NCBI GenBank assembly: GCA_037974665.1
Contig: CM075764.1
Location: 87,476,825-87,540,824, forward strand
Length of the DNA stretch: 64,000 nt
DNA from: Ehretia macrophylla
Taxonomy: Eukaryota > Streptophyta > Magnoliopsida > Boraginales > Ehretiaceae
Reading direction: 5' to 3'
Part shown: one piece after another, positions 1-64,000 of the stretch
How the letters are laid out: each line of letters begins with the position of its first letter
How positions within the stretch are numbered: the first letter of the stretch is position 1
The notes under the pieces: model-generated
The model's database searches: none
Seen by the model: the letters and a program-made list of their open reading frames with translations, nothing else
What the model was told of the DNA's origin: nothing
Program-made: the position numbers and the translations under genes

Positions 1-210
1 TTCAACTTCAACAATTCTGAGTGAGCACAGCAAATAAGTAAAGCAAAGTGCTTCCATGGCATAAAGGGGAACCAAAAGTCCAATACGACCTCTACAGAAC
101 AATCGGCACAATTTCAGTAATGAGAAACTATTATGAGGGAAAAAATTCCCAAGGACTCCATGTATTGGGCACAAAGTAATATGATCAAACCCACATGAAC
201 CAGTACAAAC

Positions 211-3200
211 CTTGTATGCAAGCTGCGAGATGCAATTTTCTAATGCAGACTGAAGGCTAGGGTTCCACTTATCAAAGCCATCACTAGGACTTGATGCTTC
301 AGCTGAATGTTGCATGCATTTCCGCAAATGTTTAATCAGGTCAGATATCGCACCAATGATTGCAGTCGAGGCCTGCTGCTTTACATTTTTTGCAAGTTGC
401 GAGGCCACATTAACAATGTTGATCTGGGTCTCAGGCCTTTTGACAACATTTTTATGGTCCAAGTGCTTCACCAATATAGACAATAAAAGATGGGAGTTCT
501 CGCCTAGTGTGGGAGTTCACATGGATGGGACAAAAACAGATGCAAATGAGTATAACAAAGTAAAAGTATATAATTTTGTGACAACAACAAATAGGGCCTC
601 ATGTGTAACCTGATTCCTCCAGCACCAACTGTAAATATGACAACACAGGAACAGCAAGTCCTTTCTCTGGGTCCCAATAATTTTGAGAATCAAAAATATT
701 AAAAAGAGGTTCAAGTACACGCCGAACAGTTGTTGCTTCCTTCGCCAGTTGGGCAATATTATGCAAGCAAACCCTGGACCAGTAAAGGGGACTTTTTGCT
801 GTCTCCCTGTTAAAGGATCAGAAAATTTTAAGATGTTGAGAACATTACTACTGTTTTATTGTACTAATCAAGCTCCAAGTTCAGTAACATCTTAAATTCT
901 TACGTTGTCGATGTGTCTGCTTTGGCATCAGTAAGCTTGAAGGATGAAACCTTCTTGCTGATATCAGGGAATGACGAGCCATGATCTTCTGATTTGACCA
1001 CTCCGTTAACCCAGTGGTCTGCCCTATGATTGTTTATACCATTTTCTGAATATATTGGGAGATCCACGTAATTCTCCAAAGTAACTGTTATAATCTACAT
1101 CAGAATCAAATTAATTCATATTGCGATTAGACATGACAATTAGAAAGTTAGGCATGTGAGCTAGCCATAAATTTATAACACGAAAATCTTGTTTTCAATT
1201 CTTAATGAATATGACTAAACCGGTAATGCACATGTAACACCATTCGTGAAGGCGACAGCATAAAGGGAAAAGCATCTTACGTGGTCAAAGTCCATTGATA
1301 TATGAGAGTGCTCCCCCATAAAGCACACCTAGACCCACAACAATGCAATAAGAAAGAGAGAATATTTACCTTAATGATTAATCAAACTAGATAACACAAA
1401 TGGCTCACAGAAGCAAATATAAAGAGAAGATAAAGAGACATTGACACTTGAAACTAAAGCATCTAAGCTATTCAGATAAGAAAGCAAAACGTAAACGGAA
1501 AGCAACACAGTTCTAGTTCTAGGAAGTGTTTTAGCATATCACTTGTCCGCTTTGATTCACCAGAAAATATGGCGATGCTTGATACCATAGAGTAAGTGAA
1601 GCTAGTTATACAATTAATTCGTATTCTCTAATAAGACTAGTGCTAAGTCATCTCACCAGCTTTTCAATAATACCAGACAAAAACAGGGGAACACGTGTAG
1701 GAGAATTTTATGGCACTAATTACCAGTTACTTTCTCCAAATTGGTTGATTGACAAGATCATCTCCCTTTGACAGAAATTCCAACATCAAAGCTTGTTGAT
1801 ATTTAATAAATATAACCTCAGCATTTAGCCACTAATACTGTAACTGATCATTGAGAAACAAAAGGAAAAAGGAACATATTCTTGAAGATGCAAAAGGTTA
1901 TATTCTGAACTCAACTCAAAGGAAATCCCCTTGGAGGACAAAGATGCACAAATCATTCTCATACATCATCAGCTAAGCGGTATAAGAAACTTTAGTTTTT
2001 TCTGCGAAAATGAAAATAACTTTAGGCAGAAATATGTAAACATTAACGGCTGCAAAACAGAAGTATATTCAATAGTCCCCTTATGATGTAACATTTTTGC
2101 AACCACTTCTATAAATTTATATCATGTCTTATTTAGTCCACTATCAGAGTGGGTGCAGATGTAATTACTGCATTTTAGTAGATGCATGGACAATCACAAT
2201 AATGTACTGACAGCAATGGAGAAGATGACCTTATTTGATACCATCTAATTACTCAAGAGTAGGTTGAACTATTAAACAACACCTCTGAGTAGATGTGAAG
2301 ACAACCATTACAATGTCACTCACATTCAATACCGGCTCCACGAACAAAGGGTTCAAAAATTTCTTTGCTTAGATTTCGTTTTAGCAACCAAGTTGAAAAG
2401 CCGATCCTTTTTAGGCTACTGGACATTCACTTGACAGAGAACATAATGATACAAGAATCAAGAAGCCAATGATATCATATACCTCTTACAAACTTGAACT
2501 TTTACATATAGATCCACTTCAAACTGACCTTGGACAAGCATGTATTATAACTTCCTAAGCAACCTAATTGGTTAGGACAGTTGTAACGAAGAAAAAAGAA
2601 GAGCAGAGGAAAGATAACAAAAGTAAGAAGAAGAATAAAAGGAAGGGATGAAGAAGAATACGAAAAAATAATTTCAGCAGAAGCTTATGAAACAATTGGA
2701 GTTTGCTCTTTATTGGTTATTATTAAATTAAATCTAAGAAAGCATGTTAACTGACAAATAACAGCTTCCTTTCACATCTCATGACAATCATGAACATTGT
2801 ATTTTCATGTCATCTTTTCATTAAACAGTTTAATAATCAGAATGGCAATGCCAGATGCAAAGAAGTCTAAAACCAGATGGCAAGGAGGCCATGCGGTATT
2901 ACACAAAGTAACAGACACGAAGGCCAGCATTCAAGCAAAAAACAGAAAGAGAAAGTTCACCAAGGCAGCCAAAGTTTGCATTCCTGCTGACCGCAAGCGC
3001 AATGCCCTGTCATCATCTCCAATTTCTCTAGCTAGTAGACACAACTTAGGAATAAGGCCTTCTAGGTTGAACATATAAGTACCGTCCATCTGTTGCAAAA
3101 GAGAAAGGTCAATTTGACTCCATTAACTAAGAGGTGAGTGTGTGCAAAAGCTTATCATGCTTGTCATCCATTTCCAATTTGATTTCGTCTTATAACTGGG

Positions 3201-6200
3201 TTGTACAGGGATTCTAACATCATCCATTTCCAATTTGATTTCGTCTTATAACTGGCTTGTACATGGATTCTAACAGAAAAAAGCTTTTCAGGTGTCCCTT
3301 CATTACCCGTTTACATAATGGAAGTTCAATATTTTTGGCAAAGTATAGGAGTTGTTATTTTTGTTTATTGTTGTGCGCTGTGCAAGTATCTGTTCTTTTT
3401 TTTTCTTTTTTTTGATCTATGGGTATTCAGGCTTTACTGTGCACTGTGCAAATATCATTGGTATATTCTGGGACAGACATATAGGTTAGATGTATTTGGG
3501 TTACGCCTTCTTTGGCATAATACACAATACAACTTGATGTATTGAGAAAAAGAACACCAAAAGCGATAAACCATCGCCTACCACTTCAACACATTACAAT
3601 GTGGCATCTGCATTTAAAACTAGTTTCTGAACAAATTATCATGTCCGACTCTATATTCATATTCCAAGAGTCCAACAACCAAGAGGAGAACATTTTTGCC
3701 ACATAAGGAAAAAAAGAAAAAAAAAAAAGAATGCTTTCTTTGAATGAATTCAACTTCATAAACCAATTTGTCTTTGATGGAGATATACCTGGCTATTCAT
3801 GAAGTCAACAAGAGTATTGCAACCTAAGATCTGCATCTCATCTTCCCTTGTTTGTTCTAAAAGGGTACGAACAATCACCAAAAGACTACTAGCGAAAAGA
3901 GGCCTGCAAACATGGAGAGACTCTGATTCAGATATGACATGCACGTTAGAATTACAGAAAGTAGACAAGGGAAAAATGCAAAATGGGCCTTTTCCACTTA
4001 AGCATTTAACTAAATTACAGAACATATTTAAGGAGAGAATGATAGTACAATAAGGACTTAAACTGTTACCCAAACAAAGGCCATCCCTTCTCTGGATCAG
4101 TTTGTAACACATGGTTCAGCCCTTAATAATAGGACTCAGGGATGACTATATCTTTAAAACAAACAAAGAGGTAGTTTTGCATGCTTAGATTAGTCACAAC
4201 CAAATAAGGAATATTAGTTGACTAACACAGGCATATTAAATATGGTTCCACCATGCATGTTTCTATGGAGAATTAAAATATTCAGATTCTAAATTTAGGT
4301 TTCATGGATATGTCACCTTTTCCTTATAGGTAAGAATGCATTTAGTATGAGTCTGCTTTTCTTTTTTTCTCAATTGCCCAGTAAATATGGTGAACTGCCC
4401 AATTCAAATACTGATCATGTTGAAATACATTGTCATGAATAAATTGAGCTAGATTACCAGGCTAAATTTGCGTCCATTTTGCTAAAGAGACAAGTATTAC
4501 GAAATTGAATCCTTAGTCCCCGTTTGGCCCATCGTTTGAAGCTCAAAAAGTACTTGAACCAATACACGATTTTAGATAATGTTTGGCAACTTGAACTGCT
4601 TTTGGTCTCGCAATCAAAACATGATTTTTATGTGTTTAGGCAAAAGTTGCCGTAGGTAGCTTTTGCTGAAATGTGATTCTGAAAGTTTCTATTTTCCTGA
4701 ATCCTGAAATAACCCTATAAAACTTCTTAATGACAAATAAAATCAAAAAACATAAAAATTAATGACAAATTTGACTACTACAATTTTAAAATTACTTTTG
4801 CCTTGTGGTGTCCAAACACTAGCCGTTATCTGACAAATCACTTTTCCAAAAGTCACTTTCCAAAAATCAGGTTTCACAAAATCACCTTTTGCAGAAGCTG
4901 GGTCAAACTGGGGATGATATTGCCATGATACAGTACAGAACAAAATAACAATGAATCTGCAAGGTGTATCAACTCTGAATAGACAAACACAGAATGTATG
5001 CTGGACAGAAATTATATATGAAAAAGCTAGCCGGATTGATCTAAAGAAATATTGCAGGTTAAATCAGGCCGATCAGTGATAGGGAGCACAAGCAAGAACA
5101 CAGGCAAAATAGTTGCAAAACAGAAAGAACAAAAAAAAAAAGGATGATCTCCAAAAATTTCAAGAAGATTGAAAGAGAGGAGGAATCTTGAAGTATGTTT
5201 CAATTTCAAAGAGGCATGTGTGAGACCTGACAGCCAAGGAATGCCTACAGTGATGAGGCTCCTAAATGACCTAGCACTGTCCTAATTATATGAAGAAATA
5301 CTATTATGCTGTTGACCATGGTTATGTTTTTCATCTTCTAGATTTAAAGTTAAGGGTGATGAGGCTCCTGATTGATCTAGCATGGTCCTAATGACGTATA
5401 AATACTATTAAGTGGCCGATTGTGTTTATATACTATTGAGTGGCTAATATTCCTAATAACAGCTGATTGTGTTGATATAGTATTAAGTGGCTAATAGTCC
5501 TAATAATGAATATATACTATTAAGCTTGCCTCACATTGCTAAGTCTGCATAATGTATATTCAGATATAGAAAACCAAGATCCAATGAGATTTATAGATAC
5601 AGAATACTATAGACATTCATATGCTTTCACTAGAACAAAGCACATATTGAAATGCAATACAGAAACTTTGAAATCCTTCTGAGATGTATAGTTCGGGATG
5701 AAATAATTTTTTTTCTTATGGTTGTGAGCGCCCCCGCCTCCCCCCCCCCCCCCCCCCCCCCCCCCTCCCCCCCCCCCCCCCCCCCCTCCCCTCCTCTTCC
5801 CCCCCCTTTTCTCTTCTTCCAAATTCCCCAACCCCACCACCTTCCCTCTTGGTATTACGCTCTGACAAAATCTAAATCAGCCGTTGATTTGTGCCCTTGA
5901 CCTGAAGGACATCTTCTATTAAGATTTTTCAGAGAAAACTGCATCAACCGAAACATTGTTGCTCACACAATTGTTCTTCAAATCTCCAGAAAAGTTCCAT
6001 CAATTGTCACCTTTGATAACAAGTCGCAAACTTCAAATGTTTCTCACAACTTGATCAAATCCTAAGAAGCTTAGTATCTATCTCAATAATACTTCTCTAA
6101 AAAAAATCTTTGTCAATACTGTGATGAGCAAAGAAAGCAGCAAGAGCCTATTATGCTGACATACAATTTCAGGCATTTTGTAACATCCATTTCTCCTCTA

Positions 6201-8485
6201 TCTAGCATCAAATCCAGAGAGAGCTCCATAGGCCTTGAATTGATGGGTATTCTTTAACATATTAATGAGTTATTACAAATGATTCTAGTAGATCCAGAAG
6301 CCCCAAATTGAGGTTTGGGGGAAGAATGGAGGAAGGGACGGATGGAGAGAGGAAGTTACAAGAAGAAAAAGATAAAAAGAAAGATGGAAAATTTAAGACA
6401 CCAATCATCACTTTGCATGTTCTTAAGAGAAACAAACATTCAAACTTACATCTGCTCCTTACATGAAGATAGCAGCTTCCTGTAAACAAGCAAAACAACT
6501 TTTACAGAGCTAATGTGCTCATTCCGCAAATCTTTGTAACACCTCTGCTCCAAGTAATCAGTAATCTGAATTACACAAGAAGATTAGCAAAAGCATAAGG
6601 AAACAAAAAGAGATTTGAAATCATGATATTGATGCACTAAGGCCAGTTTAAAAGACTTAATTTTTCAGAAAAAACATAACAAAGTGAAAACATGTTGTTT
6701 TCATCAGTATTAAACATAACAAAGTACTCTTGTATTCAAGATTGAGAAAAAATAAAAAATGAAAAAGACCATCACTCTTGTCTTTCCAGAAAACTACTCT
6801 GCTGAAGTTTAAAGATAAAAGTTCCTCACAGCTTACTGAATTCTAAACAAACTTCCTGTTCAGACCACTTTCTGTGCTTAGAACAAAAACACTGCTTCTG
6901 AAAACTGAGTTAGACAGAACCCAAAAAGATTATTGCCCAGATTCTCACATTATAAGCTCAAACCTAAAAAGATTATTCCCCAGATTAACACATTCTAAGC
7001 TCAAAGGTCGTGCATTTATCTACCTAAAACTTCTATTATATGCAAAGCACTCCAAAAATCGAAATTATATACACATGTGTAAATAAATTGAATGTCATAA
7101 CACAAACAGAGAACAGTAGAGTAAGCAAGTCACTTAAGAGATCTGCTTTTTATCCAGAGATTTTTGAGATGCAAGATATATCAAATGATAGTATCTAGAA
7201 GAAGCGCAGACTATGGTACCAAAAATTGAGGTAAAAGATGCACCACAAGATATCCAGTCTAAAAATTACTTTCACCAACTGTGTCTTGTTGGCAGGAAAT
7301 TCCAAGATATAATTTACCCTTGTTAAATAAACTAATTGATAAAAACTCAGCAAAACGATTACTGGACAAGGAAAAGTAAATTCAAATGCAAAAAAGAATT
7401 AGCAAACCAGCAGTCTCATAAATGAACAAAAATGTGTTACATACTTTTGGTATTCGCAGAGGGTTTTTTGATGCATAATCACAAAGCTTCCCGATCTTCC
7501 GATCATTCGGTTCAGCATCCTGCAAACATGATTGCAGAAAATCAGCATGTCAGAAACTTGTCCAACAGATAATCAAAAGCAAATATCAGTTATTTTAGTA
7601 ACTTCATATCCTCAAATAACACCAAAGTATCACTTGACATCACCACGTCAAACTAACTAAAACCACAACGATAGCTGATGAGGTCTAATCCACAACAGTA
7701 GCTACACTAAAACATTCAGTAAAAGCAAAAATAAAAGCTACCACACAGCATATTCATTCAACTGGTACTTAGTCACAAACTGGTAACATATTAATAGTAA
7801 AAGTCATACTACCGATACCATCAACAGAACATTGATAGTACAACAAACGACAAACTCGATCACATTAATCCAGTATAGGCATACTATGATGCAATCAACA
7901 GAACATTGATTAGTACAACAAACAGCAACTTTGATCACAATAATCCAATAACCATACTACAATTAGACGGAAATTATGAAATCCACCTGTGACCAGATAT
8001 TAACAGTAAAGTCATACTACGCTACTATCACCAAAACATTAATAGTACATACAATGGCATATCCTATCACATTAATCCAATAACCATACTACAATAAGAT
8101 GGAAAGTAAGGCATCCACTAGTGACTGGATATTTTCAGTAAATCAACAAACAACAAATATGATCACATTAATCCAATAACTCTACTACGGTAAGATGGAA
8201 AGTAAAAAGTCCATCTATGACCGGATATTAAGATTAGAGTCATACTATAATACCATCAACAGATCATTAACAGTACAACCAAAAACAGATTCGATCAAAG
8301 TAAGAAATCCAATAACCATACTACAATCAAATGGAAATTAAGATATCCACCTGTGACCGGGGGAAAATCTCAGCAAGGAGCTTCTTGTAGCGCTTAACGG
8401 GCTGTCTTGATCTTGCCCGTAGTGATGGACAAAAGAAACATAAGTTACCACATGCTGGTACAACTTTCCTTGACATAACCCCCAT
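211..8485 (-). CDS. EFR3 / SEMI-ROLLED LEAF 2-like protein, 5' nine exons (partial, runs off left edge)
   Basis: Splicing gives exons 8351-8485, 7445-7519, 6450-6565, 3789-3903, 2961-3089, 1281-1328, 904-1094, 610-806 and 211-503, all with GT-AG borders. They sum to 1299 nt, exactly 433 codons in one open frame. The start MGVMSRKVVPACGNLCFFCP and the later blocks LLEQTREDEMQILGCNTLVD, MDGTYMFNLEGLIPKLC and FMGEHSHISMDFD are those I know from plant EFR3-type (SRL2) armadillo-like proteins. EFR3 proteins anchor the phosphatidylinositol 4-kinase alpha complex at the plasma membrane, and rice SRL2 affects leaf rolling. The Cys-rich N-terminus (C12, C16, C19) fits acylation-based anchoring (inference). 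The family is about 1000 aa, so more than half lies left of position 1; bases 1-210 read as intron. ATG 8483-8485 is preceded by a 5'UTR piece with an acceptor at 8529. Confidence 0.93.
3162..3275. repeat. Tandem duplication of about 57 bp in an EFR3-like intron
   Basis: The block beginning CATCCATTTCCAATTTG and ending GGATTCTAACA occurs twice head to tail with only about two base differences. It lies in the intron between exons 4 and 5 and has no coding role. Confidence 0.85.
4517..4914. mobile_element. MITE-like element, TIR TCCCCGTTTGGCC
   Basis: The left end TCCCCGTTTGGCCCA and the inverted right end TCCCCAGTTTGACCCA form imperfect terminal inverted repeats around about 400 bp without ORFs. 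The inner arms (AAAAGTCACTTTCCAAAA) also fold back. It sits in the EFR3-like intron between exons 3 and 4. I could not see a convincing target-site duplication, so the superfamily is open (hAT-like is plausible). Confidence 0.6.
5736..5812. repeat. Homopolymer C tract (about 70 nt, interrupted by a few T and CT)
   Basis: This is almost pure C on the plus strand, within the EFR3-like intron between exons 3 and 4. Apparent proline- or glycine-rich reading frames here are by-products of the homopolymer. Length is unreliable in assemblies. Confidence 0.9.
7790..8350. repeat. Degenerate minisatellite in first coding intron of the EFR3-like gene
   Basis: About four imperfect copies of a 120-150 bp unit run side by side. 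Each contains variants of CCAATAACCATACTACAAT, GATCACATTAATCCA and ATCCACCTGTGACCGG. The last copy merges with the exon 1 splice-donor boundary at 8347-8360, so the array seems to have grown from sequence spanning the exon/intron junction. Confidence 0.75.
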
Positions 8486-9400
8486 TGTGCTATTAACACT
8501 TTTCTTTCAAGCTTTCAAGTCCCCTCCACTGTGAATCAAATAATGAAACGATTACACACTAATCAGCCATAAAAGGTAAGCCCAATACACAAAGCTCGGG
8601 CTACACGCGGGTCCGGTAAAGGGTCGGGCACTATAATCAGCCATTATTCACCAAAAACTACTTCCAACAGAAATGACTAATTTATATTCGTTAATCTAAA
8701 CCCTAATTTAATGCATCAACATTGTAAAAATAATAATTATAAACCTATAACCAAATCTAAAATACAATTCAATTCAAAATTCAACAATTGGGTCAACTAT
8801 AAATTTCAAAAGAAAAACAAATACACCTAAAAACCCATAAAGAATAGATATGTTTTTCAAAGAACTGAGCTTTTAGCCATTTTACTCAAAATTCAGCAAA
8901 TGGGTCAACTATATATAAAAAATAAAAAAATAAAATAAAAAAATCACCAAGGAACCATAACGGTTAGATTTTCTCCAAAAAATTGATTAACAATTATTTC
9001 AACTAAATTACCCAAAATTGGAAATGTTTTAATATTTAAAGTGGAAAATTTGAGAATTACTACATATAAAATCAACAAAAAAAAAAAATTCAATATTCAT
9101 AAAGCTTACCCAAACTATAATATCAGAATTGAATAATTTCTTTTGAGATCTCGATCTTCACTCACTAATAAACCCAAAATTGAAATAGAAAAACCTTAAA
9201 GATTTGGATTTTTTTCTGCAAATTGATAGATACGATCAATATTTTTAATTTTTAATTTTTTTCAAAAAAAAAATATATAAAAAAATTAAATTTGATTAAT
9301 ATTACCTTTTATTTTTTTTGGATAATTAAATCAATGGAGAGGCAGCAGAGGCTTGAAATTGAATTCTCCCCCTCAAGCTTTTCCTCTGTCGTTTTAACAT
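8486..9400 (-). promoter_or_regulatory. 5'UTR and 5'UTR intron of the EFR3-like gene
   Basis: On the minus strand a CACAG acceptor precedes 8528, so 8486-8528 is 5'UTR joined to the ATG exon. The upstream leader exon is probably 9306 to about 9400, with a donor reading AAAAG/GTAATA at 9306. An alternative donor (GG/GTAAGC) lies near 9106. Between them is AT-rich intron without coding signal. The transcription start is not visible; the assignment rests on splice-site fit alone. Confidence 0.45.
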
Positions 9401-9720
9401 TTAATTTCTGAAATTTTTTTGCTGATTTATTTTAAAATTTGTAACGTTTATTTTTTATTTTTAATTGAAAAGGAAAAATAGACGGTGACATGGCTGTTCG
9501 AATATAACGATGAATGACAAGTAATTAAATGCCACGTGGATACATTGAGTAATTAATACAAAGTCTCGGACTGTGAGGTTTTTATCTTGAAATTAGCCGT
9601 GACCGTAGATAGCTTTTTCTTTTCTGATTTGTTTTTAATCTAATTAAGAAATTATTCTAGAGTGACCGGGCCGTTTGAATGAAAGAATGTACGACGTGGG
9701 ACGAAGTGACACGTGGAAGC
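9401..9720 (-). promoter_or_regulatory. Candidate promoter of the EFR3-like gene with two G-boxes
   Basis: Two palindromic CACGTG cores occur, at 9533-9538 (GCCACGTGGA) and 9710-9715 (GACACGTGGA), about 180 bp apart and upstream of the minus-strand leader exon. G-box/ABRE cores bind plant bZIP and bHLH factors. I infer possible light or ABA responsiveness. No clear TATA box was seen, and the region could also serve something to its right. Confidence 0.4.
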
Positions 9721-10185
9721 ACGAACAATGGACGTTTGAGACTGTGATGGTACTAGTTTGGAATTGGTCAGTGACTTTAGATAATTTGGAGGTATATATG
9801 GGGGAGCCATAATTGAATAAAGTTTTAATATTAGTTGAAAGTGACACACGCCTAATGAATGCCTCCCAACTGCCCGGGAATTAAGGGAGTGTTCACTTTC
9901 TGGTGGCTCATTACACAAAAGTCTTTCTTTTTTCGTGTTGACCTTTTTGGGCTTTTTTTTTTTTTTTTTTTTTTTTGGTGAAAACCTTTTTGGGCTTTTT
10001 CATTGCAAAGTTTTTATGACAAACAAATAATAAAAATAAAAATTGCAAAGTTTTTGTATTTTTCATTCCTTTTTCACCCATGTATTAGGTACCAAATTTA
10101 AAGGAGAACATATTTTTTGGTATAAAATTGTAAAAATAATTCCATTAGGGAGAAAATGTGAAACTTTTTTTTGTAGTTTAGTTTA

Positions 10186-10556
10186 GAAAAAATTGTACAA
10201 ACGACCCTTATTATTTTTTTTCAAAATTTTAAATTTGTCCTTATTATTCAAAATTAGTCAATTTAATTTTTATTATTTTTTAATTTTATTTTATTATTCA
10301 AAATTAGTCAATTTTGTTCATATTATTTTTTTTAAAAAATTTTCAATTTAGTCTCTATTATTTTTATAAAAAAAATTAATTTAGTCAATTTAGACAGGAT
10401 AAATAATAAAGACTAAATTAGTCAATTTTAAATAATAGGGACAAGTTTAAATTTTTTAAAAAATAATAAAAACTAAATTATCTAATTTTAAATAATATAG
10501 ATAAATTTAAAATTTAATAAAATAATAATAATAAGGACCATTTGTGGGAATTTTCC
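10186..10556. mobile_element. Foldback MITE, Mutator-type target duplication
   Basis: The left end (GAAAAAATTGTACAAACG, then CCCTTATTATT) is matched in inverted orientation at the right end (GGAAAATTCCCACAAATG, then GTCCTTATTATT). The arms are long, AT-rich and self-complementary. Flanks are TTTAGTTTA (10177-10185) and TTTAATTTA (10557-10565), a 9-bp duplication with one mismatch, as expected for Mutator-like elements. No coding capacity. Confidence 0.75.
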
Positions 10557-10684
10557 TTTAATTTAAAAGAAGGTGTATTTTCAAAAAGTAAAAACAAATG
10601 CTATTACTTTTGTAACGGTTACATGATTTTGGATCATCATCCTGTTGTGCAGCAAATTGCAAGTACATGTTACTTTCTGGCCAG

Positions 10685-11400
10685 TTAATGGCAGAGAAGA
10701 TTGGATCAACTGGAAGGGAAGTTTAAATGGCAGATTCTCGGATGCCAGTGCATGGGAGCATATCAGAAACAGAGGGGCGCAAGTGGACTAGTACGACTGG
10801 ATTTGGAAAAAAATTTACGTTATATGGGTTGCGGTTCTCGACAGACTGCCTACTAAAGTTAGATTGCTTGAATGAGGTATTACGGATAATAGCACATGTG
10901 TGATGTGTGAAATTGTTGCTGAAGATAGACACCATCTCCTCCTTGCCTGTAGGATGAGTAGAAGGATTTTGGAGCGTGGATTTAAGCTGTCCTTGATTCC
11001 ACACCAAATGCCATCGTGGGAGTCCTTTGGGGAGTGGGCGAAGAGGTATTGCAGGGGTGAGGACCTTCAGCCTACTTTCGTTAGGCTTGTCTTTTGTGTT
11101 ACTGTGTATACTATATGGAGAGAATGTAATAACAGAATACACAAACAAGAATTTAACTCCGAAGAGCATATCTAGAGAGGGATTGAGCTAATTATCAGGT
11201 TGAAGCTATGCAGGGTGAAGAAATTCAGAGAAAGTCACTTAAATAGGGACATTAGCACCAACTGGAAAGTTGAGGATAAGTTGATGTAATCTGTGTTTGA
11301 ACATTTGTTTCACTTTGGTTTCGTTTTTGAATAGGATCTTGTACATGCCTTTGAGTTAATCTGAATGAATATACTTTGCTTATCTAACAAAAAGAAAGTG
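10685..11400 (+). pseudogene. LINE (L1-type) 3' remnant with RT zinc-binding domain
   Basis: One frame from about 10702 reads DWINWKGSLNGRFSDASAWEH, then a WIWK block and LDRLPTKVRLL, then STCVMCEIVAEDRHHLLLAC and a C-terminal TIWRECNNRIH block. This is the zf-RVT domain at the end of plant L1-type reverse transcriptases; the C-x2-C and H-x4-C ligands are present. Two in-frame stops (TAG near 10789, TGA near 10874) break it. It is followed by about 110 bp of 3'UTR-like sequence and an A-rich end near 11390-11400. Everything 5' of the zinc-binding region is missing, a typical 5' truncation. Confidence 0.85.
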
Positions 11401-11419
11401 TGACCATATATAAATAGAG

Positions 11420-11678
11420 GGGCAAATGTCACTGTTAGTCTCCATTGTTTGTATGAACTTTAACTTTAGTTCTCATTGTTTTAAAAGTGACAACAATGGT
11501 CCTTAATGTTTGAAAAAAATGACACGGTGAGTTCTTTCCGTTAGTGCAACTTTAAAAATGAACGGACTTACTGCGTCACTTTTTTTAAACATTAAATGCC
11601 ATTATTACTACTTTTGAAACAATGAAAATTAGAGTGAAAGTTCATATAAACAATAGGGACTAATAGTAAAATTTTTCC
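11420..11678. mobile_element. Foldback MITE with perfect 9-bp target duplication
   Basis: The 259-bp inverted-repeat element has ends of the type GGGCAAATGTCACTGTTAGT and GGAAAAATTTTACTATTAGT (right end inverted). Inner arms also pair (CATTGTTTGTATGAAC with its inverse). It is flanked on both sides by TAAATAGAG (11411-11419 and 11679-11687). A 9-bp duplication and GG start fit a Mutator-like MITE. The left copy of the duplication is just downstream of the LINE tail. Confidence 0.88.
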
Positions 11679-11689
11679 TAAATAGAGCG

Positions 11690-12600
11690 AAAAAAGTACA
11701 CCAACTTTGCCATAATCCAATACTCAATTTGCTTTTAATAAAAATAAAGATTTTTAGGAAAGAATATTTGTGTATTCATCCATTCTATTTGTATGGAAAA
11801 CCTACTATGACAAAAACGAACTTTAACTAGATATTGTCAAATACCAATCAACTTTCCAATTTCTTAGATATCGGAGATCTTTCAATTGTGGTCTCACAGT
11901 CAAAAGTCAATTCACTTTATATGCATACGCAAAATAGGACAATCACATAGCATCATGATCTAAAAAATGCATAATTGATCAAAAAAGATCATGATCATCT
12001 CCTATCTTATGCTTCATTTTAATTTTTTAACTTTTTATCTTAACCACTCATTTCATTTTTAAATTACAATAAAATCCTGACCATCCAATTAAAACCTATT
12101 GCTTCACCCAAAAAATAGCTTTCTTTCCTTTTTTTTCACTCTTAATATGTCGTCGTGTTAGACATTTTTTACTCTGACTTCTCTTCTTTGTTTTCTCACA
12201 AGATCGCATCTTCTGTCTTGAATTTTTTATTTTTTTAACAAAAAAGGTCAATTAAGAAGAAAACAAATTTCAAATATCAAAATGGCCATTTGATTTTAAT
12301 GAAAATTTTGAATATAAAAAATACTCATTTTCTTTGCTAAATAAGAAAAAGAGCCATTTGATTTTCATTTAAATTTCAAATATGAGAAAGACCCATTTGA
12401 TTTTGAAAAAATTTCAAATATGAATAAGCCCCATTTGAATTGTCATATGTTATAAATCCTTGTTGTTTTGATTTTATTTCACTTTTGTTTTAATTTATCT
12501 AGGCTTCGTTTATTTAGTTTAAAACTTTCACGTTGGTTTTTTTTATAATTTTTTTGTTGTGATATTTCTTGCTCATGATTTGTATGTTTTCGTTCTTAAA
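11690..12600. other. Intergenic AT-rich stretch with imperfect CCATTTGATTTT repeats
   Basis: No gene is seen. Between about 12262 and 12445 the block (A)CCATTTGATTTTxxxAAATTTCAAATATxA recurs about four times with drift. The rest is unique AT-rich sequence with poly-T runs. Confidence 0.6.
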
Positions 12601-12601
12601 G

Positions 12602-13283
12602 GGGTAAAAACTATTTTAGTCTCCGAAGTTTGCTCTAAAGACTAAATTGGTCCTTCAGGTTTGCAAAAAGACCAAAGCGGTCCCTTCAATTAATTTTTGC
12701 TACTCAAATATTAATAGTCAAAGGATTGACTGAGTTAAAAGACCATTATATCCTTAGGCAACATATATTATAAAATAAAATTACAATAAAAGTCTAAATC
12801 AGTTTAAAAAAATATAATTCACATAATTTGTACAGGAAAAAAAAAACTAAAAAATATCAGTTCAAACATAAACAAATTAAATTCAGTAATAAATTGTTAA
12901 AAAATTAACAATTATCATCGACATAATTAACAGCGAGGGTACCGGCCAGAGAAGAGGATGAATCATGATTATTCATTTTTTAACGATATATTACTAACTT
13001 TAATTTATTTATGTTTGAACTGATATTTTTTAGTTTTTGTTTTTTTTTCTACGCGAATTATGTGAATTATGTTTTTTTTAAACTGGTTTAGACTTTTATT
13101 ATAATTTTCTTTTATAATATATGTTACCTAAGGATATAATGGTCTTTTAACTCGGTTAACCCTTTGACTATTAATATTTGACTAACAAAAGTTAACTTGA
13201 AGGACCTCTTTGATCTTTTTACAAACTTAAGAGACTAATTTGATATTTAAAATAAACCTCAGGGACTAAAATGGTTTTGACCC
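12602..13283. mobile_element. Long foldback MITE (about 300-bp arms), 10-bp target duplication
   Basis: The left arm from GGGTAAAAACTATTTTAGTC is the inverse of the right arm ending GACTAAAATGGTTTTGACCC. Pairing continues for about 300 bp per side, including ACCATTATATCCTTAGGCAA against its inverse near 13125-13145. A short loop of about 60 bp lies near 12920-12970. The flanking GTTCTTAAAG is repeated exactly at 12592-12601 and 13284-13293. The structure and duplication length fit a Mutator-like foldback element. A transcript would form a long hairpin, so it is a plausible small-RNA source (inference). Confidence 0.9.
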
Positions 13284-13692
13284 GTTCTTAAAGGGAAAGA
13301 GAGGTGATAGGAACAGGTGGAAATGGTTGTATAAAAATTAAAGAAGAGTAGTGGGAGTAAGAGGAGAACAAAACGCACGATGTAGTGAGAAAGAAAGTTG
13401 GAACAAATGAGTGGAGAAAGTCGGTTTTTCGTTTTAATTATATTTTTTAAATTAACAGTCAAGATTCATTGTAATTAAAAAAAAAAATGAAACATAAGTT
13501 ATGAGAGAATCTTGATCCAATCAAAAAAAGCCTGTAAAATCAGAATTTAAGTATAGTTGTTGTGGAATTGTTTAGGATCATACATAATCTCATTTGATTG
13601 AATAGGATCATACCTGATCATTCAAAATCTTCTATATTTGTTGAATAAATATCACTTATAAAGCTTTTATACATTAATCTTTTTGCTTCTTG

Positions 13693-14133
13693 GGCTCCGT
13701 TTGTTTGTCGTAAAATATTTTCTCGGAAAATATTTTTTAAATTTTACTATATTTGGTAATATCGAAAAATTGATCAATAATAAAATATTTTCCGATCAAC
13801 AATTACGACTATTTTTTTTTAATTTTATAGTGTTTGATATCACCAGAAAATTAGTCAACCGTAAAATATTTTCTGATCAACAATTGCGACCAATACAAAA
13901 TTCTGTAAAATATTTTCATTTTTTTTGGGAAAAAAAAAATATTTTACAGAACTCACGGTACATCCAAACATCAAAAAATATTTTTTAGTATTCTATTTTC
14001 TAAAAAAATATTTTATCTCAACAAGTTATTTTATGACAAACAAACGAAGTCTGTAAAATATTTTATTTTTTTAAAAAATATTTTATATAAAAAATATTTT
14101 ATACAAACAAATTATTTTATAACAAACAAAGCC
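13693..14133. mobile_element. MITE of the GGCTCCGTTTGTTTG family (copy 1)
   Basis: The left terminus is GGCTCCGTTTGTTTGTCGTA and the right terminus, inverted, is GGCTTTGTTTGTTATAAAAT. The interior repeats AAAATATTTT, TTGATAT/GGTAATAxCA and ACCAGAAAATTAGTCAACCG blocks in both orientations. The right side has two terminus-like motifs in series (ACAAACAAACGAAG near 14037 and ACAAACAAAGCC at the end). A second, better preserved copy is at 62247-62873. Short reading frames inside are artefacts. Confidence 0.75.
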
Positions 14134-14483
14134 TAAAATAACATACATTTTACGTCAAACAAAATATTACTGCTCGACCACTCTCTTCACCTATCCCCGC
14201 CCTTCCTATTCTTTCCTTTTCCTCGTGATAATCCAAACATGCGAATAATATTCCATGAGATAAGATTTAAAACGGAAAAGGATATGCATTGGAATATGAG
14301 AAAAAATTTCATTAGAGCAATTTTAGTCAGAATTATGTTTTGCTTGTCCTTATCTTGAGCTTCAATGCCTCTAAGCGACATTTTGCCGAACAACTCGAGT
14401 GCAACGCCAAACAGGAACCAAACATTATAATAAATTAATAATACTATACACATCTTCAAACTAGAAAATTAAGCCATCACACA
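14134..14483. other. Intergenic / 3' flank of the uL18-like gene
   Basis: No coding signal is seen. It lies immediately 3' of the minus-strand uL18-like gene and probably includes its 3'UTR. The 90-codon minus frame here has no recognisable motif and is not called. Confidence 0.4.
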
Positions 14484-14864
14484 TCAAAGTATTGGCAAGC
14501 GATCAGCGCCAGCAACGTGGATCCCGGCGGCAGAGACGGACGAGAGCAGTGGAGCAACCACTTTGCGCTGGTAAATGGGTCTGGAGAGCTCTTCGTTGAC
14601 GTCAATCTGAACTTGGGTGACCCCAATTTCTATGAGACGAACACCAAGCTTTTCGCCGATTTTAGAAGCCATTTTTGCGTCAATGAAGTTATGGGATCGA
14701 GGGAAGCGGTTCAGCTTAGCTCGATACTGCGCCACGAACTCTGGCTCGCTGGATGAGGCTAGCGCGATGATGGAGTCCGTAGCTGGGTTTGTTACTTGAG
14801 CTGTGAGTTTGCGGCAGGAAAGGACTAAACGAAGGAGGTGGGTGTGCTGGGCTGTGGTTGCCAT
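14484..14864 (-). CDS. Ribosomal L18p/L5e (uL18) family protein
   Basis: The 126-aa intronless frame begins MATTAQHTHLLRLVLSCRKL and continues with QVTNPATDSIIALASSSEPE and FPRSHNFIDAKMASKIGEKL. This is the signature of the small plant L18p/L5e family that binds 5S rRNA-like RNA, as in Arabidopsis At1g08845-type proteins. The conserved ITAQVTNP-like motif and the NRFPRS motif are both present. The first ATG is used because homologues start a few residues before the HLLRLVLSCRK block. The N-terminus is not clearly a targeting peptide; mitochondrial ribosome association is possible but inferred. The frame is intact from start to stop, so the gene looks functional. Confidence 0.85.
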   Translation of the reverse strand: MATTAQHTHLLRLVLSCRKLTAQVTNPATDSIIALASSSEPEFVAQYRAKLNRFPRSHNFIDAKMASKIGEKLGVRLIEIGVTQVQIDVNEELSRPIYQRKVVAPLLSSVSAAGIHVAGADRLPIL

Positions 14865-15110
14865 TTCTCCTGTGGATTTTGCTTTTGCTGGTAACCGGGT
14901 GCGATGGAGCTGGTTTCAAATTTGTATAGAGGGGGTTGATACGGTTGATGCTTTCTCGTAACATTATAACTGGATTAAACAATTGTAAAATATTTATATT
15001 ATTTTTTTAATAATCGTGTTAATAATTTATAATTATTAAAATTTATTTATAACATTAAAATATTATGAATTAATCTATTCAAATTTGAAATATGTGACAA
15101 TTTTCTTTTA
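14865..15110 (-). promoter_or_regulatory. Upstream region of the uL18-like gene
   Basis: This is the short divergent flank before the minus-strand start codon. It has a GC-richer segment (14865-14940) and then AT-rich sequence. No TATA box can be assigned with confidence. Confidence 0.3.
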
Positions 15111-16690
15111 ATATTCATTGTTAGAACACGCGAGCCGCGCAGGGTCTCGATTCAGAAAAGAAGTATTCGGAAAATCCTATTACGGTTCTTCATATATTTA
15201 CTAAAACACTTATTATCATTTATTTAATTACAAATTTGTGTGGCTGGCGAGGTCGTTTAATATTAGTGACACTTTCAATTCCTAATATTTTCTGAAACAC
15301 AGTTATTAGTCTTTAGTCACAATCAGTTTGTAAATAATGTGCAATGTCATTTGTTGAACTACTTCAATGCCCCAAATGCCTAAGTTAGCAGTTTGTTTCC
15401 ATCACCAATCGCCAAGCACCGTCCCAACCATCGGAGTTGGCCGCCGGTAGTTAACGTCGCGATTACGAAGATGTTGTTGACTCGAACACGGTCAAAAGCA
15501 CGAATTCTCTTGCTGTAATTTCATCTATCGGATGGTTCATAGTTTGAAACGGACCTTGAGTCGAATTGATCTTATCTTGTGCAACGTCCATCAATGATTG
15601 TTCATTAATATCCATTAATTTAGACACATTTCCCCTTCTCAACTACGAAAAAAATCGAGAGAGGCCCAAAAGCCTCCAAACCAAGAACAGGGACGGAAAC
15701 CCTTTGATTCACTCTCCATTCTCTCTTAAATAAATAAAGCTCCCCCACGAGCCCAGGCTGGTCGGACAGGTCTTTCTCTGTTATTCTGTTCCCTCCATGA
15801 GAAAGACACATAGAAGAGGTATGCTCAGCGAGCGAAAGATCCGTTGAGAGTTTGTCTCAATAGGGAACTATACGATCTTTTCCCTTATTGTATTGAATTA
15901 ATAATATAAAAAAAAAGAGGCCAGTGCTACAACCCCCTATTTTTTATCCAATATTGACCAAAGACGAGTCTCGACTTCATTTTAGTTTCTGTCTTTTTCT
16001 TTCTTTCTTTTTTATTAAAAAGAGATCAAAATTATTTTACATTATACACACAAAAATAGATATTAAAATCTCTTATATTTAAAACAAAAACCATACTATT
16101 AGACCAAATGACCCATGGTTCTTTTTCTTTCCTTTTATTTGTGGAATTTTATATTTGCCGGTCCGAGCCTAGAGCGTTCAAACTGAACCGGGTTTGCCGG
16201 GTTTGTTACGGAGTTCAGGTTTTGAAGTCAACGTCTTCGCAAAGGTTTTATTAATTTGGCGTGCACGGTGATGTTTATGATAAGATAAGATGCTGCCTTC
16301 TATTGACTTTTGGTAATTTCAAAGGGCTATAATAAATGCTCACTTCATTACCTTGAAATTATCACTTGTAGTATCGAGGTCTTGAGTTAGTATGGATTGA
16401 AGATCCCTAGTTGATGGAGATTTTTAATTCTACTAAGTTTAACAACATAATAAAAGCTCGATTAGTTGTTTTACAGATCAGATTAATGCTAAATCTATAA
16501 AGATCTTGAGTAGAAACTTTAATGTCGTGTTAGCTTGCTTGAATTTAAGAACGACATCAAATTGATGGCTTTAGTAGCGCGATTGAAATCAGGTCTAAAC
16601 TTTTATCTTGATAGTAATTGAGTTTCATGCTTTTGAGGTATCCAAAGTTTAGTGTATTCCAATTTCACTCATGATCTTCAACAGCGGATA
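15111..16690. other. Intergenic; no gene seen, one GC-richer block 15600-15890
   Basis: No coding exon, RNA gene or terminal repeat could be supported. The segment 15600-15890 is richer in G and C than its surroundings and has the texture of organellar DNA (see findings). The rest is AT-rich unique sequence. Confidence 0.5.
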
Positions 16691-16834
16691 AATTTTTTTA
16701 ACTACGTTGGTAATTTGTTTATCATATTGTAAGCAAAAAGCCCCTATGGTCCTTTCGGATTTTGTCTTCCATAACTATCGTTTTGAGACGACAAATTCAC
16801 AGCTTTGTGATTTTTGCAATTTGGTCCTATTGAG

Positions 16835-16960
16835 TTGTTTGAGTAGCTTTAATAGTTGTTTGGACAAGTACAATAGTTGTTTAAACAGATTTAATAGACG
16901 TTCGGATAATTTCAATAGATGTATGAACAGATTCAATAACAGGTTCAATAAGGGTCCTTC
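16835..16960. repeat. 21-bp minisatellite, five full copies plus a partial
   Basis: Units of exactly 21 bp at 16835, 16856, 16877, 16898 and 16919 follow the pattern TTGTTTGxACAGATTTAATAG with drift. A degenerate partial copy follows. The period is a multiple of three, so open frames on both strands here are repeat artefacts. Confidence 0.85.
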
Positions 16961-18340
16961 TTCCATGCGGCTATCAACTTGGCAACTGTACTAGTGTCAC
17001 CCTTTTTTTTTAATTAGCATGTCTCATTTCAAATACAATTACAAATTTGTTCTTAAATAGATATAAAATAAATTAATTTAATTGTAAAATTTTAGTTACA
17101 ACTTTTAACTAAAAATACTTTCAAATACAAGCTGAAACCAGTTAGTATTGATTTTTTAACTCATAGGAAGTGCTTTTGAATGTCTAAAAATTAGACCGAA
17201 CAAACTTTAGTTATTTCATATATTTTTTAATAGGTTAACTCCAACTTCTAAACTCACAGACAAGTGAGTTTCGACTTCTAACCTCACAGAAAATGTTTTG
17301 AATGTTTAAAAATTAGGCCAAACAAAACCTTAATTATTTCGCACATATTTTTAATCTGAAATCAAGGGTATTATGGATTTATTGGTACTTATTTGAATAG
17401 GCTCTATTAGTAACTTGGAACCCCATACACACATGTCAATTTTCGGTTGACTTTCTTGTCTTGTCAATTTGCAGCACATTTGCCGTAGCCGCGGGGAAGA
17501 AATTTCCGTTCAATAGACCCCTAAACAGGTCTAACAGTCAACAAACACCAAAATAGTTCTAATAGCTACCCGAATAAATCTAATAGTTGTTCAGGCTGAA
17601 CTTTATAATTAAACAAAAATACAAGAATTAAAAAGCAAATAAGATTTATCGTTTGTAACCCTACCCTTTTTTCTTGTAGTTAATGTTGCGTGAACCATTA
17701 TTTAATAATTGAGATTCAAGAGTAATTTACTGGTGAATTACTTATTTTAGTAATTGAGAGACTAGAGTTTGAATCTCATTAAAATAAGCTGTTAAAAAAA
17801 TATATTATTTGATAATTAATAGGTGGATGACAGTTGCTCTTTGTTGACATGTAGAATACTGGGAAAATGAAAAGAAGCGCTCCTTTCCTCTGTTGAAGTA
17901 TTATTTGACACTCGATCAGGAAATATAGGCATTTGGTGTTAAGGGTGTATAGGTGTAAAAACAATTGCCTCTTTCGGTGTCATGTCCCATTTTTTTTTCT
18001 TTTTTTTTGAAAAAAAAAATCAGGACGTGACTGTCGCATATTTAGAATGACAAGTCTTCCTAAATCAGCAAAACTTAAATTCCTCAATAGAACAAGCTAA
18101 AAATCCATTAATAAATGAATAATTCAAAGCATCTACACTCTCTATAAAAATGTTAAAACTTTAATTACATGGTAAATCTCCAAAAATAATAATAACTATA
18201 ATTCTCAATAAATTCATTCAGATCTTTATCTCTCATTATGTGATTTCTTATCCAGTAAACCCCGATCTAATTTTGTTATATATAAATAGAGAAAAAGAAA
18301 GGAGTAAGCAAAAGAATGTTTAGTAAGTAGATTTACCCCG
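16961..18340. other. Intergenic; stray minisatellite relatives, no gene
   Basis: No coding signal is seen. Around 17515-17605 sequences such as CGAATAAATCTAATAGTTGT resemble the 21-bp unit of 16835-16960. The rest is AT-rich. Confidence 0.45.
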
Positions 18341-18344
18341 AAAA

Positions 18345-19095
18345 AAATCAAGGTCAAAGATAAATATATAGCCAATTAACCACACGATAATATCAAGCAC
18401 TACAAGGGCCCTATAACAAGTTGTTTAATAGCAACACGATCACAGTTTCAAATTCACAATTCAATTCACATGTCAATAACATATGAAAGTTTATTAACTT
18501 TCAACCGCCTAGGATTTAATGTATGCATATATATATTAATATATATGTTCTCGATATACATCACTTTATAGCACAATATACAAATACAATTAAGAGCGGA
18601 ATTAGATACCTGTTGATAAATGTCTTCCTTTTCATTCTCTATTCAGAATTAACTACTATTAATGGGAACAGTCAGTTATGGCTAGAGTAGAATAGAAGAT
18701 CTAATCATATATTTATAGTTTATTTTACTGGGCCCTCACATAAAAGGTTTTGTCAGAAAATACAGATCCACATATAAATTAATTGTATGAATTTATGAGG
18801 TGGGCTTAAAACAATATGATCACAAACATTTCCATGAATTAGATATCCAACTTATTTTATAAATTAAAAATAATTAACAGCAACCCACATGATGAAGAAA
18901 TATTCCAACATTATCAAGTAATACAAGAAACTAAATTCCACAAAGAAAGCCAAGGTTCAAATGTCAATAAATAGCTAAATAAGCACGTGATAGTATCAAG
19001 CACTACAAGACACTATAACAAACTGTGGTTGCTTAATAGCAGAGCAATCACAGTTTCAGATTCATAGTTCAATTCATAGGTCCATAATAGATGAC
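18345..19095. repeat. Diverged direct duplication (about 140 bp, 600 bp apart)
   Basis: The stretch 18350-18490 and the stretch 18950-19090 share ordered blocks: CAAGGT, ATATCAAGCACTACAAG or TATCAAGCACTACAAG, CTATAACAA, TTAATAGCA, ATCACAGTTTC and TTCAATTCA. This indicates an old direct duplication. Nothing in it reads as coding. The type (tandem copy or repeat ends) is open. Confidence 0.6.
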
Positions 19096-19598
19096 GGTTC
19101 GTTAACTCTCGCCGTACTTTCAGTTATATCAGTAGTGTAAAAAAGTTTCTAACAGGCCTCTAGAATTCGATACACAACTTATATATTTCGTAGAGTATAA
19201 ATCAAAGACTCATATTTAATTTATAAAAATAATCGATTCGAATAATTGAACAAAAATCACAAATAAATATTAGAATAACAAATTAATATTTGCATAATAA
19301 CAAATGTCCTACTTTCTTATTATACTCACAATTCTTCCCGTGCCCCTACTCTCTTATGTTCTACTCCTTATATAGGAGTTTGAATGCCTTCTATAAATTC
19401 TCTTTGTATTAAAAAGTAGTACCATATGACCAACAAATTTGTTGGTTACAACCTTAAACAATCAAAGTTACTTTCTGCGGCACAAACGAAAGTAACATGT
19501 CACTTCTTTTCTTATTATCGTTCTTATTTACTTATGTTTTTTTAAAATTGCACTGTACCAATAATCTTACTCACCTATCATTCACTTTTGATGTAAAA

Positions 19599-19800
19599 GA
19601 AAAAATTACATAAATATTCCCAGATGTTTCACCAAAATTTTAAATTTATTCATATTATTTAAAATTAATCAATTTAGTCCTTAATATTTTTTTTTTAAAA
19701 TAAAAAATAAGAACAAATTTATTTTTTTATAAAATAATAGAATCATAAAAATAAATTTAAATTTTTTTTTAAAAAATAGCACCATTTGCACTATTTTTCC
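19599..19800. mobile_element. Small foldback MITE related to the 10.2 kb element
   Basis: The left end GAAAAAATTACATAAATATT and right end (inverted GGAAAAATAGTGCAAATGGT) enclose AAATTTTAAATTTATTC-type inverted arms like those at 10186-10556. Flanks GATGTAAAA and AATATAAAA agree at 7 of 9 bases, a decayed 9-bp duplication. Confidence 0.55.
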
Positions 19801-20686
19801 TAATATAAAATGTCATCCTTTAGCCACAGTTGCAGTTGATGACTGATAGATCTATGCCATATGTTTAGCCATCATCATTATATACTATAAGAGAACAACC
19901 AAGAGTGTCATGTGTCGCTTTATGAACATTTGTAAATATTTTTACAAAAAATTAAATAATTATATTATTATATGCAGATATACTACAAAATTAATTTTGA
20001 AATTTGGAAAGGATTTTTACAGATTAATATTACCGATAATTATCCTGATCATATTATATTTAGATAAGATTACTCTAAAAACCATATCATGCCAAGTTTA
20101 AATTTTTGAAATTATTTTTACAGATTACAATATTTCAAATAGATAGAAACTTTGAAACTTTGATATGATTCTGAAAGATTATAATATTTCTATTTTTATT
20201 AACTTTGTGCTACACGCCATGTGGATATAAATATTTTAATATTAAATAGATTTTTCAGATAATAATTAAATGTAATATTATTTAAATCATATTATTTAGA
20301 TTTATATTTTATTTTTTAGTATAATTTACATCATATTATTTGGATTTAAATACAATATTATCTAAATTATATCAATTAAATTTATATTTTATATTTTGTT
20401 AAGATTTTCTATCTACCTAGGACTCTATCATTTCTTATTTCAATTTTTTTTTTTATCTCTATCCGTATGTTATCTCTACTTTATCGTAGAAATCTTTATT
20501 TTATTAGTAACGTTATCTCTACGTGTTCTCTCTTCTTTAAACTGGTAAATTGGAGTCTGAAAAATCAACGTTTGCGCAGGTAATACTATCTATTATAATT
20601 CAAGCACTAATACTATTATTTTTCTATGTGATGTTATTTTATTCGATTTATTTTTAAGCTGTTAAAATTTTACGAATTATTTACAG

Positions 20687-20769
20687 TCTGCAGAGGGTGA
20701 GCTTCAACTTGTGGCCAATAAAGCACCAGACTTTGAAGCAGAGGTCGTTTTTATCAGGAATTCATCAAG
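20687..20769 (+). pseudogene. Captured exon of a chloroplast 2-Cys peroxiredoxin gene
   Basis: The segment has an AG acceptor (TTTACAG before 20687) and a GT donor (AAG/GTAATC at 20770). It translates as AEGELQLVANKAPDFEAE then VVF. After one missing base it continues QEFIK. The 2-Cys peroxiredoxin family has ELPLVGNKAPDFEAEAVF followed by DQEFIK at this exon, so the match is unambiguous. The conserved GN has become AN, and a one-base deletion shifts the frame. The catalytic Cys exons that should follow were not found downstream. It is a fragment trapped inside the Helitron, not a gene. Confidence 0.82.
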
Positions 20770-22660
20770 GTAATCATGCTTGTATCATACCTGCATATAC
20801 GACCACTTTGTTTTTTGTCATCCTATCAATTGCATGTTTTTATTTTATTTTATTTATAAGACATCTGATACACGCAAATGAATCCAAAATGTGTATGCAA
20901 CATTCCTTTTATGGACGTGCTAGGGACTATATCATATGTTAAATTTGAAAAGTAATAATATTGAGGAAAAGAATAGCAAATAGGAGAGACAAAACAAAAG
21001 TAGAGTAGTGTGTTCAATGACTAGATTCAGAAAAATCACAGAAAGTTGGAGACACATTCAATTAGAATTACTTGGTTATTTGGGTATACAATTAAAAACA
21101 TTACAGGAGTTTGCTCAAGTTCATTACTTAAAATTTATTTTAATTCCTGATCGATATTTGTTAGGATTTTGCTTGTGAACTTAAGGAAAAAGGTGAAAGT
21201 TAATTGTCTCATCTTCACTACATAGATCTATGACGTTTGTTTATTTAAAATCTTTTTAGAAACCTTCGTTGCTTGTCAAAAAATTCTTGTTACTCTAAAG
21301 TTTTTCCTCTCTAGCTGCATCCTTGTAGTGTATTTGTTAATGGTCTGTGAGAGAATAAAACTCTTATAATGTGAAAGTTATGTAGTACCTGGAAAACCAT
21401 ACATCCACATGAGCTTTTTAGGCCTGTTTACTTTCGTAGCGGCTTACCTTCTGTTTAGACTCAACCAAAATTTTTCACAACTTCTTTTGTTTCCTGCCCT
21501 ATATGTCTAATGCATATGTACTATAGGCAATGATAGATTATGTATTTCTGCAGTACTAAAAAATAAGGTCTGATAAGCACATGATTTCAGTGACCTTGTA
21601 GGTTGAGAAGCAGTAATAAAGAATGGTGTAAAGCATATTCAAATAAAACTCTTGAATAAGATTTTAGCAGCATTATAATGACACTCTAAAATGACGATTG
21701 GACTTTTATGTTGCCTATAGTAATAGTTGCATGAATCCTCATGTCTCATGGCTTATTCATTTATTTATTGGTGGCATATGGATATTAAATTCATTGTTAT
21801 GTAGGTTTGACATATAGCACTTTCATATGCATTTGTCTTTCTGGCATAAATTTTGGTCAGTACATGGAAGAGAAAACTGTAGGTCTATTTGGATATTTCT
21901 ATGTTTTTCAAATTCATGGCTCATATTTAATCTAATCCTCATAGAATTAAAGGCCTTGTGAATGTATTCAGAATGCTAAAAAATGATGTCGTCTATATAT
22001 ACACTTATCTTTCATGTCGTTTTTAATCTCTGTTATAGTGCTTTTTCTGTGGCATATTACTGCAGTTGCCTATAATCTGTCTTTCATATTCATCTTGGTT
22101 TTAAAGGGTTGGAAGTTTGTTGATGATTTTGACATTTCATTTGCTCAGTATTTAAAAGGAAAGGTACATTGAGATCGTATGAAGTTGATTATATTCAGGC
22201 ATGCCTTTCTCCCTATTCTTTTGTAGAAGAGAATGGGGATTTAAAATTTAGCAAAGTGGTTAAGGTTTTGGAGATGCTAAGTAACATTTGGTGTTTGATA
22301 ATTTTCCCAACTGTGTTGATGCATGATTTATAGCTAGATCTTTAATCGTTGTACCTGTTGTTTATTGATATCATGCCAGGACTTATTTAGTGTTAGTGCC
22401 AAGATCAAATTGAGAGGTATTGGATATTTGTTATGAATTGATATCCATGTTTTTTCCTCCGTTGAATCCATATCTTGGTATCAATAGCGAGTGTAGACAT
22501 TTTTCATTCCATCATTGTACGTCACAAGTAGTTGGAGTTTTACCTAAAGGTCATATGATATTTTCACGTTAAATGGGTGACAGTATTTTTGTGGTATCAT
22601 TTCATAGTGATGGTTATCTGTTGCTGATTATATCTATTAGAGTAATTTGTATTTCACTTG
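20770..22660. other. Helitron 5' interior between captured exons; no gene recognised
   Basis: This is less AT-rich than the flanks and intron-like, with repeated T-rich tracts before AG. A possible exon-like block near 22106-22165 reads GWKFVDDFDISFAQYLKGK before a GT, but I do not recognise it. It may be the remaining introns and exons of the captured genes. Confidence 0.4.
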
Positions 22661-22665
22661 GGCAG

Positions 22666-23147
22666 ACGCTCCAAATCTCCAAGTTCTTCCAATTTTTCTC
22701 CATCCCTGAGGTATATGCCCTAAGCGCGTCTTATTGCCTTTACCTGGTATTCTTGATTTATAGTGAAACTAATGTGTAGCTTCTGGGATTTTATTCAGAC
22801 GCAGGTTTTCGAGGTTATATAGCAAGTCATTCTCTAATTCGAGAAGTCATTCAGAGTATGATTTTTAGTAGAGTTAATGATTATTTTAATAGATAATTCA
22901 TTAGTTACCATGATTATTAGGTAGATCCATATCTTTGTCGCCGAATTATGTGACGTCTAAATTATATACCACTATTTCTCTTTTGTGTCATTTCTCTTAA
23001 TGATTGTGACTTGCTCATTGACTTACATCTCAGTGAGAGACTAAGGTCTAAAAGTATATCCAGATCACCCCAATCAAGAGGTCGTTCTATATCTTCGGAA
23101 AGGATAGAGCGCTCTCTGCCAAGACATTCTATTTCACCACGTTGGAG
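22666..23147 (+). pseudogene. Captured exons of an arginine/serine-rich (RS-domain) protein
   Basis: Three short exon-like blocks with AG/GT borders are arranged in order. They are 22666-22710 (RRSKSPSSSNFSPSLR with split first and last codons), 22799-22856 (RRFSRLYSKSFSNSRSHS) and 23034-23147 (ERLRSKSISRSPQSRGRS and then SSERIERSL). RS-dipeptide-rich exons separated by short introns are typical of SR splicing factors and RS-domain cyclophilins (CYP63/CYP95 type). I cannot decide which. The plus orientation matches the Helitron genes. Because only these exons are present, I read them as a gene fragment captured by the Helitron. Confidence 0.55.
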
Positions 23148-23831
23148 GTGTTCGCCTTGTTGTTAACTCTTTTTCCTGGTTTTATAATTCAATGTAAACC
23201 TTGGCGTCACTTTTTCATAACAAATTTCATACTTTAAATTTGTTTTTGATTTCTTTCTCCTTGGAAGTTTTAGATGGCCATACAAATTGATTCCATTAAA
23301 GACACCACTCTAGAAAAAGAGTCATGGACAATTATAGTGAGGGTGGTCCGTCTTTGAATGCTACCCAATTTCAACAATCACTCCATCACTAATTCGATGG
23401 AGATGATTTTAGTCGACAAAGAAGTACGTAATTATATTTGCTCCAATTAATTTATTCTTTCATTAATTAATTGTATCATACTTGACTATATTTCCACCAA
23501 TTTTATATCTTAGGGAGGGAAAATACATGCTACAATCAAGAGGACGTTGGTTTACAAATTTAAACCTTTAGTAAGAGAATGAGAGGTTTATGTCATGGCA
23601 TTCTTTGGGTTTGGTCAAAATTATGGTAGTTATCCTACTACCAGACATCGCTTTCGTCTCAACTTCCAATTTAATACCAGTATAAGACAAGCTAAAAAAA
23701 ATGTAATAGACCATTATGGACTTGACTTTCAATCGTATGATGATATTATGATGAGGAGTCCAGATGATCCTTATCTAATAGGTTGGTTACTCAAACTACT
23801 CAAATAAATTATTAATGTATTGCTTTGTTTT

Positions 23832-24077
23832 TAATAAGAGGAAATCAGTCTTTCCTGATACTCCTCTTTCACAATCTGTACAGGCTAAAGATCAGGAGTA
23901 ATCTTTGTACAATATCCCTAGTCTTAGGCTGTCAAGAAAGATCTTAGCATAATATCGCTAGTCATTAGGCTCTTAATGTTTACTGCCTATTATATGCTCA
24001 TTACACTCTGTATATATACATGATGTATCAATACAAGAAATATAAGCTTCATTTGCTCAAACTCGTTAGTCTCTTTA
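23832..24077 (+). repeat. 5' LTR of the copia element
   Basis: Begins TAATAAGAGGAAATC and ends GTTAGTCTCTTTA. Contains TATATATACATGATG near its 3' half, a plausible TATA element for element transcription. Confidence 0.93.
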
Positions 24078-24090
24078 TGGTATCAAGAGC
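24078..24090 (+). other. Copia primer-binding site
   Basis: TGGTATCAAGAGC lies immediately after the LTR. It matches the initiator tRNA-Met primer site TGGTATCAGAGC with one inserted A. Confidence 0.9.
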
Positions 24091-24182
24091 ACATTTGGCT
24101 CCCACGGGCAATTGATCCAGGCCTTCAAATTTTTTTTTTCCCCCTTTTCATCCTACTAGCCACCTCTTTCAAGTCTCATTCC

Positions 24183-27100
24183 ATGGCCACTCAAGCCTCA
24201 GATGGCTCCCCAGTGACTACAGCCGAGAATAATACCTATCAATAACTCGACAATCTCATCTCTATTAACGTGACAAATCAGCTACCCCTCAAACTAACCG
24301 CAACCAATTACTACTCCTGGAAAACCTAATTTGATGCACTTCTCTATGGGTACAACCTCCTTGGTTTCATTGACGGCTCCAATCTTTGTCCCCCTGCGGA
24401 AATCATAATTGACAGCAAAAAGACACTCAATCCAGCCTACACATTTTGGATGTGTCAAGACAAACTTTTGCTCCTTGGATTATTGGCTCACTCAACCATA
24501 ATGTTGTTTCGATTAGTCGCTCTTGCACAACATCAGCCGAAGCTTGGAAACGTCTTGCCAAGAATTATGCTAATACATTTTCTTCTCGAATTATGGGATT
24601 GGCTGAGTAGCTTACAATTATTAGATGTGGCTCACAATCTATTGTTGAATATCTCGCTGCCATTCACGACATTACAGATGAACTTAAATTAGTTGGTGCT
24701 CCAGTTCCACCTCAATATCTAATCACTCATACATTGAATGGTGTTGGCCCTGAATTCAAAGAACTTGCTACAGTAGTTCGTGCTCGCGACACGGTAATTA
24801 GTTTTGATGAGCTTCATGACAAACTTGTTGAATATGAAGCTTTCCTTAAGCGCGAAGAACTTCGCTCCAATGGCCAGTTCGGGTCTATGACAGTTAACGC
24901 AGCTCCAAACATGACTACTCATCCAACAAAAAACAATTTCACAACAACAAAGAAATTATTTCTTCCAGCTTCTTCACCAACTGTCAATGCTGCCACTACC
25001 CATGCTTCCAACACCCCAGTCTCTCAAAATTGGCTCTTAGACTCCAGGGCGTCGCACCATGTGACTGATGATCTACAAAATCTTTCTCTCCGTCAACCTT
25101 GCGAAGGTCCCGACGACATTGTAATTGGTGACAGAACAAGTTTGCAAATCACTCATGTTGGCGACTTGACAATCTCAACCCCCTCAAGATCATTTTCTCT
25201 ATCAAATGTTTTATGTGTTCCTTCAATTAAAAATAATATTCTCTCAGTCATTCAATTTTGTAAGTCTAACAATGCATCAATTGAATTTTATCCTACTTCT
25301 TTTTGTGTGAAGGATCTCACCACTGGGGCACATCTTGCGGTGGGGTGGAGCAAGAATAATGTCTACAAGTGGTCTGCCACTAAGCCACTTGAATCAACAA
25401 TAAAACAGGCTTCTGTTCGTATTAAAGCATCATTGGATCACTAGCATGATAGACTTGGACATCTGTCCTCTCAAATTCTTCGGCAAATTATTTTTAGTCA
25501 TAATCTCTCACTCCTCCATAATTCCCCTAAGTCATTATTCTGTGATTCGTGTCATTGTAACAAGAGTCATAGATTGCCTTTCGGCATTTCTACTTTAATG
25601 AGTTCTCAACCACTTGAGCATATATATACTGATGTTTGGGGACCTTCTCTTGCTCACTTTATTGATGGCTTCTCATATTATGTAGCATTTGTAGACCACT
25701 TCACTAAATACTCTTAGCTTTTTCCACTTGCTCAAAAATTTGAAGTTTTCAATATCTTTCCCAAATATAAGACTATGGTCGAAAAGTACTTCAACACCTC
25801 TATAAAAACAATCTACTCTGATGGTGGCAAAGAATATCAAGATTTAAAAACTTTACTCGACCATCATGGCATTCAACACCTCATCTCTCCCCTATATACA
25901 CCGCAACATATCGCAATAGTGGAGCGTCGTCATCGACATATTGTTGAAACTAGTCTCACACTTCTCCATCGCGCATCACTCATACTCTCTTTTTGGTCAT
26001 TCTCATTTAAAACAACCATATATCTCATTAATCGCCTTCCTACTCCTATTCTCGCCCATAAATCACCTTACGAATGTCTCTTTCGATTATTACCTAATTA
26101 TTCCAAATTATGAATTTTTGGATGTTTGTGTTACCCCTGGCTTCGACCTTACACATCTCACAAACTTGAACAAAAATCGCGTGCATGTGTCTTCCTTGGC
26201 TACTATAATATTCACAATGCTTACCTATGCTTCGAACCCCTCAGTCACAAATATTACATTTCCTGTCATGTTCAATTCATAGAAAACCTTTTCCCATCCT
26301 TACCAACATTCACAACTAGGGACAAAGTCAATGCTCATATACTTTCCACTTGGTGTTCGAAATCCCCAACTCTTTCTTCCGTGGTATCGTTGACGGATCA
26401 GTCTAAACAGCCCATAATTGCACCTCCCACTGATCAAGCTCCAATTTTTCTCATTCCATACAAGCCTCCTCATAATATTCCTTCACTACTGTCTCCTCAT
26501 AATACATCATCCCTTAGTGACGTCTAGGATTCCAACAACTCAAATCATGCCAGTGATTCAGTCATGCTCAATCGTGACACTCTAGACTAGTTTTGTACCC
26601 TCCCTTGTCGCATCACCCCCTAATACCACTATAACATCATCTCAAATAGCTCACCCACAGCCAACTCATCACATGCAAACTAGATCAAAAAATAATGTGT
26701 TTTGCCCCAAACAAATATTTTCTCTCACAACTACTAAACACCAATTCCCACCCTCCAATGAACCTACTTTTGTCTCACAGGCTGACAAGCATCAAGAATG
26801 GAAGGATACCATGGCTGATGAACTAAGGGCACTTGAAAAAAATAGAACCTGGGAGTTAATGCCTCGTGAAGCTCATCAAAATATTATTGGTTGCAAATGG
26901 GTCTTTCGAATAAAACGAAACCCCGACGGTAGCATTGCTCGATATAATGCCAGACTTGTTGCTAAGGGATTCCACCAATGGCTCGGGCTTGATTATACTA
27001 AAACGTTTAGTCGGTCATCAAACCTACCACCATATGGGTTGTTTTATCTATTGTTCTTTCTCATGGTTGGCAAATTAATCAGCTCGACGTCAACAAGGCC

Positions 27101-28290
27101 TTCTTTCATGGGCACCTTAATGAAGAAGTTTTCACGTCCCAACCTCCGGGCTTCGTTGATAGCACTCATCCATGCCATGTTTGTCGCCTCAAAAAGTCTT
27201 TATACGGTCTCAAATAGGCCCCCCGTGCATGGTTCACTGAGCTCAAGACATTTATTTTATCACTTGGCTTCATCAACTCACACTCGGACTCGTCACTCTT
27301 TGTCATGGCTGATAAATCTCTTTTGGTATATATTCTAATATGTGTGGATGATCTATTGATAACAGGGAATTCTCACTCATTTGTTCGCAGTACCATATCA
27401 GTTCTATCTCAAAGGTTCTCCATGAAAGATCTTGGGCACAAATTTTTTTTTCTTGGTGTCGAGATAATTCCTTCTCCAAATGGGCTGCTTTTATCATAAC
27501 AGAAGTATATCCGATATCTATTGGCTAAATTCAATCTAGATGGTATGAAAGAAGTTGTAACTCCTCTTAGCTCAAGCACACTTACTCTCACGGATGGCTC
27601 CCCGCTTGCCGATGCATCCCATTATAAGAGTCTCGTTGGTGGCTTGCAATACCTCTTTATTACGCGCCCTAATATCGCTTATGATGTTAACAAATTAGCT
27701 CAATTGATGCATTCTCTAACACAAAACCATTGGACTACTGCAAAACGGCTTTTTCGTTACCTAAAACACACGATCCTTCATGAACTATTTCTTCAACGAG
27801 CTCAACCTCTTGACTTAATAGCATATGCAGACGCTGATTGGGCAGGAAACCGTGATGATTATACCTCAATTTCAGCTTACATCATATTTCTTGGTGGCAA
27901 TGCCGTTTCATGGTGCTCCAAAAAGCAAAGAACCATAGCACATTCCTCAACCAAGGTGGAATATCGCTCTGTTGCTTCCGCTGCCGTAGAGCTAAGTTGG
28001 CTCACAAATCTTCTTCGTGAGCTACATCATCTAATCACCAAGCCTCCACGACTACTCTGTGACAATATTGGCACCACATACTTTTGTGCCAATCCTGTCT
28101 TCACTCGCGGATGAAACACCTAGTCCTCGACTATCACTTTGTAAGGGAAAAGGTGCCAGCTGGCTCACTACAAGTCACCCATGTCTCCACTCACGCTCAA
28201 CTTGCAGATGTGCTAACCAAGCCATTAGCTAAATCCCGTTTTTTCCTCTTACGATCCAAGATTGGTGTTACCCATGAAAACATCATCTTG
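24183..28290 (+). pseudogene. Copia gag-pol, decayed
   Basis: Gag starts MATQASDGSPVTTAENNTYQ and keeps the UBN2-type block NYYSWKT and ARDTVISFDELHDKLVEYEA. A CCHC zinc knuckle is absent: the sequence passes straight from gag to protease. Protease is WLLDSRASHHV (usual DSGA has become DSRA). Integrase keeps HDRLGH, the second zinc half (CDSCHCNKSH), DVWGP, YSDGGKE and the IVERRHRH acidic block. RT has GCKWVFRIKRNPDGSI and CVDDLLITG; RNase H has DADWAGNRDD and SSTKVEYRS. Stops include TAA 24243, TAA 24327, TAG 25442, TAG 25715, TGA 26111 and TAA 27497, plus frameshifts around 24450-24700 and 27040-27310. Not able to make its own proteins. Confidence 0.93.
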
Positions 28291-28298
28291 CGGGGGCA

Positions 28299-28544
28299 TA
28301 ATAAGAGGAAATCACTCCTTCCTGATACTCCTCTTTCACAATCTGTACAGGCTAAAGATCAGGAGTAATCTTTGTACAATATCCCTAGTCTTAGGCTGTC
28401 AAGAGAGATCTTAGCATAATATCGCTAGTCATTAGGCTCTCAATGTTTACTGCCTTTTATATGTTCATTACACTCTGTATATATACATGATGTATCAATA
28501 CAAGAAATATAAGCTTCATTTGCTCAAACACGTTAGTCTCTTTA
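28299..28544 (+). repeat. 3' LTR of the copia element
   Basis: Same length and ends as the 5' LTR, with seven base differences by eye. Followed by GTTTT, the target duplication, and then by the remaining 30 bp of the host intron and its acceptor at 28578-28579. Confidence 0.93.
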
Positions 28545-30495
28545 GTTTTTTTACATTGTTTTAAATCTTCTTATATTAGACGTTATCGGTCTCCTGACTG
28601 GTGTTGGAGTCGAGAGATAAATTGGAAAAAGATGGAACTTGTACCAAGATGCTGGTGATAGAGCTTAGTGATTGTAGTAGGTAATTACCTATATGTTTAC
28701 ATCTTCCATATTTGTATTAATTTTTTTTTGATCCATCTGTTCCTAACTTCCATATATATTAGGTTGAAATTGGAGTGTACCTTATTTGGTGAATATGTGG
28801 ATCAAGTTAACTCCTTTCTTGCAAGTAGTGAGGATGTTGATAAAATTGTGGTTATTCAATTTTGTAAACCTAAGACTTTTAAGGGTATGTGTTATTGTCT
28901 ACCATTATTCTTTTATAATTTTAAACTTTTAGGTTAATGCTTACTCTAAAATGTTAATTATAGGCAAAATTGTCATTCAAAATGTGAGGTATACAACCAG
29001 AATTCTGTTCAATGCTGTCATTCTAGAGGTTGAAGACTTCAGGAAAAAGGTGATTATTTATTAATCGTGCTATTATTAGTTGTAAATATTATATTCATAT
29101 AAATATTTTTGCTTTTTATAATTAATATATTTGGTGTTCAATATTCCAGTAGGATATGCAGAAAGCTCTCAAGTTCTTAGTCAGCATTCTCAACCAAATA
29201 ATTACTCTTTGGAAGATGATTTCCTCTGTCTAACTCCTCGAAAAACCATTGAAGAGATTAAGGATATGAAATAGGTTTTATTAATTTATTTATCTTCATC
29301 TGAAAACATTATTCAAATGTTATTACTTTATTATGAGTGTTTTAGCTTATTTATATTTTTTTATTCATATATCTTTTCAACTCATTATTGCTAACAATTA
29401 TAGGATACTCAATGTGTCACTTTTGCAACCATTGAGCATATCATGAGGAATGAACCTTGGTTCTATACCTCATGTAAAGAACATTTCAAAGCCGTATACT
29501 CTGATTATGGAATGTATTTTTGTCAATTATGTGACTCCCATATTATGTCAGTTATTCCAAGGTAATTAATATGTTCAATTTTTCAGAGGTGAATATATTA
29601 ATTTTTCATTCATTAAAACTTTTTGATTCTATAATATTTACTCTTATAATAAACTTAAAGATACAAGATCAAAGTGAGAGTATGCGATGGAAATGATAGC
29701 ACTACATTTGTAATTTTTGATCGGGATGCTTCTCAAATGTTAAGAAAATCGTGTGCGGATATGATCGAACATGTGAAAAAAGGTAATATGATCTTGTCAA
29801 TAATATGTTTTACATTTTGCAAATCTTTTTCAAAATTTTGCATTTACTAAGACTCTTTAATTAATGCAGCATGGTGACATGCAAAATGGACCCGTTGAGC
29901 TTGACCTGTGGTTGGACAAAAAATTTCTTTTTAAAATTGGTGTTAAAGTCAATGTTGTAAACCACTTTGAACCTTCGTATGCCGTCAAGAAGATGACTAA
30001 CGATCCAGCTCTTATTAATCCATTTTTGTCATCTGCATTTTCAAATGAGGTAGTCTAATTGTCCCCAAAATAAATATACAAGTTCTTTGTTGAATACTTA
30101 AACGTATTATAATTTAGTTTTTTCATTAATTTTTCCTCAAACACTTAATTTTTTAATTTTGGATAAGATATCTGATGTTAATGGAGGTGCATCAAGTTCA
30201 GCAAGCGTTGGCAATATAACAACAGTGATATTGAATTTATATCCTCTTATTTATTACTTATAACTAATTCTTTTGGACTTTTGATTTTACTTATTGTTGT
30301 CATTTTTTGGTATTGTAGGAAGTTGAAGTCATGTCTAATTGCTTTAAAAATGTTGAGGAGGGAGAGAATTCAAGTTTGTATGTCACTCCTCCTAAAAGAG
30401 TTAGGAATGAAGTATCAGATAAAGAGACTATTGAAGGTGGATTTGATATGTCTTCTACTAAGACGAGGAAGGTGATTAAGAAAAAGAAAGATTGA

Positions 30496-31290
30496 TTGTC
30501 AACAATATTGTTTTGCTTTTTTCATGACGAATTACGTATCGTATGATGTTTTATGATACTATTGAGATTTTACCTTGTTTTTTTTTGAAATAGTATCCTT
30601 ATTTGGATATCTTTTAATAATATTTTAAATAATATTACAAATACTTTACGTCGATGCTTATAGGGGCATTGTCTATTGAATGATGGATTAAATACAACAA
30701 TATTAATTACCTTCTTACGTGTTATTTGACTTCTTTAGTGTATCAATTGAAATTTTTTTATTTTAAGATAAACCTGTTGCTTTAAACAAGTATGTTAAGT
30801 ACTATAAAACTAATTTAATGAGTACATTATATGATTAAATTTCTCAAAAACATAAGGACATAAAATCTTTATTATAAAATTATTTACTTAAATTTTAACA
30901 TCTCTACAAATAAGATATTCAATTTTCAAATGTTGATATATTTGTAGTACAATTATCACTACATTGCTTCATTTAATAAATTTTTTACCTTTCTTTAATA
31001 TATTTTTATACTTATTCGAATATATTTTATAGACTTCAATTATCACCCACAATTTTGATATATTATTATTAATATTTTTATTATTATTATTTTAAAAACA
31101 AGTATCATTATAACAATATGGAGGTGATTTTGACCAATCCCAATTAGGACATCATGTTAATATAAAGTGTCCAAAAGGAAATTCTGTAACGACTGGTTCC
31201 TTCGAAAATGTTTCATATACAATAGTAGATGATAACAATGATAACTTTTATAGACATCTAACAATAGAATTGTAATTCTCTTTCATATTC
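30496..31290. other. Spacer between the RPA-like and Rep/helicase genes of the Helitron
   Basis: AT-rich sequence with no coding signal. It probably holds the 3' end of the RPA-like unit and the promoter of the Rep/helicase gene. Confidence 0.45.
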
Positions 31291-31295
31291 TACAA

Positions 31296-34200
31296 ATGTT
31301 GTTTATGTTAATAATAATAACTTTAACGACTCTTGCAATGACAGGAGTTGCACGTTGCTCTCCAAATAGGATGAATGATCATAGTCCTAATATGCAATTT
31401 GGTCCAAAAAATGGCATAACTTATTTAGCAATTTTTCACAATGCTTCAAATGCTGAGAATATTCCTCCAAATATGATAGGTACCCAACATAGAAATACTT
31501 CGACTCTTGATACTGATGGTTAGTCATGATCTATTTGTGTTAATTTATTTTATAAAATTTTAAATCACACATTTTCTATTATAACTTACTAAAATAGTGC
31601 AATGGTTTCAAAATTACTTTTTGCAGTTCAACAAGCAACTAATAGTTCCTTCCATGCCTTGCTTGAACGGGACATCCAAACTACTCATTTATCCATACAC
31701 AATCAGAGAAACAGAACAATAGAGCAATTGGGAGTAAGTCAACATTTTGCAAATAGTTTGGAACAACAAGTGCAATCCTTCAAATTGACTTCATATTCCC
31801 ACCTTGGGTAAATTTTTCCAAACTCATGCATTACTATGTTGATATATTTCGTACTTATTAATTTTGGTTTGTTGTATTTTATAATGAAGCGAAAAAGTTC
31901 ATGCAGTGGAATTCATAAAATACTTATTATTAATTTTATATGATTCACTTCTTCCTTAGAATACTAATTTCATATTGGGGAATATAAATTTATTTCTTAA
32001 TTTCATTTTTTATTGTTGATATTCATAACTAGGGATCAATGGAGCAATATGAATGCACGAATGAGGATAAAATCAATAATGCTAGAAAAGCGTTTTCAGA
32101 AGAGAATAATAGCTAAATCTAATCTATCTTCCAAATCTTCCAAATGTCTTAGTCCACCAACTTCTCAGTTAGTCTATCCAAATAACGACCTGCCAAATGG
32201 TAGAACTCCATTGAGAGATATCTCAAATGGTGAGTGTATAAAACTATTTGTTGAGCATTTGATTTATTTTATCTGTTACAAATATCAATATATTTATGAT
32301 GTCATGTAATTGAGTTTCATAATTAATATTTGTAGTACAAACATCAATTGAGAATTCGTATGGTCCCATGCATGACCAACCATTGCGCCAGATCTTACCT
32401 TTATCCATCTACTATATATATATGTATATATCTGATAAATTTGTCAAGCACATGTATCTATCAAAAAAATGATATTCATTTTTGGCTCTAAAGTAAATAT
32501 TCCAATTGCATGAAAAAAATGGTGTAGATAAAAATTATCTTTCTTATCATTATTTTTTTATGACGAATTTTATATATTGTTATTGACTTTTACTTTTTTT
32601 TTCTTCAATGAACTCATTATTGTAAAGAGAAAAATCAAGATTTTCACTCACTAGACGTAAGTGCGGCACGAATGAAGAGCTCATGTGCTATGCAGTCTCC
32701 GAGTATTTTACTCAGTATTTGTATTACTTAATACTGTGAATTAAAAATATTATTTAATGGTTTGTAATAACCTTATGTTTAACGTTCTTCTCATTTGTCT
32801 TTACTATTTTAATTTGTCATTTTGTATATATTTTTATTCAGTAAAAGACAGTTTTTGCTAACAGTTCAGTTAATGTTGAAGGTTGTATCAATATACTATT
32901 AAGTTTTATTTGTCATTCAAAATTCTGATACACGATTAATAATCTAATATCACTATTTATTGGTTCACACAATGACATGAATTGATATAAGATTCCGTGT
33001 TCAAGCTGAGTCATCCGAAAATAACTTTTCTTACGATATGGGATGTACTTTCTTTCATTGCTCCTAAGAACATTAAAATCAATATAATCCTTGATTTTAT
33101 TACCAACAAAAGACTAATATCATTTTCATTCAGAAGAAGAAGAAAATGAAGATGAGCCCAAAATTGATGAAGAAATTTTCAATGATTCAGGTAGTTGTGA
33201 TTGCACTATATATACTTTGATATTCTTTAAAAAAATATAGATAAACTCTATATGGATTTGTTCAAATTATCTTTTCGCTTTTCTATTTTATTTTGTGACA
33301 TTTATTTTAATATGAAGGTTCAAAATTTTTACATTGTAGTTTATTGGGATATCGGGGATGCAACACATACTTGCAGACGTTGCGGAGCAACTATGTGGTA
33401 TGGCGAGAGAATTAGAAAGGATAGAAATTCTAAGAATCCAATATTTACTTTGTGTTGTTTAGATGGCAAAATCCAATTTCCTCTTCTTCAACATGCTCCT
33501 CTACTTTTGCAAAACTTACATTCCAATCAAAATGATCATAGCAACCATTTCTTGCAGAATATACGCCAATATAATATGATGTTTGCTTTTACATCTTTTG
33601 GGGGAAAAGTGGATACCACAATCAATATAGACGGAAAATCTTATATTTTCAAAGCGGGTGGTCAAAATCATCACTTGATAGGCAACCTATTTTCTGCCGA
33701 TGATGAGACTCCTAAATTTGCTCAATTGTACATATATGATACAGACAATGAAGTAGACAACAGGTTGAGATCATTCAAGTAAGGAATCTTATGGCATAGA
33801 GTATAACTTTTGTTTTAACATAGTCAACTTCTATTAAACTCTTTATGACAGGTCATTTGAAAATTCTGCTCCATTGAATTCTGAATTAGTTGGTGCCTTG
33901 AAAGACATGCATGATGAAAATAATGTTTTGGCTAAATCATTCAGATATGCGAGAGATCGCTATAAAGAAGAAGATCTTAATGACACCAAAATGGTGTTGA
34001 TTAAAAAAAAAGACCATGATAGGAAAACTTACAACCTTCCAACAACATCTGAGGTAGCTACTTTGGTAGTTGGGGACATCAATGAATATGTGGGTAATAG
34101 AGATATTATAATAGAGACAAAGTCTAAAATGTTGAAAAGAATTGATGTGAATCATCCCCAATATCTTGCCCTACAATACCCATTATTATTCCCATATGGT

Positions 34201-37200
34201 GAAGATAGCTTCAGAAGTGATATTTCTATTAGCGAATGTGAAAATTCATCTAATAGAAAAAAACTCTCAAGGATTTCAAACAGATCAAGAAAAAACATTA
34301 GCATGAGGGAATTTTTTGGATTTCGACTTCAAACTAGAATAAATGAGTCCCCAATTTTGCTTCAGTCACGAAGACTATTCCAACAATTTGTTGTAGATGC
34401 ATATACAATGATAGAAGCAGAGCGTCTGAATTTCATCTGAAATAATCAACCACAAGTAAGAGCAGATATGTACAAGGGTTTAGAATATGCTATTCTTCGA
34501 GGTGAAACTGAAGCTTCATCAATTAGAAAGCAGATCATTCTTCCATCGTCATTTACTGGAGGTCCTAGGTACTTGATACAAAATTGTAAAGATGTTTTTG
34601 CAATTTGCCGTTGGGCTGGATAGCCTAATCTTCTTATCATGAACACATGCAACCCGAAATGGGTAAAGATTGAAAGACTTCTTAAACCAAGAGGACTTAA
34701 GCCTGAAGATCGTCCAGACATTATTTGTAGAGTATTTAAAATAAAGCTTGATCAGTTACTAAAGGATTTAAACCAAGGGCTCATTTTTGGACAAGCTAAG
34801 GCATGTAAGTATTTATTATTTCTCAGTATTCCCACATGTTATCTTTCATTATATTACTCCTGATTTGAAAACTTGAGATTATAGTTTCAAAATCCAACCT
34901 TAGTTGTTATTCGCATTGGATACTCTTTGTTAACATTATCACTTATCCAACTATATCATTGTCTTTTGTAGTTCACTTTTAATTCATATTCTTTGACATT
35001 TCCTATGTTGACAATTGTTTTATACGTCTAACAGATGTATGTACCATAGAGTTCCAGAAACGTGGCCTCCCTTATGCTCACATATTATTGTTTCTCCATC
35101 CAGACGACAAAGCTATGGTCAAGATATTGATAAAATTATTTTAGCTGAAATACCATCTAAAGAGGAAGATCATATTCTATATGTTGTTGTTGAAAATTTC
35201 ATGATACATGGACCATGTGGCCAAGCAAATCTAAAATGTCCTTGCATGAAGAACGGAAAATGCTCTAAAAGTTTCCCAAAGAACTTTAAAGGGGTCACAA
35301 CTATTGATGAGGAAGGATTTCCTCAATACAAAAGAAGAGAAGATGAGCGGACTGTTACTAAAAAAGGAATTCAGCTCGATAACCGATATGTTGTCCCTTA
35401 TAACTCAATGGTTCTCTTGAAATATCGTGCTCACATTAATGTTGAGTACACATGTCAGACAAATGCAATCAAGTATTTATTCAAATATATTCACAAGGGT
35501 CACGATAGAGTCACAGCAGCTCTGTATCATAGACCTGCTAATGAGGATCAAGCTCAAGTTGCTGATGAAATTAAGATTTATTATGATTGCAGGTATATAT
35601 CGCCTTGTAAGGCTGCTTGGAGAACTTTTGCCTTTGATATTCATTTTGAATGTCCACTTGTACAGAGGCTATCATTTCATCTTCCCCAAGAAAAAATAGT
35701 TGTATATAAGGATAGTAAAACCCTTGAAGATGTTAAAAAAAAGGCTAATACAAAGAAATCAATGGTTGAAGCATGGATAGAGGCAAATATGGAGTATGAG
35801 GAAGCTAATGAGCTGATGTATACGGAGTTTCCAATAAAATATGTTTACAAAGAAGATGAGCACAAGTGGTATCCAAGGAAAAAAAGCTTTGTTATTGGAA
35901 GAATATCACATGTGCCTCTAGTCAACAAGGAATACTATTATCTTAGGATGCTTTTGAATTTATAAAAAGGATGCAAACGCTATGAGGATATTAGAACTAT
36001 CAATAATGTGCAATATCCTACATTCAAAGAAGTTTACTATGCACTAGGTTTATTAGAAGATGATAGAGAATATATTGATGGAATAAATGAAGCAAGCACT
36101 TCGGCATCAGCATCTTACATTAGAAGACTTTTTGCAACTTTATTGACATCCAACAATATAAGCAGACAAGAAAATGTATGGGAGAGTTGCTGGAGAAAAA
36201 TGGTCGATGATGCTCTTTACCGACAGAGAACTGAGAGTATGTTTTCTGATCATATATCAAACGTTAAAATTTTCTATTACACATTAATTTTCAAGTTTTT
36301 TCTTATATATTATTATAATATTTCGACCAAATAAACTTTGAGTTCTTGGATTCTATTGTTTGACATGAATTCTTATTTACTGATAATTTTCTTTTTTTAT
36401 TTGAAATACAACAGGCTTGACTTTAACTGATGATGAGCTTAAAAATCATGCTTTGCTAGAGATTGAAAAGTTGTTATAAAGCAATGGGATAAGCCTTAAA
36501 GATTTTGAGACAATGCCCTACCCGAAAAATGGTTGTTTGTTATACGGAGTTCATAATAGATTAATCCTTGATGAGTTAAATTATGACAGGACACAATTGG
36601 CTGAGGATTATAAAAGGTTATTGTCATTTCTTACTGATGAGCAAAGAAATGTTTATGACCATATAATGACAATTGCTTCAGAAAATAAAGGGCGGTTTTT
36701 TTTTTGTACATGGATATGGAAGTACTAGAAAGACTTTCATTTGGAAAACTCTATCAGCAGCCTTCAGATCAAAAGGTGAGATTGTTCTTAATGTTGCATC
36801 GAGTGGAATTGCGTTTTTGTTACTGCCAGGTGGTAGAACAGCACATTCTAGATTTGCAATTCCTATACAAATTGATGAAGATTCAACATGTAACATTAAG
36901 CAAGGAAGTCCACAAGCTGAATTGTTGATAAAAGCTAGGTTAGTCATATGGGATGAAGCCCCAATGGTTAATCGATTTTGTGTAGAAGCTGTAGATAAAA
37001 CCCTTAAAGATATTCTTATGTCAAAAAATTCAAATGTGTCAAAAGAGCCTTTTAGGGGTAAAATCGTTATTTTGGGGGAAGATTTCAGACAAATCTTGCT
37101 TGTCATTCCATATGAAAGTAGACAATAAATTGTACATGCAACGATAGACTCGTCCAATTTATGGCATTTTTGCAAAGTTTTGACTTTGACAAAGAATATT

Positions 37201-38123
37201 AGACTTAATACTGGAACTTCGACACCAAATGCAAATGATTTAAGGGAATTTTTTGACTAGCTGTTGAGAATTGGAGATGGAGAAGAAGGTGATTCTAAAG
37301 ACGGTGAGTCAATTATAGAAATCCCTGATGAAATGCTTATCAAAGACTCTGAGGATACATTTGCTGAACTTGTGAATTTTGTTTACCCTGCTTTTATTGG
37401 ATAATATGTCTGAAGATCATTTTTTCAAAGAAAAAGTTATTCTTGCTCCAACATTAGAACAAGTTGAGATGATAAATGATTACTTAATGTCTATAGTACC
37501 TAGAAGTTGATATGATAAATGATTACTTAATGTCTATAGTACCTAGAAAGGAAATAATCTACTTAAGCTCAGATAGTGTTTGCAAAGAAGATGCAAATGT
37601 TGACTGTGAGTTGGATGCATTTTCTCCAGAGATTTTGAATACTTTTTCTTGCTCAGAACTTCCAAACCACAAGTTAAAACTCAAGGTTGGAGTCCCAGTG
37701 ATGTTAAGAAATATTGATCAATCTAATAGTTTATGCAATGGAACAAGGTTGCAAATTACCAAGCTTGCTAAACATGTTATTGAAGCAAAAATTATTTCTG
37801 GGAGTAACATAGGAAATATTGTGTTAATACCCCGGATGACTATGATCCCATCTAACCACAGTTTACCTGTTAAATTTTCGAGAAGACAATTTCCTTTGGT
37901 TGTAAGTTTTGCTATGACTATAAATAAAAGTCAGGGTCAAACTCTTTCCTACGTTGGGCTGTATCTTTCAAGACCTGTCTTCAGTCATGGACAATTATAT
38001 GTTGCACTTTCCAGAGTGACAAGTAAACAAGAACTGAAGATTTTGATAGAAGATAGTGATGATAAAGTATCAAAAACTATAATTAACGTGGTGTACAAAA
38101 AAGTGTTCCAAAGAATAAATTAG
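31296..38123 (+). pseudogene. Helitron Rep/helicase (RepHel)
   Basis: The spliced N-terminal part (about 31300-33200) includes a LPNGRTPLRDISN block. It is followed by DIGDATHTCRRCGATMWYGE, a Helitron_like_N region (34140-34800), the Rep core (35035-35510) and a PIF1-type helicase (36610-38115). The two Rep tyrosines are present in AIKYLFKYIHKG, but the HUH motif reads PYAH (first His is Tyr, codon 35073-35075). Walker A reads GYGSTRKT instead of GYGGTGKT; Walker B LVIWDEAPM and the C-terminal QGQTL and [10 protein letters not shown] motifs are intact. An intron is clear at 34805-35034 and another near 36238-36415. Stops include TGA 34438, TAG 34621, TAA 35963, TAA about 36477, TAA 37126 and TAG 37258. 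Frameshifts lie near 35110, 36700 and 37505. Confidence 0.92.
37462..37547 (+). repeat. 43-bp tandem duplication inside the helicase
   Basis: AGTTGAGATGATAAATGATT and the following bases to ACCTAGA are repeated at once with one mismatch (37462-37504 and 37505-37547). As 43 is not a multiple of three, it shifts the reading frame. Confidence 0.9.
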
Positions 38124-38826
38124 GTAAGTGTGTATTTCTTATAATTTACATCATACATTTGATTCTACTTAACATGTTTATATTCCTTTTCATTAATGTT
38201 TACGTTATATGGTAATGGTAGTAATAAAAATAAAGTCTTATGTTATATGATTTATAAGATGATTTGCGCAATATTTTGATTTTAATCAAATCATATCTTT
38301 AAATTTAGTGTTAACTTACAAAAGTATAAGATTACTTCAAAAGAGTAGAGTAATATACATCTACCTATAAAGCTCTCAATGGATTTCAAAATCAAACATG
38401 TTTACTAAGTGAAAGCATAATAATTTTGTGTTAGTTTTGATTCATTATAAACCTGCCAAGGATTTTTCAAACACATGTTTATATATGTTAGGCATAGTCA
38501 AATAATATTTTTTTGTGCAATGCAGAGCATTGCTACATCTTCTGTAGAGAAGCATTGTATGACAAGATTGACCATTGGATCCACAAAATTTTTGGCGATA
38601 AAAAATGGATTGGATGCAAGACAGATAAGGAAAGAGTAAGAATGACATGTATCTTTTGGAATGTTTGATCCATATAAATAGTTATTGCTATCACTTTTCA
38701 AAAAATAGGTGTTTATATTTATTTTTTATTTATTTAAAGATTTATTAGATATTATATAACACAAATTGAATCAAATAGTTTTATATTTTATATTTTAAAT
38801 CACTCAAAATAAACTCATGCCACACC

Positions 38827-38852
38827 CGTGCATCGCACGAGTATAAAATTAG
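38827..38852 (+). other. Helitron 3' terminal hairpin and TTAG end
   Basis: Stem CGTGC/GCACG with an ATC loop, then AGTATAAAATTAG, then host T. The hairpin-plus-CTRR arrangement marks the Helitron rolling-circle termination site; here the first base of CTAG is T. Confidence 0.88.
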
Positions 38853-39939
38853 TTATGTCAAAGTGGAGACCCAATAATCTACTACCTAGCTGTCCAATAT
38901 TATGTGGTCAACTTGATACAATGATGTTTCTTTCAGCGCATAATCATTGCTATACTTTTGGTGATCACCACGCCTTTAATCGTACTTTCATTCTTAGTTG
39001 TGTTATCAAATAAAAGAAAATGTGAAACAACTGGAACAAAGAAGCTTGACAGTGGAGTAGCTGATTTTGCCACTTCATTGTAAAATAGTTTGGACGGTAA
39101 AATAAATTCAAGTAAAGTAAAAATTTTCAGTTAAAAATTTGGTGTCGTTACATTCGATGCTTCTAAAGGTTAAGTAGTGTGATTAAATAGTAATTAGTTG
39201 TGATTAAAATTTTTGAGGTCAAAATTATGTACTATTATAAATATTACTTGATCATTGATTGATTTGGAATATAGTACGTTGGTACAATGAATGTCTAATC
39301 CTTGACTGACTTACAACATTCATTAAGGTGCGATATCATATCATGAGATTTATAATTTTGTAGTAAATTTAATATGATTGTACTTAGAGTAAATTTTTTG
39401 TCATTCAAAAAAAATTTCCTTAGAACATGCATTGGTGCACATTAGATTATCATAAGTTTTTTAATTTTAAACTGAATCTAATATGATTATACATAAAGTG
39501 ATTTTTTTTTTGTGACAAAAAAAAAAAAGAATTGCCTTTTGTTGGTATTTTTTAAGACCTCCATAATAAGGCGCTCGAGAGTGAGCGAATGACCAAGAAT
39601 AAAAGTGAGAGTCAAAGAAAGAAAGAAGAAAGGCGCTAGAAAGGTGACAATCTTACGCATCTAACCATTGTTTGTATTTTTAACCAAAAAAAAAAAAAAA
39701 ACCCTCGTTTGCATTTCTCCGAGCCCACAATAATAATTAATTAGTGTCACCTTCCTTTTGTTTCACCAAAGTAAAAGTATTAGATGGTAAGAAAACAAAA
39801 TAGTAAAGAAATCATCGTCCATTGGCTTTTTTAATAGGGTCCAGAACTTTTATTAATAGTGTTTATCTAATGGGATCAAAGCACTTGGCATTGCACAATG
39901 CTAAAATTATTCTATTTGACAAATGGTTAATATAGTAAA
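38853..39939. other. Intergenic, no gene seen
   Basis: AT-rich. A loose repeat of AxxTGATTxTACxTAxAGTxAxTTTTTT occurs around 39370-39410 and 39478-39510. A GA-rich purine segment lies at 39590-39640. No coding or RNA feature is supported. Confidence 0.5.
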
Positions 39940-40856
39940 GGGTAAAGTGCATCAGATTTCTCTGTGATTTATTAAAAGTGTATAATATTTTTTTATAATT
40001 TAAAAACCTCCTGATCCCTCTCTTGTGGTTTTAGAAACGCACATATGCCCCCTTCTCACTTTTCCGTCAAAATAATTAATAAAAGTTAGAAAAAAACATA
40101 AATGCCCTCAATTTTTTTTTTAATCTCTTTTGTCCTCTTCCATTTTGTATATATATATATATATATATATTCCTTTTGTTTTGTGTGGTATATATATGTG
40201 TACAGATATGTGGGTGTATATATATATAAATATATATTTTTTCTTTTTATATTGTGTGTAAATATATATATATATATATATATACATACACACACACATA
40301 CAAACATACAAGGCCAAAAAAACAAAGAAAATATATGTATAGGAGTGGGGTGCGGGGTTTGACAAGGTAAGGGTTGTTCAAAGGGCTGGGGGGTCTAACA
40401 GGATAGGGGTGGGCTAATAGGCGTGGGTGGGTGGGTGGGTGGGGTTTGACAAGGTAGGGGAGTGGGTTGACGGGGTGAAGGGGTAGATTGACAGGGTAGG
40501 AGGTAGGGTGGGCTGACGGGCTTGGGGGGTAGGGGTGGGGGTGGGGCTAGGGGGTTGTGTTGGGGACGATGATGGTTGGCTTCAATTTTTTTTTTGTGAA
40601 ACAGTGAGTAGAGATAGATGAAAAAATAAATAAATATTTGAATTAAGGGTAGTTTGTCCAAAAATAATTTATTTAAGCAAAAAAATCATATTTGGTGTGT
40701 GTGTACCTCACGTTCCATCAAAATAGATGAATTTTTTAACGGAAGGGGGAACGTGCTATGTTTTCAAAACCATAGGAAAGGGATCATACGGTTTTTGAAC
40801 TATAGGAAATGTTGTGCATTTTCAACAAACTATAGAGAGTCTGATGCACTTCACCC
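39940..40856. mobile_element. Foldback MITE with TA microsatellite and G-rich core
   Basis: The left end GGGTAAAGTGCATCAGATTT is matched, inverted, by the right end GGGTGAAGTGCATCAGACTC. Pairing extends inward (TTTTCCGTCAAAAT against AACGGAAGGGGGAACG-side sequence). The core has (TA)n tracts at 40147-40285 and a G-rich run at 40345-40560 with GGGT, GGGG and TTGACAGGGTAGG repeats. Flanks TATAGTAAA and TATCACAAA agree at 6 of 9, so a decayed Mutator-type duplication is possible. Confidence 0.7.
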
Positions 40857-41063
40857 TATCACAAATATTCATGAATTATTCATAAAAAGCTTTTATTTTA
40901 GTCCCCTAATCTTTTATTTAATCTTCTTGGTCCCTTGGATTCAGGATATTTTTCATCCAAAACATAATGAAAAAATGTGCACGATTTGCACATTAAGAGA
41001 TTTAATATTCTACTTTTTTTGCTTGCATGAAAAATATTATGTAGACTAATGAATTCAACGGGG

Positions 41064-41705
41064 AAAAGACATTTAGGTCCCCTGTTTTTAGTCCTTAGAC
41101 CAAATAGGTCCTTAGATTTTTTTTTTTCTCGTACTGTCCCTCAAACTTAACGGTGTTAATCAATTTTAACGGATTGCAGGTATTATGATCATTTCAATAT
41201 TAACCAAAAAAATTTAAAAAATAAAATTAACACAACCAATAGTGGCAAGCCACTTATCAAAAAAAAAACCAATAGTGGCAAGCCATGTGGCCCCCCAAAC
41301 CCCCACACCTACCCTACCCTCCTATTTTACCCACACCATTAGCCCTTCCTTATACCTATCGCCACCACCACCCCACCTCTGTCTCTTTCTCCCTCACTTT
41401 CTCTACAGACACACTGAACACATGCATAAAAAACACACACATACACAAGGGATGAGGCGTGGGTGTTTGGAGTTTTGGGATTTAGGGGTGGGGTTACGGG
41501 ATTACGAGTGAGGGGTTAGGGTTTGGTGATTGGATTTAGGGGTAGATGGATTGGGGATGGGGGTTGTGAGGGTGGTTGTGGGATTTTTCTATTACTTTTT
41601 TTTTTAAATGTGTAAAATGACCATAATACCTTCCATGTTAATAACCATTAAGGGCAAGATAGTCCACTCACATGGTCACCCGACTAACAAAAGGACCTAT
41701 TTTGT
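41064..41705. mobile_element. Foldback element with telomere-like G-rich core
   Basis: The left part (GACATTTAGGTCCCCTG, AACGGTGTTAATCAATTT, ATTATGATCATTTC) is mirrored on the right (ATGACCATAATACC, ATGTTAATAACCATTAAGG, AAAGGACCTATTTTGTC). The core has a C-rich strand switch: CCCCCAAACCCCCACACC near 41290 and GGGTTAGGGTTTGG near 41510. No gene is seen. Exact ends and duplication are uncertain. Confidence 0.6.
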
Positions 41706-42559
41706 CTAATATTAAAGAGAGTGATCATAATTTTTTTTCATTCAATTCTTGTTTAAAACATAAATAACTGAAATGTCAAAAATAAAATATCGAGATGAAA
41801 TATCATATCGTACAACTTCAAGGGATATTGGTGTTATTTACTATTGATCAAAATATGGTCCTTAAATTGAAAAATAAAAAATGTCAGATATCACTGCATT
41901 TTTATCAAGTTTTATTTTAATAAGCCAATTATTATTTTTGGTCAGAAAGTAAGTCAATTAAGCATTCCAATAAAAAGTGACAAATACATAATGTAAAATT
42001 GTTGATATCTAGCGATGCTCTTTTAGATTTGGTTAAAGGATCCACTAGATAATACTTTTTTATTTGATAACGATGAACTCATCTCATAAAGGATCATATT
42101 AAATATATTCTAAGATTATAAATTTCGTAATATAACAAAGCGCCTCAATATATGTTCCTGTCAATTAAATACCAAATAATATTTTATATGAAAAGACAAA
42201 ATTTTTAAATAAAACTTTTAACCAATCGACCACTTCGTCCTAATAACCCACCCACCCAGCTATTTTACCTCTTACTTTTTTCTCTCTTTGGTCAACCATT
42301 TAACCTTGTAGTTTCTAAGGGTATCTCCAATGGAGTGAGTAAAATGTAATAATTGTCTTTTTTAGAGACTTTGATGATAAAATTTCAATACCAATGGCTA
42401 AAATAGAGACCCAAAACATGGTTTTGAAACAAAATTTAGAGACTTTGTGTAAATTTAAAGCCTTTGTTACATTTTCTTCAACAAATATAGAGACCCAAAA
42501 TAGAGACCAAAGAAGAAGACAAATGGGTCTCCATTTTTGGGTTGAACCGAGGTGTCAGA

Positions 42560-42890
42560 TCGTCAGTAACGATCTGACAAAAAAAAAAAAAAATTGCAAC
42601 GGACTTATGACCGTTGCAACAAAAAAAAAACACACAAAAATTCAATCCAATGGTTAAATCTGATTGTTGCAACAAAAAGAAAAAAAATTACATTGAGATC
42701 AGATCTGAACGTTGCAATAGAAAGAAAAAAAAAAGCCTGCAACGTTCAAATCTAAACGTTGCAACCAAAAGGAAAAAAAAAATTACTTGCAACTTTCAGA
42801 TCTGAACTTTCAGATATGAACGTTGCAATAGAAAAAAAAATTGAAAAAAAACCTGCAATGTCTAGATCTGAACGTTGCAATCAAAAATTC
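42560..42890. repeat. Subterminal GTTGCAA repeats of the Harbinger element
   Basis: About six spaced copies of AGATCTGAACGTTGCAA or close variants, each followed by an A-rich run. Position near the left end suggests transposase or ORF1 binding sites (inference). Confidence 0.75.
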
Positions 42891-43104
42891 AAAGAAAAAT
42901 GAACTTTCAAAAAATGGCAGATCAACATTGCATTAGTAAAAAATGGATGCTTTTATATATAGAACCAACAAAAGCAGCAGATCCAACATCAAAAAAATTC
43001 AATGTAAAAAGGGCCTCCAAAAGATATACACAAGCATACTGGTTTATCAAAAGCAAAAAAAAAAAAACAGGTGGTATACTGATGTGCAACGAATCCAATC
43101 TTTT

Positions 43105-43175
43105 GTGGGGAAAGGGAAAGGGAAAGGGAAAGGGAAAGGGAAGGGGAGTGGGTGGTGGTGGCAGGGAGGGTAGGT
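43105..43175. repeat. GGGAAA microsatellite and G-rich run
   Basis: Repeated GGGAAA units (five or so) followed by GGTGGTGGTGGCAGGGAGGG. Apparent Gly/Lys-rich frames are artefacts. Confidence 0.8.
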
Positions 43176-43254
43176 GACGGGAGAAGGGAAAATATGAGAT
43201 TTTGTTTTTTATATATAAGAAAAAGAGAGTGTGAAAAATATATGAGTTGTAGTT

Positions 43255-43845
43255 TTTTTTTTATTCATTAATTTTTTTTTATATTTATAATATGTCACCT
43301 AATTTTTTTTATTTATTAATTATTTTTTTATATTCATAATATGTAACTTATTTTTTTCATTAATTATTTTTTATTTTCATAATATGTCACCTAATTTTTT
43401 TATTCATTAATTTTTTTTTACCTTCATAATATGTCTCTTTTTTTTTTTCATTAAATATTATTTTTAATTCATAATATGTCACCTATTTTTTTTATTCATT
43501 AATTATCTTTTATATTCATAATATGTCACCTAATTTTTTTATTCATTAATTTTTTTTATCTTCATAATATGTCACTTTTTTTTATTCATTAATTATTATT
43601 TTTAAATTCATAATATGTCACCTATTTTTTTTATTCATTAATTATCTTTTATATTCATAATATGTCACCTAATTTTTTTATTCATTAATTTTTTTTATCT
43701 TCATAATATGTCACCTTTTTTTTATTCATTAATTATTAATTTTAAATTCATAATATGTCACCTTTTTTTTTAATTCATTAATTATTTTTTTTAAATTCAT
43801 AATATATCACCTAATTTTTTTTATTCATTAATTATTTCTTGGTCT
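43255..43845. repeat. Array of about 12 AT-rich units with CATAATATGTCACCT
   Basis: Occurrences of CATAATATGTCAC or near variants recur every 40-52 bp (about 43287, 43339, 43379, 43425, 43469, 43517, 43564, 43609, 43656, 43702, 43749, 43799), separated by TTTTTTATTCATTAATTA. The array directly precedes ORF1. Confidence 0.88.
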
Positions 43846-43888
43846 TACATAATTTAATACTAACTATCTTTTTTTTTTCTTTTCAGCT

Positions 43889-44818
43889 ATGGAGAATGCA
43901 GAAGGAGGTTTCAGGGGTCGCAATTTCACAATTCAAGAAGATATTACTTTATGTCACGCTTATATCGCAATTAGTGAAGATCTCCTTATAGGGATAAACC
44001 AAACATCGGCAACAATGTGGGATCGAATCCTTGAAAAATTCCATGAATGCTATCCCTCTGTTACTCCAATGGAAGCACGAACATCGAAAAGTCTAAAATG
44101 TCAATGAACGCCAATCAACCAAAAGTGCACCAAATTTGCAGAGTGTATTACACAAGTAAATTTAAGACCAAGGAGTGGAACAAATGCCACTGATATGGTG
44201 CATTTTTTTGGGATAATATTATTTTTCTTACATTCATCTGCCATGATTACTTATAATATTATTTTTGTTTTACAGATTGCTGATGCAAGACGATTATACT
44301 ATGCTGCGAAAAATCAAAATTTTCACCTCGATCATTGTTGGGCGATATTACAACACGGTCAAAAATGGAGAAAAATTATCGAGATCCATTTATCTGAAAG
44401 TGCATCGATGGCTGACACAGGTGCAAGTATGCCACAACCCGAGTCTCCGGTTGATCTTGAGAACAACACTTCATTTTTTGTACAAAATGACACTCCGGAT
44501 GAGTCGGTGCCTAAGACCCCAAGCGGGCCCTCATCTGCGAGGCCTATTGGAAACCAACAAGCTAAAAGACTCAAAAAAGGCAAAGACGTTGCAAGTGAAA
44601 TCCTCCAGCAAGGGAAAAATATGGAGAAAATGATGATGGAGTACAAAGAAAGTTTTGAAGAACAAAAAGATTTCAATATTATGTCGATGAAGACTTCTAC
44701 CATCGAAACTCCAGAAAGAAGGGTGTGGATGATCGAACGACAAAAAGCAATTATGGCAAAAAAGGCCTCCCGTTCGATAAACTTTGACAATGATGTTTAT
44801 CGTCCCGATATGCCTTAA
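43889..44818 (+). pseudogene. Harbinger ORF1 (Myb/SANT-like DNA-binding protein with NAM-associated C-terminus)
   Basis: Exon 1 starts MENAEGGFRGRNFTIQED and carries the SANT-like block with LCHAYIAISEDLL and MWDRILEKF. In frame, KCQ is followed by TGA (44105-44107) where the family has Trp (RWxxINxxxxKFxGC); the frame then continues TPINQKCTKFAECITQVNL. An intron from about 44195 to 44274 joins NATDM to IADARRLYYAAKN and FHLDHCWAILQH. The C-terminal part has RPIGNQQAKRLKKGK, the usual GxKxAK motif. ORF1 assists the transposase in DNA binding and nuclear import. One TGG-to-TGA change is the only lesion I see. Confidence 0.85.
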
Positions 44819-45046
44819 TTATTTGTATTTGTAGTAGATAATTATTTTTCAAGTCAATGCCTTAATTATTTGTATTTGTATTTGTATTTGTAGCAGATAA
44901 GTATTTTTCAATTCAATGTCATGTTATGCCTTAACCATTTTTCCAATGCAAAGTCATGTTTAACATTAACACAATAGGATAATTATTTTAAAAAGATCGA
45001 CATACAAAAGATAGTTAATTAAACGTCTTCCTAATACAGATTGCAA

Positions 45047-46378
45047 TTACATATTGATATTTCCTGCACGATATTCATTCCAAATGTGTTCAACGAGATC
45101 ATTTCGGAGAATATAGTAAGCAGCTTCATCTCTGATTTGAGCTCGATTGATTAGATATTCATTAATAGTTATAGGGTCTCGATTTGTTTCGACTGGGGGC
45201 TCTTCTACATGGTAACATGCAGGATCATCGTCGAAACCATCACCTTCTTCCTCCCGGTTATCTTCTACTATCATATTATGAAGAATTGTACAAGTCTTCA
45301 TAATCTCCTCAATATCACTCTCATGCCAAAAACGACATGGCCCTTTAATGATTTCAAATTGACTTTGAAGGACACCGAATGCTCTTTCGACATCCTTCTG
45401 GTATGCCTGTTGCTTCTAATTAAATAACATCTTATCCCTATCTTGTGTATTGGAATATGCCTGAACAATTGTGGACCACCGATGATATATTCCATTAGCG
45501 AGATAATATCCTTGTTTGTACTGTCAATCGTTGAGGGTATATTGTATGCGTGGAGTACCTTCAAGAATATTTGAAAAAATCGGTGAGCTATATAATACAT
45601 TAAGATCGTTACGCACACCTGGTGCTCCGAATAATGAATGCCATATCCAAGTATCATATGACGCAACTGCTTCAAGTATTATGGTTGGATGACCATGGTG
45701 TCCAGCATATGTTCCAACCCACGCAGTTGGACAGTTTTTCCATTCCCAATGCATACAGTCCAAACTACCTAGCATTCCTGGAAAACCACGTTGGTCAACT
45801 TTCCTGAGAAACCTAAACAGATCTACATTGTTGAGACGACGTAGATACTCGTTGCCATATAATGCATTGACAGCACGACAAATTTTTTTAAATGCCTCAG
45901 CATATGTACTTTCTGCAATTTTGAGATAATCATCGTTGGCATCTGCGGGCTTTCTGTACGCAAGCATACAGAGCGCGGCCATCATCTTGACGTGAGGAGT
46001 GAACCCTTGCTTTCTAGCTGCATCTGGTTTCTGCTTGAGGTAATTGTCATAATGCATGATATCTCCTATAATTTTGAGAAACAATTCGCGCCTCATGCAA
46101 AAACGTTTTGTAAATTCAGAAGCAGGATACAAAGGACGATCAACAAAATAATCATTCATAAGCCTGATATGGGCACCTACCCGATCTCTTCTCTTGAATT
46201 GTCGACGTGAGGATGTGCCTCCATGTTCGCCTGTACTATACTGATGTGCAACATGCATCATAGATTGATGTTGTCCGTACATCGTCATCATCATCACGTG
46301 TCCATGGATGTCGTTATCATGATGGCCAATGGAATCATGAACATCGAATGGAAGGGAATCGGCTCCTTGTTGGGACAT
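45047..46378 (-). pseudogene. PIF/Harbinger DDE transposase (harbinger nuclease)
   Basis: Reads MSQQGADSLPFDVHDSIG from 46378; an upstream in-frame ATG at 46444 is less likely. Key blocks are FTKRFCMRRELFLKIIGDI, GFTPHVKMMAALCMLAY and GSLDCMHWEWKNCP (first catalytic Asp). Next come FGAPGVRNDLNVLYSSPIF (second Asp), KDVERAFGVLQSQFEIIKGP (Glu) and ILHNMIVEDNR. The frame never shifts but holds two stops, TGA at 45524-45526 and TAG at 45416-45418, both before the catalytic Glu. Any product would therefore lack the third catalytic residue. The end is at 45047 (GNINM stop). Confidence 0.9.
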
Positions 46379-46489
46379 TGTAGATAGAGCAATATAGATT
46401 TGAGAATGAGTTGTATAGATTGTAGTATTTGATTGTGGTACCAAGAAAGGTTTGAGGTTGTGATATATATAGATTTATGAGTGGATAAG

Positions 46490-46810
46490 AGATAACAAAC
46501 AAACGGATGAGATTCAAGAAGGAAAATCCAATCCGATGGCCCTTATTTGGATAAGAGATTTTAGATGATGATAAAGAACAGACGGATGAGATTGTCAAAG
46601 GAAAATCCAATCCAATAGCTCTTATTTGGATAAGAGATTTTAGATGATGATAACGAACAGACGGATGAGATTGTCAAAGGAAAATTCAATCCAATGGCCC
46701 TTATTTGGATAAGAGATTTTAGTTGATGATAACAAACGGACGGATGAGATTGACAATTTTGATATAAGATTTTAGTTGATGATAACGAACGTACGGATGA
46801 GATTGAAAAT
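46490..46810. repeat. 79-bp direct repeats upstream of the transposase
   Basis: ACGGATGAGATT occurs at 46503, 46582, 46661 and 46740, spacing 79 bp each, and again at 46793 after a shortened unit. Units share CAATCCAATGGCCCTTATTT and AAGAGATTTTAGATGATGAT. They lie in the transposase promoter/subterminal region. Confidence 0.9.
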
Positions 46811-47172
46811 AATATATTCCAATGTGATCGGATGTAATTAAACGTCATCCATTTCAAAAAATTTTACTGTTGTCGAAATTAATTAATTTTTTGGTCGAAA
46901 TATTCGTAAAAAAAATATATATATATATTTTTAAAATCATAATTTTTTTAAAAAAATTAATCGGTGTGAAAAATAACGAGTAATCAAATTAATATGTAAA
47001 ATTAAATTAAATATAATATAAAAACTCAACTTAGTTAAAACCCTCATTAGAGTTAATTTTTTTTTAAAGACTCAAAAAAATAAATCAAACTTAAGTAGGA
47101 GCTCTAAATTATTCAAAATTTTTATATTTAAAAATAAAGATCCTAAATTTAGAGAGTCTGCCGGAGATAGCC

Positions 47173-47328
47173 AACTTTCTAACATTGTTCAAAAAAAAAA
47201 AAAAAACCTTGTACTTTTTTCTCTGTTTTCACAGTTTCCAAAAAGACTCTCATTCTCACTCGGCCATTGGTGTTAGCTTTATTTCTAACACCCCCTCTGT
47301 GGTTCAAACTCCATGACCACTGCAGAAA
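47173..47328 (+). promoter_or_regulatory. 5' flank of the PMT methyltransferase gene
   Basis: Between the Harbinger right end and ATG 47329 are an A-run and a C/T-rich leader (TTCCAAAAAGACTCTCATTC, ACCCCCTCTGTGG). No TATA box is evident. The native promoter may have been pushed away by the insertion, or transcription may start within the transposon. Confidence 0.4.
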
Positions 47329-50300
47329 ATGGCTCACTTGCTAACATTCCCAAAACCACTCATCACAATTCTACTCACCACTATTCTTTGCTCACTCTTT
47401 TACATTCTTGGCTCTTACATCACCACCACCATCTCACCACCACCCACATACTATAAAACCATTAACACCACCACCACCATACAATGTGATCATGATCATC
47501 ACCACCACCTCAACACCACCACCACCAGCCACCACTCTCCACCACCACTCGACTTCGAAGCACACCACACCTTCACTCTAAAACTAAACACTTTCCAGCA
47601 TCAGCAACAGCCTTTCCCATTCTGTGCCAAGAACTACACCAATTACTGTCCCTGCCATGATCCACGTCGAGAAAATCTGTTCCCTACTGCCAGGAAGTTC
47701 TTCAGGGAGCGGCATTGCCCCGGAAAAGGCGAAGAAGCGTTGCGCTGTCTGGTGCCGAAACCATCAGGGTATAGAAGGCCATTTCAATGGCCTAAGAGTA
47801 GAGACACTGCTTGGTTCAACAATGTGCCTTTCAAGAGACTAACCGAGTATAAGAAGAAACAGAATTGGGTTCGTTTAGAAGGGGATCGATTTGTTTTTCC
47901 TGGTGGTGGCACTTCGTTTCCATCAGGAGTTAAAGGGTATATTGATGTGTTGAAGCAAATTGTGCCACTCAAATCTGGAGCTATAAGGACTGTGCTTGAT
48001 ATTGGATGTGGGGTGAGAGCCTACTACTGATTCTTCTTAGGATAAAAGGGAAAAAAAAACTAATTTGTCGAAATTGCACATTAGGCATTGTAATAGCGTA
48101 ATAATCTAAGACGAGGGAGAATCTTTTGAGATGTTATGGACGTGTTAGGAAATGACCGATAACCTGTTAGAAGGTGTGAATGAATGGAATAGTACCCCGT
48201 AAGAGAGGTACAGGAAGACTATGAGTTAGATAGAGAAACTTAGGCTAGATTTCGATTATATGGAGCTAACTGTGGAAACAGCTCTTGATAAGAACTAGTG
48301 GTGTTGTCTGATTCATATAGTAGACTCGATCTAGTTGGATAATGGGGATAATGGGGAGTTACATGATTTCTGCCTTGATTATATGTTTCTCTCTAGTTTA
48401 ATCCTGATCCTGAAATATATTGAATTTAATCTTTTGTTTTTTAGAGGTTCTACTTGACAAAAGATGTGAAAGAATTGAATTTGCAGTAGGTGAGTGAACT
48501 GATGCTTTTTGCTTCTGTTAGTTTCTTGAAATGTCATACCAATGTTAAGTTAGTGGAGCAGAGTAGGTAAACATTCGAGGGCTAAATATTGTTTATGCTC
48601 TAAAGTTGAAGAAAAACCTTCCATTGCTCCATTTTTATCATTTGAACAGAGGATGAATTGATTTCATACTGAAATGTTTAAAAGGGAATGTCTTGTAGTC
48701 CACACTGCTTTTTCTCGACAGCTTTCCACTTCAAGAATCATTCTAGTGGGAAGCAGAAGCGTTTTGATTGTAGTCAAATAATGAGCAATACCAGAAGTTT
48801 CCTGTATCGGTTGGACACACAACAATATAGTCTTTTGGCTACAAAATCCTTTCAATTTTGCAGAAAGCTGAAAAGCTGAGGACAGAATACTATTCCCTTA
48901 TTTATTGTTTGTACTGCTTCTTGCGTGTAAATAGTAGGTGATGATAATTCTCTTTCACAGATTGCATTTGGCATTAGCGAGGCCTTTTGTGTCAAAGCTT
49001 TATTCTTGGGCGTATTACTACATAGAGCAGTTTGGTGATCTGAATGTGTAACTTCGGCATATAACAAACGAGCTCGTTATCATTTTGTTGTACTGTTGAA
49101 ACAGTTCTTATTTCGAGGCAGTTGTAATGCAGCTTTCCTGATGTTATCCAACGTCTGGCAAGGATGCAAGCTTTGTACTTTATTTCCTTTCTTAGTCATC
49201 TCCTCAAGTGCCAAAGATTTTGCACACAGATTCTGGTTAGCTATCGTTCATATCTAGAATGCTATGTGACTACTGAGATAAAATGTCGGACTTTGCCAGG
49301 TAGCAAGTTTTGGAGCCGCCCTAATGGACTATAACATTTTGACAATGTCTGTTGCTCCAAGAGACATACATGAAGCTCAAGTTCAGTTTGCACTGGAGAG
49401 AGGACTTCCAGCCATGCTTGGTATACTTAGCATCCATAGGTTACCATTCCCAGCGAGATCTTTTGATATGGCTCATTGCTCTCGATGCCTAGTAAACTGG
49501 ACTGGTTACGGTATATTTTACACTTTCAGGGGCTCATAAGGATATTATGATAAGGAAATTCATAAAACTTTTTGATCTGCGGTATCACTTCCATCAGATT
49601 AGGGATTTCTAAAGGTTGTTTAGAATTTAAAGCATCAAGTTTAGAGCACTGCACTATCTCCAAAGATGCTCCACATAATATCTTGATCAGCAAAAGTTAA
49701 ATGCAGTTGAATAACTATAAAAATGATAAATAACAGTTAGGAATTTGTATTTCTAATGTCTCGTTTTTTATAATGTACTCACAATAAACATGCTTAAATA
49801 TGATTTCTTTCTCGTAATCAAATTGTCAGATGGGCTATACCTGATTGAAATTGATCGTATGTTGCGTTCTGGTGGTTACTGGGTGTTATCTGGACCACCT
49901 ATAAGTTGGAGGCTTAGCTACAAAGGTTGGGAAAGAGAAGCAAGCAACCTAGAAGCTGAGCAAAATAAACTAGAAGAACTTGCCAGACGGTTGTGCTGGA
50001 AAAAGGTCAGAGAGAAGGCGCCGATTGCAGTGTGGCAAAAGCCTAGCAACCACATTCATTGTGCCCAAAAATTGAAGACTTGGAAAACTCTCAAACTCTG
50101 CACTGATGATGATCCTGATGCTGGTTGGTAAGTGTATTAACCACATTTTGCATCTAGCCTATGTAGCATTGAAAATACATGAGTGATACAAAGATGAAAA
50201 ATTCAGCATTTTGAGTAGAGGAAAAAATATACTGTCCTTTGCTAATGGCATGCCAAAGACAGACATGTCTATACTCGACATAATAATGATTTGTTCTAGA

Positions 50301-53199
50301 ATGAGGACCTGTAGATGAAGTACCAGAAAGCCGGCATCACGTCAGATGAGTAGGTTATCAATGTTCAAAAAATCTTAATATCCATGAGTGCGCTTGCAGC
50401 TTACAAATGGTTCTTTCTCTCTTTCTTTGTACTCCTTTACCCCAATCCTTTGTAGCCAAAAAATAGGAGAGAAATTAAAATTTTTTGGTTTGTGTATGAA
50501 CATGGTTCCAGTTTTCAACATAGGGATAATATATAGTTTCTTGGAAAGTTATCGATAAGAAACTATTTCAATGTCCATTAACCAAGCAGAGTACATGTAG
50601 TAAAGGCAAATCGTCAGTTATTTGAGTTTACTCATATTAGATTTTGATTTCTTTTGACAAGAATGCTTTCTCATAGGTACAAGAAGATGGAAGCATGTAT
50701 CACACCCCTCCCAAAAGTGGAAAATATACATGAAACATCCGGAGGTTCTCTTAACAGCTGGCCTCAAAGACTGAAAACTGCACCCCCTAGAATTAGAAGT
50801 GCAACAACTACAGAGATTAACACGAGGACCTTTTCCAAGGATAATGAGCTGTGGAAAAGACGAGTTTCTTATTATGGGAGTGTTCTCAGATATCTTTTTC
50901 ATGGAAGATATAGAAATATTATGGACATGAATGCTGGCTTTGGAGGTTTTTCAGCTGCTCTCTCAGCTTATCCAGTTTGGGTCATGAATGTGGTCCCTTT
51001 CGATGCAAAATACGACACACTTGGCATCATCTATGAGCGTGGTCTCCTTGGAACATACATGAATTGGTAAGCCTCTCTAAAGTTCTCTCCTCAGCTATGT
51101 ATCAATTTAGTCATTCGTGCCTTCTGTAGATTGTCATAATACTTCATGAACAAGTCCTTTCGTCATGGGGATTAGGGGTAACAGCAGCAACTTACTTCTG
51201 TGGCGCACTTTTATTTGTTTTCAACTGGTAACTTAAGGAAACATTGAATCTTTATGTTTTTGCAATTACATAAGAATATGCATTTGTCTGAAAAGGTATT
51301 AAGTTACTAATACCGTCCATCATCAACAGTAGCACGTTTTCCTCACAACTAGTCTTCTTTATTTATGGAATACAGAGCTATGACTTATCAAAAAATGAAC
51401 AATGAGTTATAGAATGTCCAGTAAGTGATCTGGTGGACATGAACTCAGATTCTGCTTTTTTGCAGAGTCAAGTGGCACGATATGCAAAGAAGTGAAGATT
51501 TATCTATTTTTGTTTGGTTTAAGTGGACTATCTTAAGTTCTGGAGTTTTTCTGTATATTCAGTAACTAGAGCTTGAAGCAGAAACATCCAAATCTCTATA
51601 TTTGTTGTTTATTCGAAATCGTTCCCTTTGGACAAGTGGAGTATTCATTTCTCAAATAAAATGGTCTCATGTCACTGAAAAACTGTTCTAAACTTGGCTT
51701 CCATATGAAATTTTACATCTCGACTCTCATTGAGAACTAATAGGTTCTCAGCACTTTTCCATAAGTCAACAAATTTTTTTAACGAGGCACCAAGAGGGTG
51801 CCATGTATGTATAAAGGTATCGGATCCAAAATATATGAAGAACTTATATAAATATTTGCAAGTTTGGAAAGAAAAAAGGGAAGTTTTAGAACAAATCATT
51901 GTTTCTCTTGTACATTCAAATCTGAGCTGTAGGACTTAAAGGTACTTTGGTTGGCAGGTGTGAGGCATTCTCAACGGAACCAAGAACATATGATTTGATA
52001 CATGCAGATGGTATATTTAGCATGTATATGGACAAGTAAGATCCAATTTCTACTAAGTTTCCTAGCACTATACGTCTTCTTGAGACGTTCTACTTTTCTT
52101 TTGAATTAGCAAATTTGTGTAAGTTTAGCTCTTCACAGAGATAAATGCCAGGATAGAAGCATATTGCTACCATTAAGATGTTCTTATTCTTCTATATGTT
52201 CATAAACCCCATACAGTCAACTTTTTGTGAAAGCAAAGGCAGATGTAATTACTCTACATTTCTCACCTGCATATACCATCATATGCATCTTGATAATTGG
52301 TTTAAGATTTAATGAACCATGCCAATAAGTGTTTCCTGCACGTCTTTCTTATTCTTAAGAAACTAAAAGACGGGTAGGAATCGGAAAATTCTCAACTCTT
52401 TGTTTGTTTGAAGGAAAAATGGAGGGATGAAAAACCGTACATGGAGAAATGGGAGGGAGAGAGATTTTCTTTTGGTTTGGGTATTATGGATAGTGGGGGG
52501 TCATGGAAAATAGGAGGAAGGTGAATGCTTCTGTACCACCATTTTATACCCCCCCAAAGGTGGCACGTATCAAATATGTGCATGTAAAATAGATGTGGAG
52601 CTTAACATGGCCCGATATGGAAAAGAAATATAGTTCAATAATTGTTGTAAGCATAAACACATTGGCACAATCCCATAAAGTTGAAAGAGTAGGACTAGCA
52701 CCTTGAAATGTTAAGTTTTCTCTCCAACTACACTTTTAGACTGTGGAATTCAAATCGTTGAAGCTAATGAGTTCTTGCGAAAACCTTTGCTTATGAGTTC
52801 AGATCATTGAAGCTAAATCTTGAATTTAGATCGTTAATGAGTTCTTGCAAAAACCTTCTCTTATATGACGTTTTTCCAACATTATGAAAGCAGTAATGCT
52901 CTTTTCTACATCTGCATGCTTCAGAAGCAAAGATCTAATAAAGTGAAACACACGAGCTCATTTGTGGTGCCATTGATATTAATTTCCCATTCACTTATTG
53001 CAGGTGTGATATTCATGACATTCTCTTTGAGATGTATCGAATTCTTCGTCCTGGAGGTGCAGTTATAGTAAGAGATCATGTGGATATCATTGTGAAAATA
53101 AAAGATATCACAGACCTTATGAGATGGAATGGCAAAATTTCACACAGTCAAAATGGACCTTTCCATCCTGAGAAGATACTTTTTGTTGACAATTCTTGA
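47329..53199 (+). CDS. Probable methyltransferase PMT (SAM-dependent, Golgi type II membrane protein)
   Basis: Exons 47329-48012, 49300-49510, 49830-50127, 50677-51066, 51958-52035 and 53004-53199 sum to 1857 nt: 618 codons plus TGA, with clean GT-AG borders. A short cytosolic tail and one membrane span ([17 protein letters not shown], about residues 11-27) lead into a Pro/Thr/His-rich stem with [10 protein letters not shown]. Then come [18 protein letters not shown], the SAM motif [15 protein letters not shown] split across exons 1-2, [53 protein letters not shown] and [16 protein letters not shown]. These define the plant PMT (DUF248/Methyltransf_29) family that includes the homogalacturonan methyltransferase candidates QUA2 and QUA3. 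The closest match I recall is the PMT16/PMT17 type. A pectin role is inferred. No lesion was seen. Confidence 0.94.
48100..48345 (+). pseudogene. RTE-type LINE C-terminal remnant in PMT intron 1
   Basis: Across frames the segment reads LLRCYGRVR, then PVRRCE, then KTM, then [19 protein letters not shown], then [10 protein letters not shown]. This is the C-terminal pattern of plant RTE retrotransposons (LRWFGHVxRRP ... KKTW ... LTEDxALDRxxWRxxIxxAD). Several stops and frameshifts mark it as old. Confidence 0.6.
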
Positions 53200-54232
53200 A
53201 ACTAACTGCCAACAACTTCTGGATGTTAGCAAAGTAATTGTTCTTTGATCGTTCTTTAGCTGAAGTTGTTGTAGCTTTACCGGAAGAGCTTTACTTGTTG
53301 ATTTGGAGAATACCAATTGAATATATAAGATCATGAGCTACTTCACTTAAAACGAATTGGTTTTAGAATGGAACCTTGTGTTTCTCATCAGATGCGAATT
53401 GCGCTTCATGAAGGCAAAGGTTAATGCTATCAACAAAGGCTGACGAAGGCTGCAGGCACCTTGGAGATATTAGCTGTAGATTGTTTAGGTAGTGCTGGAG
53501 TTCAACTTTAAGTCCAACAAAGAGCAACATTTAAGTAGTTGCACTATGAGAATGTCAACTTATCTATTTTTCTGTTCTAGTGTAATATTGTCATTAGTAG
53601 GTTGAATCAGCTTATCTATATTACTTTGTACTGTTGACTCTTTCATGTTTTTTCATTTAGAAAGTGAGCCAAGCATGAATGCAAAAATAGGTATCATTTC
53701 CCATACAAGTTGAACATGAACATGTCCAACGTGTTGAGTTAATAAATGCATAAAATAAACTCTTTATTAACAATTTAAATTTTTAGATAAATTGATAATT
53801 TAACATGATATCAGTTATCAAATGGTCATAAATTCAAGTCTCTCTATCACCTATTAATTTATTCACGTTCAAGGTCATACTCTTGCCTCATGAATATGTC
53901 CGCGAGAAAAGGCCATAATCTCGCCCAAGGTGGTGATGGTAGTCACTAAATACAACCCGAGGTTTATTCATGAACCCATTAAAAATATAGTATTTGTATT
54001 TCTTGCTTCAAATAATTAAATCAAACGAAATCAAACCAAAGCGAAGATGAACACTATCTCACTAGATGAGGCTGACGAAATAAATTTTATGACGTTATTT
54101 ATTCTAAAAGACATTTCAAATTAATTTTTTTTTTTTTTTTTTTATGTTTCATATTAACTAAACTCTTAAAAGTTCATGAAGAGGTAAAAGATCATATGAT
54201 CATGGTTTACTTGGGTTGTTGTGTAACTATAA
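53200..54232. other. 3' flank of the PMT gene, intergenic
   Basis: 53200-53650 is likely 3'UTR and downstream sequence. From about 53700 it is AT-rich intergenic DNA with no gene, tRNA or recognisable element ends. Confidence 0.45.
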
Positions 54233-54407
54233 GGTAGTGATTGATACATTAAAATGAATTTAGACAGGAATTGAATGGGCCAAGGAATTGAATGAAATTG
54301 AGAATTTAATGAACTTGTAAATGAGAATGACATATTTGATATACTCTAAGAATGAACAGTAGCAATGGAAATACCTTGTATAATATGACAAGATTGTCTT
54401 TTTATTA

Positions 54408-54668
54408 TTATAGTATTAAAAATAAGAATAAACATGAATATAACGGTAAATAACATAAACATAATAAATAATAATGATAATAATAATAACAACAACAACA
54501 ATAAATAATAATAATAACAATAATAATAAATAATAATAATAATAATAATAATAATTAAGTAAAATAATAATGATAAAAATAAAAACAAAAATAAAAATAA
54601 AAATAATACCAATATAATAATAATAAATTAATAAAAAAATAAAAAAATTAATTAAAATATAATAATAA
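54408..54668. repeat. AAT trinucleotide microsatellite (left block)
   Basis: Long interrupted (AAT/AAC)n run within the foldback element. The minus-strand Leu/Ile/Tyr frame across it is an artefact. Confidence 0.92.
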
Positions 54669-55003
54669 GGCTATCTTCAATGGAGTCTTTAAAATACAAA
54701 ACTTTCATAATTTGGGTATTTTTAGAGACCCCAGTCTATAAAATCAACACTATTCATGATAAAAGTACGTGTGGACTACTACTTTTGGCTTAAAAGATGC
54801 CAATATGGAAACACAGTCTCTATTTTTTTAAACAAATTTGTGGAAGAAAATAGAGTTTGGGTCTCTATTTTGACATCTTTTAAGTCAAAAGTGGTGGATC
54901 CCACTTACTTTTACCATGAATAGTGTTGTTTTTAGAAACTGGAGTCTCTAAAAACACCTAAATTAGAAAAGTTTTGCATTTGAAGACTCCATCGAGGATG
55001 CCC
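54669..55003. mobile_element. Tourist-like MITE nested in the foldback element
   Basis: Ends GGCTATCTTCAATGGAGTC and, inverted, GGGCATCCTCGATGGAGTC; both sides flanked by TAA (54666-54668, 55004-55006). The interior is self-complementary (CACTATTCATGATAAAAGTA with its inverse). The termini resemble those of the Harbinger element at 42319-47172, so a related transposase could have mobilised it. Confidence 0.88.
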
Positions 55004-55270
55004 TAATAATAATAATGATAATAAATTAATTAATAATAAAAATAAATAATAATAATAATAATAATAATAACAATAATAATAAAAACATTATTATTATTAT
55101 TATCATTATTATTAGTAGCAGTATTACTTTTATTTATTATTATTATTATTATTAGTTTTATAATAATAATAATCATTATTATTTTAAAATAATTATTATT
55201 ATGTTTTTAAATTATTATTGTTATTATTATTATTGTTGTTGTTATTATTATTATTATTTTTTTATTATTG
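55004..55270. repeat. AAT/ATT microsatellite (right block)
   Basis: Continuation of the trinucleotide array beyond the MITE, switching from AAT to ATT at about 55090, which makes a perfect-looking hairpin at the switch. Confidence 0.92.
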
Positions 55271-55517
55271 TAAAACAAACTGTATATAAAAGTTATGTTA
55301 TATGAGAGTATAGTAGTCAAATTTATTTCTAAATACATGGGAATGAACTAATCCCATGTGTTTTCTCTAGAATGGTTAAACCCATGTACGCGAGAATGAG
55401 ATTACCATGAGAATGAGATTTTTAAATTCATTTCTTCATACCAAACAGGAGAATCGAAAAGAGTTAGGTTTGTCATTCTATTCTCAACCTCATTCCAGTA
55501 TACCAATTGCTACCTAA

Positions 55518-56640
55518 GTGATTATATGATTGAACTTGGTAATTTGTACAAATTATTTTTCTCTATTCATGGATTATTATGTATCATTGCTTACTCAAAA
55601 AGAAAATATATTGATGTATCAAAGTTTTGATTGCAAATGCCCTCATATATTCAAGACTAAGAGGATTGATTCATGCTTGACTTGCACACCAAAAAAAAAA
55701 AATTGATGCTTGAAGTTATGTAGCTAGACGGATATGTTAGCATCTTCCTTTTTTTGCATTGAATATTATATTCAAGAGGTAAACATTGAGAATCATCTAT
55801 CGTCGAAAGAAATATATTACCTTAAGATTGATGATACCCAGAATATAATTTTTAACATGGGCAAAGTTTAGCCAAAAAAATACAAAGTACGAAAAATCCT
55901 CAGTAGAGTCACTTATCAAAAAAGAAAAACTTTTAAACTCATAGTAACATGTAACCCATGAACAAATTCTTAATTTACTTTTAGACCTGATGTTAATAAA
56001 AAATGTGTAATTGTAGAGATTAAGTGGGCCGAACCAATAATTTCTCAACATAAAAGATTGTAACTTAAAAAGTTAGATAATCATATTTTATTTATTGTGC
56101 TTGTATAATTAGTTATAGTGACTTGGCATTTTCAAGAAATGAGATATCACAAACTAATTTACTTGGTAATGTCTTATATTTTATAGTTATACTTGACATG
56201 TTTATAATGAACTTATGTTTAACAAATCTTACCCTAGCCAATAAGTTATTTAGTCTTTTTTCTTTGTCAAGAAATAGATTTGTATTAAAAAAAAAAAAAG
56301 AATATGCAAATAATGTGTCTAAATGCATACACATAGATCCATAGAGTAGAACATATAGAACATGAGCCAATCATAGATTGAGAACTAAAAATAAAATAAA
56401 AAGAAAGAAAAAATCAAAGCTAAAAAGGAATCGCGATACCGAAACAAGATCCAAGCCCACAATCTCCACAAAACTTTAAGACAGTGATTAGTACGTAAGA
56501 ATGAGTTAAGAATTGAATGACATTCTCAATTCTATTTTAATTCTCATGTTTGATATGAGGGAATGGACTTGGGGGTCACGTCAACACGATCAATTCTTAT
56601 GTGGGCCAAAATGAAAATTCTAATACTTCTGAGGTCCCAA
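55518..56640. other. Intergenic, contains one end of a GGTAGTGATTG-family element
   Basis: No gene is seen. At 56485-56560 the sequence ACAGTGATTAGTACGTAAGA, ATGAGTTAAGAATTGAATGA, TTCTCAATTCTATTTTAATT matches one end of the family at 54233 and 60876, without a partner end. Confidence 0.5.
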
Positions 56641-56654
56641 AAAAGCCGCAGTTG

Positions 56655-56740
56655 CTAACTATATATACATCATAGAGTTAATAGTTTCACCCTTTTCTTT
56701 GCACCCAACGAATCTCAAACTCTCCACAATTCCCAGTAAG
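56655..56740 (+). promoter_or_regulatory. TATA box and 5'UTR exon of the IMPL2-like gene (inferred)
   Basis: ATATATACAT at 56661-56670 is a TATA-type element. About 30-40 nt downstream begins a C/A-rich leader (TTTGCACCCAACGAATC) that ends at a donor, CCCA/GTAAGG (56735) or AAG/GTACCA (56741). An acceptor CACCAG at 58972-58974 precedes the start codon, implying a 5'UTR intron of about 2.2 kb. Confidence 0.5.
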
Positions 56741-58974
56741 GTACCAATTCTTATCATTCTTGCCTTCGTCTCTTTCATCTATGCAATATATATATATATT
56801 TAATATTTTCTCATGCATGGTCTTATATATTTGTGTACTTTGATCATGCATATTCAACTCAACCGGGTGGTGAATATAATGCTGTTGCTTTCTTTGCTAT
56901 TTTTTATGCATAAATCTTTTTTTTTTTTTTTTCAAAATAAAAAAAAAATTCTGTATATATGATAAATATAATTGATCTTTTTTAGTACTTGATAGTTAAA
57001 GTTAGCGTTACAATGGTATGTATAGCATGTCGTCATATGGTAGACCTCTATATAAGACTAATTTAAGTAGTAAAAGGATAAGGCTTTGACTGGCTTTGAT
57101 ATACAAAATTCTCTTCACAAGATCTTTGGTAGAAATCCAAAATTGTCTGAAACGTTTGTTGGTGTTAGGTGGAGTAGCACAATGATCTAAGCTCGAACCC
57201 GGGTCAAACATGGACACGGATGGATAAAATTGGACATATCCCACCTTGTTCTTAATTTGGACCAAAGCGCTAATGTTCAGCCTTATAGGAATTTCTGCTT
57301 TCTCCAATTGTGGTTGGAAGTTTGAAAAAGGAAAGGAGAAAAATAGGATATGGATGTTTCCTAAGAATTATAGTAATTTACCAAAATACGATTTCCTAGG
57401 TACAATGAGACTACTTTTTTTTTCTTTTTTTCTTTTTCTTTTTCTTTTTCTCCGTCTCAAGTTTCAAGAAAGAATTTGATACACGATAAAGGTGATCATC
57501 AGGAGCTAACATACTTAACTATTATAGGGTGCTAACCTACAACATGTGTTTTCATGGGTGTGAAAACTTTTTAACTCATGCTGAAATCTCATTGGTCAAT
57601 TTTTTATTTTTTATTTTTAATTATTTTTTACGAGTCCTTTTCTGGAATAAGTTATTGGGTAATATCTTCTCTTTTCATGTATGGAGGTAATACGATAATG
57701 TTAGATTGAACTTTTTGGTTGTTGTTCTCCTTCTGATTGCCTTCATGAGGTAAGGCCATGAAAAATTAAAAAATATTAATGATATTACTCTAATCCCGTG
57801 CTGGTTCATGTTGAGGCGTGTTTAGATTTGCTGATATATCCTGAACTACCAGCTGCTTTGATTTCTGATTGAGATTCCTCTTGTGGATAATTAATTTGTG
57901 TTGTTGTATGCATCTCGGTATGGGAAAACGGTCTATGACATTCATAAGTCTTATTAGTTGTTGCCTCACATTGATTCTATGGACCCATAGCATTTGACTG
58001 ATACTTTATGTAATATTTTACACATTCAGAGAATGCTTTCACCAAATCTTTCTAAACTTTCATGGCCGTTCTTTTTTGTTATTGTGAATTAGCGATTGAT
58101 ATTATATTTATCTTTGCCTCACCTCTGCTTATTTTTGAAACAAACAATTACTCATCTTGTGAAACTTTATTGAACAGAAGTAATAATTTACATTTCATGA
58201 TAAAGAGTCACTAGTTACTAATAAACCTAAACACTGATTTGCAATCCATCTTTGGTTGTAAAAGAAAGCCACTCGATAATCTAACTTTGCTTATCCATTT
58301 TCTCAGTTTTAAGAAGTTACAGTTGATGAAAGGTTTTCCTACTTCCACCAGCCTACAAGCTTAATTATCACTGACACATTTTATTGAAATTATACTTTAC
58401 CTCCATTAAGAGGAATTGGAAAGGGGGACAGTGTAAAGTAATTCTAAATTATTCGAAAAAAGTACTTAATAAACCTTGTGTCTACAGCTTCTAGTCTTTG
58501 TGAGAAGTTAGCTCCATGTTTTCATCTCTTCTAATGCTAGAGGGTTTAATAAATGACCAAGATGGTTGATATGTTTTTTCATCACTCCCTCTTTGCTTCC
58601 TGACCAAACTAAGGTGGTTAGGCTTTACAAGCACTTTTATTTTCTTTGCTTTTTAACTCATCAGACGTCAGTTCAGTGAGCCAAACCCAAATTGTTGATA
58701 TTGCGTGCTTTCCTCAATATTGCCAATTGCACTAGCAATAATGGCCACAAATGAGCTGCTTCATACTTGGGGAATTCTACCCTGTTTTTTGCATAAATAT
58801 ACCTACTTTATAATCAAATATAGAATGGCTGTTGTCCCTTTACTTGCCATTTCATGTTTGCTTGGTCTTTTTAGCATGTTAAAAGTCTTTACTCCGTGCT
58901 ATTAAGTTCTATTACCATTTGAGTATTATTCCTACAATTGTCATCTAATGATGATTTTCTTTCACATCCACCAG
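56741..58974 (+). other. Inferred 5'UTR intron of the IMPL2-like gene
   Basis: T-rich, intron-like sequence without coding signal. It includes TA and T homopolymer runs (56785, 56919, 57414). The short reading frames here show no family motif. Confidence 0.45.
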
Positions 58975-59001
58975 AATGGCAACCGTGAGAAGTGAATTAG
59001 A

Positions 59002-59856
59002 ATGGACCATTTTGCTGAGGTTGCCAAACAAGCAGCAGATGCCGCAGGGGAAGTAATTCGCAGGTCTTTTGGGAAAAAAATCAAATTCAATGACAAGAAC
59101 GGTGATGGTCCAGTTACAATTGCTGACAAAGAAGCAGAGGAAGCCATGGTTTCCATAATCCTCCAAAATTTCCCTTCCCATGCTGTGTTTGGGGAAGAGA
59201 CAGGCTGGAGAAATTACTGCAACGATGCTGAAGAGGAGAAAAATCCAGCATCAACCATAGAGGGAACCAAGATAAAACCTGAATATGTTTGGGTTTTGGA
59301 CCCTATTGATGGCACTACAAGCTTTATTGCAGGCTTCCACGTGTTTGGGATACTTATAGCTTTACTCTACAAGGGGAAACCAATTCTTGGCTGCATTGAT
59401 CAGCCTGTCACAAGACTTAGATGGATGGGTATGAAGGGGAGAAGAACCACATTGAATGGAGAAGAAATCTCAACAGAAGCTTGTTCTGGGCTAGGACGAG
59501 CATATACTTGCCTAAAGGGCCCACAATACAATGACGATGCCAAATACGCGTTTGATAGGATTGCATACAAGATTCTAGAGGCCATTTACGATTGCAATTG
59601 CATGGCTTATGGTAACTTGGCTTCTGGTCAACTGCATGCTGTGATAGACTGTGGCCTTGATCCCTTTGATTTTCTTGCATTGATACCCATTGTCGAGGGC
59701 GCTGGAGGGGTTATAACAGATTGGCAAGGCCAGCAACTTCATTGGGATATGGATCAAGATTATTCGTCCTCCATTCCAGAAGGAGGTTTTAGAGTGGTAG
59801 CAGCCGGAGACAAAAGGACTCACCAACAAATTGTAGATGAATTATCGTCAATATAA
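59002..59856 (+). CDS. IMPL2-like phosphatase (inositol-monophosphatase superfamily), intronless
   Basis: 284 aa in one exon. It has the Mg2+-binding set GEETG (about residue 70), DPIDGTTSF (about 101) and the C-terminal Asp in GLDPFDFLALIPIVEGAGG (about 225). The blocks AADAAGEVIRR, GPVTIADKEAEEAMVSII, ALLYKGKPILGCIDQP and GGFRVVAAGD match plant IMPL2. IMPL2 is the bifunctional histidinol-phosphate phosphatase (HISN7) that also acts on inositol phosphates. IMPL2 is plastid-targeted and its genes have many introns, as I recall. This copy has no transit peptide and no coding introns, and it carries an insertion of roughly 17 residues before the DPIDGT motif. It may be an expressed retrocopy acting in the cytosol (inference). 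The frame is intact. An out-of-frame ATG lies upstream at 58976. Confidence 0.88.
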   Translation: MDHFAEVAKQAADAAGEVIRRSFGKKIKFNDKNGDGPVTIADKEAEEAMVSIILQNFPSHAVFGEETGWRNYCNDAEEEKNPASTIEGTKIKPEYVWVLDPIDGTTSFIAGFHVFGILIALLYKGKPILGCIDQPVTRLRWMGMKGRRTTLNGEEISTEACSGLGRAYTCLKGPQYNDDAKYAFDRIAYKILEAIYDCNCMAYGNLASGQLHAVIDCGLDPFDFLALIPIVEGAGGVITDWQGQQLHWDMDQDYSSSIPEGGFRVVAAGDKRTHQQIVDELSSI

Positions 59857-60164
59857 TAGATTTGATGTAATTAGAGGTAAAATATCATACAGCTAACTTT
59901 GTAATCACCCCTTTTTTTTCCTCTCTCTCTCGGCTGAGCTGATTGTAAAGAAAGTCTATTCATATCATTCACTGACAAACAGGAAATTTAGGATTGATTA
60001 TTCATCCTCGGCACATGTAATGTCATCCCATTTTCCTGCGCATGATAACAACTACTGAGAGGCAATTCATCTTATTTGACTCTCTAATGCAGCTTCTGTA
60101 ACTAAGAAAATCCATGATAGTTTGCAGATCATGTATAATATTAGGCAGTTCCTGTCAGTGCAGT
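59857..60164 (+). other. 3' flank of the IMPL2-like gene
   Basis: Likely 3'UTR with a CT-rich run (CCTCTCTCTCTCGG at 59921-59934). Otherwise unremarkable up to the hAT-like insertion. Confidence 0.4.
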
Positions 60165-60721
60165 CAGGGGCGGACCCAAAAATCTAATGTTAGGGGGTCG
60201 AAATTTTTTTTTTTGTACAGTGTTTTTTATATAATATTTTTTGATATAGTAGAAAAGAGATTCAATTTTTACATTTTTAAATTTTTTTTTACAGTTTTAT
60301 TAAAGAAAATTTGGTTATGATTTCATGTTAGAGTATTTTAAAAGATTTGATAAGTAAAATAATCAATAAATATTAAAAGATCTGGCTTGATGCAATAGAT
60401 AATAGTTTTAGTTTAATGGTTAGATATTAAATAAGATGTTATGAGTTCGAAACTAATTAGAAGTCATATTCTTTAAATATTAATTCTTTTTCATTCATAG
60501 TTAAAACTATAAAAATAAATGCAATTATGGTGACTTGAATCTCCAACTATCAATATAATACTATTTGTAACTAACCATCAAGCCAGCTTCATATTTTTGA
60601 AAGTTTTTATCACTTTTTAATATTTATTGAGGAGCCAAACCTAATTTTTTTTTAAAAATTCATTAAATTTTTTCTTTTTTTTTTGAGGTTGGGGGGCCGG
60701 GGCCCCCGTCGGTACCTCCTG
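60165..60721. mobile_element. hAT-like non-autonomous element, perfect 8-bp duplication
   Basis: Ends CAGGGGCGGACC and, inverted, CAGGAGGTACCG. AGTGCAGT is repeated exactly at 60157-60164 and 60722-60729. An 8-bp duplication and CAGGGGCGG start are hAT features. The interior is partly self-complementary (TCTGGCTTGATG against CATCAAGCCAGC). It also contains pol III-like A and B boxes (see findings). No ORF of note. Confidence 0.85.
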
Positions 60722-60875
60722 AGTGCAGTCAAACATTTGGAACATGTAGGCATTGGCTCAACGGATATGTTAATTGGATTGCTGACAGGCCATATGGTGG
60801 GAGGCTTTATATAATTCTTTGTTCTTTCTTGTTTTAACACTTTGAAGATGTGAAAATAGTTGATTAATTCCATAA

Positions 60876-61315
60876 AGTGGTGATTGGTATGTGAGAATGA
60901 GTTGAGAATAAAATGATATTTTAAATTCTCACACTTAGTATAAAAGAATGAATTTGAGAATTTCATTCCCTCGGTAATTTCATTTCTACGAACATGGGAA
61001 TATCTATTCTTAATAAAACACATGGGAATAGTCCATTTTCATATTTCTATGAACATGAGAATATCCATTCTTAACAAAACACATGGGAATAGTCCATTTT
61101 CATATGCTTTGGAATGAACTTTTATTACTGAAGTGACTAAAATACCCTTAAAGAATATATTATATTATACAAGTAACATCATTACATATTTATTATTATA
61201 TATTATATAATTACTATTGTTACTAAAATAGTAATAATATATACATATATATATTGAAATAAAGCTGGGAATGCCATTGCATTCTCATCTCATTCCAGTG
61301 TAATAATCGGTACCT
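60876..61315. mobile_element. GGTAGTGATTG-family foldback element (second copy)
   Basis: Left end AGTGGTGATTGGTATGTGAG and inverted right end AGGTACCGATTATTACACTG, both continuing into GAATGAG. TAA flanks both sides (60873-60875, 61316-61318). The inner block ACATGGGAATAGTCCATTTT is duplicated at about 61020 and 61081. Confidence 0.75.
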
Positions 61316-61329
61316 TAATAAACTTAAAA

Positions 61330-61618
61330 AAATAAGATAAATAATAACAAATATAAGTAAAACATAATAATGAGAATAATAATAATATGTATAATTATAA
61401 CATATTATCTTATAATAATAATGAAAATAATAATACTAATAATAATAAATATGAATAATGATAATAACAATGATAAATAATATATATAATATAATGAAGT
61501 AAATATATTTATAATATAAAACAATAATATAAATATACAATAAAAATAGTTATATAATAATAAATATAAAAATAATATCACAATGATAATAACGGTAACA
61601 TATATAATAATAATAATA

Positions 61619-61666
<48 letters not shown>

Positions 61667-61860
61667 TAGTCTAATGATAATAGAGATTATTATAAATAAT
61701 ATATATAACAATGAAATAAATACAATAAAATATATTCTATCAAAAAATTTTATAAATATAAATATAAAATAGTAAATTAAAATAATAACAATAAATAATG
61801 TAAAATTAACGGAAAATATTATATCATAATAATAAAAATAAAAATAAATAAATGTACTAA
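61330..61860. repeat. AAT-rich microsatellite region
   Basis: Interrupted (AAT)n with the purest run at about 61602-61665. The 120-codon minus frame rich in Ile, Phe and Tyr is a by-product. Confidence 0.92.
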
Positions 61861-62246
61861 TTATAATATGCCCCAAACTAACCATTATAATTAATATGAT
61901 GCATATTTTCATTCTTAAGACAAAAGACTAGTATAATGGAGGAATATAGCCTTTACTCAGCTACATAACAACAAAGGCAAATTATCTTTCTCTCTCTAAA
62001 GGAGAATGTTCTCCCCTTTCTCTAAACCCTACCACCACCACCACATCCCTACTGCCACATTGCCATCCACCTAGCAACCATCCACCTCTCTCTCACCTAT
62101 AATGCCATGAGATTACAATATTGTAAAGCTACTCTCTCTCTCAAAAAACTGTAAAATGAGAGATAATTTATAGAAGAGAAACTAGTACTAATCCTAATAT
62201 AATTATGATAGAAAATTAAGCTTAAAGTTAATCCTACGAGCAATAA

Positions 62247-62873
62247 GGCTCCGTTTGTTTGCCGTAAAATATTCTTCCGCAAAATATTTTCCTACTTTTA
62301 CGGTGTTTGGTAACACCGGAAAATTGGTCAACCGGAAAACATTTTCTAATCAAAAATGGTGAGCTACTTTTTGAAGATTTTCCGGTGTTTGATAACACCA
62401 GAAAATTGGTCAACCGAAAAATATTTTTCGGTCAAAAATGGTAGGCTACTTTTTGAAAAAAATTGGTCAACCGAAAAATATTTTTCGGTAAAAAATGACG
62501 GCTAGTTCAAAATTTGGGAAAATATTTTCATTTCTTTGGGAGATGAAAATATTTTCCGGAACTTAACCACCCCTATTTTATGTGTATATATTTTTTATTT
62601 ATAAATCTCATGTCGGAAAATATTTTTTATTGTACATCCAAACACTAGAAAATATTTTACAGTATTCTATTTTCTAAGAAAATATTTTCCTCTAACAAGT
62701 TATTTTACAGCAAACAAACGGAACTCAGGAAAATATTTTCCTCTGAAAACATTTTCTAAGAAAATATTTTCCACAAGCAAGTTATTTTACGGTAAACAAA
62801 CGAAGAAAAATATTTTATTTTCCAAAAAAATATTTTCCACAAGCAAGTTATTTTACGGCAAACAAACAAAGCC
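62247..62873. mobile_element. MITE of the GGCTCCGTTTGTTTG family (copy 2), TAA duplication
   Basis: Left end GGCTCCGTTTGTTTGCCGTA and inverted right end GGCTTTGTTTGTTTGCCGTA. Flanking TAA at 62244-62246 and 62874-62876. Internal blocks GGTGTTTGATAACACC and AAAATTGGTCAACCGAAAAA recur. Three terminus-like motifs (CAAACAAACGGA at about 62713, AAACAAACGAAG at about 62794, CAAACAAAGCC at the end) are stacked on the right side. Confidence 0.82.
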
Positions 62874-62989
62874 TAAGATTCTAATATTTTACTCTCATTA
62901 GACTTGTTTTTCTAAATTGACTTAGGAAAATACGAGTCACTTCAACATAAACAACTTATTAACATGGTTCTCACTAATATTCAAGTCTA

Positions 62990-63480
62990 TTAGGCAAAAA
63001 TATTCATTCTCCTGAAAGGAGTTCTCGATGCAATCGCAAGTAAATTGGTTGCCTTTCTTTGGTCTGGTAATACTACGAATGAGGAGAAAACAAAGGTTTT
63101 ATGGCACAAAGGGTATAGAAATACTCTGGAAAAAGGTCTTAGAATCAAAAGGCTTGTTGATGTTAATCCAGTGGCTATAGGCAAATACCTTTGGATCGTT
63201 TACACAAAACATAAATCCATTTGGACGGATCGGGTTTTTGTTTATCATCTGAACGAGGTCAATCTTTGGGAGATAGAGATGCCATGTGAAGCAGCCTGGT
63301 ACTAGAGAAGAATGTTTTGATATCATACCTAAAATCAAGCATGCAATTGGTCAAGGGTGTGACACTCTTTTTGGATTGACAACAAGCACCCGCTGGTAAT
63401 TCTTAAAGAATTCTTTGGTTCAAATGCAATTCTAAACAATGCCCACTAACTAACAAATGTTAAGGATTATATTGATAATA
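62990..63480 (+). pseudogene. L1-type LINE reverse transcriptase fragment
   Basis: The frame from about 63045 reads FLWSGNTTNEEKTKVLWHKG, GLRIKRLVDVNPVAIGKYLW, then IWTDRVFVYHLNEVNLWEIE. This is the region after the RT catalytic domain in plant L1 elements (FLWSG ... GLGIRRL ... KxIW ... LWxxW). Frame changes near 63300 continue with DTLFWIDNKHPLVILKEFFG. It is truncated at both ends and broken by stops near 63304 and after. Confidence 0.78.
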
Positions 63481-64000
63481 AAGAATGGAAATGGCCTACT
63501 GACTCTACTTTTTTGATATCCATCTACTTTTTTGAGATCATTGACGTTAGCGACGACAAGGACGAAAAAATCTACAACCCAAAGAACTAAGAACACACAA
63601 CCTGCTACCCAAACTCGAACAAACTCTAAAGATGCCATATGCATGACCACAAGCGTAGAAAGGCGTGAGATTCAGGTAAGCCACCTTTGTTGGAAGCTGC
63701 AAGATGCCGGGATCTCCATATGCTGCTAAAACGTCAGAGTCGGGTCACCAATGGTGGAGAAGTAGTCCGCAAGTAGGCTTTCAAAAACACCATCAGATCT
63801 GGTAGTCATCGACACGGAAAAGCAGCAAAGTCGGACACCAAAACAACAACAGCATAGTGCAAGGCGCGACCATCGGAGCAAGGAAAAAGGTGACCAATAC
63901 CTGTATCAACAAAGACAAAAAGCACAAAACCACTCCAGATCCGGGGAAGAGAGAACCACAACCCCATATCTGAGGTGATAAAATGAACAAAAGGAAAAAT
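63481..64000. other. GC-richer segment at the right edge, nature unclear
   Basis: This is distinctly less AT-rich than its surroundings from about 63530. One plus frame (63532-63729) is Thr/Lys-rich (TLATTRTKKSTTQRTKNTQP) and further frames are Gln/Ser/Arg-rich. It could be the 5' region of another LINE or a different element that continues beyond the edge. I recognise no family. Confidence 0.35.

Follow-up and report, generated by a model that had tools for sequence, protein, structure and literature searches.

A dead, full-length plant Helitron with RPA-like and Rep/helicase genes, host cargo and a nested copia element in Ehretia macrophylla

The window, a 64,000-nucleotide stretch of the Ehretia macrophylla genome, very probably (about 95%) contains a dead, full-length plant Helitron on its forward strand, a degenerate member of a plant Helitron family (Table 1). 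It is a Helitron of a well-known kind, and comparable elements have already been described in rice, maize and Ipomoea. The element spans 18,978 bp with a nested copia retrotransposon of 4,713 bp included. Without the copia and one copy of its GTTTT target duplication it is 14,260 bp long (18,978 - 4,713 - 5), in agreement with the 14.3 kb estimated in the initial annotation. The element, its hairpin, its TTAG-T end, its genes, their direction and the nested copia all lie where that annotation placed them, and both borders are known to the exact base.

Table 1. Features of the Helitron, in window coordinates
Feature	Position	Strand	Evidence or remark
Whole Helitron	19875..38852	+	Sister borders and empty sites; sits between A 19874 and T 38853
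5' terminal region	19875..20057	+	Begins TCATTATATA; 93.5% to S6 and S7 over 19874-20057
Cargo 1: chloroplast 2-Cys peroxiredoxin exon (~20688-20771) and upstream intron piece	20620..20771	+	Frame broken
Cargo 2: part of a PWI/RS splicing-factor-like gene	22046..23165	+	Cut within RS-rich exon
Multi-exon RPA-like gene, broken	23274..30492	+	DUF223 E 2.5e-16; Rep_fac-A_C E 4.2e-7; RPA70 8rk2 E 2.2e-8
Nested copia, gag and pol frames broken	23832..28544	+	In RPA intron; LTRs and target duplication
Probable N-terminal exons of Rep/helicase gene	31341..33190	+	Judged by eye: exon-like open stretches collinear with the gene
Rep/PIF1-helicase gene, broken	33339..38120	+	Helraiser 7lcc E 1.4e-244; profile matches
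HUH motif PYAHILL	35070..35090	+	Helraiser alignment; first His is Tyr in window copy
Two-tyrosine motif KYLFKY	35471..35488	+	Both Tyr kept
Walker A region GYGSTRKT	36712..36735	+	Loop altered
3' hairpin CGTGC-atc-GCACG	38827..38839	+	Hairpin scan and DNA folding; kept with changes in sisters
3' terminal TTAG	38849..38852	+	T 38853 next

The initial annotation had suggested comparing both ends with the genome in search of sister copies and an empty A-T site, and the genome itself, 1.58 Gb in 20 contigs, was searched for both. Other loci share the 5' and 3' borders within different flanks, so the test that the annotation had set for refuting the element did not go against it. The target of the insertion is a dispersed repeat, and the two flanks of the Helitron are joined without duplication at 20 other genomic places. 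Alignment of ten of these empty sites showed CATCA|TTAT running through uninterrupted in every one. The Helitron therefore lies between A and T without a target-site duplication, its 5' TC directly following the A and its 3' end preceding the T. Since nothing separates the two outer flanks at the empty site, a single insertion spans the whole element. A MITE-like repeat in the left flank (~19634-19778) was considered as a split target and rejected, as none of the matches within the window extends across the border.

At the 5' end, similarity to S6 and S7 begins exactly at A|TC, and that to the relatives L034 and L036 at the same point, so that this border is common to four places in three flank contexts. 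An alternative A-TC start three bases upstream (19872) is excluded by the empty-site alignment. A 52-nt AT-rich likeness between the 5' and 3' subterminal parts was dropped because it resembles other AT-rich matches in the same comparison. In the literature text searched, neither the 10-base 5' string together with "helitron" nor the 13-base hairpin string gave a match.

The 3' hairpin lies 13 bases before the end, where about 10-12 is expected of Helitrons, and comprises 13 bp strictly paired with its loop, compared with the published 15-20 bp. Folded as DNA it reaches -4.6 kcal/mol (z -2.47), and 1 of 200 shuffles was as good. A generic scan for a hairpin followed by [CT]TRR-T is not significant alone, with four matches on both strands of the window against a shuffle mean of 2.08 and maximum of 7. 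The 3' end is instead established by the border shared among sister loci, since similarity stops at it or within a few bases in all seven read. These sisters end in CTAG (five), CTAA (one) or ATAG (one), each followed by T. The family conforms to the published CTRR; the TTAG of the window copy departs from it by one base, which counts against the Helitron reading. In the genome count made from the 3' end, 40 of 107 candidates were scored, and the count is a minimum.

Two near-full sisters, S2 and S5 (loci C6 and C19), match the 5' cargo, RPA and Rep/helicase regions at 92-95% per region. They bear on whether the element might be a composite, in which a 5' Helitron fragment with host pieces came by chance to lie beside a separate RPA/Rep Helitron. 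The matches of both sisters fall short of the extreme 5' end, beginning at 19933 in S2 and 20331 in S5, and in the stretches read L030, L031, L034 and L035 lack the RPA gene while having the splicing-factor piece or the 5' region, as a composite would predict. However, from the 5' cargo through to the 3' end the parts follow one another in S2 and S5 as they do in the window copy. This order and the empty-site joins refute a chance neighbourhood, leaving such an origin extremely improbable.

The RPA-like gene runs in the same direction as the Rep/helicase gene, as in other RPA-bearing plant Helitrons, and is also present in sisters. It contains two stops in the 503 codons read plus a frame break, and it is interrupted by the nested copia. 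The RPA70-like OB-fold and C-terminal domains and the many introns would also suit a captured host RPA70 rather than a gene of the Helitron's own. Yet the match to RPA70, made with the eukaryotic protein rather than that of the host plant, reaches just 36.5 bits over ~400 residues, which is low for a conserved host gene. The best family match of the protein is DUF223, and capture is very unlikely, given also that sisters carry the gene. The DUF223 match and low RPA70 score are consistent with membership in the plant-Helitron RPA clade. According to the available part of PMC4683698, plant Helitron RPAs form a separate clade, which likewise argues against a captured RPA70, and the mean identity among core RPAs is 39%.

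The Rep/helicase gene combines an HUH nuclease bearing two tyrosines with a PIF1-type helicase, the arrangement of Helitron RepHel proteins, although the gene is broken. Its domains match PIF1 (E 6.2e-78), Helitron_like_N (E 1.1e-43) and Pif1_2B (E 1.6e-18) in Pfam. The protein aligns with that of Helraiser from bat (PDB 7lcc) over query residues 28-1439 of 1,444 and keeps both catalytic tyrosines, named as Y727 and Y731 in the part of PMC4778049 available. Helraiser is an animal element with a RepHel transposase, from which the window copy differs in the replaced first histidine of its HUH motif (PMC4778049, in part). The motif reads HAH in all three sisters with data, and the Walker A residues of the window copy occur in none of the five with data. 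The stretch upstream of the gene probably represents its N-terminal exons; no family match supports these, and the stretch is kept in S4 at 85%. The initial annotation held that most motifs were kept in order. This is correct for the order but overstated for function, given the HUH and Walker A changes. It also understated the decay, as six stops in the 1,437 codons read of this gene, the two in the RPA-like gene and the frame breaks in both leave the element clearly dead.

Seven of the eight in-frame stops are missing from every sister with data, as is the HUH change, indicating that most of the damage arose after the common source. The remaining stop is common to the window copy and S5. One of the frame breaks falls in a T run, and three of five sisters with data have a run of equal length, so some sisters are broken too. 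These shared lesions would also be expected if the copy had been non-autonomous before its move, a passenger mobilised in trans by another family member. Short non-autonomous relatives exist, and no third-codon-position excess was found among the differences between copies, both in keeping with a passenger; the latter result does not point to selection on the source. Differences from S4 were somewhat fewer in coding (~0.08) than in non-coding (~0.11) sequence; these counts exclude the copia, letterless sites in the compared copies and the regions round frame breaks. The private lesions count against a passenger, which is the less likely course, with a chance of about one in four. The view of the initial annotation that this is a former autonomous element is supported at the level of sequence by two genes in one direction, a complete domain order and lesions that are mostly private. 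No relatives were confirmed in viral and prokaryote collections, and Rfam at gathering scores gave no matches.

The nested retrotransposon is a copia, as the initial annotation had it. It has two LTRs of 246 bp with seven differences, a 5-bp target duplication (GTTTT at 23827-23831 and 28545-28549) and domains in the order gag, integrase, reverse transcriptase (Retrotran_gag_2; rve, weak at E 0.0014; RVT_2). Its LTRs end in TA...TA rather than the usual TG...CA. The copia is missing from all seven loci that cover its site and is younger than the Helitron carrying it.

The host cargo is real as judged by sequence comparison, each of the two pieces having a donor-like gene in the genome, and the earlier suggestion of host cargo was well founded. 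The peroxiredoxin piece matches PDB 5zte at E 8.4e-6 over 28 aa, an X standing at the break (E 0.025 for its first piece alone), and its DNA is 82% identical to that of a gene at C8:31.701 Mb. It occurs at a minimum of 40 places, the window's included (40 scored of 81 candidates). The splicing-factor piece, with its junction at TTA 23163-23165, is 89-91% identical to a gene at C17:49.797-49.804 Mb in which the PWI domain is present. Five sisters carry this piece, and RPA-bearing relatives without it are also present in the genome. Both pieces have been spread in sense orientation by the Helitron family and its relatives. A remote possibility is that they are not passive and might give rise to small RNAs or chimeric transcripts that act on both donor genes.

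The history that explains these findings best is one in which a source copy, presumably active and carrying genes for both Rep/helicase and RPA, moved by single-strand, rolling-circle transposition, a chemistry suggested by analogy with the Helitron family and Helraiser (PMC4778049, in part). The lineage had very probably already acquired the peroxiredoxin exon and the splicing-factor-like part in the interval separating the 5' end from the RPA gene, and these pieces, shared with sisters, travelled with the copy. At the borders observed here, the copy inserted between A and T of the dispersed repeat without duplicating its target. It afterwards decayed through stops, frame breaks and loss of the catalytic histidine, and the copia entered the intron of the RPA gene; the order of these last two events may have been either way round.

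Several known elements are similar. In rice, the available part of PMC4683698 describes Helitrons with PHRPA and RepHel (a Mothra sister-family and two further groups) of 8,064-15,513 bp, in which RPA adjoins RepHel as it does here. Like the window Helitron family, they have a TC start, CTAG end, 3' hairpin and A-T insertion. They belong to another plant, whereas the window copy is broken and carries two identified host pieces, and the likeness is one of features rather than of a tree. Maize ZmhelA1 (14,632 bp) also has RPA before Rep/helicase and several captured fragments, for which stepwise capture was proposed (PMC3288121, in part). Its Rep and helicase are intact, its RPA is a remnant only and its gene fragments number eight, while the window Helitron has both genes in recognisable but broken form. 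Compared with the pearly-s Helitron of Ipomoea tricolor (Choi et al., as cited in the available part of PMC3288121), the window copy has far more lesions, a nested copia and host cargo. General knowledge of Helitrons is unchanged by it. As a worked example it is exceptionally full, with an empty site, both borders, donor-like genes and one capture junction in one genome, together with RPA-bearing relatives lacking the splicing-factor cargo, sisters without the copia and a short relative that is non-autonomous. The short relative L034 has both ends of the Helitron. Because one genome shows all of this, stepwise gene capture by this Helitron family could be dated in E. macrophylla.

The initial annotation proposed a 19-kb Helitron at 19875-38852, and this proposal is upheld because both borders are fixed by ends shared with sister copies together with alignments of empty sites. 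The home assembly (1.58 Gb, 20 contigs), in which the window occupies G000:C1:87476825-87540824, was searched for both. The 3' query, comprising the last 100 bases plus one, had 107 candidate matches, the window included, and base 38853 was reached in 31 of the best 40 scored. Seven sister places sharing the 3' end were extracted with 1.5-kb flanks. BLAST similarity stops at 38853-38856 in six of them and at 38846 in one (L004), and a T directly follows the Helitron end in all seven. Their last four bases are CTAG (five places), CTAA (one) or ATAG (one), and TTAG in the window copy. Over 500 nt, their right flanks resemble neither one another nor the right flank of the window copy, excepting the pair L006 and L007, whose common flanks (96%) indicate a single insertion that was duplicated afterwards. 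Within the window, the hairpin-plus-tetranucleotide signature is not commoner than in shuffles (4 versus a mean of 2.08), so the proof of the 3' end is carried by the sisters.

The 5' start is shared by S6 and S7, sister stretches that represent the duplicated insertion just mentioned, and by the loci L034 and L036. In S6 and S7, similarity begins at A|TCATTATATA, and the preceding sequence is unrelated to the window. The start is identical in L034 and L036, and the flanks are different. Counting against this 5' end, the two longest sisters fall short of it, with matches from 19933 in S2 and from 20331 in S5.

The empty A-T site that the initial annotation had suggested looking for was also found. 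A query in which the two 60-base flanks of the Helitron (left of 19875 and right of 38852) were joined matched 22 places, namely the window's own two halves and 20 others, all crossing the junction. In alignments of ten of these 20, every one runs ...CATCA/TTAT... without the Helitron and without duplicated bases; small indels relative to the window lie farther from the junction. Therefore, the Helitron inserted between an A and a T of a dispersed repeat, and the position of each border is settled. The same alignment decides for 19875 over a rival 5' start at 19872, which was rejected. The termini are consistent with the Helitron termini described in one source (PMC6591975).

Both genes assigned to the Helitron were recovered. 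The exon read-through of the Rep/PIF1-helicase gene (Rep/Hel) matches the bat Helitron Helraiser (PDB 7lcc) over query residues 28-1439 of 1,444 (E 1.4e-244), with Pfam matches to PIF1, Helitron_like_N and Pif1_2B. For the RPA read-through, the matching families are DUF223 and Rep_fac-A_C, and there are weak matches to RPA70 structures (8rk2, E 2.2e-8). In Helraiser, transposition is reportedly abolished by mutating H593 and H595, either Tyr, or K1068 (PMC4778049). By alignment count, the catalytic tyrosines, equivalent to Y727 and Y731 of Helraiser, are both retained in the window copy, and the H593 position is Tyr. The Walker A motif, read from the window itself beyond the printed Helraiser alignment, is GYGSTRKT, with its Lys retained. 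Stops occupy 6 of the 1,437 codons read in Rep/Hel and 2 of 503 in RPA; additionally, there are frame breaks, one of which, near 37469, is a tandem duplication with a period of 43.

These lesions were compared with seven sister stretches, of which S6 and S7 have no data at any of the eight stops and the others have data at some only. Seven of the eight stops are missing in every sister with data, and the remaining one (34438) is common to S5. The HUH change is not found in any of three sisters with data, and the window's Walker A residues occur in none of five, S3 and S4 carrying their own changes there. The T-run frame break has equal length in three of five sisters with data. Because most of the window lesions are not present in sisters with data, most, though not all, of the decay in this copy is later than its making. 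The sisters have altered motifs of their own, WDEAP in S2 and S4 and motif VI in S4 and S7. In the RPA zinc region (29464-29544), where four Cys are expected, one is missing. The window copy, S2 and S5, the three copies with data, have this reduced pattern in common, which suggests a trait of the family and not a product of decay.

The claimed host cargo was likewise substantiated, as two pieces between the Helitron 5' end and the RPA gene, each with a donor-like gene in the genome. Cargo 1, from a 2-Cys peroxiredoxin, matches PDB 5zte with E 8.4e-6 when X is placed at the frame break and E 0.025 for the first frame piece alone; it has no Pfam match. Its donor-like gene, whose end lies near C8:31.704 Mb, has the peroxiredoxin C-terminal domain. 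It shares 82% identity with cargo 1 over 153 alignment columns and 24 of 28 peptide positions; a paralogue on C12 agrees at 19 of 28. Among the best 40 of 81 candidates scored for the stretch 20640-21110, the window's included, 10 places lie in a stretch of about 4.2 Mb on C9 (G000:C9:37.66-41.89 Mb). Between the cargo pieces, S2 and S5 have a few bases in place of a segment of about 358 bp (21113-21470) in the window copy, reflecting either an insertion in the window copy or a deletion in S2/S5.

Cargo 2 is splicing-factor-like. The open frames of its donor-like gene on C17 encode a long RS-rich stretch and a PWI domain (PF01480, E 2.7e-28 with two exon pieces joined; E 5e-11 and 3e-12 separately), a layout known from SRRM1-type splicing factors. 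A genome search with the fragment matched 15 places: the window copy, the donor-like gene (L029), five sisters running on into the RPA gene (L024-L028), six with a shorter piece reaching only as far as 22975 (L030-L035), and two RPA-bearing relatives without cargo 2 (L036, L037) that match from 23163 onward only and have other sequence upstream. The TTA at the right junction (23163-23165) is common to the donor-like gene, the window, L036 and L037; therefore, the right-hand limit of the capture can be seen to the base. In the stretch read, four of L030-L035 have similarity to the Helitron 5' region as well, and the six may represent either an earlier stage of capture or deletion derivatives. 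One of them, L034, forms a short but complete Helitron (1,905 bp) in which both ends are present, preceded by A and followed by T.

The nested copia is borne out by its 246-bp LTRs, a GTTTT duplication, and its absence from all seven loci covering its site (L024-L028, L036, L037). It sits in an RPA intron, and its LTRs differ at 7 of 246 positions (K2P 0.029). The LTR ends are TA...TA and the duplication is clean; usual LTR ends are TG...CA. With S4 as the outgroup, 198 of 8,620 sites (0.023) are derived in the window copy, compared with half of 0.029, or about 0.0145, for each LTR, which fits entry of the copia after Helitron insertion. The host gene pieces would have been captured first and spread with Helitron copies, followed by insertion at the window site and, afterwards, the copia; this order fits distances that are rough and carry no clock. 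Comparison of the copies gives no excess of differences at third codon positions, and the differences from S4 are lower in coding (about 0.07-0.09) than in non-coding sequence (about 0.11).

Published counterparts exist for the main features of this Helitron in the sources cited. Nine rice sequences of 8,064-15,513 bp combine a plant-Helitron RPA with an adjoining RepHel (PMC4683698). Maize ZmhelA1 (14,632 bp) carries eight gene fragments as well as an RPA remnant that precedes Rep, and its gene capture is described as stepwise (PMC3288121). The mechanism would be that of Helitrons generally, by analogy with Helraiser.

Other features of the window are included in the table; the Plant_tran and NAM-associated pair is a PIF/Harbinger-like remnant.

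Coordinates of the Helitron components and of other features in the window
Feature	Position	Strand	Description
Cargo 1	20620-20771	+	Exon and upstream intron sequence of chloroplast 2-Cys peroxiredoxin
Cargo 2	22046-23165	+	89-91% identity to gene at C17:49.797-49.804 Mb
RPA gene	23274-30492	+	Multi-exon
copia	23832-28544		Nested retrotransposon
Rep/Hel	33339-38120	+	Rep/PIF1-helicase gene
Inverted repeat	12599-13286		Long, with nested arms
Minisatellite	43230-43874		T-rich, period about 46-47 bp
Plant_tran and adjoining NAM-associated ORF	44108-46474	- and +	E 1.1e-41 and E 3.7e-12, respectively
Repeats of about 79 bp	46491-46808		Adjoin the Plant_tran/NAM-associated region
Methyltransf_29 exons	47317-51067		Likely host gene
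Palindrome	54689-54984		81%, without spacer
Inositol monophosphatase family gene	58996-59853		Likely host gene
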